From positions 7,150,261-7,214,260 of the forward strand of contig NC_133114.1 of NCBI RefSeq assembly GCF_022965805.1: 64,000 nucleotides of DNA. Direction: 5' to 3'. Position 1 is the stretch's first letter, and each line of letters opens with the position of its first letter. Positions 1-64,000 of the stretch are shown in pieces. The notes beneath the pieces are model-generated. The model saw nothing but the letters and a program-made list of their open reading frames with translations, did not search any database and was not told where the DNA came from. Position numbers and translations under genes: made by a program. Source of the stretch: Primulina eburnea (lineage: Eukaryota > Streptophyta > Magnoliopsida > Lamiales > Gesneriaceae).

Positions 1-2250
1 TCACCTGTTTCAACCAGAACTCGCATTTTGACAATTTAGCATATAATTTCTCCGCCCTCAAAATTCTCAACACAGTTCTTAAATGAATATGATAACAAAA
101 TCATCCAGATATCTCGGAATGATGCGATTCATCAATCCCATAAATACCGCTGGTGCATTCGTCAAACCAAATGACATGACATAAATTCATAGTGTCCATA
201 CCTGGTTCTGAATGCAGTCTTAGAGATATCAGAGTCCCTGACTCTCAATTGATGGTATCCAGATCTCAAGTCGATCTTGGAATACACCGAAGAACCCTGC
301 AATTGATCAAACAAATCATCAATACGAGGCAATGGATATTTATTCTTTACCGTTGCCTTGTTCAGCTGCCGGTAGTCGATACAAAGTCTCATCGACCCGT
401 CCTTCTTTCTCACGAACAGTACTGGAGCACCCCAAGGAGATACACTTGGTCTAATATACCCCTTGGCCAGTAAATCCTCAAACTGTTCTTTCAACTCTTT
501 CAACTCGATCGGTGCCATCCTGTATGGAGCCCTAGAAATCGGAACTGTTCCTGGCATTAACTCAATGCTGAAGTCTATCTCTCGAATCGGAGGCAATCCA
601 GGAATCTCATCTGGAAAGACATCAGCAAACTCACACACCACTGGCAAATCCGCCAATGATGGGGTCGATTTCAGTAAATCAACTGAATATACCAGGAATC
701 CATCTGCTCCCTTCTGCAATAATCGAGTCATATTCATTGCAGATATCAAAGGAATTCTAGCACGAGAACCTTTACCATAAAATTTCCACTCCTCAGCCAT
801 TTCAGGTCTGAATCGAACTATCTTATGGAAGCAATCGACTGTAGCTCGGTACTTGGTCAACATATCGATACCGACAATACAATCAAAATCGGATAAACCA
901 AGCACAATACAATCTAACTCAATCGTATGCTCATCGTACTGCAGTATACCCGATTTAACAGATTTTACTGATATCACACCTGTTCCTAACGGAGACGTGA
1001 CAGATACTATAGTGGCTAATGACTCAACAGGCAATGAGTGCATTAATGCAAATCTCTCCGATATAAATGTATGAGATGCATCAGTATCAATCAGTACATA
1101 TGCAGGATAACCAGAAATAAAACAGTTACCTGCCACAACATCATCAGGTGCATCATGTGCCTGCTCCTCGGTCAACGCAAAAACTCTGGCCTGCTGTCTC
1201 GGAGGCTGGCTCACTGTCTGGCCCCCTCCTGGCCTCTGCTGTGACTGAGTAGGCGGTGCTGGCTGAAAAGTATGAACGGCAGATGGTCGTCTACCTGCCT
1301 GAGCCACTGATCCCGATGACTACAGCTGCCTGTGATCCCTGGGCACTCCTCTAGGGACATACTCGGGCAAAGTGTCCTTGCTGTCTACAAATACGACAGC
1401 TGCCAACCACTCCTCGGCACTGCTCTGTGGAATGCCTCCCTCCACAAGCACTACAGTACGGTCCTGTATAACTCTGGCCCTGACCGATCTGTCTAGAGCC
1501 ACTCGAACTAGACGAGCTAGTTCCAGATTTCTTGAATTGCTTCCCTCTAGCCTTCAAGAAATCCATCTTCCTGCTACTACTGCTGCCACCTTCAAATCGA
1601 GGAGGTGGTCGTTGTTGTCCCGATACTGGAAGCACAAACGAAGCCTCTCTCTGCCTCATCAGTCCTGCTTCGGCTCCCTTGGCTCTGTTCAAGGCATCGG
1701 TAAAATTGTTTGGCCTCCCGGTATTCACCAAGGTAAATATTTATGGATTTAGGCCATTTATAAACTGGTCCGCAATGGCCTCATCATGTTCAGCTACATG
1801 GGGAGCAAATCTCAAAAGTGTAGTGAACTTAGCCACATAATCCTCAATGTTTAACTGGCCTTGTCTCAAGTTCGCAAACTCGGCTCCTTTGTCCTTCCTA
1901 TAAGATACTGGAAAGAACCGTAGATAAAATTCAGACTTAAACACATTCCAGGTAATGGCCGTACCTCGTTGTTCCAATGCCCGTTTCATCGTGATCCACC
2001 AGTGTTTAGAAACATCATGCAACTGGTGTCCGATCAGTTTCACCCTCTTTTCCTCAGTATATTCCAAAGATTCGAACATCGCTTCAATATCGTCCAACCA
2101 ACTTTCACATTCCACGGAATTCTCCGTACCTTTCAAAGTCGGTGGATGAAAAGACTGAAATCTTTTCAACAGTTTCTCCATTGGTGTAGGAGTCACATCC
2201 ATGGGAGGATTCGATGTACTCCCATGTTCTGGTATTCTTCTCGGAGGCAT
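1..2250 (-). pseudogene. gag-pol pseudogene (Gag, protease, RT start), element 1
   Basis: Gag starts at the ATG complementary to 2248-2250 (MPPRRIPEHG). The capsid region, a Ser-rich linker and two Cys/His knuckles ([27 protein letters not shown]) follow. The protease motif reads [10 protein letters not shown], so the usual DTG is DTD. RT begins with [22 protein letters not shown]. Breaks seen by comparison with element 2: a Glu codon changed to TAA at 1741-1743, a Gln codon changed to TAG at 1351-1353, a one-base insertion near 1322 and a one-base deletion near 175. It cannot make a functional polyprotein. The intact ancestor would supply virus-like-particle protein plus protease, RT, RNase H and integrase. 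Confidence 0.93.
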
Positions 2251-2492
2251 ATCTAAAATCGAAAGGATTAGCAAACCCAAACCAAAGTTCTATTTCAGTC
2301 CTCCTCCGATCATCTTACTGCTGATCCATAATCGGCTCTGATTTGTTCTCAATAATACATGTTTTCAAATCAAGTCAGATAAATAGACAAACATGTATTA
2401 TAAAGCAGTAAATCATGCTAGAAATCAAAAGCAGGAAAGAAAACACATTCTACCCCGCTCACTAGCTCCTATCTCAATGTCAAGGATCTATC

Positions 2493-2504
2493 GCTCTGAT
2501 ACCA
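2493..2504 (-). other. Primer binding site, element 1
   Basis: On the minus strand this reads TGGTATCAGAGC, complementary to the 3' end of plant initiator Met tRNA. It is preceded by the five-base spacer ACAGG, as in elements 2, 3, H and G. Confidence 0.9.
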
Positions 2505-2509
2505 CCTGT

Positions 2510-2893
2510 ATTGTTTATATGATTGCATGTTTCGTTGATTTATACTGGGAGTATATTCTCACCGGTTTATCCGGTTGTTGTCTTGTCTGTATGTGTACTT
2601 GACAACAGGTGGGACAGGATCAGGGTCCAGGAGATGAAGAGAGAGATCGTGATTAGAGTGGTGGCACCGGACTTGGACTAGAGATAGGGTTGAACACTTG
2701 ATAGTAGTTGTCAAACCCTAGTTTGAATAAATGTTTGTGATACAGGACTTGTATTATATATACTGATATGTATATATGGTTTGATTTCACTACGTTCCGC
2801 ATTTTAAAAAGAAAAATTTTTAGACCCTGTTTTATAATTGATTAATTAGTCCCAAAGATGATTAAGAACTTGATTAGCGTCCGGGTCCCCACA
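2510..2893 (+). repeat. 5' LTR remnant of element 2
   Basis: This matches 9441-9823 of the 3' LTR and ends in CCCCACA directly before the primer spacer. The first 1.7 kb, including the U3 dyad array and TATA run, is missing, so this copy has no recognisable promoter. It keeps the CTGTTGTC-type hairpin (2575-2608, here with a T at the first base). Confidence 0.93.
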
Positions 2894-2898
2894 ACAGG

Positions 2899-2910
2899 TG
2901 GTATCAGAGC
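2899..2910 (+). other. Primer binding site, element 2
   Basis: TGGTATCAGAGC, complementary to initiator Met tRNA, five bases (ACAGG) after the LTR end. Confidence 0.93.
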
Positions 2911-3134
2911 GATAGATCCCTTAGACTGAGATAGAAGCTAGTGAGCGGGGTAGATTGATTTTCTTTCCTGCTTTTGATTGCTAGCATGATTCCTGTTTTA
3001 ATATATGCTACCTGAATTATCTGATATTGATATGGTATTGTATATTATTGGAATGGATCAGCTGTAAGATGATCCGAGGAGGATTGAAACTGGTAAGTGG
3101 TATTTGGAATTACTAACCTCTTCGATTATCAGAT

Positions 3135-6100
3135 ATGCCTCCGGGAAGGATACCAGAACAGGGAAGTACATCGAATCCTCCTATGGATGTGACCGCTACT
3201 CCAATGGAGCAATTGTTGAAAAGATTTCAATCATTCCATCCACCGACTTTGAAAGGGACGGAGAATTCCGTGGAATGTGAAAGTTGGTTGGACGATATTG
3301 AATCGTTGTTCGAATCTTTGGAATATACAGAGGAAAAGAGGGTGAAACTGATCGGACACCAGATGCATGACGTTGCTAAACACTGGTGGAACACGACAAA
3401 ACGGGCTTTGGAATTACGAGGTACGGCCATTACCTGGAATGTGTTTAAGACTGAATTTTATCTACGGTTCTTTCCAGTTTCATATAGGAAGGACAAGGGA
3501 GCCGAGTTTGCAAACTTGAGACAGGGCCAGTTAAACATTGAGGATTATGTGGCTAAGCTCTCTACTCTGCTCCGCTTTGCCCCTCATGTGGCTGGGAGTG
3601 ATGAGGCCGTTGCAGACCAGTTCATAAATGGTCTAAATCCTGAAATTTTTACCCTGGTAAACACTGGAAGGCCAAACAATTTCACTGATGCTCTGAATCG
3701 AGCTAAGGGAGCCGAAGCCGGATTGATAAGACAGAAAGAGGCTTCGTTTGTGCCTTCAGCACCGAGTTCACAGATGCCTCCACCATTTCCTCGATTTGAG
3801 AGTGGCGGTGGAAGTGGGAAGAAAGACTTCCTGAAGGCTAAGGGGAAGAAATTCAAGAAAGCTGGGAGTAGCTCCTCTAGTTCGAGTGGCTCTAGACAGA
3901 CTAGTCAGGGCCAGAGTTATATAGGACCATACTGTAGCACCTGTGGAGGGAGGCATTCCACAGAGCAGTGCAGAGGAGTGTTCGGCAACTGCCGCATCTG
4001 TAAACAGCATGGACACTTTACTCGAGTGTGTCCACAGAGAGGTGCCCAGGGATCACAGGCAGCTGAGTCATCGGGATCAGTGGCTCAGGCAGGTAGTCGA
4101 CCCTCTGCCGTTCATACTTTTCAGCCAGCACCGTCTACTCTGTCACAGCAGAGGCCAGGAGGGGGCCAGACAGCGAACCAGCCTCCTAGACAGCAGGCCC
4201 GATTGTTTGCTTTGACTGAGGAGCAAGCTCAGGATGCACCTGATGATGTCGTGGCAGGTAACTGTTTTATTTCTGGTTATCATGCATATGTACTGATTGA
4301 CACTGGCGCATCGCATACTTTCATTTCTGAGAGATTTGCATTGAGTTATGCGTTACCTGTTGAGTCATTGTCTGTGGTAGTGTCTATGTCTTCTCCGTTA
4401 GGGACAGGGTTGATGTCAGTGAAAATTGCTAAATCTAGTATACTGCAGTACGATGAGCATACGATTGAGTTAGACTGTATTGTACTTGGGATATCTGATT
4501 TTGATTGTATTATCGGTATTGATACATTAACCAAGTACAGAGCTACAGTTGATTGTTTCCACAAGATTGTACGATTCAGACCTGAAATGGCTGAGGAGTG
4601 GAAGTTTTACGGTAAGGGTTCTCGAGCCAGAATTCCTTTGATATCTGCAATGAATATGACACGATTATTGCAGAAAGGAGCGGATGGATTCCTGGTATAT
4701 TCAGTTGATTTACTGAAATCGAGCCCATCATTGGCGGATTTGCCTGTGGTGTGCGAATTTGCTGATGTCTTTCCAGACGAGATTCCTGGATTGCCTCCGA
4801 TTCGAGAGATAGACTTCAGCATTGAGTTAATGCCAGGAACAGTTCCGATTTCGAGAGCTCCTTACAGGATGGCACCGATCGAACTGAAAGAGTTAAAAGA
4901 AAAGTTGGAGGATTTACTGGCCAAGGGATATATTAGACCGAGTGTATCTCCTTGGGGTGCTCCAGTACTGTTCGTGAGAAAGAAGGACGGGTCGATGAGA
5001 CTTTGTATCGACTACCGGCAACTGAACAAGGCAACGGTAAAGAATAAATATCCATTGCCTCGTATTGATGATCTGTTTGATCAATTGCAAGGTTCATATG
5101 TGTATTCCAAGATTGACTTGAGATCTGGATACCATCAACTGAGAGTCAGGGATTCTGATATCTCAAAGACAGCATTCAGAACCAGGTATGGACACTATGA
5201 GTTTATTGTCATGCCTTTTGGTTTGACGAATGCACCGGCGGTGTTTATGGGATTGATGAACCGCGTATTTCAGAAATACTTGGATGATTTTGTTATCATA
5301 TTCATTGATGATATATTTATTTATTCAAAGAATATGATTGAACATGCTAATCATCTGAGGACTGTGTTGAGAATTTTGAGGGCTAGAGAAGCTGTATGCT
5401 AAGTTGTCGAAATGCGAGTTCTGGTTGAAACAGGTGGTGTTTTTGGGTCACATTATATCGGGAGACGGTATATTAGTTGATCCCAGTAAGGTTGAAGCCG
5501 TGATTTCTTGCCCAAGACCTACATCTGTGCCAGAAATTCGTAGTTTTATGGGTTTGGCAGGGTATTACCGACGTTTTATCCAAGATTTTTCGAGTATTGC
5601 AAAGCCTATTACACAGTTAACTCAGAAGAATGCTCCGTTTAACTGGTCTGAAGACTGTGAGACCAGTTTTCTGGAACTGAAGAAGAGATTGACCAGTGCG
5701 CCTGTGTTGACGATTCCTTCAGGCACTGGTGGATTTGTTGTTTACTGTGATGAATCTCACCGAGGATTGGGTTGTGTACTCATGCAGCGGGGGCATGTGA
5801 TTGCTTATGCCTCGAGACAGCTGAAATCCCACGAATCTCGTTACCCAATTCATGATCTTGAATTGGCAGCCATAGTCTTTGCACTGAAGATATGGCGACA
5901 TTATTTATACAGCGAGAAATTTGAAATCTATTCTGATCATAAGAGCTTGAAATATCTGTTTTCGCAATCAGAGTTGAATATGAGACAGCGGAGATGGCTA
6001 GATTTATTGAAATACTTTGATTGTGAGATTAAATACTATCCGGGAAAGTCAAATGCAGCAGCTGATGCACTAAGTCGAAAGGTATGTGCACTATCCTTAT

Positions 6101-7633
6101 CGACGATTGGTGTATCGAATTTTATTGAAGACTGCTGTTTGTCTGGATTAGCTTTTGAAACAGATCGTCAGCCTCTGAGATTATATGCAATTCGAGCTGA
6201 ACCAGAGTTGATATTGAGAATCAAGGAGGCCCAGAAAAGTGATCAGAATATACAGAAATCAATTGCTATGGTTAGAGCTGGACATCGATCGGAATACCAG
6301 GTTCAAAATGGTATTTTGTATGTGAATAATCGTCTTGTTGTGCCGAATGTTTCGGATTTGAGACAGCGAATACTGACAGAAGCGCACAACAGCCGATTTA
6401 GCATTCATCCTGGTGGCAGGAAAATGTACAATGATTTAAAGACACAGTATTGGTGGAAACAAATGAAGTCTGATGTGACTGAATTTGTAGCCAAGTGTCT
6501 GAATTTCCAACAGGTGAAGGCTGAAAGAAAGAAACCAGGAGGATTGTTACAGAGTTTGTCCATTCCAGAATGGAAATGAGATCACATTTTCATGGATTTT
6601 GTGACGCAGATTACCAAGATCCTCCCAAGGTTGTGATGCAATTTGGGTCGTGATTGATCGATTGACCAAATCTGCATGTTTTATTCCATACAAGATGACA
6701 TACCGATATGACCAGATGGCGGATATTTACATCAAGGAAGTGGTGAGACTGCACGGAGTGCCGAAGTCGATTGTTTCAGATCGAGATCCTCGATTTACTT
6801 CGCACTTCTGGCAGAGCCTGCAGCAAGCTCTTGGTACGAAGTTACATCTTAGTACCGCATATCATCCACAGACTGACGGACAGTCAGAGCGTACGATACA
6901 GACATTAGAAGATATGCTGAGAGCTGTAGTACTTGATTTTAGTACTAATTGGCAAGATGCATTGCCTCTTTGTGAGTTTTCGTACAACAATAGCTATCAA
7001 ACGAGTATTGAGATGGCACCATTTGAAGCGTTGTACGGGAAGAAATGTCGATCCCCTCTGTATTGGGATGATATCTCTGAAGTTCCTGAGACTGGACCTG
7101 ATATGATCAGAGATATGACTGAGAAGATAAAGCTGATTCAGAAGAAAATGAAGGCAGCTCAGGACAGACAAGCCAAATATGCCAACCTCAGACGACGACC
7201 GTTGGTATTCGAGGTAGGAGACCGAGTATTCTTGAAGATTTCTCCTTTCAGAGGTGTTGTCAGATTTGGCAAGAAAGGGAAGTTGTCTCCACGATACGTC
7301 GGTCCTTATGAGATTCTCGAGAGGATAGGAGATCGTGCCTATCGACTTGCTTTGCCGCCTTCATTATCTGGAATACATGATGTTTTTCATGTATCGATGC
7401 TGCGGAAGTATCTCCCTGATGATTCTCACGTTATTCAGTCAGACGAGACTGAGCTGGATGAGACATTGAGTTATGTCGAGAAACCGATCCGGATTATCGA
7501 TCGTAAAGAGAAACAGCTCAGAACAAAGACGATTCCTTTGGTGAAAGTTCAATGGACTCGTCATGGCACTGAAGAAGCTACGTGGGAGACTGAATCTGAT
7601 ATGAGACAGGAATTCCCAGCATTATTTTACTGA
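3135..7633 (+). pseudogene. gag-pol pseudogene with chromodomain, element 2
   Basis: Starts [10 protein letters not shown]. Domains by residue of the first frame: capsid about 60-160; two Cys/His knuckles about 265-300; protease [10 protein letters not shown] about 389; RT from about 550, with YRQLNKAT near 631 and the catalytic FIDD near 724. The frame then breaks. The second frame (5404-6579) carries the RT thumb and RNase H ([29 protein letters not shown]) and the integrase HHCC zinc finger. The third (6650-7633) carries the rest of the integrase core ([21 protein letters not shown]), the GPY/F module and a chromodomain-like end (IPLVKVQWTRHGTEEATWE). Breaks are a one-base insertion near 5383, Trp to TGA at 6577-6579 and a one-base insertion near 6610. 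The whole would be about 1500 codons in a single frame. Confidence 0.95.
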
Positions 7634-7691
7634 TGTAAATACATACTCGCCTGTAATTACAGTCCTTCTTAATGATATGATTGGATTATCG

Positions 7692-7731
7692 ATGATTTCG
7701 AGGACGAAATCGTATCTTAGAGGGGGAGAAA
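7692..7731 (+). promoter_or_regulatory. AGGA-loop hairpin and polypurine tract, element 2
   Basis: GATTTCG-AGGA-CGAAATC (7694-7711) is a perfect 7-bp stem with a four-base loop; an A-T and a T-G pair extend it to 7692-7713. Eight bases later the polypurine tract AGAGGGGGAGAAA (7719-7731) ends at the LTR. The tract primes plus-strand DNA synthesis in LTR elements. The hairpin's role is unknown to me; see findings. Confidence 0.85.
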
Positions 7732-7861
7732 TGTAATGCCCGAGAATTTAATCCTGTTAATCCGTAATTATTGATTTATAATTTGATATGATTACGAAAG
7801 GATTAATCGGGACACGAAATACAAGTACGTGTGAAAAGTGTGTGTAAGTGTAAGGAGGCAG

Positions 7862-8155
7862 CACGCACATGCGCGGACCCATGCGCGCACATGCGCGCAT
7901 CGAACAGTGGGCTTCGCGCATATGCGCGGGTGATTGCGCGCATATGCGCGAAGGGGACAATAGCCCCCTTAAATTTCGATTGGCCCCGCGCATATGCGCC
8001 GATAGCGTGCGCGCATATGCGCGAGGCGAGGTGTGCAGCACGCGCCGAGACATGGTCTCGCGCATATGCGCGAAGACAATGCGCGCATATGCGCGAGAGG
8101 ATTTGCGCGGAATTTCAAGGCGACACGTATCATGTGCATGCAATATATATATATA
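7862..8155 (+). promoter_or_regulatory. U3 dyad array and TATA run, element 2 LTR
   Basis: Six exact GCGCATATGCGC palindromes start at 7916, 7938, 7988, 8011, 8060 and 8083, and two variants at 7863 and 7885. They fall into four pairs with starts 22, 22, 23 and 23 bp apart; the pairs repeat every 53, 72 and 72 bp. The last 14-bp arm ends at 8095, and the TATATATATATA run begins at 8144, 48 bases on. This is the likely core promoter of the retrotransposon, but no transcription start is visible from sequence alone. Confidence 0.8.
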
Positions 8156-8998
8156 CAATCGTTTCCTCAGAAGAATAAAGAAAAAGAATTGGAGAGGAAA
8201 CGTTGTTCTTGATTTTAGAATTCAATCGTGCGATCAATCCGTCCATCTGAATTATAATCCGACTTCGGTACTGTTATCCTATTGACGTAGGCTACACTTT
8301 GACGTAAGTTTTGCTAAGTTTTGACATGCTTTGAAATTATGCTATGGTCAGAATTTAATAGGATTCAGATATGTTGTTCTTGACATGTTAGACATCATAG
8401 AATCGAAGTCAGATTAAGAAATAGACTGATTATGGAATTGTTATGAATTTCTGATTATAATCGGTTGATATCGGACAGATTTAGATTATGGATTGATTAT
8501 AGATTGTACTGGATATGAGTTATGGATTGTAAACTGTTATCTGGTGTATTGGTATTGACGGGGATATTGGAATTGTACCGTTATACCGTTGATTTTGAAT
8601 TAAATCCAGATTGATCAGATTGTTATGGAATTGACTGGTATATTGATATGAGATTATTGATATTGTCAGTACCAGACAGAGTGTGAGTTCAGGACGTTGA
8701 CTGAGCCAGAAACCGACGAAAGAAAGGTATAAGTCAATGTGGTATTGGGAGATGGACTTGAGTCGGTTTAGACTTGGGTTTCCCTAAATCACATACTTTA
8801 CTTTATCGCATTGATATTTGCATTGATTGATTGATATACTTGTTTTCTTGAGTTATAGATTACAGGTATTAGAAGAGTAATCTTATGACAGAAGTGCCGT
8901 TAGTGGTGGGATCACCACGGGCACATTACACGATGTCATAAGATTGTGTATTGGCGGATGTGCCAAAGACTGTCACTGGATGTTTGGCTATCGATGTG

Positions 8999-9300
8999 AT
9001 GGATAGGATGGTGGCTTTTTCTATTACTGTTAATCAGTATTGTATCGATGTGGATAGATTAGTAGCTCTTTTATTACTGTTAATCGATGTCATATCGATG
9101 TGGATAGAATTAGAGTTGCTTCTATTACTGTTAATCGGTACTATATTGATGTGGATAGAATAATAGCTTCCTCTATTACTGGTAATCGATACCGTATCGA
9201 TGTGAATAGAACTGGAGTCTTTTCTATTACTGTTGATCGATACCATATCGGCGTGGATAGAACTGGAGTCTTTTCTATTACTGCTAGTCGATATACGCAT
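8999..9300 (+). repeat. 51-bp minisatellite in the LTR of element 2
   Basis: About six degenerate units of 50-51 bp. Each has the pattern TGGATAGAA...TCTATTACTGTTAATCG...ATCGATG. The last two units are most alike. Element H has a different, about 20-bp tandem repeat at the corresponding LTR position. Confidence 0.85.
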
Positions 9301-9823
9301 GCCAACTTCTGGAATCGGGACCCCTAGACTAGGACTGAGTCTAGTCTTAATGATGTAGCTACGAGTATTGTCGACAGTTTGATATTGATTATGTTTCAGA
9401 CTTTGTTACATATATCTGTTACCTGATTACATGCTTTATATTGTTTATATGATTGCATGTTTCGTTGATTTATACTGGGAGTATATTCTCACCGGTTTAT
9501 CCGGCTGTTGTCTTGTCTGTATGTGTACTTGACAACAGGTGGGACATGATCAGGGTCCAGGAGATGAAGAGAGAGATCGTGATTAGAGTGGTGGCACCGG
9601 ACTTGGACTAGAGATAGGGTTGAACACTTGATAGTAGTTGTCAAACCCTAGTTTGAATAAATGTTTGTGATATAGGACTTGTATTATATATACTGATATG
9701 TATATATGGTTTGATTTCACTACGTGCCGCATTTTAAAAAGAAAAATTTTTAGACCCTGTTTTATAATTGATTAATTAGTCCCAAAGATGATTAAGAACT
9801 TGATTAGCGTCCGGGTCCCCACA

Positions 9824-9894
9824 ATCTCCCAATACCACATTGACTTATACCTTTCGTTTGTAGTCACGGTCTGAAGTAATCTCAATTCTGAACT
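9824..9894 (-). repeat. LTR X, distal fragment
   Basis: The first 32 bases are the reverse complement of 8727-8758 in element 2's LTR, so this is a minus-strand piece of a related LTR. It is continuous with 18320-19085 once element 3 and one copy of its target duplication are removed. The last five bases, GAACT (9890-9894), are element 3's left target duplication. The part of LTR X that should lie to the left is absent. Confidence 0.8.
9890..9894. other. Target site duplication of element 3, left copy
   Basis: GAACT, matching 18315-18319 exactly; five bases is the usual duplication for this class of integrase. Confidence 0.93.
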
Positions 9895-11671
9895 TGTGGG
9901 GACCCGGGCTCTAACCCAATTCTTTTGGGATTTAATTGGATCTTTGTTCGAAAATGTGGGTCAAAAATTTGCTTTTAACATTAATTCAAATGCAATAACT
10001 AAAGCATAACATATCTCGATAGAAATTAAACAACGTACTGTACATACAAGTCTGTTCGTACAAATATACACTAGTGTTCAAATAACCACTACAAACATAA
10101 GTGCTACAAGTCTAGTAGGAAACACTAGGAATCTTCCACGCCCGAGATCTCCACGCTATCAACTCTCTCTTCCTCGTCGTGACCCTGATCCTGCCCCACC
10201 TGTTGCCATGCACACATACAGACACGACAACAGCCGGATAACTCCGGTGAGAACATATCCCAGTATAAAACATGAATGCATGCAATGTAATAATCATGTA
10301 CAAAAGCATAGCATATATCAAATAACATGAATGTAAATCTAAGCATGTAGAAGAATACAAATCTGTATTCAACATTTAAATCTTGACTCGACTCATTTCT
10401 AATCTAGGGATCCCGGTGTGAATAAGACGGTCTGTCACCTACCCAGCCACTCGGGGTAACGGTACGTCTTATTCCTAGACTTCGGACAACTCTGTATCGA
10501 GGGTCTACACATATAGCAAATCTGTTCCTATGCGTCGATACACCGAAACGTCTAGTTGTGGCAAGTCTGCCAATATCTCCTATCTCAGGACTCGAATATA
10601 AATCAATAAACAAGACATTACATAATCAAATGTAATAAAAATCTCGTATGTGATTTAGGGAAACTCGTATCAAATCTGAATCGAGTTGTGCAATCCCAAG
10701 ACCACATGAATTATACCTTTCTTGTCGAATAGTCGGTGTCGTAGTCGAAGTCTCGAGTTCACGATAGCCAATACAAATCTAGAATGGCATAAAAAATGTG
10801 CACTTCAGTCAAATACGTCTCAAGCAAATCAATATACCAAACTAACATTGGTTCCAATGAAATTTGACGGCGTAACGGCGTAATTCTTTGATACCGCTCA
10901 ACTCAAACAATGATAATCTATCATAATTCATTTCTAATCTCATCAACACATAATTATACATGCTGAACTCTGTATCTACTCGATCCACACATGCTGGAAA
11001 ATCGCACCCATAGCACACGATATCCGAAAATCAATCTGATAACGAATCTATGATGCTCTATATACCAAGAACACCTTCAACAACATCACATTTCTCAACC
11101 ACATATATTTCAAATCATGCTAAAAGTGAACAATACTTACACCCTTGAGTAGCAAATGATGAGAGGAGTTCGAAACCGAAGTTGGATCTAAAAATTGATG
11201 GCTAAATCTTGAAAAAGCATAACTTGAAGCGATGACAAACTTGGAGAATTTGAAGTGATGCTCTCGGTTCTTTCTTGCTGATCTGATGAAGACAATGAGG
11301 TGTCATGCAAGCTTATATATATAACATGCCAAGTGTCAACATAAAAATCGAAGGTGGCATTTTCGCATGCAAACCGCGGGTGCGGCAACTCAAGAACGCG
11401 GGTGCGCTGTGCTCACGGCAAATTAATCTAACATTGCAACACCTAGACCGCAGGTGCGGTCCTTACATGACCGCGGGTGCGGTCTCACACCGCGGGTGCG
11501 GTCTTGCTTCGCACAATTTCACCCATTTCCAGTCAATGCACCGCGGGTGCTGTATCTCTAACACCGCGGGTGTGATGTAGCTTCGGCCCTGCTGCTCAAA
11601 ATCTCATAATTCATGCATTCCTATCTCTACAATTCCAATATCAATAATACCGATAATTCTCGAGCCTTACA
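9895..11671 (-). repeat. 3' LTR of element 3 (1777 bp)
   Basis: Ends TG...CA. On its own strand it starts TGTAAGGCTCGAG at 11671 and ends CCCCACA at 9895. It carries the dyad array, the TATA run and the CTGTTGTC/GGCAACAG hairpin (10200-10233). Confidence 0.95.
11313..11576 (-). promoter_or_regulatory. U3 dyad array and TATA run, 3' LTR of element 3
   Basis: Arms of the type ACCGCGGGTGCGGT (itself ACCGC-GGGT-GCGGT, a small stem-loop) start on the plus strand at 11373, 11395, 11447, 11470, 11489, 11540 and 11563. Pair spacings are 22, 23 and 23 bp, with one extra arm 19 bp after 11470. The TATA run (11313-11324) lies 48 bases beyond the arm at 11373, on the downstream side for the minus strand. 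Several arms are imperfect copies. Confidence 0.78.
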
Positions 11672-11709
11672 TTTCTCCCCCTCTTAGACAGGAGTTCGTC
11701 CTCGAACTC
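11672..11709 (-). promoter_or_regulatory. Polypurine tract and AGGA-loop hairpin, element 3
   Basis: On the minus strand, GAGTTCG-AGGA-CGAACTC (11709-11692) is followed by TAAGAGGGGGAGAAA up to the LTR start. The stem is perfect, and its variable positions differ from element 2 in paired fashion. Confidence 0.85.
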
Positions 11710-11774
11710 GTAAGTCAGTAATCATGCAAGTATATGCAAACGTAGTAAAATCAAAATTGAAAGGAAGACTCACA

Positions 11775-14700
11775 TCATATGAATAGATCGGGATGTTTCT
11801 GTCTCATCTCAGACTCTGTCTCCCAGGTTGCTTCTTCGATGCCATGACGATTCCACTGAACCTTCACAAGCGGAATGGCCTTGGTTCTAAGTTGTTTCTC
11901 TTTCCGATCCAAAATCTGTATCGGTCGCTCAACATAGCTCAGAGTCTGATCTAACTCGGCTTCGTCAGGTTGAATGACATGAGAATCATCCGGCATATAT
12001 CTGCGCAACATTGATACATGAAAAACGTCATGTATACCAGATAATGAAGGAGGAAGAGCAAGTCTGTAAGCTCGATCGCCAATCTTCTCAAGGATCTCGT
12101 ACGGACCGACGTATCTAGGAGACAACTTCCCACGCTTGCCAAATCTGACAACGCCTCTGAAAGGTGAAATCTTCAAGAACACTCTGTCTCCCTGCTCGAA
12201 TACTAACGGTCTACGTCTGATATTGGCGTACTTCGCCTGTCTATCCTGTGCCGTCTTCATTCTCTTCTGAATGATCTTCACTTTCTCAGTCATATCACGA
12301 ATCATATCAGGCCCCAACTCTGGTACCTCAGAAATATCATCCCAGTACAACGGAGATCTGCACTTCTTTCCGTATAAAGCTTCGAACGGTGCCATCTCTA
12401 TGCTCGTCTGATAGCTGTTGTTGTATGAAAACTCACACAACGGCAATGAATCCTGCCAACTAGTACCAAAGTCTAGTACTACAGCTCTCAGCATGTCCTC
12501 TAAAGTCTGGATAGTCCGCTCTGACTGTCCGTCTGTCTGGGGATGATAAGCAGTGCTTAGGTGTAAAGTCGTACCCAAAACCTGCTGCAAGCTGTGCAAA
12601 AAGTGAGAAGTGAATCGTGGATCACGGTCTGATACGATCGACTTCGGCACACCATGCAATCTGACGACCTCTCTGACATACAACTCTGCCATCTGATCGT
12701 GTCGATAGGTCATTCTGTACGGAATGAAGCAAGCTGATTTGGTCAATCTGTCAATGATGACCCAAATCGAATCACAGCCCCGGGATGATCGAGGTAACTT
12801 CGTCACGAAATCCATGGAAATGTGGTCCCATTTCCATTCAGGAACAGACAAACTCTGAAGTAAACCTCCGGGCTTCTTCCGCTCTGCCTTCACCTGTTGG
12901 CAATTCAGACATCTAGACACAAATTCTGCAATATCTGTCTTCATCTGCTTCCACCAGAATTGTGTCTTCAAGTCATTGTACATCTTCCTGCCACCAGGAT
13001 GAATGCTAAACCGACTACAGTGTGCCTCTGACATGATCTGTCGTCTCAAATCTGAAACATATGGCACCACTAGACGGTTATTCACATACAGAACAGAATC
13101 TCTGACCTGATATTCTGAGATATGTCCAGCTCTGACCATATCAATCGATCTCTGCACACTCGGATCGGTTCTCTGCGCTTCTTTGATCCTTATAATCAAG
13201 TCTGGCTCAATCTGAATCGCAGCAAGTCGCAACGGTCTACTCTCTGTATCAAATGTCAATCCGGACAAGCAACAATCTTCTATTAAATTCGATACACCTA
13301 CAGTCGATAAGGAAAGAGCACATACCTTTCAACTCAAGGCGTCTGCCGCTGCATTCGACTTCCCTGGATGGTACTTGATCTCGCAATCAAAATCTTTTAA
13401 CATATCAAGCCATCGTCGCTGCCTCATGTTCAACTCTGACTGAGAAAAGAGATACTTCAGGCTTTTATGATCGGAATAGATCTCAAATTTCTCGCCATAC
13501 AGATAATGGCGCCAGATCTTCAAGGCAAAGACAATCGCCGCCAATTCAAGATCATGAATCGGATAGCGGGTCTCGTGCGGCTTTAGCTGTCTAGAGGCGT
13601 ACGCTATCACGTGTCCACGCTGCATAAGAACACATCCCAACCCTCTGTGAGATGCATCACAATATACAACGAACTCACCTGTACCAGTAGGAATTGTCAA
13701 GACAGGCGCACTAGTCAGCCTCTTCTTCAACTCTACAAAACTGGCTTCACAATCCTCGGACCAGACAAATGGCATATTCTTCTGGGTCAACTGTGTGATA
13801 GGCTTCGCTATACTGGAGAAATCTCGAATAAAACGTCGATAATACCCGGCTAGACCCATGAAACTGCGTATCTCAGGCACAGAAGTCGGTCTCGGCCAAC
13901 TGATCACAGCCTCAACTTTACTCGGATCTACCGCAATACCCTCTCCAGTTATAATATGCCCCAAGAAGACAACCTGTCGCAGCCAGAATTCACACTTGGA
14001 CAGTTTGGCATACAACTGCTCATTTCTCAAAGTCTTCAATACAATCCTCAGGTGATCTGCATGCTCAGTCAAACTCTTCGAATACACCAAAATGTCGTCA
14101 ATAAACACAATCACAAAATCATCTAAATATCTCTGAAAAATGCGGTTCATCAAACTCATAAACACCGCAGGTGCATTCGTCAAACCGAAAGGCATAACAA
14201 CAAACTCGTAATGTCCATACCTGGTTCGGAATGCAGTCTTCGGTATATCAACATCTCTAACTCGGAGCTGATGATACCCTGATCTCAAATCGATCTTCGA
14301 GTATACAGAAGATCCTTGTAACTGATCAAACAAATCATCGATGCGAGGTAAAGGATACTTGTTCTTCAATGTTGCCTTATTCAACTGCCTATAATCAATA
14401 CACAGTCGCATCGAACCATCTTTCTTTCTAACGAAAAGCACCGGAGCACCACAAGGAGATACACTGGGTCTGATATATCCCTTGGACAGAAGATCTTCTA
14501 ACTGTGCTTTCAACTCTTTCAGCTCTATCGGTGCCATCCTATACGGAGCTCTCGAAATAGGAACAGAACCGGGCATAAGATCTATGCTGAAATCAACCTC
14601 TCGAACTGGAGGCAACCCCGGTATCTCCTCAGGAAAAACATCTGCAAACTCGCAAACCACTGGCAAATCTGCCAATGCTGGGCTCGACTTCAGCAGATCT

Positions 14701-16295
14701 ACTGAATATACAAGAAAGCCCTCTGCTTCTCTCTGAAGCAATCTACTCATAGTCAGAGCAGATACTAAGGGAATCCGAGATCTGGAACCCTTGCCGTAGA
14801 ATTTCCACTCGTCTGTCATTTCGGGTCTGAATCTGACAATCTTGTGGAAACAATCTACCGTGGCCCTGTACTTGGTCAACATGTCTATACCAACTATACA
14901 ATCAAAATCAGCTAAACCAAGTACTACACAATCAAGATCGATCTCATGCCCCTCAAACTGAAGCATACAGTGTCTAACAGTAGTTACAGATATCAAACCA
15001 CTTCCCAACGGAGAAGCTATAGACACTACTGTCGACAAAGACTCAACAGGCAATGAATGTCTCAATGCAAAATGTTCAGAGATGAATGTATGAGATGCAC
15101 CTGTGTCAATCAACACATATGCAGGATAACCGCAAAGAAAACAGCTACCTGCAATGACGTCATCTGGCGCCTCCTGCGCCTGCTCCTCTGTCAGGGCAAA
15201 AACACGTGCCTGCTGTCTGGGAGGCTGACTCACGGTCTGACTACCTCCAGGTCTCTGCTGGGTCTGTGTAGAGGGTGGCTGAAAGGAGTGTACAGAAGAT
15301 GCCTGTCTCTCCATCTGTGGCGCTGGTGCTAATGATCCTGTGCTCTGGAATCGTTGTGCACCTCTCTGGGGACAAACTCTGGCGAAGTGTCCCTGTTGCC
15401 TACAGATGTTGCAGCGTCCCAGAACTCCTTGACACTGCTCCGTGGCATGTCGCCCTCCGCACGAACCACAGTATGCGCCACTATAATCTGACCCCTGACC
15501 TCTCTGTCGACATCCACTCGAACTCGATGAACTGCTCCCAGATTTCTTAAATTGCTTGCCCTTAGCCTTCAGAAAATCCTTCTTGCCACTACCACTAGCT
15601 CCACTGTCAAAACGAGGAGGAGGTGGTGGAAACTGAACGGTGGTAGGCTGTGGCGGTCTCTGCCCCTGAACACCGTAGGAAGCTCCTCGCTGCCTGATCA
15701 AGCCAGCCTCTGCTCCCTTTGCTCGGTTCAGTGCCTCTGAAAAAGTGTTAGGCCGTCCCGTGTTCACCAAAGTAAAGACATCCGGATTCAATCCGTTGAT
15801 GAACTGATCGGCCACTGCCTCATCGTTCCCGGCCACATGCGGTGCAAATCATAGCAACGCAGAAAATTTAGCAACATACTCCTCAATGTTCCACTGTCCC
15901 TGTCTCAGATTCGCAAATTCAGCTCCCTTAACTTTCCGGTACGAGACGGGGAAGAAGCGCTGATAGAACTCATCTTTGAAGACTTTCCACGTGATATCAA
16001 TGCCTCGGTGCTCCAAGGCTCTCTTCGTCGTCAACCACCAGCTCTTTGCGACCTCTTGCATCTGATGCCCTATCAGTTTCACACGGCGCTCATCAGTATA
16101 TGCCAAAGACTCAAACAACATCTCGATATCATCAAGCCAGCTCTCGCACTCTACTGCACTCTCTGTGCCCTTCAGGGTAGGCAGATGGAAAGACTGAAAT
16201 CTCTTCAATAAATTTTCCATCGATGTAGCGGTAACATCCATCTGTGCACCGGATGTACTACCCTGCTCTGGCTGTGGTATACGTCTAGGCGGCAT
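11775..16295 (-). pseudogene. gag-pol, one frame with two TGA stops, element 3
   Basis: From MPPRRIPQPEQG (start 16295) to the end at 11775 there are 1507 codons in one frame. The only breaks I see are two stops: complement of 15849-15851 (in Gag capsid, after FSALL) and 13329-13331 (after ADALS, between RNase H and integrase). Both are Arg CGA codons changed to TGA when compared with element 2. Domains: capsid; CCHC knuckles near residue 290; protease [11 protein letters not shown] near 397; [10 protein letters not shown] and FIDD near 730; RNase H ([11 protein letters not shown]); integrase HHCC near 1090 and D,D(35)E core; GPY/F; chromodomain-like C-terminus (IPLVKVQWNRHGIEEATWE). Apart from the two stops the protein looks functional. 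Confidence 0.95.
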
Positions 16296-16534
16296 AAATC
16301 TGATCATAAAACTGATTAGTACACAATCAATATCATCTGTCTCAGCCCTCCTCTGATCATATACCTCTGATCGAGAATCGGTTCTGATTCAGGCTTGAAA
16401 TGCTGTAAATCAATTCAGATAATACAACAACATATAATAGGGAAAGCGATAAACCATGCTAGCATCTCAAAAGCAAGGAAGATGACTCGATCTACCCCGC
16501 TCATTCTATTCTATCTCAGTCTACAGAACCTACT

Positions 16535-16546
16535 GCTCTGATACCA
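16535..16546 (-). other. Primer binding site, element 3
   Basis: TGGTATCAGAGC on the minus strand, complementary to initiator Met tRNA, with the ACAGG spacer to the LTR at 16552. Confidence 0.92.
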
Positions 16547-16551
16547 CCTGT

Positions 16552-18314
16552 TGTGGGGACCCGGGCTCTAACCCAATTCTTTTGGGATTTAATTGGATCT
16601 TTGTTCGAAAATGTGGGTCAAAAATTTGCTTTTAACATTAATTCAAATGCAATAACTAAAGCATAACATATCTCGATAGAAATTAAACAACGTACTGTAC
16701 ATACAAGTCTGTTCGTACAAATATACACTAGTGTTCAAATAACCACTACAAACATAAGTGCTACAAGTCTAGTAGGAAACACTAGGAATCTTCCACGCCC
16801 GAGATCTCCACGCTATCAACTCTCTCTTCCTCGTCGTGACCCTGATCCTGCCCCACCTGTTGCCATGCACACATACAGACACGACAACAGCCGGATAACT
16901 CCGGTGAGAACATATCCCAGTATAAAACATGAATGCATGCAATGTAATAATCATGTACAAAAGCATAGCATATATCAAATAACATGAATGTAAATCTAAG
17001 CATGTAGAAGAATACAAATCTGTATTCAACATTTAAATCTTGACTCGACTCATTTCTAATCTAGGGATCCCGGTGTGAATAAGACGGTCTGTCACCTACC
17101 CAGCCACTCGGGGTAACGGTACGTCTTATTCCTAGACTTCGGTCAACTCTGTATCGAGGGTCTACACATATAGCAAATCTGCTCCTATGCGTCGATACAC
17201 CGAAACGTCTAGTTGTGGCAAGTCTGGCAATATCTCCTATCTCAGGACTCGAATATAAATCAATAAACAAGACATTACATAATCAAATGTAATAAAAATC
17301 TCGTATGTGATTTAGGGAAACTCGTATCAAATCTGAATCGAGTTGTGCAATCCCAAGACCACATGAATTATACCTTTCTTGTCGAATAGTCGGTGTCGTA
17401 GTCGAAGTCTCGAGTTCACGATAGCCAATACAAATCTGGAATGGCATAAACAATGTGCACTTCAGTCAAATACGTCTCAAGCAAATCAATATACCAAACT
17501 AACATTGGTTCCAATGAAATTTGACGGCATAACGGCGTAATTCTTTGATACCGCTCAACTCAAACAATGATAATCTATCATAATTCATTTCTAATCTCAT
17601 CAACACATAATTATACATGCTGAACTCTATATCTACTCGATCCACACATGCTGGAAAATCGCACCCATAGCACACGATATCCGAAAATCAATCTGATAAC
17701 GAATCTATGATGCTCTATATACCAAGAACACAATATCTTCAACAACATCACATTTCACCACCACATATATTTCAAATCATGCTAAAAGTGAACAATACTT
17801 ACACCCTTGAGTAGTAAATGATGAGAGGAGTTCGAAACCGAAGTTGGATCTAAAAATTGATGGCTAAATCTTGAAAAAGCATAACTTGAAGCGATGACAA
17901 ACTTGGAGAATTTGAAGTGATGCTCTCGGTTCTTTCTTGCTGATCTGATGAAGACAATGAGGTGTCATGCAAGCTTATATATATAACATGCCAAGTGTCA
18001 ACATAAAAATCGAAGGTGGCATTTTCGCATGCAAACCGCGGGTGCGGCAACTCAAGAACGCGGGTGCGCTGTGCTCACGGCAAATTAATCTAACATTGCA
18101 ACACCTACACCGCGGGTGCGGTCTTGCTAACACCGCGGGTGCGGTCTTGCTTCGCACAATTTCACCCATTTCCAGTCAATGCACCGCGGGTGCTGTATCT
18201 CTAACACCGCGGGTGCGATGTAGCTTCGGCCCTGCTGCTCAAAATCTCATAATTCATGCATTCTTATCTCTACAATTCCAATATCAATAATACCGATAAT
18301 TCTCGAGCCTTACA
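16552..18314 (-). repeat. 5' LTR of element 3 (1763 bp)
   Basis: Near-identical partner of 9895-11671. It includes the hairpin at 16857-16890. It differs mainly in having one fewer dyad arm and a few bases extra near 17730. Confidence 0.95.
17975..18219 (-). promoter_or_regulatory. U3 dyad array and TATA run, 5' LTR of element 3
   Basis: Exactly three arm pairs: starts at 18035/18057, 18109/18132 and 18183/18206 (22, 23, 23 bp), with pairs repeating every 74 bp. The TATA run at 17975-17986 is 48 bases from the nearest arm. As the upstream LTR, this copy would drive the element's full-length RNA. Confidence 0.8.
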
Positions 18315-18319
18315 GAACT
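18315..18319. other. Target site duplication of element 3, right copy
   Basis: GAACT, identical to 9890-9894. Confidence 0.93.
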
Positions 18320-19085
18320 CAAGACTGTCTTTGTAAATCTGAAATGACATACCGGGAATACTAATATCAATATTCCATTCCCGATTCAATACTGAATCTG
18401 GTTAATCTGGATTTAATTCCAAATCAACGGTATAACGGTACAATCCCGATATTCCCGTCAATACAGTATCACCAGACATCAATTACAAATCATAACCCAT
18501 ATCCGATACAGTTTGTAATCAGTCTATAATCCAAATCTAGTCAATTCACAATCCATATAATCAGAAATTCATAATAATTCCATAATCAGTCTGTTCTTTG
18601 ATTTGACTTCGATTCTATGATGTCTAACATGCCAAGAACATCATATATGAATTATATCAAATTCCTACAATATCATATTTTCAAATGATACCAGAACTCA
18701 ATAAAACTTACGTCCAGTTGTAGTTCGTGTCGAGAGGATTACGGTACTGCACTCGGATTCAAAATCAGACGTACGGATCCTTCAAAATCAAAATCTAAGC
18801 AACCTTAAAGCTTTGAGGGACTTTCTCGATTTTTCTTTGCTGTTGGTCTCGTAGGAATGAAGAACATATACATTATATATTTGCATGCAAGGACAAGTGT
18901 CATATTCAAGTCATAATTGCAATTTAGTCCCTCAACTTTTCACTATTTGCAAATTTGTCCCCGCTCAATCTTTTAATTCAATTTCAATCCTAATTAATTA
19001 CAAAAATCATGGAATTTAATTCATTATTCCAAGATTCATAAATTAAATAATCTCGTATTAAAATGATATAATCTCGGGCCTTACA
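18320..19085 (-). repeat. LTR X, proximal fragment
   Basis: On the minus strand it begins TGTAAGGCCCGAG at 19085, next to B1 LTR sequence. It is related to, but distinct from, the LTRs of elements 2 and 3. It shares the stretch around ACGTAAGTTTT and the T-rich tract, and has a TATATAT box near 18870, but lacks the GC dyad array. It may be the 5' LTR of element 1, which has the same orientation; that link is inference. Confidence 0.75.
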
Positions 19086-22000
19086 ATTCCGACCCAAGAT
19101 GGCTCACTGGTCCCCGCCCTCGATCCCGACCTCATCAGTACCTACAACAATCAAGTTTAGTGAGTCTAAAGACTCAGCATGCATATATCGTAAATAACGA
19201 GTAATAATAATAAAATTTCATGCAAGGTAAAATATCATGAGACTGGTATAACGTGAAAATATCTTGTCATGAGTAATTATAAGGCGTGCATAACTGAACT
19301 GAAAATCATAAGTGCAATGTTTGATCCGTAGAGCCCTGTCATATAATAATTTTCTGTTGAGATTATGTTATACTCAAGTGGCCCCATGAACTGAACTGAA
19401 CTGAACCGGTAAGTGACCACCGGGTGAAGTAATAATCGTCTGATCAGACTAATGCCACAGTATATTGGGTGGAACTGAATTGAACCGATAAGTGACTACC
19501 GGGTGAAGTAATAATCCCATGATAGTAAAGTGGCCACAAGCAATATCGCATAAATATAAAAAATGAATAGTTTATATTTTTATGCACGTAATATAATTAA
19601 ATAACGTAATTAATTATCATGTATTAATTTTACCGAATGTGTTGGATCATTCCCAGGCTCGCGGCGACTTAAATCTAACATGAAAAATATGCAAATGATT
19701 TTACTTGACCAAACTTTGTAATTGAATCCATAAACGAGGCAATTACGCCCATTGACTTAGTATTTAATCATGACTCCGTGCCAACCCGAACCAACACCGA
19801 ACCATCATGTAGTCATGATTAAAATACACCTAAAATGATGAAATAATGCTCCTAAAATGATACAAGTCGAAATTTTCGGTGAATAGAGGCCAAAACATGA
19901 AACGCTCTTTCGAGAGTCAATTTGGCACATCGCACCGTAAATTCTCGTACGACCACTAAACTTGACCAAATCATAAACGGCCAAAAATATGACCTTCCTA
20001 ACACGATGAAGTACTTTCCAGTCCAAGTCCACAGGCTAAAAGCCAACCGAGGACTCAAACGAGCCTCTGAACCGAAGCACCAACTTGCTGTCAAAAATAC
20101 AGCAGCAGCGCTTTCGTTTCCTTGCGTCGTTTTCGAGACTATTGGCCATTAGGGCTTGAACCACCTGACAAGGCTCTCTTAAAAACATCCCAAGGTGTGG
20201 TTTGAATCATGGCTAAGGGGCCCTAGGCCACCCACAATTCGAACAACACCAGCAACCACTCGAAGCTCTCACCCGAGAACGCATATGCACGCGTGGAGGA
20301 AGTTTCTTCGTTTGCTGTCCCGTTTCATGCCAATGGCCATTTGATTGACCATGGCATGATCTAGACATCAAGAGGTATGGTATGAACCGTGGCTAAGGGC
20401 TAAAAAGCCAACCATGATCCACACCAATCACCATGAAGCCAAAATACACATTCAGAAAAAATGAAGGGGGTCGAAGGGGCTGTCCTTGTTTTTATTTGAA
20501 AACCGATTCCATCATGGACCAAGCCTCAAAAGGCCGACTTGGTCACGTCTTAGACATAACAAGGAGATGTTTTTTCTATAAATTCAATGAATGAATTACC
20601 TTTCAATGATCTTGAATGGGATCAATATCATGAATAACAATATCTGATCTATCAAATCAACTCGTATTCTAACCATGGATATAGCCCCTACGGCAGCCAA
20701 GATCGGATTCATCTCCCTTGACGGCAAGAACAGAATTTTCGAACTCAAAATGGCTTTATTGGAAGAGTTGCTGTATTTTCTCAATTCCAAAATGCATGGG
20801 GCTTGAACTAATGGACCAACATGGTCTTGACACACCCTAGTACGTGCCTAGGTGCAGCCTTGGGAGCCTAGGGTCGAGCCAACCACCTGAAACCATCAAA
20901 AACAAGCAAAACCGTGAGGGGCACCAAGGAAGAGTAAAAAATCTGCACTATGCATTTCGAAAATATCTTGAACAAATTTCGGTTTTGCTTCAAGTTTAAT
21001 GCACATATGATGTTTTAAAATAATACTATGAATTGATTGAGGAGTAAAGGGAAATATAAACATGCCTGGAATTGTTTTGAACAAAAAAAAACAATTGAAA
21101 ACACGATGCGGCGCGGAGGAGACAGGAGTGTCCTTCACTTTCTTGTTTCTACCCGATTTTCTCTCTAGTTTTCTCTAGTGATAGCCACGATTTTTCTCTC
21201 AAAATTACTCTGAATTTCGTGAATGAGGATGGGGAGAGAAGGTTAGGAAGATAAATGGGAAGGTTGCAAGATAAATGGAGAGAATAAGTCTTGCTATCTT
21301 TCTAGTTGTTTGAGAGATAAGGGAAAAGATTTGATTGAGGGAGTGAGAGAGTTGGATGACCGATTTTCATCAATCAAATATGGGTAAGAAATTGCTTAAT
21401 TATTAATTATTGAAGATTAAAAGATGAGGAAATTATCTCCCTAGAAAAGATAAGGAAATGAATTAAAGATGGAGAGTTGACATATTTTTAAATTCAACAA
21501 GGAGTGGCCGATTTTTACAAAAATATATGAAGGGGAAATATTTCTTAATTCAATAATTATTGGTGATTAAAATGAAGGGATTATCTACCAAGAATGGATA
21601 AGGAAAGAATCAAAGGAAATGAGTTGTCAACTTTTTTAAATCTTTAAAAAAATAAGGGAGGGCCGATTTTTATTAATTAAAAAGGAGGGAATTATTGCTA
21701 GATAAACATGGTAGGATATTGCTTAAATACCTAATTAGTGGTGAATAAAATTTAGGGAATTATTTAACAAGAGAAAGGGTAAGGAAAGATATTAAAGTGG
21801 AGTTGCTAAAATTAAATCAAATCTTCAAAGGTGATGGCCGAAATTTTTAGTTTAAAATGGGGTGAAAAATTGCTTAAATAATAATTATTGATGATTTAAA
21901 GTTGAAAGAATTATCTATGCCATGAAAATATTAAGGAAATATATTAAAATGATGAGTTGACAAATTAATTGAATCTTAGAAGGGTGTTGGCCGAATTTTC

Positions 22001-22583
22001 TAAGATAGAGGGGGAAAATATTTCTTAAATCTTGTATTTTAATTCTTTAGAGTTTTATCTACCCATTAAATATTTTGGTGAATTAATAAATTAATTAAGG
22101 AATAACATTATCTTGCATGCATGGATAATTCTTTAAATCTTAAAGGTAAATTTACTATCATGTTAAATTATAATTTCTTAATTAAAATAAGTCTAGATTA
22201 ACTTATCTCAATTTGTCACATATTTTATTTTAGACTTTTAATTAAATTATTGGACAAAAAGAATTTATTTACTACTTATCTCAAGTTAATTAAATAAATC
22301 CTTAAAAATTATTTTATTTTGAAATGACTTATTATTTATCTTAAATACATTGTAGGAATGTTTTCTTAATATTAAATTTTATCTCAATACTCCAACTCCA
22401 GTCCGGCCTCACTTATTTAACTGAAAAGACAACAACTAAACTCATGCGATTTAAAATAAATAACCATAACTCAACCAATCTTAAAAGAATGGATATAAAT
22501 CCTCATGCATAAAAAGATCATTTTAATTTAAATAATAGTAATTATGCATGACTTATACGTAGTCTGATTTAACGGGTTCTACA
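19086..22583 (-). repeat. 3' LTR of giant-LTR element B1 (truncated, 3.5 kb)
   Basis: On the minus strand it starts TGTAGAACCCG at 22583, just after the polypurine tract. It matches the B1 5' LTR (25358-25642 plus 36828-40012) along its length, but its last 237 bp are cut off at 19086 by LTR X. AT-rich, with no convincing ORF. Confidence 0.9.
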
Positions 22584-22621
22584 ACTCTCCCCCTCTTAAA
22601 AGAAATTTCGTCCTCGAAATT
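22584..22621 (-). promoter_or_regulatory. Polypurine tract and AGGA-loop hairpin, element B1
   Basis: On the minus strand AATTTCG-AGGA-CGAAATT (22621-22604) precedes AAGAGGGGGAGAGT (22597-22584) at the LTR start. This is the same arrangement as in the coding elements, although B1 itself is non-coding. Confidence 0.8.
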
Positions 22622-25106
22622 CGCTTATCCTTGATAAACAGAAAGTTTAGACTCTTAATTCTAGAATTCTAATAATCCACACTTCTGATGTGTTACTCTG
22701 ATAAGATAAATATTAAGCTGTCCTTACGTCTTCTCAATCCTAAATAAATTTGTCTACCGAAATCCTCGTTTGTGAATCGCAACTTAAAACAACTTATGGT
22801 GACTTAGTTCAATTCAACTATAATCTCGAATTTTGACTTATCCCGCAATTCCTCATACTAGAGATGGATGTCCAAAATTGAACGCACCTTACTTTCCTTA
22901 TAATATACCCAAGATGTTCATTTACCTATTATATTCCAATATTGAAATCTTGACAGCATCCCTTCTTAACTTTATTGAACTCAAGATATGTTAAAACTTC
23001 AAGTCCAAGCATTGGCATTCATGCAGTTCGACTTAAGAGATCTTAGTAAAGCACTTAAAAGTTAAACCTTATCGCAACCCCATAATAATATTAGACTAAG
23101 ATCTTTGAATCGAATCTTTACTTTACCGCACCAAACTTACATAACCTGACTATTTAGAAGTACATCCCAATATAACGTTGTTGCAAATCTTAAGTTCGAG
23201 TAATCTTAATCCATAAAACCCAAAATATACGATACCGATCTTCCACCTAAATAATTAAATTATTCTAGCACCAATTACATGCTTAAACTATTTCCTTTTC
23301 AATTAGAATAAATTTGAGACCTAAGACCCTTGGAATTTCCTTATTTAAGCGAATGTCGCATTCTTACATATTTTTAATGCTTAATTAATACTAGCGTATA
23401 AAACTTAATAAGTTCTCCTATGATAATGATGGGCTAACTCTAATAAATCAACTTCACTTACAACCCATAAATTCTAGAATCCTCATGTAAAGATTCAGAT
23501 TTCTTACTCGATAAAAAAAATCTTAATATTCGTTCATTGATAACTATGATGAACACAACTCGTTTCTTTTGTTATTTAATTCACCCAAAATTTTCGTACG
23601 AACACCTATTTCATAAACTTAAAATTCAAGCTTAAGCGAACCAAATAGTATTAGGTAACATAATCCCAACACACATATTCATTTATTCTCAAGTTTCTCA
23701 ATGACTTTCAAAAATTTCTTAAAACAAGGTGTCTACCTCAAATCTTATATGCGTCTATCAAGTAATCTAACCATCGATCGTACCCAAATTTTTTTTTTTG
23801 AAATATTAAATTCCAACAAAGGTATAATTTTAACTCTTAAGATCATGATTAAAAATTATGATTCATCAAACTTAAATTCCCAATTTTTTTTTGTTAGCTC
23901 CATATCTTCTTATAACTTAACTAACTGATCAACTTTATTTTAAATTATTATCACTCTAAATTCTTAATTTGTCACAGTATTAATTCACTAGAGCTTAAAC
24001 TTTCAAGCCAAATGTCGATTCATCCTACAATGCTCTTGGTTACCAATCCTTATAACCTTATAACCCAATTGTTTCAAGGTTCTAGATATCTCTTCAAACA
24101 TAAATCATCAAATTTCATATCCTTTAAACCATTCGATTCTCACTTACTGCTAACCAATTTCCAAATTTCTTAAAAATTGCAAAATTAGTTCTTACTTTCC
24201 TCGAATATTATCCGATTTGTCCTTAATCTCGAGAATCAACCAATTACCCACAAGTAGTTGGCGTTCCTAATTCTATTTATAGGTTTCCCGTAACATAAAG
24301 TTCAATAATCTTAAGCTTATTAAACAAAAAATCGATTCTCATAACCTCGAAAATTACTGATTTAACCCAATTGTTCCTCCAAAGTTCGAATTTAATCCTC
24401 AAAAATTTCAGAATTTTCAATTTGGCCCTTAAAGTTCTCGAAAATTATCATTTTGGCCCTACAACCTTACGAAATTTGCATTTTTGGTTCCCATAAAATT
24501 TTCAGTTTTAGCCTCATTAAACCTTAAATTCTCAAAACTCAGAATTTAATCCCAAAACTCGATAAACTCGAAAATAGTTTCTTAGAATTTTATTTTTGCA
24601 CTTAGGTCCTCAATTATTAGTTATTACAATTAGGTCCTTAAAATTCTCAATTCATGCAATTCAATCCTTAAATTCAACTGGGTAGAACATGAATTCTAAA
24701 TAAATTCTACGTTTTTATACTTCCAAATTTAGTCGTAGTCTCGAATCATTAATCCTTACATGGAATTCTCAAAAACTAACTAAAATAGCAACCGCAAACA
24801 TCAGTAGTTTCTTAGAAAATCTACAAGTCCCAAGAGCATTTATAATATTCAAGATTAGCTTATGATCCAAAAATTAGAACATCAGTACTACTAGCCAAAA
24901 AAATCAATATAAACAATCCATTATTTCCTTAAATTTAAGCAAATACTGCATAATTAAAGTCTTGACACAAAACATTTCATGAAAACATGCTGTTAAAATA
25001 TTTCATACTTTAAAAGAAATGCGTAAACATAAAACTTACAGACCAAAGACGTGACTTCTTGAGCTTCTTGAGATCAGTAGTAGTATAACCCTTTACAAGA
25101 ACATAG

Positions 25107-25118
25107 GCTCTGATACCA
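25107..25118 (-). other. Primer binding site, element B1
   Basis: TGGTATCAGAGC on the minus strand, two bases (GC) from the LTR end at 25121. The spacer differs from the ACAGG of elements 1, 2, 3, G and H. Confidence 0.9.
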
Positions 25119-25120
25119 GC

Positions 25121-25642
25121 TGTAAAGGCCTAAGAATTCGTGTTTGAAAATTAATGGAAAAATAAAAAAATTTCTTTTTAAATAATTAAAATGCCTCATT
25201 CATAAAATAAACTGATAAATAAAGTTTAATGTTCAAAATAGCAGCGGAAGAAATTATCGTTTGCAAACTAACAATTTAAAATAATCCAACGAAAGATAAA
25301 ATGTTTGAGCATAAAAATGGTAAATGCTGAAAATGAGGTCCTCGGGTTCCACTACTGCCGACCCAAGATGGCTCACTGGTCCCGCCCTCGATCCCGATCT
25401 CATCAGTTCCTACAACAATCAAGTCTAGTGAGTCTAAAGACTCAGCATGCATATATCGTAAATAACGAGTAATAATAATAAAATTTCATGCAAGGTAAAA
25501 ATATCATGAGACTGGTATAACGTGAAAATATCTTGTCATGAGTAATTATAAGACGTGCATAACTGAACTGAAAATCATAAGTGCAATGTTTGCTCCATAG
25601 AGCCCTGTCATATAATAATTTTCTATTGAGATTAGGTTATAC
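25121..25642 (-). repeat. 5' LTR of B1, first part
   Basis: On the minus strand this is the 3' end of the LTR (ending GGCCTTTACA). It is interrupted at 25642 by solo LTR C; TATAC (25638-25642) is duplicated at 36823-36827. It resumes at 36828. Confidence 0.9.
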
Positions 25643-26761
25643 TGTAACGTCCCGAAAATCATAAAGTTCACGTGAATCACATGCATGCAAATTATTAAAT
25701 TTCTTTGGTGTTTTATTAAATTATTTTAAAGTATAAAATGTATTTTATTTTATTAAATTGTGTTTAATTATTTTATGCATTATTATTGCATGAAATGATT
25801 TAATTCATGAAATTTTAAAAGTTCATGCGCTTTGATTTTTAAGTTTCATTTCGCGCTCGAACGAGGAGCGGAGACCGGAGAATTTTCAAGAAATTATTTT
25901 TATTACATGATTAATTTTTTTTATTAATTAATATAAGATGTTTTAAAGGTATTTTTCAAAAATTAGGATTTATTGGGTATTTTTCAATAATGATTTTATT
26001 TTTTTTTACGGTACGCAAAATTTATCGAATCGAGGGACTTTTTGAGAGTTCGGTTAATATTTTCAAAACCTTTCCAACACGAAATCTTTTTCGGGAGTGT
26101 GTTTGGATTTAATGGGTCTACTTTTAAACTTATTGGGCTTAAATATTTTTTTAAACTCTTAAATGACAATTTAGGGTCCATTATCTCTTAATTAACTATT
26201 TTAATAATATCCTAAACTACACCTAAAGCTACCCTACACATTAAACCATCCGACACCCTCTTAAAATACTTCATCCTCTCCATGTTCAGCCTACCCCAGC
26301 TGTTGAGCATCTTAATTTGAAGAGCTTTCATCAAGAAAGCTTCGGTTTTCTCTTTTCTTGCAAGGAGAAATTCATCCGGCGTCTTTTCTTCTCGTTTTTG
26401 TTCATCAAATCATCCAGGCACGCCATGTATCTTCTTTTATGCATCATTCACAGTCATATATGTGCTGTCATGTGTGTTATGTTTATGCATTTTTCGGTAT
26501 TGGCATGGCAAAGCTTTTATGTGCTTGGTTTGGCACGAAAACCGTATGTTGTTGCATACATCTCACGTTTTCATGCATGCTGGTGTAAGGGGTTTCTGTC
26601 TTGGGTGGCTACGAAGATGTTTTGGTTCAAGTATATCAGTGGCAAGAGGCTGGAATTAAGGCTGGTGATGAGGGGAAGGAAAGTTGAAAGAAGTAGCCGA
26701 TAGTTGGGGCTTGAGGTGCTGTGATGGTTGTGGGGCGTGGTCTGGTGTATGGTAGGCTGGG
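25643..26761 (+). repeat. Solo LTR C, left part
   Basis: Starts TGTAACGTCCCG. With 34743-36822 it forms a single LTR of about 3.2 kb flanked by TATAC, with no internal region, so it is a solo LTR left by LTR-LTR recombination. Its end resembles the B1/E LTR end. Element D splits it at CTGGG (26757-26761). A 128-codon ORF at 26317-26703 has no recognisable domain and I do not call it. Confidence 0.88.
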
Positions 26762-28470
26762 TGTGAGAACCCGAAAATTTCGACCGAAGTAAATCAAGTA
26801 AGTGATATAAAAATGATTCAGTAATTTTTGATTCAATTAAACTACTTGAATAATAATTTAAATCTCATCAAACTTAGCTTGAGAAAGTAGATTCTAAGCT
26901 TGGGGATTAGCTCAACAAGAGGCCAATCTACAAGTAACCGTATCCATTGAAGAGTTTTCGCGGGAGGAGTAAAACCCCAGCTCAAGGACGCAAACTTCCA
27001 GCTCGAGGAAGCTCAACCAAGCTTGTCCTAACAAGACTATAAAGGGAGCTAAAATGAGAGCTAAAAGCTTTGGACAAATTAAAGATGCAAGAGATGGCTT
27101 TTGAGTAAACCAAAAAGGGAGCTAAGGGCTTGAGCTAAGGGAAGGACAAATTCATGGTGTAAGAAATAACCATTGAGATTATCAAGGTGACTCATGGGGA
27201 TTATCAAAGCAATTAGTGCCTTTCTTGATCTCCAAGGGATCGGCCACTATGCTAGATGAAGGGTCATTCTTTGGCCTATAAATAGAAGACACCATGCCAT
27301 GCAAAACCTTGCAATCACCAAGCCAAAAATATTCGGCCACTTCCCCATCCACTCTTCAAAAATTTTCGGTCCTCCCCCATCCCACATAAGTCACGGCCGA
27401 AATAAAGAGAAGCGAAGGAAATCCTGTTCGTGCAATCAGAAGTTGCAATTCTGCGTCACAGTGCTGCCCGATCGAAGACTACATTCGCCAAAGACACGCC
27501 GAAGTGCTGCCGAAATTTTGAGAAGGAAGCTTCACTCAAAAATCTACAAGTAAGTGGGCTTTTGAATATGTACTTCAATTCTATTTTTAAACTTGATATG
27601 AAATAATGTGACATGCATGCTAGTGTGTCATTTTCAAAAATCAGTGTGGATAAACTTTAAAATTTCGATCGATTATTCTTTTTGTACTTCGAATTTCTTG
27701 GTTCCGCTGTGTCAGTATGAACAACTTTGAAATCTGAATATCTATAAAGTTCTGTCTATGACTTCTGAATTCTGTTTTCACTGTTACGAGTCAATTTGAA
27801 ATGGGACGAGAATTGTAATTCTGTCTGGCCCCCATTGGTGGGTATAAAACCATGTTCTGTCTGGCCCCCATTGGTGGGTATAAAACCATGTTCTGGCCTC
27901 ACCCCTTAGAGGACTAACATATTGGGGACAATTTGACCATGAATATGAGATGAGTAACAGTGTTATGTTCTGTCTGTTCTGATTGTTCTGTTCCGAATAG
28001 AAATGATCTGTATAGCTTCTGTTTATGTTCTGAATCATTTGATAAGTTCTGTCTCTTATTCGATTCGTTTCCGTTGTGTCAAGTTAAGAATATTAAGCTT
28101 TGAAAGAGAATGTTTTAAGAAAACTAAGTTCTATATGTATCTTTGGAATCGATCGACCCCCACTTGCTGAGTGTTTTCCCAAAACACTCACCCCTTACAA
28201 ATTTCAGATAAGAACGAGGAACAACTGAATGAGGAAGAGCAAGATGCCTTCTGGGGTTGGTGAATCAGAGATCAAGATCAGAATTCAACATTTTACTTTT
28301 CTTTCGTTTCCGCTATTAGAAACTCTGATGTATTTTATTCCTTTGTCATTGTAAGACAATATTTCATTTATGAAAAAGACTGGTTTGATTTGATACGAGG
28401 CTTTATTGTTTTCAATTTAATTGTTAAACAATGCCGGATGTCACCGATGCTTCGGACTCGGGGCGTGACA
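26762..28470 (+). repeat. 5' LTR of element D (1709 bp)
   Basis: TGTGAGAACCCG to GGGGCGTGACA. Contains a clear TATA box, TATAAATA, at 27277-27284, and a 36-bp direct duplication at about 27821-27893 (TCTGTCTGGCCCCC...). It has no GC dyad array. An 84-codon ORF after the TATA box is identical in both LTRs and I regard it as chance. Confidence 0.96.
27277..27284 (+). promoter_or_regulatory. TATA box of element D
   Basis: TATAAATA in GGCCTATAAATAGAAG, a textbook plant TATA box; repeated at 33544-33551 in the 3' LTR. Confidence 0.8.
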
Positions 28471-28476
28471 TTTAAG

Positions 28477-28488
28477 TGGTATCAGAGC
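28477..28488 (+). other. Primer binding site, element D
   Basis: TGGTATCAGAGC, complementary to initiator Met tRNA, six bases after the LTR end. Confidence 0.92.
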
Positions 28489-28731
28489 TACCAGGTTCAT
28501 AATCCCGCTGGGATTTTGACAGACAAAATTTGACAAAGTCAAATTTTGGCAAAAGCCTAGTGCATCCCAATCCCTTCATCTGTTCCCTAAAATTTTCGAA
28601 CAATTTCCAAAAATCTATCCCTTCAATTGTTCCGAAAATATTCAGCGTCCAAATTTCCACGAAAACTTTAGTATTTGTGCCTTTCTATCTTTGATGAGAA
28701 TCTGATATTTTACCTCCATTTATTCTAGGAA

Positions 28732-29229
28732 ATGGATGCTCCCCGTACTCGTGCCCAGGCTGCCCTACGCTTGCGTAAGCTCACCATAGACAATCAAAAA
28801 AGGGAAATTGCAACGTTGAAGGTGCAACTCGCCAAGGAGAAATTGGAAAAGCAAGAGCTTACTGAGAACAGGATTATGCTGGAGTCGGACGTGCAGCGAC
28901 TCACACATCACTTGGACGTGGCGGAGAGCCAAATGATGCAGACACCGACTAATGCAACTCGTTTTGCGCGCTTGGTGGCACTCAACATGGATCTACTCGA
29001 GAGGATAGAGATAGAGAAGGATCACGCTGCTCAGGCTCGTCAGCGTCAGGACCAGTTTATTGCAAAGCAAGAGCGCTACATCTCAAGGATCCACGCCACT
29101 ATGGACGGACTGCAGGATCAGAACAACTATTTACATCTTGTGATAGAAAACATGGCAGAGGAGGAAGTGGCACCTATGGAAGTAATTGTGGACGACAGCG
29201 ACAGCGACAGCGGAGAGTTATTCGACTAG
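28732..29229 (+). CDS. Extra coiled-coil ORF upstream of gag, element D
   Basis: 165 codons starting MDAPRTRAQAALRLRKLT, complete and undamaged, between the primer site and gag. Residues about 15-70 and 85-145 are rich in Leu, Glu, Lys and Gln and look like coiled coil. The C-terminus is acidic (EEEVAPMEVIVDDSDSDS). I recognise no capsid, zinc-knuckle or enzyme motif and do not know its function. It could be an accessory protein or an RNA-binding co-factor. Elements 1-3, G and H have no ORF in this position. Confidence 0.65.
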   Translation: MDAPRTRAQAALRLRKLTIDNQKREIATLKVQLAKEKLEKQELTENRIMLESDVQRLTHHLDVAESQMMQTPTNATRFARLVALNMDLLERIEIEKDHAAQARQRQDQFIAKQERYISRIHATMDGLQDQNNYLHLVIENMAEEEVAPMEVIVDDSDSDSGELFD

Positions 29230-29389
29230 ATTAGCATTATATTAAAGTATCTGAATAAATTGTAACCGAGAAAAATATTATGTGTACCAACTTATTTTGA
29301 AACTTGCTATCAACTTATATTATTGCATGATTAAGAAAATTTGATAAGTATCTTATCTATAAAATGTTTTTTATCTTTATAGGAACAAC

Positions 29390-29542
29390 ATGGACCTCCA
29401 AAACGTTATAAATGAACTTCAGAGTCAACTTCGAGAAAAGGAGTCAGAAATTAAGTCACTAAAAGAAAAAAATGATAAGCTCGAGAAAGATAACTACCAA
29501 TTGGATGGAAATAATATATGTATAGGGGAAGGTGGGCCATAG
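29390..29542 (+). pseudogene. Gag N-terminal remnant, element D
   Basis: ATG at 29390 opens a 50-codon frame (MDLQNVINELQSQLREKESE..., coiled coil) that ends in TAG at 29540-29542. At about 29520 it meets the tail of a CCHC knuckle (GHRIKDC) in another frame. The capsid and the first half of the knuckle are therefore missing, through an out-of-frame deletion that I estimate at several hundred bases from normal Gag length. Reading this ATG as the Gag start is inference. Confidence 0.6.
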
Positions 29543-32500
29543 AATTAAAGACTGTCCGGACAACAAGGACAAAGGGTCGGGGCCCCACAAACAACAGGAA
29601 AACAAGACAAATGCACGGGTTTATGCCATAACCCAAGAGGAAGCCGATAATAGCAACGAAGTTGTGGCAGGTACCATCTTACTCAATAAAATGCCTGCAT
29701 ATGCTTTGTTTGATTGTGGTGCCACCCATTCGTTTGTGTCTAGAAGATATGCTAAGAAGCTTAAACTTGAGCATGATATTCTTAGTGAACCGTTAAGAGT
29801 AGCAACACCGGCTAGTAAAATAATCGAAACTCACAAAGTACATCGAAACTGTAAAATTTGTATCGGCAAACAAATTTTTGAAGTAGAATTGATTCAACTC
29901 AATATGGTGGAGTTTGACATCATTCTTGGAATGGACTGGTTAGCTAAAAACCATGCCATAGTAGACTGTCAGAAGAAAGAAATGAGACTTCAAACTCCAG
30001 CAAAGAGGGAGGTCGTATATCAAGGGAAATCCAAAGAAAGAAAATCTCTGCTATCTGCCTCGCAAGCCTGGAAGGCCATGAAGGGAGGCGAAGAAATTTA
30101 TCTGGCAGTAATTACTGAAGCCAAAGAGGAAGAAGTTCCAAAGTTGGAAGATATTCCAATTGTTCAAGAATTTCCAGACGTTTTTCCCGAAGACTTACCA
30201 GGAGAGATACCCGGTAGAGAAGTAGAATTTGAAATCAACTTGGTCCCTGGTGCTGCACCAATCTCTAAGGCACCATACCGCATGGCTCCAGCTGAATTGA
30301 AGGAATTAAAGGAGCAACTCCAAGAATTGCTGGACAAGAAGCAGATTCGTCCTAGTGCATCTCCTTGGGGAGCCCCAGTGCTTTTTGTAAAGAAAAAGGA
30401 CGGAAGCATGAGACTATGTATCGACTACCGGGAGCTAAACAAGATCACCGTAAAGAATAAGTACCCACTCCCGAGAATAGATGATCTTTTCGATCAGCTA
30501 AAAGGAGCTAAAGTTTTCTCAAAACTTGATCTCAGATCAGGTTACCATCAGTTAAAAGTCAAAGCAGAAGATATCCCTAAGACTGCTTTTAGGACAAGGT
30601 ATGGGCACTACGAATTCACGGTAATGCCGTTTGGTCTAACCAATGCTCCTGCAGCATTCATGGATCTTATGAACCGAGTATTCAAACCGTATCTCGATAA
30701 GTTCGTGGTAGTGTTCATAGATGACATCTTGGTGTACTCACCAAGTGAGGAGGAACATAGTGAGCATCTGCGTCTTACTTTGCAAACATTACGAGAGAAA
30801 GAACTCTATGCCAAATTCAAGAAGTGTGAATTCTGGCTGAAAAGTGTGGCGTTCCTAGGTCATATAATCTCAGAACAAGGGGTGTCAGTAGACCCTAAGA
30901 AAGTAGAGGCAATTAAAGATTGGCCTCAACCTAAAACAGTGACAGAGATAAGGAGTTTTCTGGGATTAGCAGGCTATTATAGAAAATTTGTAGAAGGATT
31001 TTCGTCAATAGCCATCCCACTCACTAAACTTACTCAGAAAAATTCGAAATTCAATTGGAATGAAGCTTGTGAAAAGAGTTTTGAAACCCTGAAGACAAAA
31101 CTCTCATCCACACCAGTACTAATTCTTCCCGAGGATGGTAAGAATTTTACCATATACAGTGATGCTTCAAAGGGAGGGTTAGGGTGTGTGCTTATGCAAG
31201 AGGGTCAGGTAATTGCGTATGCCTCACGACAATTGAAACCCTACGAACAGAATTACCCCACTCATGATTTGGAACTAGCCGCAGTCGTATTCGCGCTTAA
31301 AATCTGGAGGCACTATCTCTATGGAGTAAAATGCGAAGTTTTTACTGATCACCAGAGCCTTAAGTACATTTTCACTCAGAAGGAATTAAACATGAGGCAA
31401 AGAAGGTGGATGGAACTTCTCAAAGATTACGATTTGGTAATCAGTTATCATCCGGGAAAAGCAAATAAAGTGGCAGATGCATTGAGTCGGAAGAACCCCG
31501 GAAAAGTGAGTTTATCGTCATTATCAGTGCAACCAAGTCTCCAAGAGACCATCAAACTAAAACAAAAGCAAGACACCAATATTTTCAAGATAAAGGAACA
31601 AATTCAGGAAGGAAAGATTCCAGAATTTCAAATTGATAAAGATGGTATTCTTTGGATGAAAGGGCGATTGTACGTGCCAAACATCGATGGAATTCGAGAA
31701 GAGGTGATGGCCGAGGCACATAAATCAAGATTTTCAGTACATCCAGGAAGCACCAAGATGTACAGAGATTTGAAAAATAACTACTGGTGGAATGGAATGA
31801 AGAAAGACGTAGCGGTCTTTGTTGCAAAGTGTTTAGTCTGTCAACAAGTCAAGGCGGAACATCAGCGACCTGGAGGGCTTCTGCAGCCATTAGAAATACC
31901 CGAGTGGAAGTGGGATAATATCTCCATGGACTTTGTAGTCGGGTTACCAAAATCAAGGCAGGGTCATGACGGAATCTGGGTGATCATTGACAGGTTAACC
32001 AAGTCTGCCCATTTCTTGCCAGTACGGATGAATTATAACTTGGATAAGTTAGCTACCCTGTATATGGATAATATAGTAAGACTGCATGGGGTACCGGCAA
32101 GTATATTGTCTGATAGAGATCCAAGATTCGTTTCAAGATTTTGGAAAAGTTTTCAAAAGGCCATGGGAACCAAAGTTACGCTCAGCACGGCCTATCATCC
32201 TCAGACCGACGGTCAAACTGAGAGGACAATTCAGACCCTTGAAGACATGTTGAGGGCATGTGCATTGGATTTTCATGGAAATTGGAGTGAGCAGTTACCG
32301 TTGATAGAGTTTGCCTACAATAATAGTTACCACAGTAGCATCGAAATGGCTCCGTACGAGGCACTGTATGGTCGAAAATGTAGATCGCCCTTATACTGGG
32401 ATGAAGTCGGAGAAAAAGCTATCACCGGGCCAGAGCTCATTCAAATAACTGTCGATAAAGTAGCCATAATCAAAGAGAGACTCAAGGCAGCTCAGGATAG

Positions 32501-32978
32501 ACAAAAGAGTTGGGCTGATTTGAAAAGAAGGCCTTTGGAACTAGAAATCGGAGGAAAAGCGTACGTCAAAGTTTCTCCCATGAAAGGAGTGGTTCGGTTC
32601 AGCAAATCCGGCAAGTTGAACCCAAGATATGTGGGACCGTTCGAAATACTGGATAAAGTGGGAACATTGGCTTATCGATTGGCGTTACCGCCTGAGATGT
32701 CCAGAATACATAACGTTTTCCACATCTCACAACTACGAAAATATGTCCCGGACCCGAACCATGTACTTAAAGTTACGCCTCTAATGATCGAAGGTAATCT
32801 GAACGAAGAACTCAAATATGAAGAAGTCCCTATCCGAATAGTGGACACTAAAGACCAAGTGTTGAGACACCGGACCATCCCCTATGTCAAGATACAGTGG
32901 TCAAACCATACTGAAAGAGAGGCAACTTGGGAACTCGAAGAAAAGATGCGGTCACAATACCCTCAACTATTTGAATGA
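29532..32978 (+). CDS. Intact Pol polyprotein (PR-RT-RH-IN-chromodomain), element D
   Basis: 1148 codons without a break. The first residues (MGHRIKDC) are the end of a Gag zinc knuckle, so this ATG is probably not the natural start. Protease: [10 protein letters not shown] near residue 59, with Cys where DTG/DSG is usual. [21 protein letters not shown] near 298 and catalytic FIDDILVY near 394. RNase [12 protein letters not shown] near 540 and [14 protein letters not shown]. Integrase: HHCC from about 729, catalytic Asp near 799 and 859 and Glu near 896. GPY/F module ([10 protein letters not shown]) and a chromodomain-like end ([19 protein letters not shown]) follow. All catalytic residues are present. 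It would reverse-transcribe and integrate element RNA in the nucleus if expressed, and the chromodomain-like end is thought to guide insertion into heterochromatin. Confidence 0.95.
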
Positions 32979-32990
32979 ACAAGTTAATGC

Positions 32991-33028
32991 AAGTTTCGAG
33001 GACGAAACTTTCAATAAGACGGGAGGGA
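32991..33028 (+). promoter_or_regulatory. AGGA-loop hairpin and polypurine tract, element D
   Basis: AAGTTTCG-AGGA-CGAAACTT (32991-33010), an 8-bp perfect stem 12 bases after the pol stop. The polypurine tract AAGACGGGAGGGA ends at 33028. The stem differs from the other families by paired changes. Confidence 0.83.
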
Positions 33029-34737
33029 TGTGAGAACCCGAAAATTTCGACCGAAGTAAATCAAGTAAGTGATATAAAAATGATTCAGTAATTTTTGATT
33101 CAATTAAACTACTTGAATAATAATTTAAATCTCATCAAACTTAGCTTGAGAAAGTAGATTCTAAGCTTGGGGATTAGCTCAACAAGAGGCCAATCTACAA
33201 GTAACCGTATCCATTGAAGAGTTTTCGCGGGAGGAGTAAAACCCCAGCTCAAGGACGCAAACTTCCAGCTCGAGGAAGCTCAACCAAGCTTGTCCTAACA
33301 AGACTATAAAGGGAGCTAAAATGAGAGCTAAAAGCTTTGGACAAATTAAAGATGCAAGAGATGGCTTTTGAGTAAACCAAAAAGGGAGCTAAGGGCTTGA
33401 GCTAAGGGAAGGACAAATTCATGGTGTAAGAAATAACCATTGAGATTATCAAGGTGACTCATGGGGATTATCAAAGCAATTAGTGCCTTTCTTGATCTCC
33501 AAGGGATCGGCCACTATGCTAGATGAAGGGTCATTCTTTGGCCTATAAATAGAAGACACCATGCCATGCAAAACCTTGCAATCACCAAGCCAAAAATATT
33601 CGGCCACTTCCCCATCCACTCTTCAAAAATTTTCGGTCCTCCCCCATCCCACATAAGTCACGGCCGAAATAAAGAGAAGCGAAGGAAATCCTGTTCGTGC
33701 AATCAGAAGTTGCAATTCTGCGTCACAGTGCTGCCCGATCGAAGACTACATTCGCCAAAGACACGCCGAAGTGCTGCCGAAATTTTGAGAAGGAAGCTTC
33801 ACTCAAAAATCTACAAGTAAGTGGGCTTTTGAATATGTACTTCAATTCTATTTTTAAACTTGATATGAAATAATGTGACATGCATGCTAGTGTGTCATTT
33901 TCAAAAATCAGTGTGGATAAACTTTAAAATTTCGATCGATTATTCTTTTTGTACTTCGAATTTCTTGGTTCCGCTGTGTCAGTATGAACAACTTTGAAAT
34001 CTGAATATCTATAAAGTTCTGTCTATGACTTCTGAATTCTGTTTTCACTGTTACGAGTCAATTTGAAATGGGACGAGAATTGTAATTCTGTCTGGCCCCC
34101 ATTGGTGGGTATAAAACCATGTTTTGTCTGGCCCCCATTGGTGGGTATAAAACCATGTTCTGGCCTCACCCCTTAGAGGACTAACATATTGGGGACAATT
34201 TGACCATGAATATGAGATGAGTAACAGTGTTATGTTCTGTCTGTTCTGATTGTTCTGTTCCGAATAGAAATGATCTGTATAGCTTCTGTTTATGTTCTGA
34301 ATCATTTGATAAGTTCTGTCTCTTATTCGATTCGTTTCCGTTGTGTCAAGTTAAGAATATTAAGCTTTGAAAGAGAATGTTTTAAGAAAACTAAGTTCTA
34401 TATGTATCTTTGGAATCGATCGACCCCCACTTGCTGAGTGTTTTCCCAAAACACTCACCCCTTACAAATTTCAGATAAGAACGAGGAACAACTGAATGAG
34501 GAAGAGCAAGATGCCTTCTGGGGTTGGTGAATCAGAGATCAAGATCAGAATTCAACATTTTACTTTTCTTTCGTTTCCGCTATTAGAAACTCTGATGTAT
34601 TTTATTCCTTTGTCATTGTAAGACAATATTTCATTTATGAAAAAGACTGGTTTGATTTGATACGAGGCTTTATTGTTTTCAATTTAATTGTTAAACAATG
34701 CCGGATGTCACCGATGCTTCGGACTCGGGGCGTGACA
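33029..34737 (+). repeat. 3' LTR of element D (1709 bp)
   Basis: Same length and, by eye, same sequence as 26762-28470 apart from one base. TATA box at 33544-33551. Confidence 0.96.
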
Positions 34738-36822
34738 CTGGGGGCCTGGGGCTATGGTCTGGTTCGTGTCTAAGGGTCCTAGGATGAGTCTCTTTATGGT
34801 GGTTCATGGCCTGGAGCAGCAGCTAAGAGGCTGAACCAAGAAAGCGGCAGCTGTGCACTTGAGTTCACGTAGAGCAAGTTACGGCTGTGGTGTTTGGGGC
34901 GGTTGCTGGACGGGGCCAGGGCATGGGGCTGTGTCTTGGGTCGTTCCTTAGGGTCCTAGGGAGGGCCTGGTGGTGTTGGTTCAGAGCTGGGTTGGCTAGG
35001 GAAGGTGGCTGAACCAGTAAGCAACCAGCTGCACCAATGGAAGACGGGTTAGGCTAGTCATGCTCTTGCTTGCTTTGGGCTCGGGAGTTAGTTCTGAGTT
35101 TGAAAGGGGTGTTTCATGGTCTTAAGTTATGTCTAAGGGTTGGGTCTAGGGCCTGGTTTGGGTCCGGTTCGAGTCGGTTTAAGCATGAGAGTCGAATTAA
35201 GGAAATATGGTGACTAAGGCTTTCGGGTTAGCACTTGCTGGAAATTCCAGCAGCTTGCTGGCCTATTATTCAAGTCTCTAAAGGTCTGGTTTTGAGGTTT
35301 TTAGGACTTTTTAGATGCTTATTAGGTGTGGTAAAAAGATGGGAAAAAATTCGGTTAAGTTTCGAGTCAATTCGGGTTAAAACCGGGACACCGGTCCAAG
35401 TTTTAAAACAATTTGGTTAAGTTATGAAATGAGCTCGAGTTTAAGTCTAGGAATACTTATAAATATGTTTTGGGATATTTTTAGGAGTTTGGTAAGCTTC
35501 GGATCAAAATAATGAGTTTTGGAATTATCCGGGATTTAGTCACCGCACGAAACGTTAATTAAAGAATTAATTGAAACGCCTAGATTTAAGCTTAATAAAA
35601 ATATGGGAAAATTCGTGTAGGCTTAAATAATTATTTGGGACATGTTGGAGTCAAAGTAATTAAGAAAATTTCAAAAACGTGAAATTTTACGTCTAGGGGC
35701 AAAACCGTAATTTTTGGGTTTCCAAGGGCAAAATGGTCATTTTGTACCCGATGTGAGATTTTGGTCCTGGCAGCGCCCTGAGCACGAATCATAATATTTT
35801 AAAATGTTCATGCATCACGTTTACGATTTTTATGCTATTATAATAATTATGGTGAATGCTTAATTTAAAGGAATTAAGTGAGGAAGTGAAGAGCACTTCG
35901 TCTCCGCCGCGCCGAGTCGTTAATTTGTTTGTTTCTGTCAAAACAAACCCAGGCATGTTTATATCTCCTTTGACTCTTCAATCAAGTCATATAGATATTT
36001 TTTTAAATTATCGCAAGTAAATGATTTTAATACAGGAGATTGAAATTTTTCAGATTTGATGATGCCATTTAATTATATTACGTGCATAGAAATTTAAAAT
36101 GTTCATTTTTGAGATTTATGCGATATTGCTTATCGCCAGTTATCGGTCCGGTCGCCAGTTACCGGTCAGTTTCAGTTTGTACCACCCAGTATACTGTGGC
36201 ATTTTGTCTGATCAGACGAGCATATTTAAATCCGATCGCCAGTCACCGGTCATTTTGCAGTTTATATTAGTGCAGTGGCCACTTGCGGATACCATAATCT
36301 CACCAGAAAATTATTACTTGATATTTATGACAGGGCTCGATTGAGCAACCATTTTTACTACGATGTTCAGTTTAGTTATGCACGTATTATAATTGTTTAT
36401 GGCGAAGTATTTTCAGTTTAGGACTCCTGATACGACATCTTATCCCATGCAAATTTTACTATATTATTTACTTGTTATTTACGATATATGCATGCTGAGT
36501 CTTTAGACTCACTAGACTTGATTGTTGTAGGTACTGAAGATGTCAGGACCGAGGGCGGGGATCAGTGAGCCAGCTCGAGTCAGCAGTAGTGGAACCCGAG
36601 GACCTCATTTTTAGTACTTACGATTTTTATGCTCAAAAAATTTTATCTCTTGTTGAATTATTTTAAATTGTTACTTTGCAAACATTAAATTCTTCCGCTG
36701 CTATTTTTAAACATTAAACATTATTTAACAGTTTATTTTATGAATTTGATTCTCCGTTTAGTTTAAAGGAAAATTTTTAATTTTTCCACAAATTTTCAAG
36801 CACGAATTTTCGGGTCTTGACA
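34738..36822 (+). repeat. Solo LTR C, right part
   Basis: The first five bases (CTGGG) are D's right target duplication. The LTR ends TTTTCGGGTCTTGACA at 36822, followed by TATAC. About 36060-36822 resembles the end of the E and B1 LTRs, so C is a relative of that family. No gene seen. Confidence 0.87.
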
Positions 36823-39800
36823 TATACTCAAGTGGCTCCATGAACAAAACTGAACTGAACCGGTAAGTGACCACCGGGTGAAGTAATAATCGTCTGACCA
36901 GACTAATGCCACAGTATACTGGGTGGAACTGAACTGAACCAGTAAGTGACCATCGGGTGAAGCAATAATCCCATGATAGTGAAGTGGTAACAAGCAATAT
37001 CGCATAAATATAAAAAATGAATAGTTTATATTTTTATGCACGTAATATAATTAAATAACGTAATTAATTATCATGTATTAATTTTACCGAATGTGTTGGA
37101 TCATTCCCAGGCTCGCGGCGACTTGAATCTAACATGAAAAATATGCAAATGATTTTACTTGACAAAACTTTGTAATTGAATCCATAAACGAGGCAATTAC
37201 GCCCATTGACTTAGTATTTAATCATGACTCCGTTCCAACCCGAACCAACACCGAACCATCATTTAGTCATGATTAAAATACACCTAAAATGATGAAATAA
37301 TGCTCCTAAAATGATACAAGTCGAAGTTTTTGGTGAATGGAGGCCAAAACATGAAACGCTCTTTGGAGAGTCAATTTGGCACATCGCACCGTAAATTCTC
37401 GTACGACCACTAAACTTGACCAAATCATAAACGGCCAAAAATATGACCTTCCTAACTCGATGAAGTACTGTCCAGTCCAAGTCCACAGGCTAAAAGCCAA
37501 CCGAGGACTCAAACGAGCCTCTGAACCGAAGCACCAACTTGCTGTCAAAAATACAGCAGCAGCGCTTTCGTTTCCTTGCGTCGTTTTCGAGACTATTGGC
37601 CATTGGGGCTTGAACCACCGACGAGAGTCTCTTACCAACATCCCAAGGTGTGGTTTGAACCATGGCTAAGGGCCCTAGGCCACCCACAATTCGAACAACA
37701 CCAGCAACCACTCGAAGCTCTCACCCGAGAACGCATATGCACGCGTGGAGGAAGTTGCTTCGTTTGCTGTCCCGTTTCATTCCAATGGCCATTTGATTGA
37801 CCATGGCATGATCTAGACATCAAGAGGTATGGTATGAATCGTGGCTAAGGGCTAAAAAGCCAACCATGATCCACACCAATCACCATGAAGCCAAAATACA
37901 CATTCAGAAAAATGAAGGGGGTCGAAGGGGCTGTTCTTGTTTTTATTTGAAAACCGATTCCATCATCGACCAAGCCTCAAAAGGCCGACTTGGTCACGTC
38001 TTAGACATAACAAGGAGATGTTTTTTCTATAAATTCAATGAATGAATTACCTTTCAATGATCTTGAATGGGATCAATATCATGAATAACAATATCTGATC
38101 TATCAAATCAACTCGTATTCTAACCATGGATATAGCCCCTAGGGCAGCCAAGATCGGATTCATCTCCCTTGACGGCAAGAACAGAATTTTCGAACTCAAA
38201 ATGGCTTTATTGGAAGAGTTGCTGTATTTTCTCAATTCCAAAATGCATGGGGCTTGAACTAATGGACCAACATGGTCTTGACACACCCTAGTACGTGCCT
38301 AGGTGCAGCCTTTGGAGCCTAGGGTCGAGCCAACCACCTGAAACCATCAAAAACAAGCAAAACCGTGAGGGGCACCAAGGAAGAGTCAAAAATCTGCACT
38401 ATGCATTTCGAAAATATCTTGAACAAATTTCGGTTTTGCTTCAAGTTTAATGCACATATGATGTTTTAAAATAATACTATGACTTGATTGAGGAGTAAAT
38501 GGAAATATAAACATGCCTGGAATTGTTTTGAACAAAAAAAACAATTGAAAACACGACGCGGCGCTGGAGGAGACGGAGTGTCCTTCACTTTCTTGTTTCT
38601 ACCCGATTTTCTCTCTAGTTTTCTCTAGTGATAGCCACGATTTTTCTCTCAAAATTACTCTGAATTTCGTGAATGAGGATGGGGAGAGAAGGTTAGGAAG
38701 ATAAATGGGAAGGTTGCAAGATAAATGGAGAGAATAAGTCTTGCTATCTTTCTAGTTGTTTGAGAGATAAGGGAAAAGATTTGATTGAGGGAGTGAGAGA
38801 GTTGGATGACCGATTTTCATCAATCAAATATGGGTAAGAAATTGCTTAATTATTAATTATTGAAGATTAAAAGATGAGGAAATTATCTCCCTAGAAAAGA
38901 TAAGGAAATGAATTAAAGATGGAGAGTTGACAAATATTTTTAAATTCAACAAGGAGTGGCCGATTTTTACAAAAATATATGAAGGGGAAATATTTCTTAA
39001 TTCAATAATTATTGGTGATTAAAATGAAGGAATTATCTACCAAGAATGGATAAGGAAAGAATCAAAGGAAATGAGTTGTCAACTTTTTTAAATCTTTAAA
39101 AAAATAAGGGAGGGCCGATTTTTATTAATAAAAAGGAGGGAATTATTGCTAGATAAACATGGTAGGATATTGCTTAAATACCTAATTAGTGGTGAATAAA
39201 ATTTAGGGAATTATTTAACAAGAGAAAGGGTAAGGAAAGATATTAAAGTGGAGTTGCTAAAATTAAATCAAATCTTCAAAGGTGATGGCCGAAATTTTTA
39301 GTTTAAAATGGGGTGAAAAATTGCTTAAATAATTATTATTGATGATTTAAAGTTGAAAGAATTATCTATGCCATGAAAATATTAAGGAAATATATTAAAA
39401 TGATGAGTTGACAAATTAATTAAATCTTAGAAGGGTGTTGGCCGAATTTTCTAAGATAGAGGGGGAAAATATTTCTTAAATCTTGTATTTTAATTCTTTA
39501 GAGTTTTATCTACCCATTAAATATTTTGGTGAATTAATAAATTAATTAAGGAATAACATTATCTTGCATGCATGGATAATTCTTTAAATCTTAAAGGTAA
39601 ATTTACTATCATGTTAAATTATAATTTCTTAATTAAAATAAGTCTAGATTAAATTATCTCAATTGGTCACATATTGTATTTTAGGCTTTTAATTAAATTA
39701 TTGGACCAAAATAATTTATTTACTACTTATCTCAAGTTAATTAAATAAATCTTTAAACATTCTTTTATCTTAAATACATTGTAGGAATGTTTTATTAATA

Positions 39801-40012
39801 TTAAATTTTATCTCAATACTCCAACTCCAGTCCGGCCTCACTTATTTAATTGAAAAGACAACAACTAAACTCATGCGATTTAAAATGAATAACCATAACT
39901 CAACCAATCTTAAAAGAATGGATATAAATCCTCATGCATAAAAAGATCATTTTAATTTAAATAATAGTAATTATGCATGACTTATACGTAGTCTGATTTA
40001 ACGGGTTCTACA
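36823..40012 (-). repeat. 5' LTR of B1, second part
   Basis: Resumes after C with TATAC (36823-36827). On the minus strand the LTR starts at 40012 (TGTAGAACCCG). Joined to 25121-25642 it makes 3707 bp. It matches the 3' LTR at 19086-22583 with small indels (for example about 25 bp of net length). The ORFs in it are not conserved coding regions. Confidence 0.9.
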
Positions 40013-40909
40013 TAAATCATTTGCATATTTTTCATGTTAGATGTAAGTCGCAGCGAGCCTGGGAACGATCCAACCCATTCGATAAAATTAATACAGGATA
40101 TTTGATTATGTTATTTAATTATATTACGTGCATAAAAATATAAAAGATTCATTTTTGAGATATATGCGATATTGTTTGTGGCCACTTGACTTCATGGGAT
40201 AGCAGCTTATCATGGGATTATTACTTCACCCGGTGGTCACTTACCGGTTCAGTTCAATTCATTTATTGGTACGGATATCCAGTCCAAGGGCTGTGATGAT
40301 CTCTACCGCCCAGTATAATGTGGTATTAGTCTGATTAGACGATTCAGTTCAGTTCATGGGCCACTTGCGTAGAACATAATCTCAACAAAAAATTTATGAC
40401 ATGATATTTTATGACAGGGCTCGATTGAGCAAACATTTCACTTATGATTTTCAGTTCAGTTATGCACGTATTATAATTACTCATGGCATGATATTTGCAC
40501 GTTATGCCAGTCTCATGATATTTTTACGTTGCATGAAATTTTATTATTATTACTCGTTATTTATGATATATGCATGATGAGTTTTTAGACTCACTAGACT
40601 TGATTGTTGTAGGTACTGATGAGGTCGGGATCGAGGACGAGGACCAGTGAGCCATCTTGGGTCGGCAGTAGTGGAAGCCAAGGACCTCATTTTCAGCATT
40701 TACCATTTTTATGCTCAAACATTTTATCTTTTGTTGGATTATTTTAAATTGTTATTTTGCATACAATAATTACTTCCGCTGCTATTTCGAATATTTTAAA
40801 CATTGAACCTTTTCATCAATTTATTTATTTAAAGAGGCATTTTAATTAGTTAAAAGAAAAGTTTAAATTTTTCCCGCACATTTTCAAATACGAATTTCGG
40901 GCCTCTACA
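40013..40909 (+). repeat. LTR E, 3' part
   Basis: Plus-strand end of a B1-family LTR, ending TTTCGGGCCTCTACA. Its first base continues the internal LTR text found reverse-complemented near 19690, so B1 inserted into the middle of E. No primer site follows, so E is a solo LTR or a 3' LTR. Its start lies outside the window. Confidence 0.85.
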
Positions 40910-43794
40910 ATTAGTGAATAAGTTTGCAAGTTGAAGTTTAGAGGAAACATGTAGGAGTTTGATAAGTCAATGCCACCAAGGGAGATGAATGGCCAATTGG
41001 CTATCACAAAACAGTAACGCAAGTTCATCTTTTGAGATACACAAGTCCTTAAGTATTGCTAGCATCCAAATGATTTAACAAGTAGCGCCAGCCATTGACC
41101 TGTATTCCGCTTCAGCAGAAGACCTGGAAATAGTGGGTTGTTTCTTAGATTACCATGAAACGAAGGACTCTCCGATAAGGACACTAGCCAGAAACAGAGC
41201 GACGTGTATCCGGACAAGTTTCCCAATCATAGTCCGAGAAAAAAACTGAGCTTTAAAGATGAAGAAGAAGCATAGAACAGGCCCTGTCCAACTGTGCCCT
41301 TCACATATTTAAGAATGGAGTACACAGCTTGTAGATGTGGTTACCTTGGGCAAGCAACGAATTGGCTTAACCTATTCACTGAATAAGCCAAATCAGGTCG
41401 AGTGATAGTGAGACATAATAATTTTCCAACTAATCTTTGATACAACGAAGGATCGGGCAGCAGCTCACCATCTTCAATACTCAACTTCAAGTTAACGTCC
41501 AAGGAGTGGAACGTGGTTTGCAGCGCAGTAGGCCTATTTCTGTAAGGAGCTGTAAAGTATAATAGCGTTGAAATATAGAGATGCCACTTGAAGATCTTGC
41601 AACCTCAATACCATGGAAGTACTTCAAGTCTCCAAGATCTTTCAACTTGAAACAGATGTCCAAAAATATTTTCAAGTCTGTTGCTTCCTTTTTGTCATTG
41701 GTGGCCAATGTCATCGACGTATACCAACAATGCCAAGAACGTACGACCTCAATTTCGCACAAAAAAGGAATTGTCAGCATGAGATTGAATCCGAATCAGT
41801 GTAGAGGAGAATTTGGCAAACCATTGCCTCGAAGCTTGTTTTAGACCATAGATAGACTTGTGTAGTTTGCACACTGCATTGTGAGGAAAATCTGCCCCCT
41901 TACGGTGATAACCAGGAGGCAAAGACATGTAAACTTCTTCAGAAAGATCGCCATGCAAAAATGCATTATTGACATCAAGTTGAGTCAAAAACCATCCACG
42001 AATTGAAGCTAAGGCTAGCAAAACTCTAACTGTGAAAATATTTGCAACAGGAGAAAAGGTTTCGAGATAATCGATCCCCTCGTGTTGCGTGTAACCATTG
42101 GCAACAAGGAGCTTTGTATCGCTCTAGGCTACCATTAGCATGAAACTTAGCCTTATAGACCCATCGACACCCAACAACGGTCTTCCCAAGAGGTATAGAA
42201 CGATGGACCAAGTCCCATTACGTTCCAATGCCTCAAGCTCAGTGGCCATGGCTTGGCACCATTCGGGCTTGACAACAGCTTGAGAAAAAGATTGAGGTTC
42301 AATGATAGATGAAACACTGTGAACGAAAACATAGTACTTCTTGGATTGTCGAGTATTACCAAGAACAAGAGACAAAGGATGATCAGGACGAGATGGGAGT
42401 AGAGCGAGTAGCATAACAGTGATAATCACGTAAATGGAGTGGTTTATTGCTGACTCTATGTGACCGAGATAAGGGACCATAATCTATAGTTGTTTCTTGT
42501 GCAACAGATTTTTGTGTAGGAAGAACACCATCAGAGAAGAAGTTCTTATGTGTAAAAGGATGTGGCTGGTCCATAAAAGGAAAAATGGTTTCATGAAACA
42601 CTATATCCCGACTAATGTACACTTCGTTTGTAAGGAGATTGAGCAGTTTATAGGCTTTGTAACCACTTGGATATCCAAGAAAGACAGATTTAATAGCACG
42701 AGGAGAGAATTTTGTGCGATGACTCAAGAGGGTAGACCCATAACACATGCAACCAAAAACTCTCAAATGACCATACAAGGGTTTCTTATGATAAAGAAGT
42801 TCAAAAGGAGTTTGATTTGAAAGTGGAGAAGAGGGCGTGCGATTGATAAGATAAACAGAAGTGAGAACACAGTCACTCCAATATGGCAAGGGAATATCGG
42901 ATTGAAACATCAAGGATCTTGCTACATTCAAGATGTGTTGATGTTTTCTTTCCACAACAGAGTTTTGTTGTGGCCTTTCAACATAAGAATGATGGGAAAT
43001 AATTCCCTCAGACTTATAAAAATCAGAAAAATTGAGTTTGGGAGCATTGTCTGATCGAACAGATTTAATTTTCTGTCCAAATTGTGTATGGATCATCTTA
43101 CAGAAGTTTGGAAACACATGCAAAACGTCTGATATAGATTTTAACAAATAGATCCATGTGAAACGAGTGTGATCATCAACTATAGTGAAAAAATACTTGT
43201 ATCCCTCAATGCTCAAAGGAGTAAAAGGACCCCAAATATCAATGTGAAGTAGGTGAAAAGGTCTATTACATAGTGTGTTTTGCGAAATAAAAGGTAACCT
43301 CTTTTGTTTGGACAAGGGGCATATCGAACAACCATCATGCTTTAAAAAATTAACTCCAAAAACATTGTCTAAAACCGACAGCTTAGGAAAAGAGTGGTGG
43401 CCCATTCTATAATTCCACAACTCTAGTTTTGAAAAAGAAACATTACAGACTGTTGGAGAAGGGCTGGAGTGATGCTGAACATACAGATTTCCCATCTTGC
43501 TACCCATCACAATCATCTTGTTCGTGGTAAGTGCCTGAATAAAACAGGAATTAGAAAGGAAGTGAACCGAGCAAGGAATTTGACTAGTTAACGAGCTGAT
43601 AGAGAGCAAGTTAAAACTAAATTGAGGGATGGACAACACATTATCCAGATACAAATCAGGAGACAATTATACTGAACCAATGTGTGTGACATGCACCACT
43701 GAACTATTTTGCAAAGTAACATTTGAAGAAAATAACTTGCTCGAAGAGAAAAAACTCAATGAACAATGTTGCGTATTTTCACTACCGCATGTGT
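40910..43794 (-). pseudogene. Ty1/Copia pol pseudogene F
   Basis: Order integrase then RT then RNase H, which is the Copia order. The longest frame (43666-42383) has the GAG-pre-integrase motif WNYRMGHHSFPKL, integrase HHCC, catalytic HIDIWGPF, DNAPKLNF and VVERKHQHI. RT follows in several frames: [42 protein letters not shown] (codons complementary to 41710-41721), LKDLGDLKYFHGIEVARS. RNase H remnants SSAEAEYR near 41110 and a QLAN-FTN end near 40920 complete it. A stop separates GSV from LSPDLYLD at about 43667, and there are several frameshifts. No gag is visible. LTR E interrupts it at ATTAG. Confidence 0.92.
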
Positions 43795-45110
43795 ACGGTG
43801 TCAAGTTTTAATACTAGTATGAGTACAAATATCGATCTCACAAAGAATAATTATTTAAAATTGTATATTAAGTACCATAGTTGACATAGTTCAACTTTAT
43901 TTAGAAAATTCAAATAGATAGTTGATAAACAATTCAAAGCAAATAACGAATCCTATTAATTCTTAGCAAACTGTTGGGATTCAGTTAGTAGATCAATCTA
44001 GAGATATGATTTCGTATGGTCTCCCATATGCTAATTTAAATTGACTAACATATTATTAAATTGCATCATGTTTAATAACTAAGAACTCGCAATTTCCTAT
44101 TCCCTTTTTCAAGTGATAAATAAAACTGTACTACCTATTATCGATTTTAATATGTTAAATCAAAATCACATAACACGTAATAAATGCAAAAAAGGTTCTC
44201 TTTATGGATTTGTCAGAGTTATACGTCTTTTGCACGTTATAAACATCTCACGATGTGATTTCCCTTGTCCTAATTTCAATCACCTCTCTCGAGTGTTAGA
44301 TCTTAATTATTTGATCAATCGAATTATGGCCAGTAATTCAAAAGCATTAACGACGAGAAATCACAAATAAACGCGATGAATTAATTGAATGAAAATTCAA
44401 AACTTCAATAACATAGGTTCGACCACGACTACGTCAATCTCTAGAAAATAAAATTAGTTCATACTCGAATCCAAATCAATAAAAAACCTGTTTGTAATCA
44501 TTAAAAACGTAAAAGTAAAGAACCGAATTAGAAACGTGTTGAAGAGAGATGAAAGTGCGTCTCTGTGTCCGGATTAAGGGTCTTATGTCTCCGTTCTTCG
44601 CGTTCCGTCCTCCGCTCTCACTTTTTCTCTCCTTTCTTCTCTATTACGTCGGCTGTTTGTTAGTCCCTTTTCTCTTTTTTTTCCTTCCTTGTAAAGCCCA
44701 CGATGAAACCTACAGAATTTGGCATTCGTGTCGCGCGCATATGCGCGCCCTAAACTCGTGCATATGCGCGGGTCCTTATGTGAATGCTTTTCTTCTCGCG
44801 TGCATATGCGCGCCCAAGTTCCTTGCATATGCACGAGACTCTCTGGCTTGTGCGTCTGGAGTTCCTTCTTGCGCGCATATGCGCGCTCGAGACTCGAGCA
44901 TATGTGCGGGTCTTTCTGCCTCTATGATGGGGCATGCGCAAAAATTTCTTCTAAGCGCCATTTTCACTCCTTCTCGTGCCCATGTAGTAGCCTTACCTAG
45001 ATTCCTGCAATCACACCAAAAATAACAAAAACGCATAATTCCGCCCATGAAAACTAACAATCTATATGAATTATAAGGATAATTTAAGTGCACAAAATGC
45101 ACTTATCAAA
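43795..45110. repeat. Unassigned repeat M with a GC dyad array
   Basis: 1.3 kb between the Copia remnant and the tRNA-like repeat. It starts near TGTACGGTGTCAAG with a stretch of the type found in dispersed plant repeats (AAATATCGATCTCACAAAG) and ends AATGCACTTATCA. TG...CA ends suggest an LTR or similar, but I see no primer site, polypurine tract or matching flanks. It holds no recognisable gene; the ORFs around 44550-45100 follow from the palindromic array. Confidence 0.45.
44734..44908. promoter_or_regulatory. Three dyad pairs of GCGCATATGCGC type in repeat M
   Basis: Core starts at 44735/44758, 44800/44823 and 44873/44896: each pair is 23 bp apart, and pairs repeat at 65 and 73 bp. Two cores are exact; the others differ by one to three bases. 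No TATA run is found 48 bases away on either side, unlike the gypsy LTR arrays. Confidence 0.65.
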
Positions 45111-45533
45111 TGTAACGACCCATTACAGGCCCAGTGGACCGCCCATACGGCCCACTGCCCCGATCGACCCAAGGCTATCCCGATCTTGGGCTCCCTCTAT
45201 GGGGCCTTTTCCCTCACGGGCTTTCCATAGGCGTCGTACGGGTTACTCATAGAACTTTTCCAGCCTATGAACTGGAGTCTGTGCCTTCCCAGGATCGAAC
45301 CTAAGACCACATAGATATATAGGTACTTAGCACAATCCTGGTACCAATTGAGCTACTGGTACCAATTGAGCTAGTAGCTCAATTGGTACCAGATATGTTG
45401 CCAAGTACCTTATATCCAGGGAGGTCTTGGGTTCCATTCTGGGAAGGCACAAACTATAGCCTGGACTATAGAAGTTCTATGAGTAACCCGTACGACGTCT
45501 ATGGAAATGTATATATAGAGTTTAAACCAAAAC
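45111..45533. repeat. Inverted tRNA-like (SINE-type) repeat K
   Basis: Starts TGTAACGACCC. Two copies of an approximately 130-bp unit (about 45228-45357 and 45375-45505) face each other with about 80% match, with a partial third head (box A region) between them. The right copy has a pol III-like box A, TAGCTCAATTGG (45375-45386), and box B-like GGGTTCCATTC (45430-45439). TCAAA occurs on both sides (45106-45110 and 45534-45538), possibly a target duplication. It is not a functional tRNA gene: there is no acceptor stem or normal anticodon arm. Confidence 0.6.
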
Positions 45534-45896
45534 TCAAATATCTGATTCCGGTCTGGAATAAGGATTCACTAAGTATAAGGTCATAATACTTCTCCAATCC
45601 TTCTGACGGAATCAATCTCGCATTACTGGCTATACAATGTCCGTATAAACCAATCTACAGTTCATCACATATCCGTACCATCTGCTGTTATCAAAGACAT
45701 CTACAGTCTTCAGCTTCAAATACCACTCGTCATCATCTGACGTTGGTTTCTTAAATCGGTCCATTCTGAACTATCTTCATCTTCCTTCGAATTTTCTTCA
45801 AAAGAAATCTGTAGTATTCACCGTATACTGTCTTGTCTATAACTATCTCATTACCCATCTGATAAGATGATAGTTATTGTCACACAGTGATAATAA
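45534..45896 (-). pseudogene. Eroded pol 3' remnant of element H
   Basis: Reverse complement aligns with 55110-55460 of element G (shared AATGAGATAGTTA-like text, TATTCCAGAC, AGAAGTATTATG). Both derive from the end of pol, but no frame is open. The match stops near 45538 where repeat K begins, so H's pol end, polypurine tract and 3' LTR are missing. The last five bases, AATAA, are the left target duplication of solo LTR I. Confidence 0.7.
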
Positions 45897-47968
45897 TGTT
45901 AGAGTAGGTGCACGTCTAGCCAAGTGTTGGCCGACTGTTCACGATGAAACTCTTTGTATAAACGATCTTTATTTTAATAATATTTGAATTTATTAATTTG
46001 GCGCATCTTTATCTTTATACCCATGCTAGTTGCATAGATAAAGTCCTTGAATATACAAATAGTAGAAAGAATATGAGATGCTCATATGATGAGTATCATG
46101 AAACTCATATTTGGAATACTGTATATTCTAAACCGTTCCTAGTCGATTCAGCCGTCACTAAGAAGGATAAAGGCCGCTCGAGTTAGAGACTAGTATCTGC
46201 GATTTGAGTACCATGTTTCATTGGTAGGGGACATTGTGATGTCCGAGCATGCAGATAGGTGCTCCTGGTAGAGTGCACTGAACAACCCTCTATGAAGGAT
46301 TTTCCAAGTGGTTCTCACTTATCGAGTGGAAAAGTCCTAGTTTATGGTTGTACACCATTAGTCCTTATGACCCGGGACAACATTGAGATTCTATGTGCTA
46401 GCGTTTCACTTTGACTTGTTTACCGACTCTTATGGGGTCATCAGGTGGCAAGGTTGGGTGTTACGGCGAAACATATAGGAGTCGATGCATTGTAGCCGGC
46501 GATTCACCGCTTACCTACGAGTATGGATATCCTATGTGTTTTTCATGTATGTGTGGGTTGAAATCTCTGATCAGAGTATGGTGGTAATTATGAAATGGGT
46601 TTCATAGATTACACCATCGATGCAACCACAACATGACACATAGTATGGATTCATTGACAACTCTCGATAAACCAATAGTTGTCGAATCGGTCGGGATATA
46701 TGAGTTGAAGGGACCGTACTGTACGCTAACCATAATTGAATGGTTCTTGCAGGCACTATCATGTGATACCTAGGGAATCACGTAAGCGATGCTGCTAGGC
46801 GTTTAACGTGATTGGTTGGGTACTATCAGACTTGAGTTCTGACGTTCTTACTATCAAGGAGTTGATAAGTAAGAATGGAGCAATTGGGGTATGCTCGAAT
46901 AAGGACATGTTTAGTCCGAATCACATGGAGATGTGAACCCACGGCTAGTTGTATCAATGAATCATTGAGGGCCACACAAGTACTAGCTTTGTAAATCCCG
47001 ATGAGAAGTAAAATAGTTCAATGTGTTGAACGGCTTATAAATGTGTTTATAAGTATAAAGAAAAATAGAAGTATGACTTCTAAGAGAGAAATATAAATTT
47101 TAATTTATGGAAGTGTTCCTAAGATTAAAATTTGGCCAAGTAAATAATGTAGTTGAAAATTGTGATTTTCATAAACATTATTGTGGACTAAATTAAATTA
47201 ATTCAAGTGTTGAATTAATTAAACACTAGTGGACCTAGTAGAGTCTAAATAATTAAATTAATTCAAGTGTTGAATTAATTATATAATATTGAGTCTTGTA
47301 GAGCTCAATTAAAATAATTATTTAACTAGTGGGACTTGAATAAATTCAAGTAGTATTTAATTAATCTCAAATGTATTTGAGATAATTAAAATTTAGTCCA
47401 TGGTTTTTAATGTGTTAAAAACCATATAATATATGTGAGACATGCTAGGGTTTGCATGCTTGGGAGGTGAAGAGTCTTGATTACTTTTTATTAAAAAATT
47501 GCAAAGGCATGCAACTTTTCTCCCAACTTTTCCCACACCCAAGACTAGACTTCACTCCACTCTCCCTCATACTCTCACTTGGCCGAACACACACACACAC
47601 AATTCTCTCAAAATTTTTCTCTCTTTTGTTCTTCAAGTGTTGGAGAATAAAAGCCTTCTCCTTGATAAATCTTCTTGTTTTTCTAGTGCAAAACAAGAAG
47701 GGATTTACATTGCTTGTGGTGGGCTTAATTTTGGAGTTGGAGGAGGAGCTTGTAGACTTGTCAACCTTCAAGAGCTAAAGTGTTTACACTTTAGTTGGAG
47801 CCATACATCAACCTCAAGGGGTTGATAGGTAAATCTCTTAACATCCTATGTATGGTGTTATTTTGTAAATATTGCACACTAAACCATTGGTGGCCGAAAT
47901 TTCTTGCATGAAATTAAAATTTTTGACTTCCGTTGCGCTTCCGGCCACCGTAACCGGTCCGCATTTCA
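45897..47968 (+). repeat. Solo Ty1/Copia-type LTR I (2072 bp)
   Basis: TGTTAGAGTAGG to GGTCCGCATTTCA, with perfect AATAA duplications at 45892-45896 and 47969-47973 and no internal region, so it is a solo LTR. The Copia assignment rests on resemblance to long plant Copia LTRs and is less certain than the boundaries. A 29-bp stretch (TTAAATTAATTCAAGTG...) occurs twice near 47190-47282. Orientation follows the TG start and could be reversed. No gene. Confidence 0.82.
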
Positions 47969-49648
47969 AATAAGTCATATCAATTGGTGCTAACATCCAG
48001 CACTAAAGCTGTACCCAAGTCTTCCAATGTCTGGATAATACATTCTGACGGTCTGTCAATCTGTAAAACCATCTAAGAGAGAGTTCATGATATACTCTAT
48101 CATAAGTACACAATCAATCAAAAAAATCACAATATGATACATTCTATGGTGGCATTCTGATCTTTCTGACCACTTCTCTGACATCAATCTGTGTCATTTT
48201 GTCATGTTTGTACATTATCTGGTACAAACTGATAGTTATAGATTGAACAATCTGTCAATCTTAATAATATCATATTACAATCTGTAAAATGACGGTAATT
48301 TCATTATGAAGGCTATAGAAATGTACTTCCATTCCTATTTAGAGCTTCACAATTCTGTAATAAATCTTCTGATTTCTATCTTTCTATCTTTTCTGTTAGC
48401 GATTTAGACATATCAGTACAATTTCTGCCAACATTTTAATACATTTCTGTTATAACTGATCTCAATCACAACTATCTGTTCGAATACAATACAATCTCAA
48501 TCGTCAGACTGAACACTGAATCCATGACTGTAAGCTTCTGACAATATCTGTCCTTTCTGATTCGAACTATTTGATATACACAAATCAGTTAATAACATAA
48601 ATTAAAGAAGAAATACCTACCTGGTATTCGGCTCTGACTATTACTATCAAGCTTTGCTGTACAATTCTGACACATCTGATATCACAGAATAATCAATCTC
48701 ATACAACATACACAATCACATATCTGTTACTCTGATCGACACTCTGTTCTGATTATCGATATTGAGTTCTAAACATTCTAATCAGCTTTTTGAACTGCTA
48801 TCGTTTCAAAATCAGCTCTGATTCGGACGATACAACATAATCTCCGTTGTCTACAATCAGTCTCAAATACGTATTCAGAATATCATCAATATTCAATCAA
48901 ATTCAAAACATGCTAAACTCATAAACCGCAACTGTTTGACACTGATGCCAATCTCAGCTGACTAATTACGGTTTAATTCTGTGAAAATCAACGAATATAT
49001 CATCTTCAGATATAACACATCCTGAATGCAATCTGTCTCAATCAGGATTCAAATTTCAGCAATTTCTAATATCAGTTCAAGGCTAAAATCAATCTCTCTG
49101 CCTGAAATTAGATCTGAAATCTGATCGGGGAAAACATCAATAACTTTCATATCATTGGTAAATCAGCCAATGATAGATTCAATTTCAGTAAATCAACTGA
49201 ATACATAAGGAATCACTCTGCTCCTTTCTGTATTAATCGAGTCATAGCTAGTACGAATATCAAAGAAATTCCCAGTCTAGAATTCTTATCGTACAATATT
49301 CATCTCTTGATCATCTCAGGTCTGATTCTTACCATCTTCTGGAACTAATCTATGGTAGCTCTGTACTTGGTTAGCATATCCATATCAGTAATTGCAGTTC
49401 CAAAATCATAGAACACCAGTACAATACAAGCTACTACATGATCTAGCTCGATCTCATTCTTATCCTACTGTAGTATTCAAGATCTAACAGAAATCACTGA
49501 TACAAGATCTTTTCTAAAATGAAAAGAAACAAATACAACAGTAAATAGGGACTCAACAGATAATGCATACATCAATGCAAATTTTTCAAAAATAAAAGTA
49601 TGTGAAACACCAGTATCCCTCAATACATATGCAGGATAATCAAACAAA
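47969..49648 (-). pseudogene. Eroded protease-RT region of element H
   Basis: Next to Gag, the protease is still readable (YPAYVLRDTGVSHTFIFEKFALMYALSVESL, 49671-49477 frame) but out of frame with Gag. Further on only scattered similarity to pol remains, with no RT catalytic motif. The decayed text is shared with element G (for example about 48290-48480 against 54590-54720), so the decay predates the separation of H and G. Confidence 0.8.
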
Positions 49649-50758
49649 TCAGTTACCTGCAATATCATCATCTGGTGCTTCCAGAGCCTGCTCCTCGGTC
49701 AAAGTAAATACTCTGGCCTGCTGTCTAGGAGGTTGGCCAACTGTCTGGCTTCCTCCTGGCCTTTGCTGTGACTGAGATGGTGCTGGCTGAAATGAAGGGA
49801 CGGCAGCTGATCTTCTACTCCACTGTGCCGCTGGTCCAGATGGTTCGGCTCCCTGGGATCTTTGGGAACCCCTCTGTGGACATACTCTGGCAAAATGTCC
49901 CTGTTGTTTGCAGAAGTGGCAGCTACCAAGTACTCCTTGGCATTGTTCAGTGGAATGTCTTCCGCCACAATTTCCGCAGTAAACACCAGTATAACTCTGC
50001 TGAGAACCACTAGAGCTAAAAGAACTGCCTCCAGACTTCTTAAACTGCTTTCCTCTAGCCTTCAGAAAATCTTTTCTTCCACTACTACTACTGCCACTCT
50101 CGAATCGGGGAGGTGGTTGCGGTGGTCTCAACACTGGAGGAACAAATTCAGCTCCTCTCTGCCTTATCAGGCCCGCTTCAGCGCCCTTTGCTCTATTCAT
50201 GGCATCAACAAAGTTATTCGGTCGTCCTGTGTTCACCAATGTAAAAATATCGGGATTCAAGCCATTGATGAACTGATCAGCAACGGCTTCGTCATTTCCA
50301 GCCACATGTGGAGCAAACTTCAACAAGGTAGAGAACTTGGTCACATATTCTTCAATGTTCAGCTGACCCTGTCTCAAATTGGCAAACTCTGCCCCCTTGT
50401 CTTTTCTGTACGATATTGGGAAAAATCTCTGATAAAACTCAGTTTTAAATACATCCCAAGTAATAATCGTACCTCGCTGCTCCAAGGCCCTCTTCATTGT
50501 AACCCACCAGCTTTGTGCAACATCAAGCAACTGGTGCCCAATCAATTTAATCCGGCGCTCATCACTGTACTCCAGTGAATCAAACAGCAACTCAATGCTA
50601 CCTAACCAACTCTCACACTCGACTGATGTCTCAGTACCCGTCAGAGTGGGTGGTTTGAATGACTGAAACCTCTTCAGCAAGGTTTCCATTGGAGTCGGTG
50701 TTACATCCATTGGAGGATTTGATGTACTACCCTGTTCTGGTATTCTTCTGGGAGGCAT
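49649..50758 (-). CDS. Intact Gag of element H
   Basis: 369 codons from [18 protein letters not shown]. Capsid region about residues 50-175 ([74 protein letters not shown] in short blocks). A Ser-rich basic linker follows. Two Cys/His knuckles ([27 protein letters not shown]) lie near 255-295, then a Gln/Pro-rich tail. It ends at TGA where the other elements continue into protease, so it would make Gag alone. Gag forms the particle that packages element RNA. The frame is open while the adjoining pol is ruined. Confidence 0.88.
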   Translation of the reverse strand: MPPRRIPEQGSTSNPPMDVTPTPMETLLKRFQSFKPPTLTGTETSVECESWLGSIELLFDSLEYSDERRIKLIGHQLLDVAQSWWVTMKRALEQRGTIITWDVFKTEFYQRFFPISYRKDKGAEFANLRQGQLNIEEYVTKFSTLLKFAPHVAGNDEAVADQFINGLNPDIFTLVNTGRPNNFVDAMNRAKGAEAGLIRQRGAEFVPPVLRPPQPPPRFESGSSSSGRKDFLKARGKQFKKSGGSSFSSSGSQQSYTGVYCGNCGGRHSTEQCQGVLGSCHFCKQQGHFARVCPQRGSQRSQGAEPSGPAAQWSRRSAAVPSFQPAPSQSQQRPGGSQTVGQPPRQQARVFTLTEEQALEAPDDDIAGN

Positions 50759-51027
50759 ATCTGAAACTCAAAAGGATTAGTAATCCAATCCAACACACCT
50801 GTTTCAATTCAGTCTCTCCTCCGATCACTTACTGCTGATCGAGAATCAATTCAGATTCGTTCCCAATAATACATATTACAAAATCAAATCAGATAAATCA
50901 AGTAACATGTATTATATAAAGCAGTACGACATGCTAGCATTCAAAAGCAGGAAAGAAAACCTCAATTTACCCCGCTCACTAGCCTCTTCTATCTCAATCT
51001 CAAGAATCTACAGTTCTAGTACCTACA

Positions 51028-51039
51028 GCTCTGATACCA
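51028..51039 (-). other. Primer binding site, element H
   Basis: TGGTATCAGAGC on the minus strand with the ACAGG spacer to the LTR end at 51045. Confidence 0.92.
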
Positions 51040-51659
51040 CCTGTTGTGGGGACCCAGACGCTAATCATCTTCTTAATCGTCATTGGGACTAATAAATCAA
51101 TTATAAAACAGGGTCTAATTTTTTTTTTTAAAATACAAAGCGGAAACGTAATGTAATTCACTCAAATTACATATTAAACATGAACATACAAATCTTGTGT
51201 TATCTACAAGAATTCAACTAGGTTCAACTACATATCAGTGCTGAATCCTATGTTGCTTCGAAGCCCGGATCTCCACGCTATCTAATCTTCTCTCATCCTC
51301 TTCTTGACCCTGATCCAGCCCCACCTGTTGTCATGTACACATACAAAACAAGACAACAGCCGGATAACTCCGGTGAGATATAAATATCCCAGTATAAACA
51401 ATGTACACATGCAATCATATAAAAACATATATAAAAGCATATAACAAATATTCATAACATGTCTCAAATCTGAAACATAATTAATATCAAGCAAAGAATC
51501 ATACTCAGACTCAGACTTGACTCAACAACGCGTCGTCTCAGACTCGACTCAACTCTATCCTAGGGATCCCGGTGTCTGGATAATGATAAGTATACCGAAT
51601 CTCAGTCGCTAGGAATGAATCAATCCCTACACGGCATCGATATCATTCATATATCCAGT

Positions 51660-51860
51660 ATCTGGGCGAATCAGCCGCAGAATTGACGAATCAGTCAAGA
51701 ATTAGGCGAATCAGCCAATAACCAGATGAATCAGCCTGTAATTAAGCGAATCAGCTTAAGTTTAGACGAATCAGTCAATAACCAGACGAATCAGCCAATA
51801 ACCCGACGAATCAGCCGGTGACTAGGCGAATCAGCCTATGACTCAACGACTCAGTAATCA
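51660..51860 (-). repeat. 20-bp tandem repeat in the LTR of element H
   Basis: About ten degenerate units of 18-21 bp containing CGAATCAGCC followed by variable AT-rich bases (for example CAATAACCAGA). It lies at the LTR position where element 2 has its 51-bp minisatellite, with an unrelated unit. Confidence 0.85.
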
Positions 51861-52665
51861 ATACATGCATTCAGTATCTAAGCAAATCAGTCAATGACTA
51901 GCGAATCAGCAGTCATTACATGCAGTAGCTATAAATCAATATGCTACAAATATCAATCTTATCATACAGTAGCTATAATCAATAGACTACAATCATAAGA
52001 CTCATCAATTGCAAATATCAATGCAATAAGTAAAAGTATGTGATTTAGGGAAACTCGAGTCAAACCTCACTCGAGTTGTGCAATCCCAACTCAACATTAA
52101 TTTATACCTTTCTTTCTGATACTCTGATTCTAGTCGAAGTCTCGAACTCAAATCTGACAAGAACAATATCGAGGAGTATAATATCAATACACCACTCGAA
52201 TCAAATCTGTTCTGCTCAATACTTAACCTAATTCAATATCGATGGCATAACGGTATAATATCAATATACCCAACAATACCTTATCAATCAGATATTAATT
52301 CTAATATCTCATACTCGATAACAACTCAATTCTGATATCAATTCTCAATCAACTCAACTCTAAAAATCATAACAATTTCATATGGTATCTATTCCTCAGT
52401 CCGGTTTCGATTATACAATGTCTAACATGCCAAGAACATCATATATGAATCATATCAGATTCTGACAATACCATAATTTCAAATCATATCAAAACGTAGC
52501 AAAACTTACGTCCAGTTGTAGCCTACGTCGATAGGAATACAGTACTGTACTCGGATTTGAAAGAGACGGACGGATCTTGCGTAACAATCAATTTCTCACT
52601 CACAAAAACTTGAAGCTTTCCTCCTTCGATTCTTTTGCTCAATTCTGAAGGAATAATCGGTTGTA

Positions 52666-52667
<2 letters not shown>

Positions 52668-52714
<47 letters not shown>

Positions 52715-52902
52715 CATGTAAATCGTACGTGGCTTCTACAAAATTTGCCAAAACACCACTCGCGCATATGCGCGCTTCATCTCGCGCATATGCGCCAAAG
52801 ATTCTGGAGCTGTCGCGCATATGCGCGCATTTTCTCGCGCATATGCGCGAGGGCTTCTGGACCCCTCGAGCATATGCGCGTGTTTCTTCGCGCATGTGCG
52901 CC
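52668..52902 (-). promoter_or_regulatory. U3 dyad array and TATA run, element H LTR
   Basis: GCGCATATGCGC cores start at 52762, 52784, 52815 and 52837, with variants at 52868 and 52890. The spacing is exactly 22, 31, 22, 31, 22 bp, that is three pairs on a 53-bp period. The (TA)n run (52668-52712) ends 48 bases from the last arm on the downstream side. The long TA run also looks like an expanded microsatellite. Confidence 0.8.
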
Positions 52903-53064
52903 GGATCATTTCTTTTGAGATGTTCGGTCGAACATCTCGAGATGTTCGGTTGAACATCTTGGCTTATATTATAACGATGCCCGACTTCTTCATTCAAGTT
53001 TGTATCACCTCAATCATGAAATTAATCAACGTATGATTACAGTAATTAAGTCTCGGGCATTACA

Positions 53065-55702
53065 AGAGATTTCTGTATATATTGTATACTACAGTAAGAT
53101 GAGAATGAAATAGAAATAAAGTATGATGTACTGGTGTTTTTCTGATTTGAACGCATTATTGATATGTATATGCGGAACAAGTACAAACATATGGTAGAAT
53201 TTTTCCAGAAATGGTAAGAGTCAGATCAGAGGTGACTGATCAGTGGAGATACCACGATAAGGATTCTAGATTTAGAATTCCTTTGATATCTGTATTGTAT
53301 ATGACTCGATTAATACAGAAAGGAACAGATGGTATCCTTATGTATTCAGTAGATGTACTGAAATCGAGCCTAGCATTGGCAGATCTGCCAATGATGTATG
53401 AGTTGGCTGATATTTGCCTAGATAAAATTTTAGAATTGTTTCATATCAGAAAGATAGATTTCAGAATTGAATTCAGATCAGATACTGATTGCTGTTTTAG
53501 AATTCAGCCTAGAATAACATTGAATGTACAGAATGATACAGAATGAATTGAAAGATCAGTAAAAGATTATCGACCAGGAGTTACATCTGATTTAGTGTTT
53601 CTCTTTGGCATGTTTCAGTATATTCAGAGATGTTCTGATGATTCTATGCTCATTGTATCTAGGAGATTGTGATATATTTGCAGCATCTGATTGATTGAAT
53701 CAAATATCTGAAGATTGTATTGAATATTCTGAGAACTGTAATAATTGTATACAGAAATTATTCAGATAAGAATCTTGCTTGAAACAGATTGTATTCAGAG
53801 TATGCGATATCTGAAGTTAGTATACAGATTTATTTCGTTACAGTTGAGATTGCAATCAGTGACTGATAAGATACCGATATCAGAAAGACCAGAAAGTTCA
53901 TAAATGTCAGAATTGTCAGATATATATTTTGTCTGATTTGGCAGATTATTTTATTCGACTGTTGCTTTATATCTGCTGAGTATTGTTATTGCTCTAAATC
54001 AGTATTTGAGACATCTTATATTATTTTGGGGAGCATATTTTATTTGCAGAAGAGATATACCAGTTGATCAGAATGACATGAATATATTTATCAGAAATCC
54101 TTGTTTTATGAGTTCACTGAACTCACTAGATCTGTATAGGATATTGATATTTCGTTTCTGATTTGATATTACTGTTGTTTTGAATTCGTATATGCTACAG
54201 ACTAGTGTGAACTAGAGGGAGTATATACAGTTTCAACCGAATCAGAGTTGAATTCAAGAGTTACAGTAATTCAAGAATGTGATTAGAATGTTCAGAACTT
54301 GATTGTAATAGTCAGATCAGAGTAACAGATATGTGATTCTGTGTTTTGTATGAGACTGATTATCTTGTGATGTCAAATGTGTCAGAATTGTACAGCAAAG
54401 CTTGATATCGATAATCAGAGCCGAATACCAGGTAGGTATATTTTCTTTCATTTATGTTATTAACTGATTTGTTTGTATCAAATAGTTCGAAGTTGAAATC
54501 ACAGATAATGTCAGAAATGCGCTGTAGTAACTTCAGTTGTCATGTTTATGACTGAGAATGTATGATATTCGAACAGACAGTTTTGATATAGACAGATTAG
54601 ATCAGCTATGACAGAATTTGTACTGAAATGTTGGCAGAAATTGTACTGATTTGTCTAAATTGCTAACAGAAAAGATAGAAAGATAGAAATCAGAAGATTA
54701 TTACAGATGTGTATGTTTCTGAATAGAAATGGGAGTACATTCCTATGGCTTTCGTAATGAAATTACCGTCATTTTCTCCAGATATGAATATGATATGATT
54801 ATGATTGACAGATTGTTCAATCTATATCTATCCATTTGTACCAGATAATGTACAAACATGACCAAATGACACAGATTGATGTCAGAAAAGTGGTCAGAAA
54901 GATCAGAATGTCACAATAGATTATGTCAGATTGTAATCTTGTTTGAGTTTGTACTCGTGATAGAATATATCATGAACTCTCTCTTAGATTGTTTTACAGA
55001 TTGACAGACCGTCAGAATGTATTAGCCAGGTATTCGAAGACTTTGGTACAGCTTTAGTGCTGGATGCTAGCACTAGTTGACATGAGGTATTGTTACTTTA
55101 TGGGTAATTGTGTGGTGATAGCTATCAAAAGAGTACTGAGATAGTTACCGACGACACATTGTACAGTGAGTACTACAGAGTCCTTATAAAGAAGATTTAG
55201 AAAGGAATAAAGATAGCTCAGAAATGACAGATTTGATAAACCGACATCGGATGATGATGTTTGGTATTTGGAGTGGAAGATTGTATATGTCCTTGATTGG
55301 GATAAACAGATTTGATAACGGCTGATGGTAATGATTTTTTATGAGCTGTAGTTGGTATATACGGATGTTGTATAGGCAGTATTACAAGATTAATTGTTTC
55401 AGAACTATTTTGAGGGGTATTATGATATTATACTTCTTGCATTCTTATTCCAGACTGGAATCGGAAATCCGTAAAAGAAGAATATTTCAGAACGAAGATT
55501 ATTCTGTTGTTGGAAACACAGTAAGATTTTCAGAATCTCAAAGAAACTATTTGAGAGATAGAATCTGATATGAGATTAAGATTTCAGAATTGATTCATTG
55601 AGATGAGTTTCTGATTTAAACTCTGTTATCCATTTCTTCCGATATACCTGAATGAATTGCTTGCGAGTTCGAGGACGAACTCAGATCTAAGAGGGGGAGA
55701 AA
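53065..55702 (+). pseudogene. Element G internal region, copy 1 (pol remnant)
   Basis: Nearly identical to 59196-61832. Only one stretch is still readable (53211-53546: RSEVTDQWRYHDKDSRFRIPLIS...LMYSVDVLKSSLALADLPMMYELADICLD), which is the protease-RT linker. The rest, to the hairpin GAGTTCG-AGGA-CGAACTC (55665-55682) and polypurine tract (55689-55702), has no open pol frame. The 5' part was replaced by the insertion of H. Confidence 0.85.
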
Positions 55703-56075
55703 TGTAATGCCCGAGACTTAATTATTGAAATCAGACGTGATTAATTGACATGATTGAGATCATACGAACTTGAATGAAGAAGTCGGGCCATTCCAAGACC
55801 AGATTGGGCAAAGCATATAAATTGTGCAAGTTTTGGACAGAACTATTGGCGCCCGAGCGGTAGAAAGTGACCGCCCGAGCTCCAATGTTCAACAAGAGCA
55901 TGGTTCGGGCAGAAGATGTGGCGCCCGGGCGGTAGTTTTTGACCGCCCGAGCGCCAATGTGTGTTAAGAAAATATGTCGACAGAAACTTCCGCGCCCGGG
56001 CGGTAAAGATTAACCGCCCGAGCGCCACCTGGAAAACATGAAATGTGCCACTCTTTGAAGCATGCAACGTGGGAG

Positions 56076-56108
<33 letters not shown>

Positions 56109-57764
56109 TTACACTTTAGAATTTAGCAAGAAGAAGAACGAGCAAATCCTCTCAAAAACCTTACGTCTATTTAGTTTAGGAATTTGAAGGTTATGAAAGA
56201 TCTGCCCGTCTGTTTTTGATTTCGAGTACAGTACTGTATTCCTGTCGACGCAGGCTACAATTGGACGTAAGTTTTGTTACGTTTAGACATGATTTGAATT
56301 TATGATATTGTTAGAATTGAATATGAATCAGATATGATGTTTCTACTACCTTAGATATCGTATAATTGAAGTCAGACTGAAGAACAGATTGGTTATGTAT
56401 TTGTTATGATTTTTGAAAGATATTGACTGAGATTCTATATCAGAATTGTGTTAGTATTCAGAGTATGAATTGTATTGACACAGATTATGAGTTCAGTATT
56501 ATATTTGTGATGTTCAGTTTGACGGGGTTATTCAGACTGTATTGTTATGCCGTCGAAACATCAGTTGATTTAAATTAATCAGATTCAGATATGATTCAGA
56601 TTGTATTGTGATATCGATGATATGAATCAGATTATATCTTGTTCAGACATTGATCAGATTATATACTGAATTGAGTATTGATCAGAACAGATTGTGAATT
56701 GAGTTATTCATTGATACTATGTATTCGATATTGTTTTTTCAGATTTGATATGGACAGAGTTGAATACAGGTCATCGTCTTCGTCAGACAGGGACGACAAA
56801 GGTATAATTCATGTGATATTCGGGAAGACACAACTCAAATAGATCTCATTTGAGTTTCCCAATAAAATCACATACTAGAATTATTGTTGTTTATTTTATG
56901 ATATGATTATGCTTTGTTTACAGATTGTTATTCGTTGCATTTGAGATAGGAAAGTTTGACAGAAACAGTCAGACTTCTAGACGTTCGGTGTATCGTTACA
57001 TAGGAGCAGACACTGTCCTATTGTAGATTATTCGATACAGCTCAGACCGAAGTCTAGGAATAAGACGTACAGTCACCCCGAGTGGGAGGGTAGGTGACAG
57101 CCATTGATGTCTTATTCACACCGGGATCCCTAGAGTTATAGTTGAGTCGAGTCTAGACATGATTTGACTAGAACTGCATGTGGTTATAGAGGTGGTTTCA
57201 TAGACTATGAAACCCATGTTTATTGCTTTCAGTTATGATAGCATGTTTATATGATTTGATTTGAATAGCATGTTTAGCTGATTTTAGTTGCATGCTTATT
57301 TTGATTTAATTTTATAAACTATGAAATCTATTGCTTTAACTTCATTCATGATAGAATATTTCATGATTGGATTATGTATATGCATGTTACCATGTTTTAT
57401 ACTGGGATTTATTCTCACCGGAGTTATCCGGCTGTTGTCTTGTTTTGTATGTGTGCATGACAACAGGTGGGGCAGGATCAGGGTCAAGAAGATGATGAGA
57501 GAAGACGAGTTTAGCGTGGTGAATCCGGAATTATTGTAGATTTTGTTTTATTACTTGAACTTTAGTAATTGAACCTTAGATTAATTGAAAGACTGCTGTA
57601 TCATTATACTGAAATGTAGTTTTATACAGATATGTATATTATGTAGATGCCATTACCTTCTTCACTGTTATTTTAAAAAGAAAAATTTTTAGACCCTATT
57701 TATCTTAATTGATAATTAAATCCCAAAGATGATTAAGAATATGATTAGCGTCCGGGTCCCCACA
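55703..57764 (+). repeat. LTR 1 of the element G array (2062 bp)
   Basis: TGTAATGCCCGAG to GTCCCCACA. Dyad array at 55848-56026, TA run from 56076, hairpin CTGTTGTC/GACAACAG at 57432-57466, then a U5 tail with AAAGAAAAATTTTTAGACCC. Confidence 0.94.
55848..56101 (+). promoter_or_regulatory. U3 dyad array and TATA run, G LTR 1
   Basis: Three inverted pairs of 14-bp arms: 55848/55870, 55920/55942 and 55991/56013, each 22 bp apart. The left arm is GGCGCCCGAGCGGT or a close form; the right arm is ACCGCCCGAGCGCC or close. Each pair is a 14-8-14 stem-loop. The last arm ends at 56026 and the TA run starts at 56076, 49 bases on. Confidence 0.82.
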
Positions 57765-57769
57765 ACAGG

Positions 57770-57781
57770 TGGTATCAGAGC
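57770..57781 (+). other. Primer binding site, element G copy 2
   Basis: TGGTATCAGAGC, five bases (ACAGG) after LTR 1; repeated at 63911-63922 after LTR 2. Confidence 0.92.
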
Positions 57782-58095
57782 AATAGATCCTTTAGATTGA
57801 GATAGTCAGAATTGATAGATCTTTTAGAATTAGATAGTAGATAATGAGCGGGGTAGATTGAATTGTCTTCCTTGCATGTGATTGCTAGCATGAGATTTAT
57901 GTCAATGCTGACTTTCATGATGTGTGCTAGCATGATTTATTGCTTTCCCTATTACATGTCGTTTGTTATCTGAGTTGATTGCAGCACGTAATTACTAAGC
58001 CTGAATCAGAACCGAGTCTGGATCAGAAGTATATGATCAGAGGAGGGCTGAGACAGATTGTATAGATTATGTACTAATCTGTTTGATTATCAGAT

Positions 58096-58993
58096 ATACC
58101 GCATCGAAGAATTTCAGAAAAGGACAGTACTTCGGCTGAACAAATAGATGCATCAGAAACTCAGCTAGATGAAAAGATGAAAGAATTTCAGTTATTACAG
58201 CCGCCGATTCTGAGTGGTTTTGAGACGTCCGAAGATTGTCAGAACTGGTTTGATGACATAGAAATACTGTTCGATTTACTTGATTGTACAGATTAACAGA
58301 GAGTTAAAATGGTGCCTTATCAGTCACGAGAAGCCGCCAGGAGTTGGTGGATTACCAGTAGAAGAATGTGGGAACAGAGAGGTACGGTGATTTCGTGGGA
58401 AATATTCAGAACTGAATTTATCGACGATTTTTCTCCGTCTCGTACCGAGAGGAAAAGAAAGCGGAGTTTGAGAATTTGAGCCATGGTCAGTTGAATATTG
58501 ATGAATATACTGCCAAATTCTCTACTCTACTGCATTTTTCTCCTCAGATAGCTGGGAATGATGAAGCTATAGTAAATCAGTTCATCAGAGGGTTGAATTC
58601 GGAGGTAGTTGCATTTATGAATCTGCAGCGACCTTACCATTTTGCTGAAATCTTGAGTAGAGCGAAGAGAGTTGAGGGGAGTTTGATTAGACACCTAGGG
58701 AGGTTGTGTGTGAAACAACCTCAGACACAGCAATCCCCTCTCTGATTTGATCAAGGCAGTACGAGTGGAAAGCAAGATTTGCTGAAAGCTCGGAAGAAAC
58801 CATTCAAGAAACTAGGAAGCGGTTCATCTAGCTCCAGCGTTTCTGGTCCAAGCCATACTGGAGTGCATTGCAGGAGTTGCGGCGGGAGACATCCCACCGA
58901 GCAATGCCAGGGAGTGACTGGTAGATGTAATATTTGTGGACAGCCGGGACACTTTGCTAAAGTTTGTCCCCAGAAGCGTACCCGAAGATTGTA
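58096..58993 (+). pseudogene. Broken gag of element G
   Basis: The start codon is ATA at 58096 where relatives have ATG (followed by PHRRISEKDS). There is an in-frame TAA at 58294-58296, a one-base deletion near 58423 and a TGA at 58743-58745 where relatives have Arg CGA. Capsid text (SHGQLNIDEYTAKFSTLLHFSPQIAGNDEAI in short blocks) and both knuckles (CRSCGGRHPTEQC, CNICGQPGHFAKVC) are still clear. It is more diverged than elements 1-3 and H. Confidence 0.9.
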
Positions 58994-61832
58994 GGGAACA
59001 GAGCTCAATTGAAAACACAGATCCAGAATTCACAACAGGTAATATTCGTTATGATTCTATTGCATATGTATTGATATATACTAATGCATTTGTTAAGAAC
59101 ATCTTTGACTGAGTTGCATGGAAATATGCTGTATCTGTTAGGTCTGTATGTACTGTAGTATTGATGTCCTTGCTTGTTGAGGAAATGTTGATATCAGAGA
59201 TTTCTGTATATATTGTATACTACAGTAAGATGAGAATGAAATAGAAATAAAGTATGATGTACTGGTGTTTTTCTGATTTGAACGCATTATTGATATGTAT
59301 ATGCGGAACAAGTACAGACATATGGTAGAATTTTTCCAGAAATGGTAAGAGTCAGATCAGAGGTGACTGATCAATGGAGATACCACGATAAGGATTCTAG
59401 ATTTAGAATTCCTTTGATATCTGTATTGTATATGACTCGATTAATACAGAAAGGAACAGATGGTATCCTTATGTATTCAGTAGATGTACTGAAATCGAGC
59501 CTAGCATTGGCAGATCTCCAATGATGTATGAGTTGGCTGATATTTGCCTAGATAATATTTTAGAATTGTTTCATATCAGAAAGATAGATTTCAGAATTGA
59601 ATTCAGATCAGATACTGATTGCTGTTTTAGAATTCAGCCTAGAATAACATTGAATGTACAGAATGATACAGAATGAATTGAAAGATAAGTAAAAGATTAT
59701 CGACCAGGAGTTACATCTGATTTAGTGTTTCTCTTTGGCATGTTTCAGTATATTCAGAGATGTTCTGATGATTCTATGCTCATTGTATCTAGGAGATTGT
59801 GATATATTTGCAGCATCTGATTGATTGAATCAAATATCTGAAGATTGTATTGAATATTCTGAGAACTGTAATGATTGTATACAGAAATTATTCAGATAAG
59901 AATCTTGCTTGAAACAGATTGTATTCAGAGTATGCGATATCTGAAGTTAGTATACAGATTTATTTCGTTACAGTTGAGATTGCAATCAGTGACTGATAAG
60001 ATACCGATATCAGAAAGACCAGAAAGTTCATAAATGTCAGAATTGTCAGATATATATTTTGTCTGATTTGGCAGATTATTTTATTCGACTGTTGCTTTAT
60101 ATCTGCTGAGTATTGTTATTGCTCTAAATCAGTATTTGAGACATCTTATATTGTTTTGGGGAGCATATTTTATTTTCAGAAGAGATATACCAGTTGATCA
60201 GAATGACATGAATATATTTATCAGAAATCCTTGTTTTATGAGTTCACTGAACTCACTAGATCTGTATAGGATATTGATATTTCGTTTCTGATTTGATATT
60301 ACTGTTGTTTTGAATTCGTATATGCTACAGACTAGTGTGAACTAGAGGGAGTATATACAGTTTCAACCGAATCAGAGTTGAATTCAAGAGTTACAGTAAT
60401 TCAAGAATGTGATCAGAATGTTCAGAACTTGATTGTAATAGTCAGATCAGAGTAACAGATATGTGATTCTGTGTTTTGTATGAGACTGATTATCTTGTGA
60501 TGTCAGATGTGTCAGAATTGTACAGCAAAGCTTGATATCGATAATCAGAGCCGAATACCAGGTAGGTATATTTTCTTTCATTTATGTTATTAACTGATTT
60601 GTTTGTATCAAATAGTTCGAAGTTGAAATCACAGATAATGTCAGAAATGCGCTGTAGTAACTTCAGTTGTCATGTTTATGACTGAGAATGTATGATATTC
60701 GAACAGACAGTTTTGATATAGACAGATTAGATCAGCTATGACAGAATTTGTACTGAAATGTTGGCAGAAATTGTACTGATTTGTCTAAATTGCTAACAGA
60801 AAAGATAGAAAGATAGAAATCAGAAGATTATTACAGATGTGTATGTTTCTGAATAGAAATGGGAGTACATTCCTATGGCTTTCGTAATGAAATTACCGTC
60901 ATTTTCTCCAGATATGAATATGATATGATTATGATTGACAGATTGTTCAATCTATATCTATCCATTTGTACCAGATAATGTACAAACATGACCAAATGAC
61001 ACAGATTGATGTCAGAAAAGTGGTCAGAAAGATCAGAATGTCACAATAGATTATGTCAGATTGTAATCTTGTTTGAGTTTGTACTCGTGATAGAATATAT
61101 CATGAACTCTCTCTTAGATTGTTTTACAGATTGACAGACCGTCAGAATGTATTAGCCAGGTATTCGAAGACTTTGGTACAGCTTTAGTGCTGGATGCTAG
61201 CACTAGTTGACATGAGGTATTGTTACTTTATGGGTAATTGTGTGGTGATAGCTATCAAAAGAGTACTGAGATAGTTACCGACAACACATTGTACAGTGAG
61301 TACTACAGAGTCCTTATAAAGAAGATTTAGAAAGGAATAAAGATAGCTCAGAAATGACAGATTTGATAAACCGACATCGGATGATGATGTTTGGTATTTG
61401 GAGTGGAAGATTGTATATGTCCTTGATTGGGATAAACAGATTTGATAACGGCTGATGGTAATGATTTTTTATGAGCTGTAGTTGGTATATACGGATGTTG
61501 TATAGGCAGTATTACAAGATTAATTGTTTCAGAACTATTTTGAGGGGTATTATGATATTATACTTCTTGCATTCTTATTCCAGACTGGAATCGGAAATCC
61601 GTAAAAGAAGAATATTTCAGAACGAAGATTATTCTGTTGTTGGAAACACAGTAAGATTTTCAGAATCTCAAAGAAACTATTTGAGAGATAGAATCTGATA
61701 TGAGATTAAGATTTCAGAATTGATTCATTGAGATGAGTTTCTGATTTAAACTCTGTTATCCATTTCTTCCGATATACCTGATTGAATTGCTTGCGAGTTC
61801 GAGGACGAACTCAGATCTAAGAGAGGGAGAAA
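58994..61832 (+). pseudogene. Eroded pol of element G, copy 2
   Basis: The protease site reads VLIYTNAF where relatives have VLIDTGAS, so the catalytic Asp is gone. A readable linker remains at 59342-59524, cut by a one-base deletion near 59516 that copy 1 lacks. No RT, RNase H or integrase catalytic motif is visible. The region is shorter than a normal pol. Hairpin at 61795-61812 and polypurine tract at 61819-61832 are kept. Confidence 0.85.
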
Positions 61833-62203
61833 TGTAATGCCCGAGACTTAATTATTGAAATCAGACGTGATTAATTGACATGATTGAGATTATACGAACT
61901 TGAATGAAGAAGTCGGGGCCATTCCAAGACCAGATTGGGCAAAGCATATAAATTGTGCAAGTTTTGGACAGAACTATTGGCGCCCGAGCGGTAGAAAGTG
62001 ACCGCCCGAGCGCCAATGTTCAACCAGAGCATGGTTCGGGCAGAAGATGTGGCGCCCGGGCGGTAGTTTTTGACCGCCTGAGCGCCAATGTGTGTTAAGA
62101 AAATATGTCGACAGAAACTTCCGCGCCCGGGCGGTAAAGATTAACCGCCCGAGCGCCACCTGGAAAACATGAAATGTGCCACGCTTTGAAGCATGCAACG
62201 TGG

Positions 62204-62249
<46 letters not shown>

Positions 62250-63905
62250 TTACACTTCAGAATTTAGCAAGAAGAAGAACGAGCAAATCCTCTCAAAAAC
62301 CTTACGTCTATTTAGTTTAGGAATTTGAAGGTTATGAAAGATCTGCCCGTCTGTTTTTGATTTCGAGTACAGTACTGTATTCCTGTCGACGCAGGCTACA
62401 ATTGGACGTAAGTTTTGTTACGTTTAGACATGATTTGAATTTATGATATTGTTAGAATTGAATATGAATCAGATATGATGTCTCTACTACCGTAGATATC
62501 GTATAATTGAAGTCAGAATGAAGAACAGATTGGTTATGTATTTGTTATGATTTTTGAAAGATATTGACTGAGATTCTATATCAGAATTGTGTTAGTATTC
62601 AGAGTCTGAATTGTATTGACACAGATTATGAGTTCAGTATTATATTTGTGATGTTCAGTTTGACGGGGTTATTCAGACTGTATTGTTATGCCGTCGAAAC
62701 ATCAGTTGATTTAAATTAATCAGATTCAGATATGATTCAGATTGTATTGTGATATCGATGATATGAATCAGATTATATCTTGTTCAGACATTGATCAAAT
62801 TATATACTGAATTGAGTATTGATCAGAACAGATTGTGAATTGAGTTATTCATTGATACTATGTATTCGATATTGTTTTTTCAGATTTGATATGGACAGAG
62901 TTGAATACAGGTCATCGTCTTCGTCAGACAGGGACGACAAAGGTATAATTCATGTGATATTCGGGAAGACACAACTCAAATAGATCTCATTTGAGTTTCC
63001 CAATAAAATCACATACTAGAATTATTGTTGTTTATTTTATGATATGATTATGCTTTGTTTACAGATTGTTATTCGTTGCATTTGAGATAGGAAAGTTTGA
63101 CAGAAACAGTCAGACTTCTAGACGTTCGGTGTATCGTTACATAGGAGCAGACACTGTCCTATTGTAGATTATTCGATACAGCTCAGACCGAAGTCTAGGA
63201 ATAAGACGTACAGTCACCCCGAGTGGGAGGGTAGGTGACAGCCATTGATGTCTTATTCACACCGGGATCCCTAGAGTTATAGTTGAGTCGAGTCTAGACA
63301 TGATTTGACTAGAACTGCATGTGGTTATAGAGGTGGTTTCATAGACTATAAAACCCATGTTTATTGCTTTCAGTTATGATAGCATGTTTATATGATTTGA
63401 TTTGAATAGCATGTTTAGCTGATTTGAGTTGCATGCTTATTTTGATTTAATTTCATAGACTATGAAATCTATTGCTTTAACTTCATTCATGATAGAATAT
63501 TTCATGATTGGATTATGTATATGCATGTTACCATGTTTTATACTGGGATTTATTCTCACCGGAGTTATCCGGCTGTTGTCTTGTTTTGTATGTGTGCATG
63601 ACAACAGGTGGGGCAGGATCAGGGTCAAGAAGATGATGAGAGAAGACGAGTTTAGCGTGGTGATTCCGTAATTATTGTAGATTTGGTTTTATTACTTGAA
63701 CTTTAGTAATTGAACCTTAGATTAATTGAAAGACTGCTGTATCATTATACTGAAATGTAGTTTTATACAGATATGTATATTATGTAGATGCCATTACCTT
63801 CCGCACCGTTATTTTAAAAAGAAAAATTTTTAGACCCTGTTTATCTTAATTGATAATTAAATCCCAAAGATGATTAAGAATATGATTAGCGTCCGGGTCC
63901 CCACA
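61833..63905 (+). repeat. LTR 2 of the element G array (2073 bp)
   Basis: Copy of LTR 1; dyad array 61979-62157 with pair starts 61979/62001, 62051/62073 and 62122/62144 (all 22 bp), TA run from 62207 (49 bases after the last arm), hairpin 63573-63607. The TA run is longer than in LTR 1. Confidence 0.94.
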
Positions 63906-64000
63906 ACAGGTGGTATCAGAGCAATAGATCCTTTAGATTGAGATAGTCAGAATTGATAGATCTTTTAGAATTAGATAGTAGAGAATGAGCGGGGTAGATT
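63906..64000 (+). mobile_element. Start of a third G internal region
   Basis: ACAGG spacer, primer site (63911-63922) and leader, matching 57765-57859 almost base for base. It runs off the window, so the array continues to the right. Confidence 0.9.

What the first reader, a model, noticed from the sequence alone, without database searches (positions are those of the whole stretch)
7862..8155. Paired GC-rich dyads in a fixed 22-23 bp register upstream of the TATA run
Element 2's U3 has four pairs of 14-bp self-complementary arms (core GCGCATATGCGC). Pair members start 22-23 bp apart, and pairs repeat at 53, 72 and 72 bp, close to whole helical turns. The same geometry (14-bp arm, 8-9 base spacer, 14-bp arm, three or four times) recurs in the LTRs of elements 3, H and G and in repeat M. 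This looks like a protein-binding or DNA/RNA-folding module. I know of no described equivalent, but I could not search.
Basis: seen in the sequence. Interest (0 to 1): 0.9.

Follow-up and report, generated by a model that had tools for sequence, protein, structure and literature searches.

The report
Paired-dyad promoter ladder in retrotransposon LTRs
Several families of jumping genes in this plant genome carry, just upstream of their start-of-transcription signal, a ladder of short, nearly mirror-symmetric DNA sites in strictly spaced pairs, which looks like a shared, swappable docking array for an unknown protein that switches them on.

Summary
Element 2's U3 (7862-8095) has eight 14-bp dyads in four pairs spaced 22, 22, 23, 23 bp, and the pair geometry recurs in LTRs el3, G, M and H. 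The window lies in an 812-Mb plant genome where the el2 arm occurs 24,002 times and exact el3-type arm couples 40,059 times. Three arm classes share the frame CGC-N4-GCG with different centres (ATAT, GGGT, CCGA). Pair spacing is mostly 22-24 bp although spacers are nearly random. Pairs are joined by preferred linkers (31, 42-43, 49-53 bp). The proximal arm ends a median 48-49 bp before TATA in all three classes. Arms vary four to six times less than spacers in el2 and M copies (weaker in H). GGGT arms are head-to-tail 40,059 times against 37 inverted, so a two-arm hairpin is not the common function. H is another kind of LTR (Athila/Tat-like by recall) that aligns with the el2, el3, G and M LTRs over arm pairs only. 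Best reading: a modular upstream activating array read as double-stranded DNA by an oligomeric protein, probably the host's. The protein and any activity are unproven. No paper with these arms was found in the library searched.

The parts
7732..9823 (+). 3' LTR of element 2 (Tekay/Del-like chromovirus, name recalled); U3 holds the array, TATA run 8143-8155
   Evidence: chromodomain match after integrase in 6650-7633, below Pfam's cut-off
7862..7897 (+). pair 1: arms 7862-7875 and 7884-7897 (2 and 1 mismatches to the core)
   Evidence: the divergent first arm is itself kept in 25 of 30 copies
7915..7950 (+). pair 2: arms 7915-7928 and 7937-7950
7987..8023 (+). pair 3: arms 7987-8000 and 8010-8023
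8059..8095 (+). pair 4 (proximal to TATA): arms 8059-8072 and 8082-8095
8096..8155 (+). promoter-proximal stretch: GACACGT, CATGCA, then the TATA run 8143-8155
11373..11576 (-). el3 LTR A array, arms ACCGC-GGGT-GCGGT (as read on the + strand) at 11373, 11395, 11447, 11470, 11489 (extra arm), 11540, 11563; TATA at 11314-11323
18035..18219 (-). el3 LTR B array, arms at 18035, 18057, 18109, 18132, 18183, 18206 (pairs every 74 bp); TATA at 17976-17985
44734..44908 (-). H LTR array (LTR about 43767-45108, Athila/Tat-like by recall), arms at 44734, 44757, 44799, 44822, 44872, 44895
52761..52902 (-). G LTR array, arms at 52761, 52783, 52814, 52836, 52867, 52889; TATA run 52669-52712
55848..56026 (+). 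M LTR array (LTR from 55703), arms GGCGC-CCGA-GCGGT / ACCGC-CCGA-GCGCC and variants at 55848, 55870, 55920, 55942, 55991, 56013; TATA run 56076-56102
61979..62157 (+). M array in the second, near-identical LTR (from 61833); TATA run 62207-62243

Best explanation
The arms are an upstream activating array of the LTR promoter, read as double-stranded DNA. Each 14-bp arm (CGC-N4-GCG with a class-specific centre) is a binding site for one dimer of a sequence-specific protein, most likely a host transcription factor or a small family of them. Two dimers sit 22-23 bp apart, about two helical turns, on one face and contact each other. Two to five such pairs are joined by linkers of about three, four or five turns, and the last sits about 48-49 bp before TATA. 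Different LTR lineages reuse this array and exchange its arm class as a module. Shown here: sites, spacing, orientation, conservation, TATA offset and different arm classes between otherwise homologous LTRs. Inferred: that a protein binds, that it is a dimer, that it activates, and that it is the host's.
For: Arms vary less than their surroundings. In the el2 family (30 rows) mean pairwise difference is 0.023 in arms, 0.0895 in spacers and 0.162 between array and TATA, and CpG is kept in 860 of 890 arm cells against 144 of 220 right of the array. In M (19 rows; 18 of the 20 copies fetched plus the window's, L086 and L087 dropped by a length cut) it is 0.044 against 0.268. Spacing is constrained apart from sequence: spacers between paired arms are 28-35% identical between arrays while arms are 88-91% identical (arms were picked by their core, so part of that is built in), and 19 of 19 M rows keep 22 bp within pairs. 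Genome-wide, CGCGGGTGCG couples number 19,647 + 20,412 (reversed control 1 + 1); of the first 100 listed, with 31 spacings possible, 82 are at 22-24 bp. Orientation is 37 inverted against 40,059 direct. CGC-BNNN-GCG couples at 23 bp number 14,902 + 15,443 against 3,283 + 3,273 for the reversed pattern. The arm-to-TATA offset has median 48, 49, 49 and 48 in el2, GGGT, M and G where TATA was found. Distances in 24 clusters have their strongest period at 10.5 bp. The G and M LTRs are homologous on both sides of the array but carry different arm classes. The same core arm lies in H, which aligns with el2 and G over 36-42-bp arm pairs only, and with el3 and M not at all.
Against: No binding, expression or methylation data. 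The helical preference is modest under a strict null (27 and 41 of 2000 as strong). Neighbouring gaps alone fit 9.55 bp best (0.83; 10.5 bp gave 0.68), and in the GGGT sample the best period lay at the edge of the scan (24.85 bp, 0.56; 10.5 bp gave 0.55). 13 of 140 gaps in the 19 ATAT loci fall outside the preferred classes (8, 10, 13, 25, 28, 34, 40, 41, 41, 48, 54, 66, 68), and GGGT gaps include 17-20, 28, 37, 43, 72 and 75. In H the arms differ as much as the left flank (0.142 against 0.139), though less than the spacers (0.247). H has no clear TATA run after its array. One related LTR, at 18335-19085, has TATA and the proximal box but no arms. The reversed control is not small. No plant factor known to me binds CGC-N4-GCG.
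Confidence: 0.67

Rival explanations
1. Anti-silencing array: the arms recruit a factor that keeps the LTR free of DNA methylation, as VANC proteins do on motif arrays of VANDAL transposons. The factor could be encoded by some other element.
For: Motif-dense arrays in one orientation, change of arm class and number, like the VANC targets described in PMC5735166 (passages). CpG sites are kept in arms, as expected if arms escape methylation.
Against: Element 2 shows no extra ORF of 150 aa or more beyond gag-pol. The array sits at a fixed distance from TATA, which anti-silencing would not need. No pair rule is described in the VANC passages that I read.
Confidence: 0.15
2. A folding module: each pair forms a 14-17-bp hairpin in the 3' end of the element's RNA, or a DNA cruciform.
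For: Of 8 pairs folded as RNA, the 3 el2, 1 G and 2 M pairs give two-arm hairpins (z -4.8 to -7.2). In ATAT pairs the first base outside the arms is complementary in 0.63 of 70 pairs.
Against: GGGT couples keep the same spacing head-to-tail, 37 inverted against 40,059 direct. The two el3 pairs folded as single-arm hairpins only (z -2.8 and -1.2). GGGT centres are 0.93 identical directly and 0.04 complementary (7 pairs). M arms keep a direct CCGA centre that leaves a mismatch in the stem.
Confidence: 0.08
3. By-product of tandem duplication: short repeats expand by slippage and template switching, with no function.
For: Arm number differs between the two LTRs of el3 (one extra arm) and between relatives.
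Against: Spacers between arms are essentially random while spacing is fixed. Arms are under constraint in el2 and M. The odd first el2 arm is preserved rather than homogenised (25 of 30).
Confidence: 0.05
4. Nucleosome rotational positioning: GC-rich blocks at whole turns fix a nucleosome upstream of the promoter.
For: Distances favour multiples of 10.5 bp.
Against: It does not require a specific 14-bp motif, one orientation, or strict pairing.
Confidence: 0.05

Closest known systems
Heat-responsive elements in ONSEN/COPIA78 LTRs (PMC5059998, abstract and section 6 read)
   Same: Palindromic repeated factor sites in a plant LTR; the strong ONSEN element arose by duplication of a proto-site, other families gained theirs separately, and presence correlates with heat-induced transcription.
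   Different: Those are short clusters of nGAAn motifs for heat shock factors in Copia LTRs. Here the motif is CGC-N4-GCG, in 22-23-bp pairs over about 140-300 bp, with several arm classes, in Ty3/gypsy LTRs, with no known factor.
VANC-bound motif arrays of VANDAL transposons (PMC5735166, passages read)
   Same: Dense, same-orientation short motifs in noncoding TE DNA, evolving by tandem repeat change, with class shifts between relatives.
   Different: The VANC protein is encoded by the element and removes silencing on DNA transposons. No pair rule, TATA offset or dyad frame is described in the passages read.
Tnt1 BI/BII boxes and the as-1/ocs element (recalled, nothing read)
   Same: Repeated or paired factor sites in the U3 of a plant retrotransposon, or in a viral promoter.
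   Different: Different sequence, spacing and element lineage.
NRF-1 site of animals, YGCGCAYGCGCR (recalled, nothing read)
   Same: A CpG-rich dyad that looks much like the el2 arm.
   Different: Its centre is two bases shorter; to my knowledge plants lack NRF-1.

Membership tests
LTR-promoter upstream activating array (kind: repeated factor sites in U3) | lies in U3 upstream of the TATA box of an LTR | tested here: met
   LTR starts, polypurine tracts, primer sites and TATA runs located; median offset 48-49 bp in el2, GGGT, M and G; no clear TATA run in H
LTR-promoter upstream activating array (kind: repeated factor sites in U3) | sites conserved above surroundings | tested here: met
   (clear in el2 and M; in H below spacers but equal to the left flank)
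LTR-promoter upstream activating array (kind: repeated factor sites in U3) | bound by a factor and activates transcription | not testable with these tools
   needs binding and reporter assays
ONSEN-type heat-responsive elements | nGAAnnTTCn motifs | tested here: not met
   arms are CGC-N4-GCG
VANC anti-silencing arrays | element encodes the binding protein | tested here: inconclusive
   no extra ORF of 150 aa or more in element 2 beyond gag-pol; smaller ORFs and other elements not examined
VANC anti-silencing arrays | same-orientation motif array in noncoding DNA | tested here: met
   for the GGGT class; the ATAT centre is symmetric, so orientation says nothing there
Hairpin/cruciform module | paired arms inverted and complementary in all classes | tested here: not met
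Athila/Tat lineage (for H) | tRNA-Asp-type primer site TGGCGCCGTTGCCGGGGA (recalled) next to the LTR, and gypsy gag | tested here: inconclusive
   5 of 15 LTR ends (L056, L061, L063, L064, L066) continue with a close but inexact match; Retrotrans_gag E 5.7e-9 in L056 fits any gypsy; no RT was compared
Chromovirus (for element 2) | chromodomain after integrase | tested here: inconclusive
   Chromo E 7.7e-5 (23.0 bits, under the 25.1 cut-off) after SH3_Tf2-1 in 6650-7633

The most novel reading that the evidence does not exclude
One promoter grammar (CGC-N4-GCG dyads in 22-24-bp pairs, linkers of whole helical turns, last arm about 48 bp from TATA) runs the LTRs of distant Ty3/gypsy lineages in this genome. 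It is carried as an exchangeable cassette whose arm class changes while its geometry stays, because related members of an as yet unknown plant DNA-binding family read it as oligomers. The class exchange would be the trace of a contest over which host factor an element captures, or of elements escaping silencing aimed at one class.
Probability: 0.4. Interest if true: 0.8.

Novelty: new variant of a known kind. Interest (0 to 1): 0.65.

Why it matters
U3 promoters decide when the retrotransposons that fill plant genomes become active, yet few of their factors are known. Tens of thousands of copies of one strict grammar, in several arm classes, give a ready-made natural experiment: the factor can be pulled down with a two-arm probe, and spacing, phase and class can be tested one by one. 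Sharing by LTRs that otherwise do not align would show that promoters of these elements are modular, exchanged or drawn to one factor.

Tried and rejected
Hairpin as common function: rejected on orientation counts and folding. H as Copia: I first took H for Copia because of the neighbouring integrase ORF 42383-43666; relatives show a gypsy LTR with another primer site, so that claim was dropped; my notebook entries still carry the old claim. Rfam at gathering threshold: no hit in the window. Viral contigs: 0 hits for both pair patterns. A protein search with a chance reading frame through the el2 array gave 7 candidates and none at E<=1. Literature: looked for such arms or arrays, and for analogues; none listed a paper on these arms. 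One search searched four arm strings and two spellings of the frame; its two hits (listing only) are CRISPR papers holding CGCNNNNGCG. The M-class arm was not searched in print. Passages of three more papers were read: PMC10794571, PMC6911290 (palindromes as insertion targets) and PMC11963269 (tandem repeats between pol and 3' LTR); none of those passages describes this array. Evenly spread windows of the genome could not be fetched, so the samples are contig-1 sites in list order (19 ATAT loci, 20 GGGT regions) and best BLAST matches per family, which are neither random nor independent. The spacing list for the ATAT class and the long-linker list for GGGT did not complete.

Full report
What is there. 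The window is a mosaic of LTR retrotransposons in an 812-Mb plant genome (window = contig 14, 7150261-7214260; that it is a plant is my inference from the elements). Element 2 has gag-protease-RT, RNase H and integrase ORFs at 3135-7633, with a chromodomain match just under Pfam's cut-off. Its 3' LTR starts at 7732 after a polypurine tract, has a TATA run at 8143-8155 and ends at about 9823.

Chance. The core occurs 21 times in the window with up to two mismatches, against a mean of 0.58 in shuffles. CGC-N4-GCG occurs 37 times (shuffles: mean 1.5, maximum 6), with 15 couples 22-23 bp apart (0 in 200 shuffles). By the list, 36 of the 37 are in LTR arrays; the other, at 50174, is not. In the whole genome CGCGCATATGCGCG occurs 24,002 times, and the reversed pattern never.

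One frame, three classes. El2, G and H arms read CG-CGC-ATAT-GCG-CG with variants. El3 arms read AC-CGC-GGGT-GCG-GT. M arms read GG-CGC-CCGA-GCG-GT and AC-CGC-CCGA-GCG-CC. In 186 arms from the window and 19 loci, the ATAT-like centres vary in the middle two bases (ATAT, ATGT, ACAT, AGAT); these arms were selected for near-CGC-N4-GCG form and outer symmetry, which builds those letters in and leaves M arms out. LTRs with different classes are otherwise homologous: G and M are 90% identical over the first 86-87 bp and 75% over 263 aligned positions from the TATA run onward, and L098 (GGGT) is 81% identical to el2 (ATAT) over 85 positions at the LTR start. So the arm class changes as a module.

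Spacing. In 19 ATAT loci taken in list order from contig 1, 127 of 140 neighbouring gaps are 22-23, 31, 42-43 or 49-51 bp; the other 13 are 8, 10, 13, 25, 28, 34, 40, 41, 41, 48, 54, 66 and 68. Pairs mostly alternate with linkers; 22 distinct orders were seen among 24 clusters when the window is included, M left out by the filter. In the GGGT class, 20 regions in list order gave 22-24 (63 gaps), 50-53 (31), 17-20 (6), 30-31 (5), and 28, 37, 43, 72, 75 once each (one of the 20 regions, L106, holds the CCGA class instead; all were chosen for one 23-bp couple). Genome-wide, couples of exact GGGT arms 13-43 bp apart number 40,059; of the first 100 listed, 69 are at 23 bp, 7 at 24, 6 at 22, and 18 elsewhere (4 at 19, 3 at 17, 3 at 20, 2 at 42, and 28, 29, 30, 31, 40, 43 once each) (tallied by me from the listed coordinates). 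The looser pattern CGC-BNNN-GCG twice at 23 bp gave 14,902 + 15,443 against 3,283 + 3,273 for its reversed control. The sequence between paired arms is close to random, 28-35% identical between arrays, against 88-91% in arms (arms picked by core with up to 2 mismatches). A fixed length with free sequence is the mark of two bound bodies in contact.

Helical phase. All arm-to-arm distances up to 130 bp in 24 clusters have their strongest period at 10.5 bp (strength 0.65). If only the four gap classes are placed at random, 27 of 2000 trials reach this; with one cluster per architecture, 41 of 2000; with pair spacing held fixed, 19 of 2000 in both cases. Against this: neighbouring gaps alone fit 9.55 bp best (0.83, against 0.68 at 10.5), and in the GGGT sample the best value was at the edge of the scan (24.85 bp, 0.56) with 0.55 at 10.5. 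So whole-turn phasing is suggestive, not shown.

Constraint. In 30 el2-family U3 rows (the window's copy and 29 others) the mean pairwise difference is 0.023 in arms, 0.0895 in spacers, 0.0675 to the left, and 0.162 between array and TATA. CpG is kept in 860 of 890 arm cells, 211 of 238 spacer, 145 of 180 left and 144 of 220 right. The odd first arm CACGCACATGCGCG is itself kept in 25 of 30, which speaks against homogenisation. In M (19 rows: the window's and 18 of 20 fetched; L086 and L087, which carry an extra pair, fell below the length cut) it is 0.044 in arms against 0.268 in spacers, with 22 bp kept within pairs in 19 of 19. In H (13 rows: the window's and 12 of 14; L062 and L065 dropped) it is 0.142 in arms, 0.139 left, 0.247 spacers and 0.278 right, so H shows weaker constraint. 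Copies were chosen as best matches, which biases towards similarity overall.

Place in the promoter. The proximal arm ends 40-53 bp before TATA in 30 of 30 el2 copies (median 48). In the GGGT set, TATA was found in 14 of 21 sources, 11 of them at 45-53 (median 49; others 0, 94, 119). In the M set, 18 of 22 sources, 15 of them at 47-54 (median 49; others 0, 28, 74). In G it is 48 (1 of 1) (L106 was counted in both the GGGT and M sets). Between them lie a CCAC(GT) or GACAC box and CATGC or CATGT in 26 of 30, 10 of 14, 16 of 18 and 1 of 1. LTR X (18335-19085) keeps the boxes and TATA but has no arms, so the array is not obligatory.

Not a hairpin. Of eight pairs folded as RNA, the three el2, one G and two M pairs form two-arm hairpins (z -4.8 to -7.2); the two el3 pairs do not (z -2.8 and -1.2), each arm folding on itself instead. 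GGGT arms are head-to-tail in 40,059 couples and inverted in 37. In 70 distinct ATAT pairs the first outer base is complementary in 0.63, so a pair-level symmetry may exist there.

H. I first read H as Copia from the neighbouring ORF 42383-43666. Its relatives are LTRs beginning TGATAAGTGCATTTTGTGCA or near. Of 19 starts seen, five (L013, L023, L055, L058, L067) are preceded by a G-rich polypurine tract; of 15 ends seen, five (L056, L061, L063, L064, L066) continue with a close but inexact match to a tRNA-Asp-type primer site (site recalled), with a Retrotrans_gag domain in L056. By recall this points to the Athila/Tat branch of Ty3/gypsy. The el3, G and M LTRs have a TGGTATCAGAGC primer site (tRNA-Met type by recall). 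H aligns with el2 and G over 36-42-bp arm pairs only, and with el3 and M not at all at E 1e-3. So the array is shared by two unlike LTRs, by exchange or by convergence on one factor.

Mechanism. I read the array as an upstream activating array bound by an oligomeric DNA-binding protein, probably a host factor. Shown: sequence, spacing, orientation, constraint, promoter position, class difference between homologous LTRs. Inferred: binding, dimer, activation, host origin. The factor is unknown. An anti-silencing role like that of VANC arrays (PMC5735166, passages) cannot be excluded, and arms that stay unmethylated would also explain the kept CpG.

Known kinds. ONSEN heat elements (PMC5059998, abstract and section 6) show that plant LTRs gain repeated palindromic factor sites by duplication. 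The present array differs in motif, strict pairing, length, arm classes and lineage. No paper with these arms was found and 108 of the open-access library, which lacks most subscription journals.

Noticed in passing
52917-52959: In the G LTR, upstream of the array in U3 sense, a second dyad (GAGATGTTCGGTCGAACATCTC) is repeated in tandem at 22 bp, the same period as the arm pairs but another sequence.
   Followed up: no
2-5436: Inverted arrangement: internal regions of two related elements face away from a shared 386-bp LTR piece (2509-2894), with a primer site on each side.
   Followed up: partly
53065-57859 and 59196-64000: Two 4.8-kb stretches 99% identical; the M LTR is flanked by a polypurine tract on one side and a primer site on the other, as in a tandem LTR-internal-LTR array.
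   Followed up: partly
11447-11503: LTR A of element 3 holds one extra arm compared with LTR B, so arm number changes between the two LTRs of one element.
   Followed up: partly
9890-9894 and 18315-18319: Element 3 is flanked by the direct repeat GAACT, a target site duplication.
   Followed up: yes
27819-27895 and 34089-34159: A 36-bp unit holding GGGTATAAAACC is present in two tandem copies in both LTRs of another element.
   Followed up: no
9017-9293: Tandem array of 51-bp units downstream of TATA in element 2's LTR.
   Followed up: no
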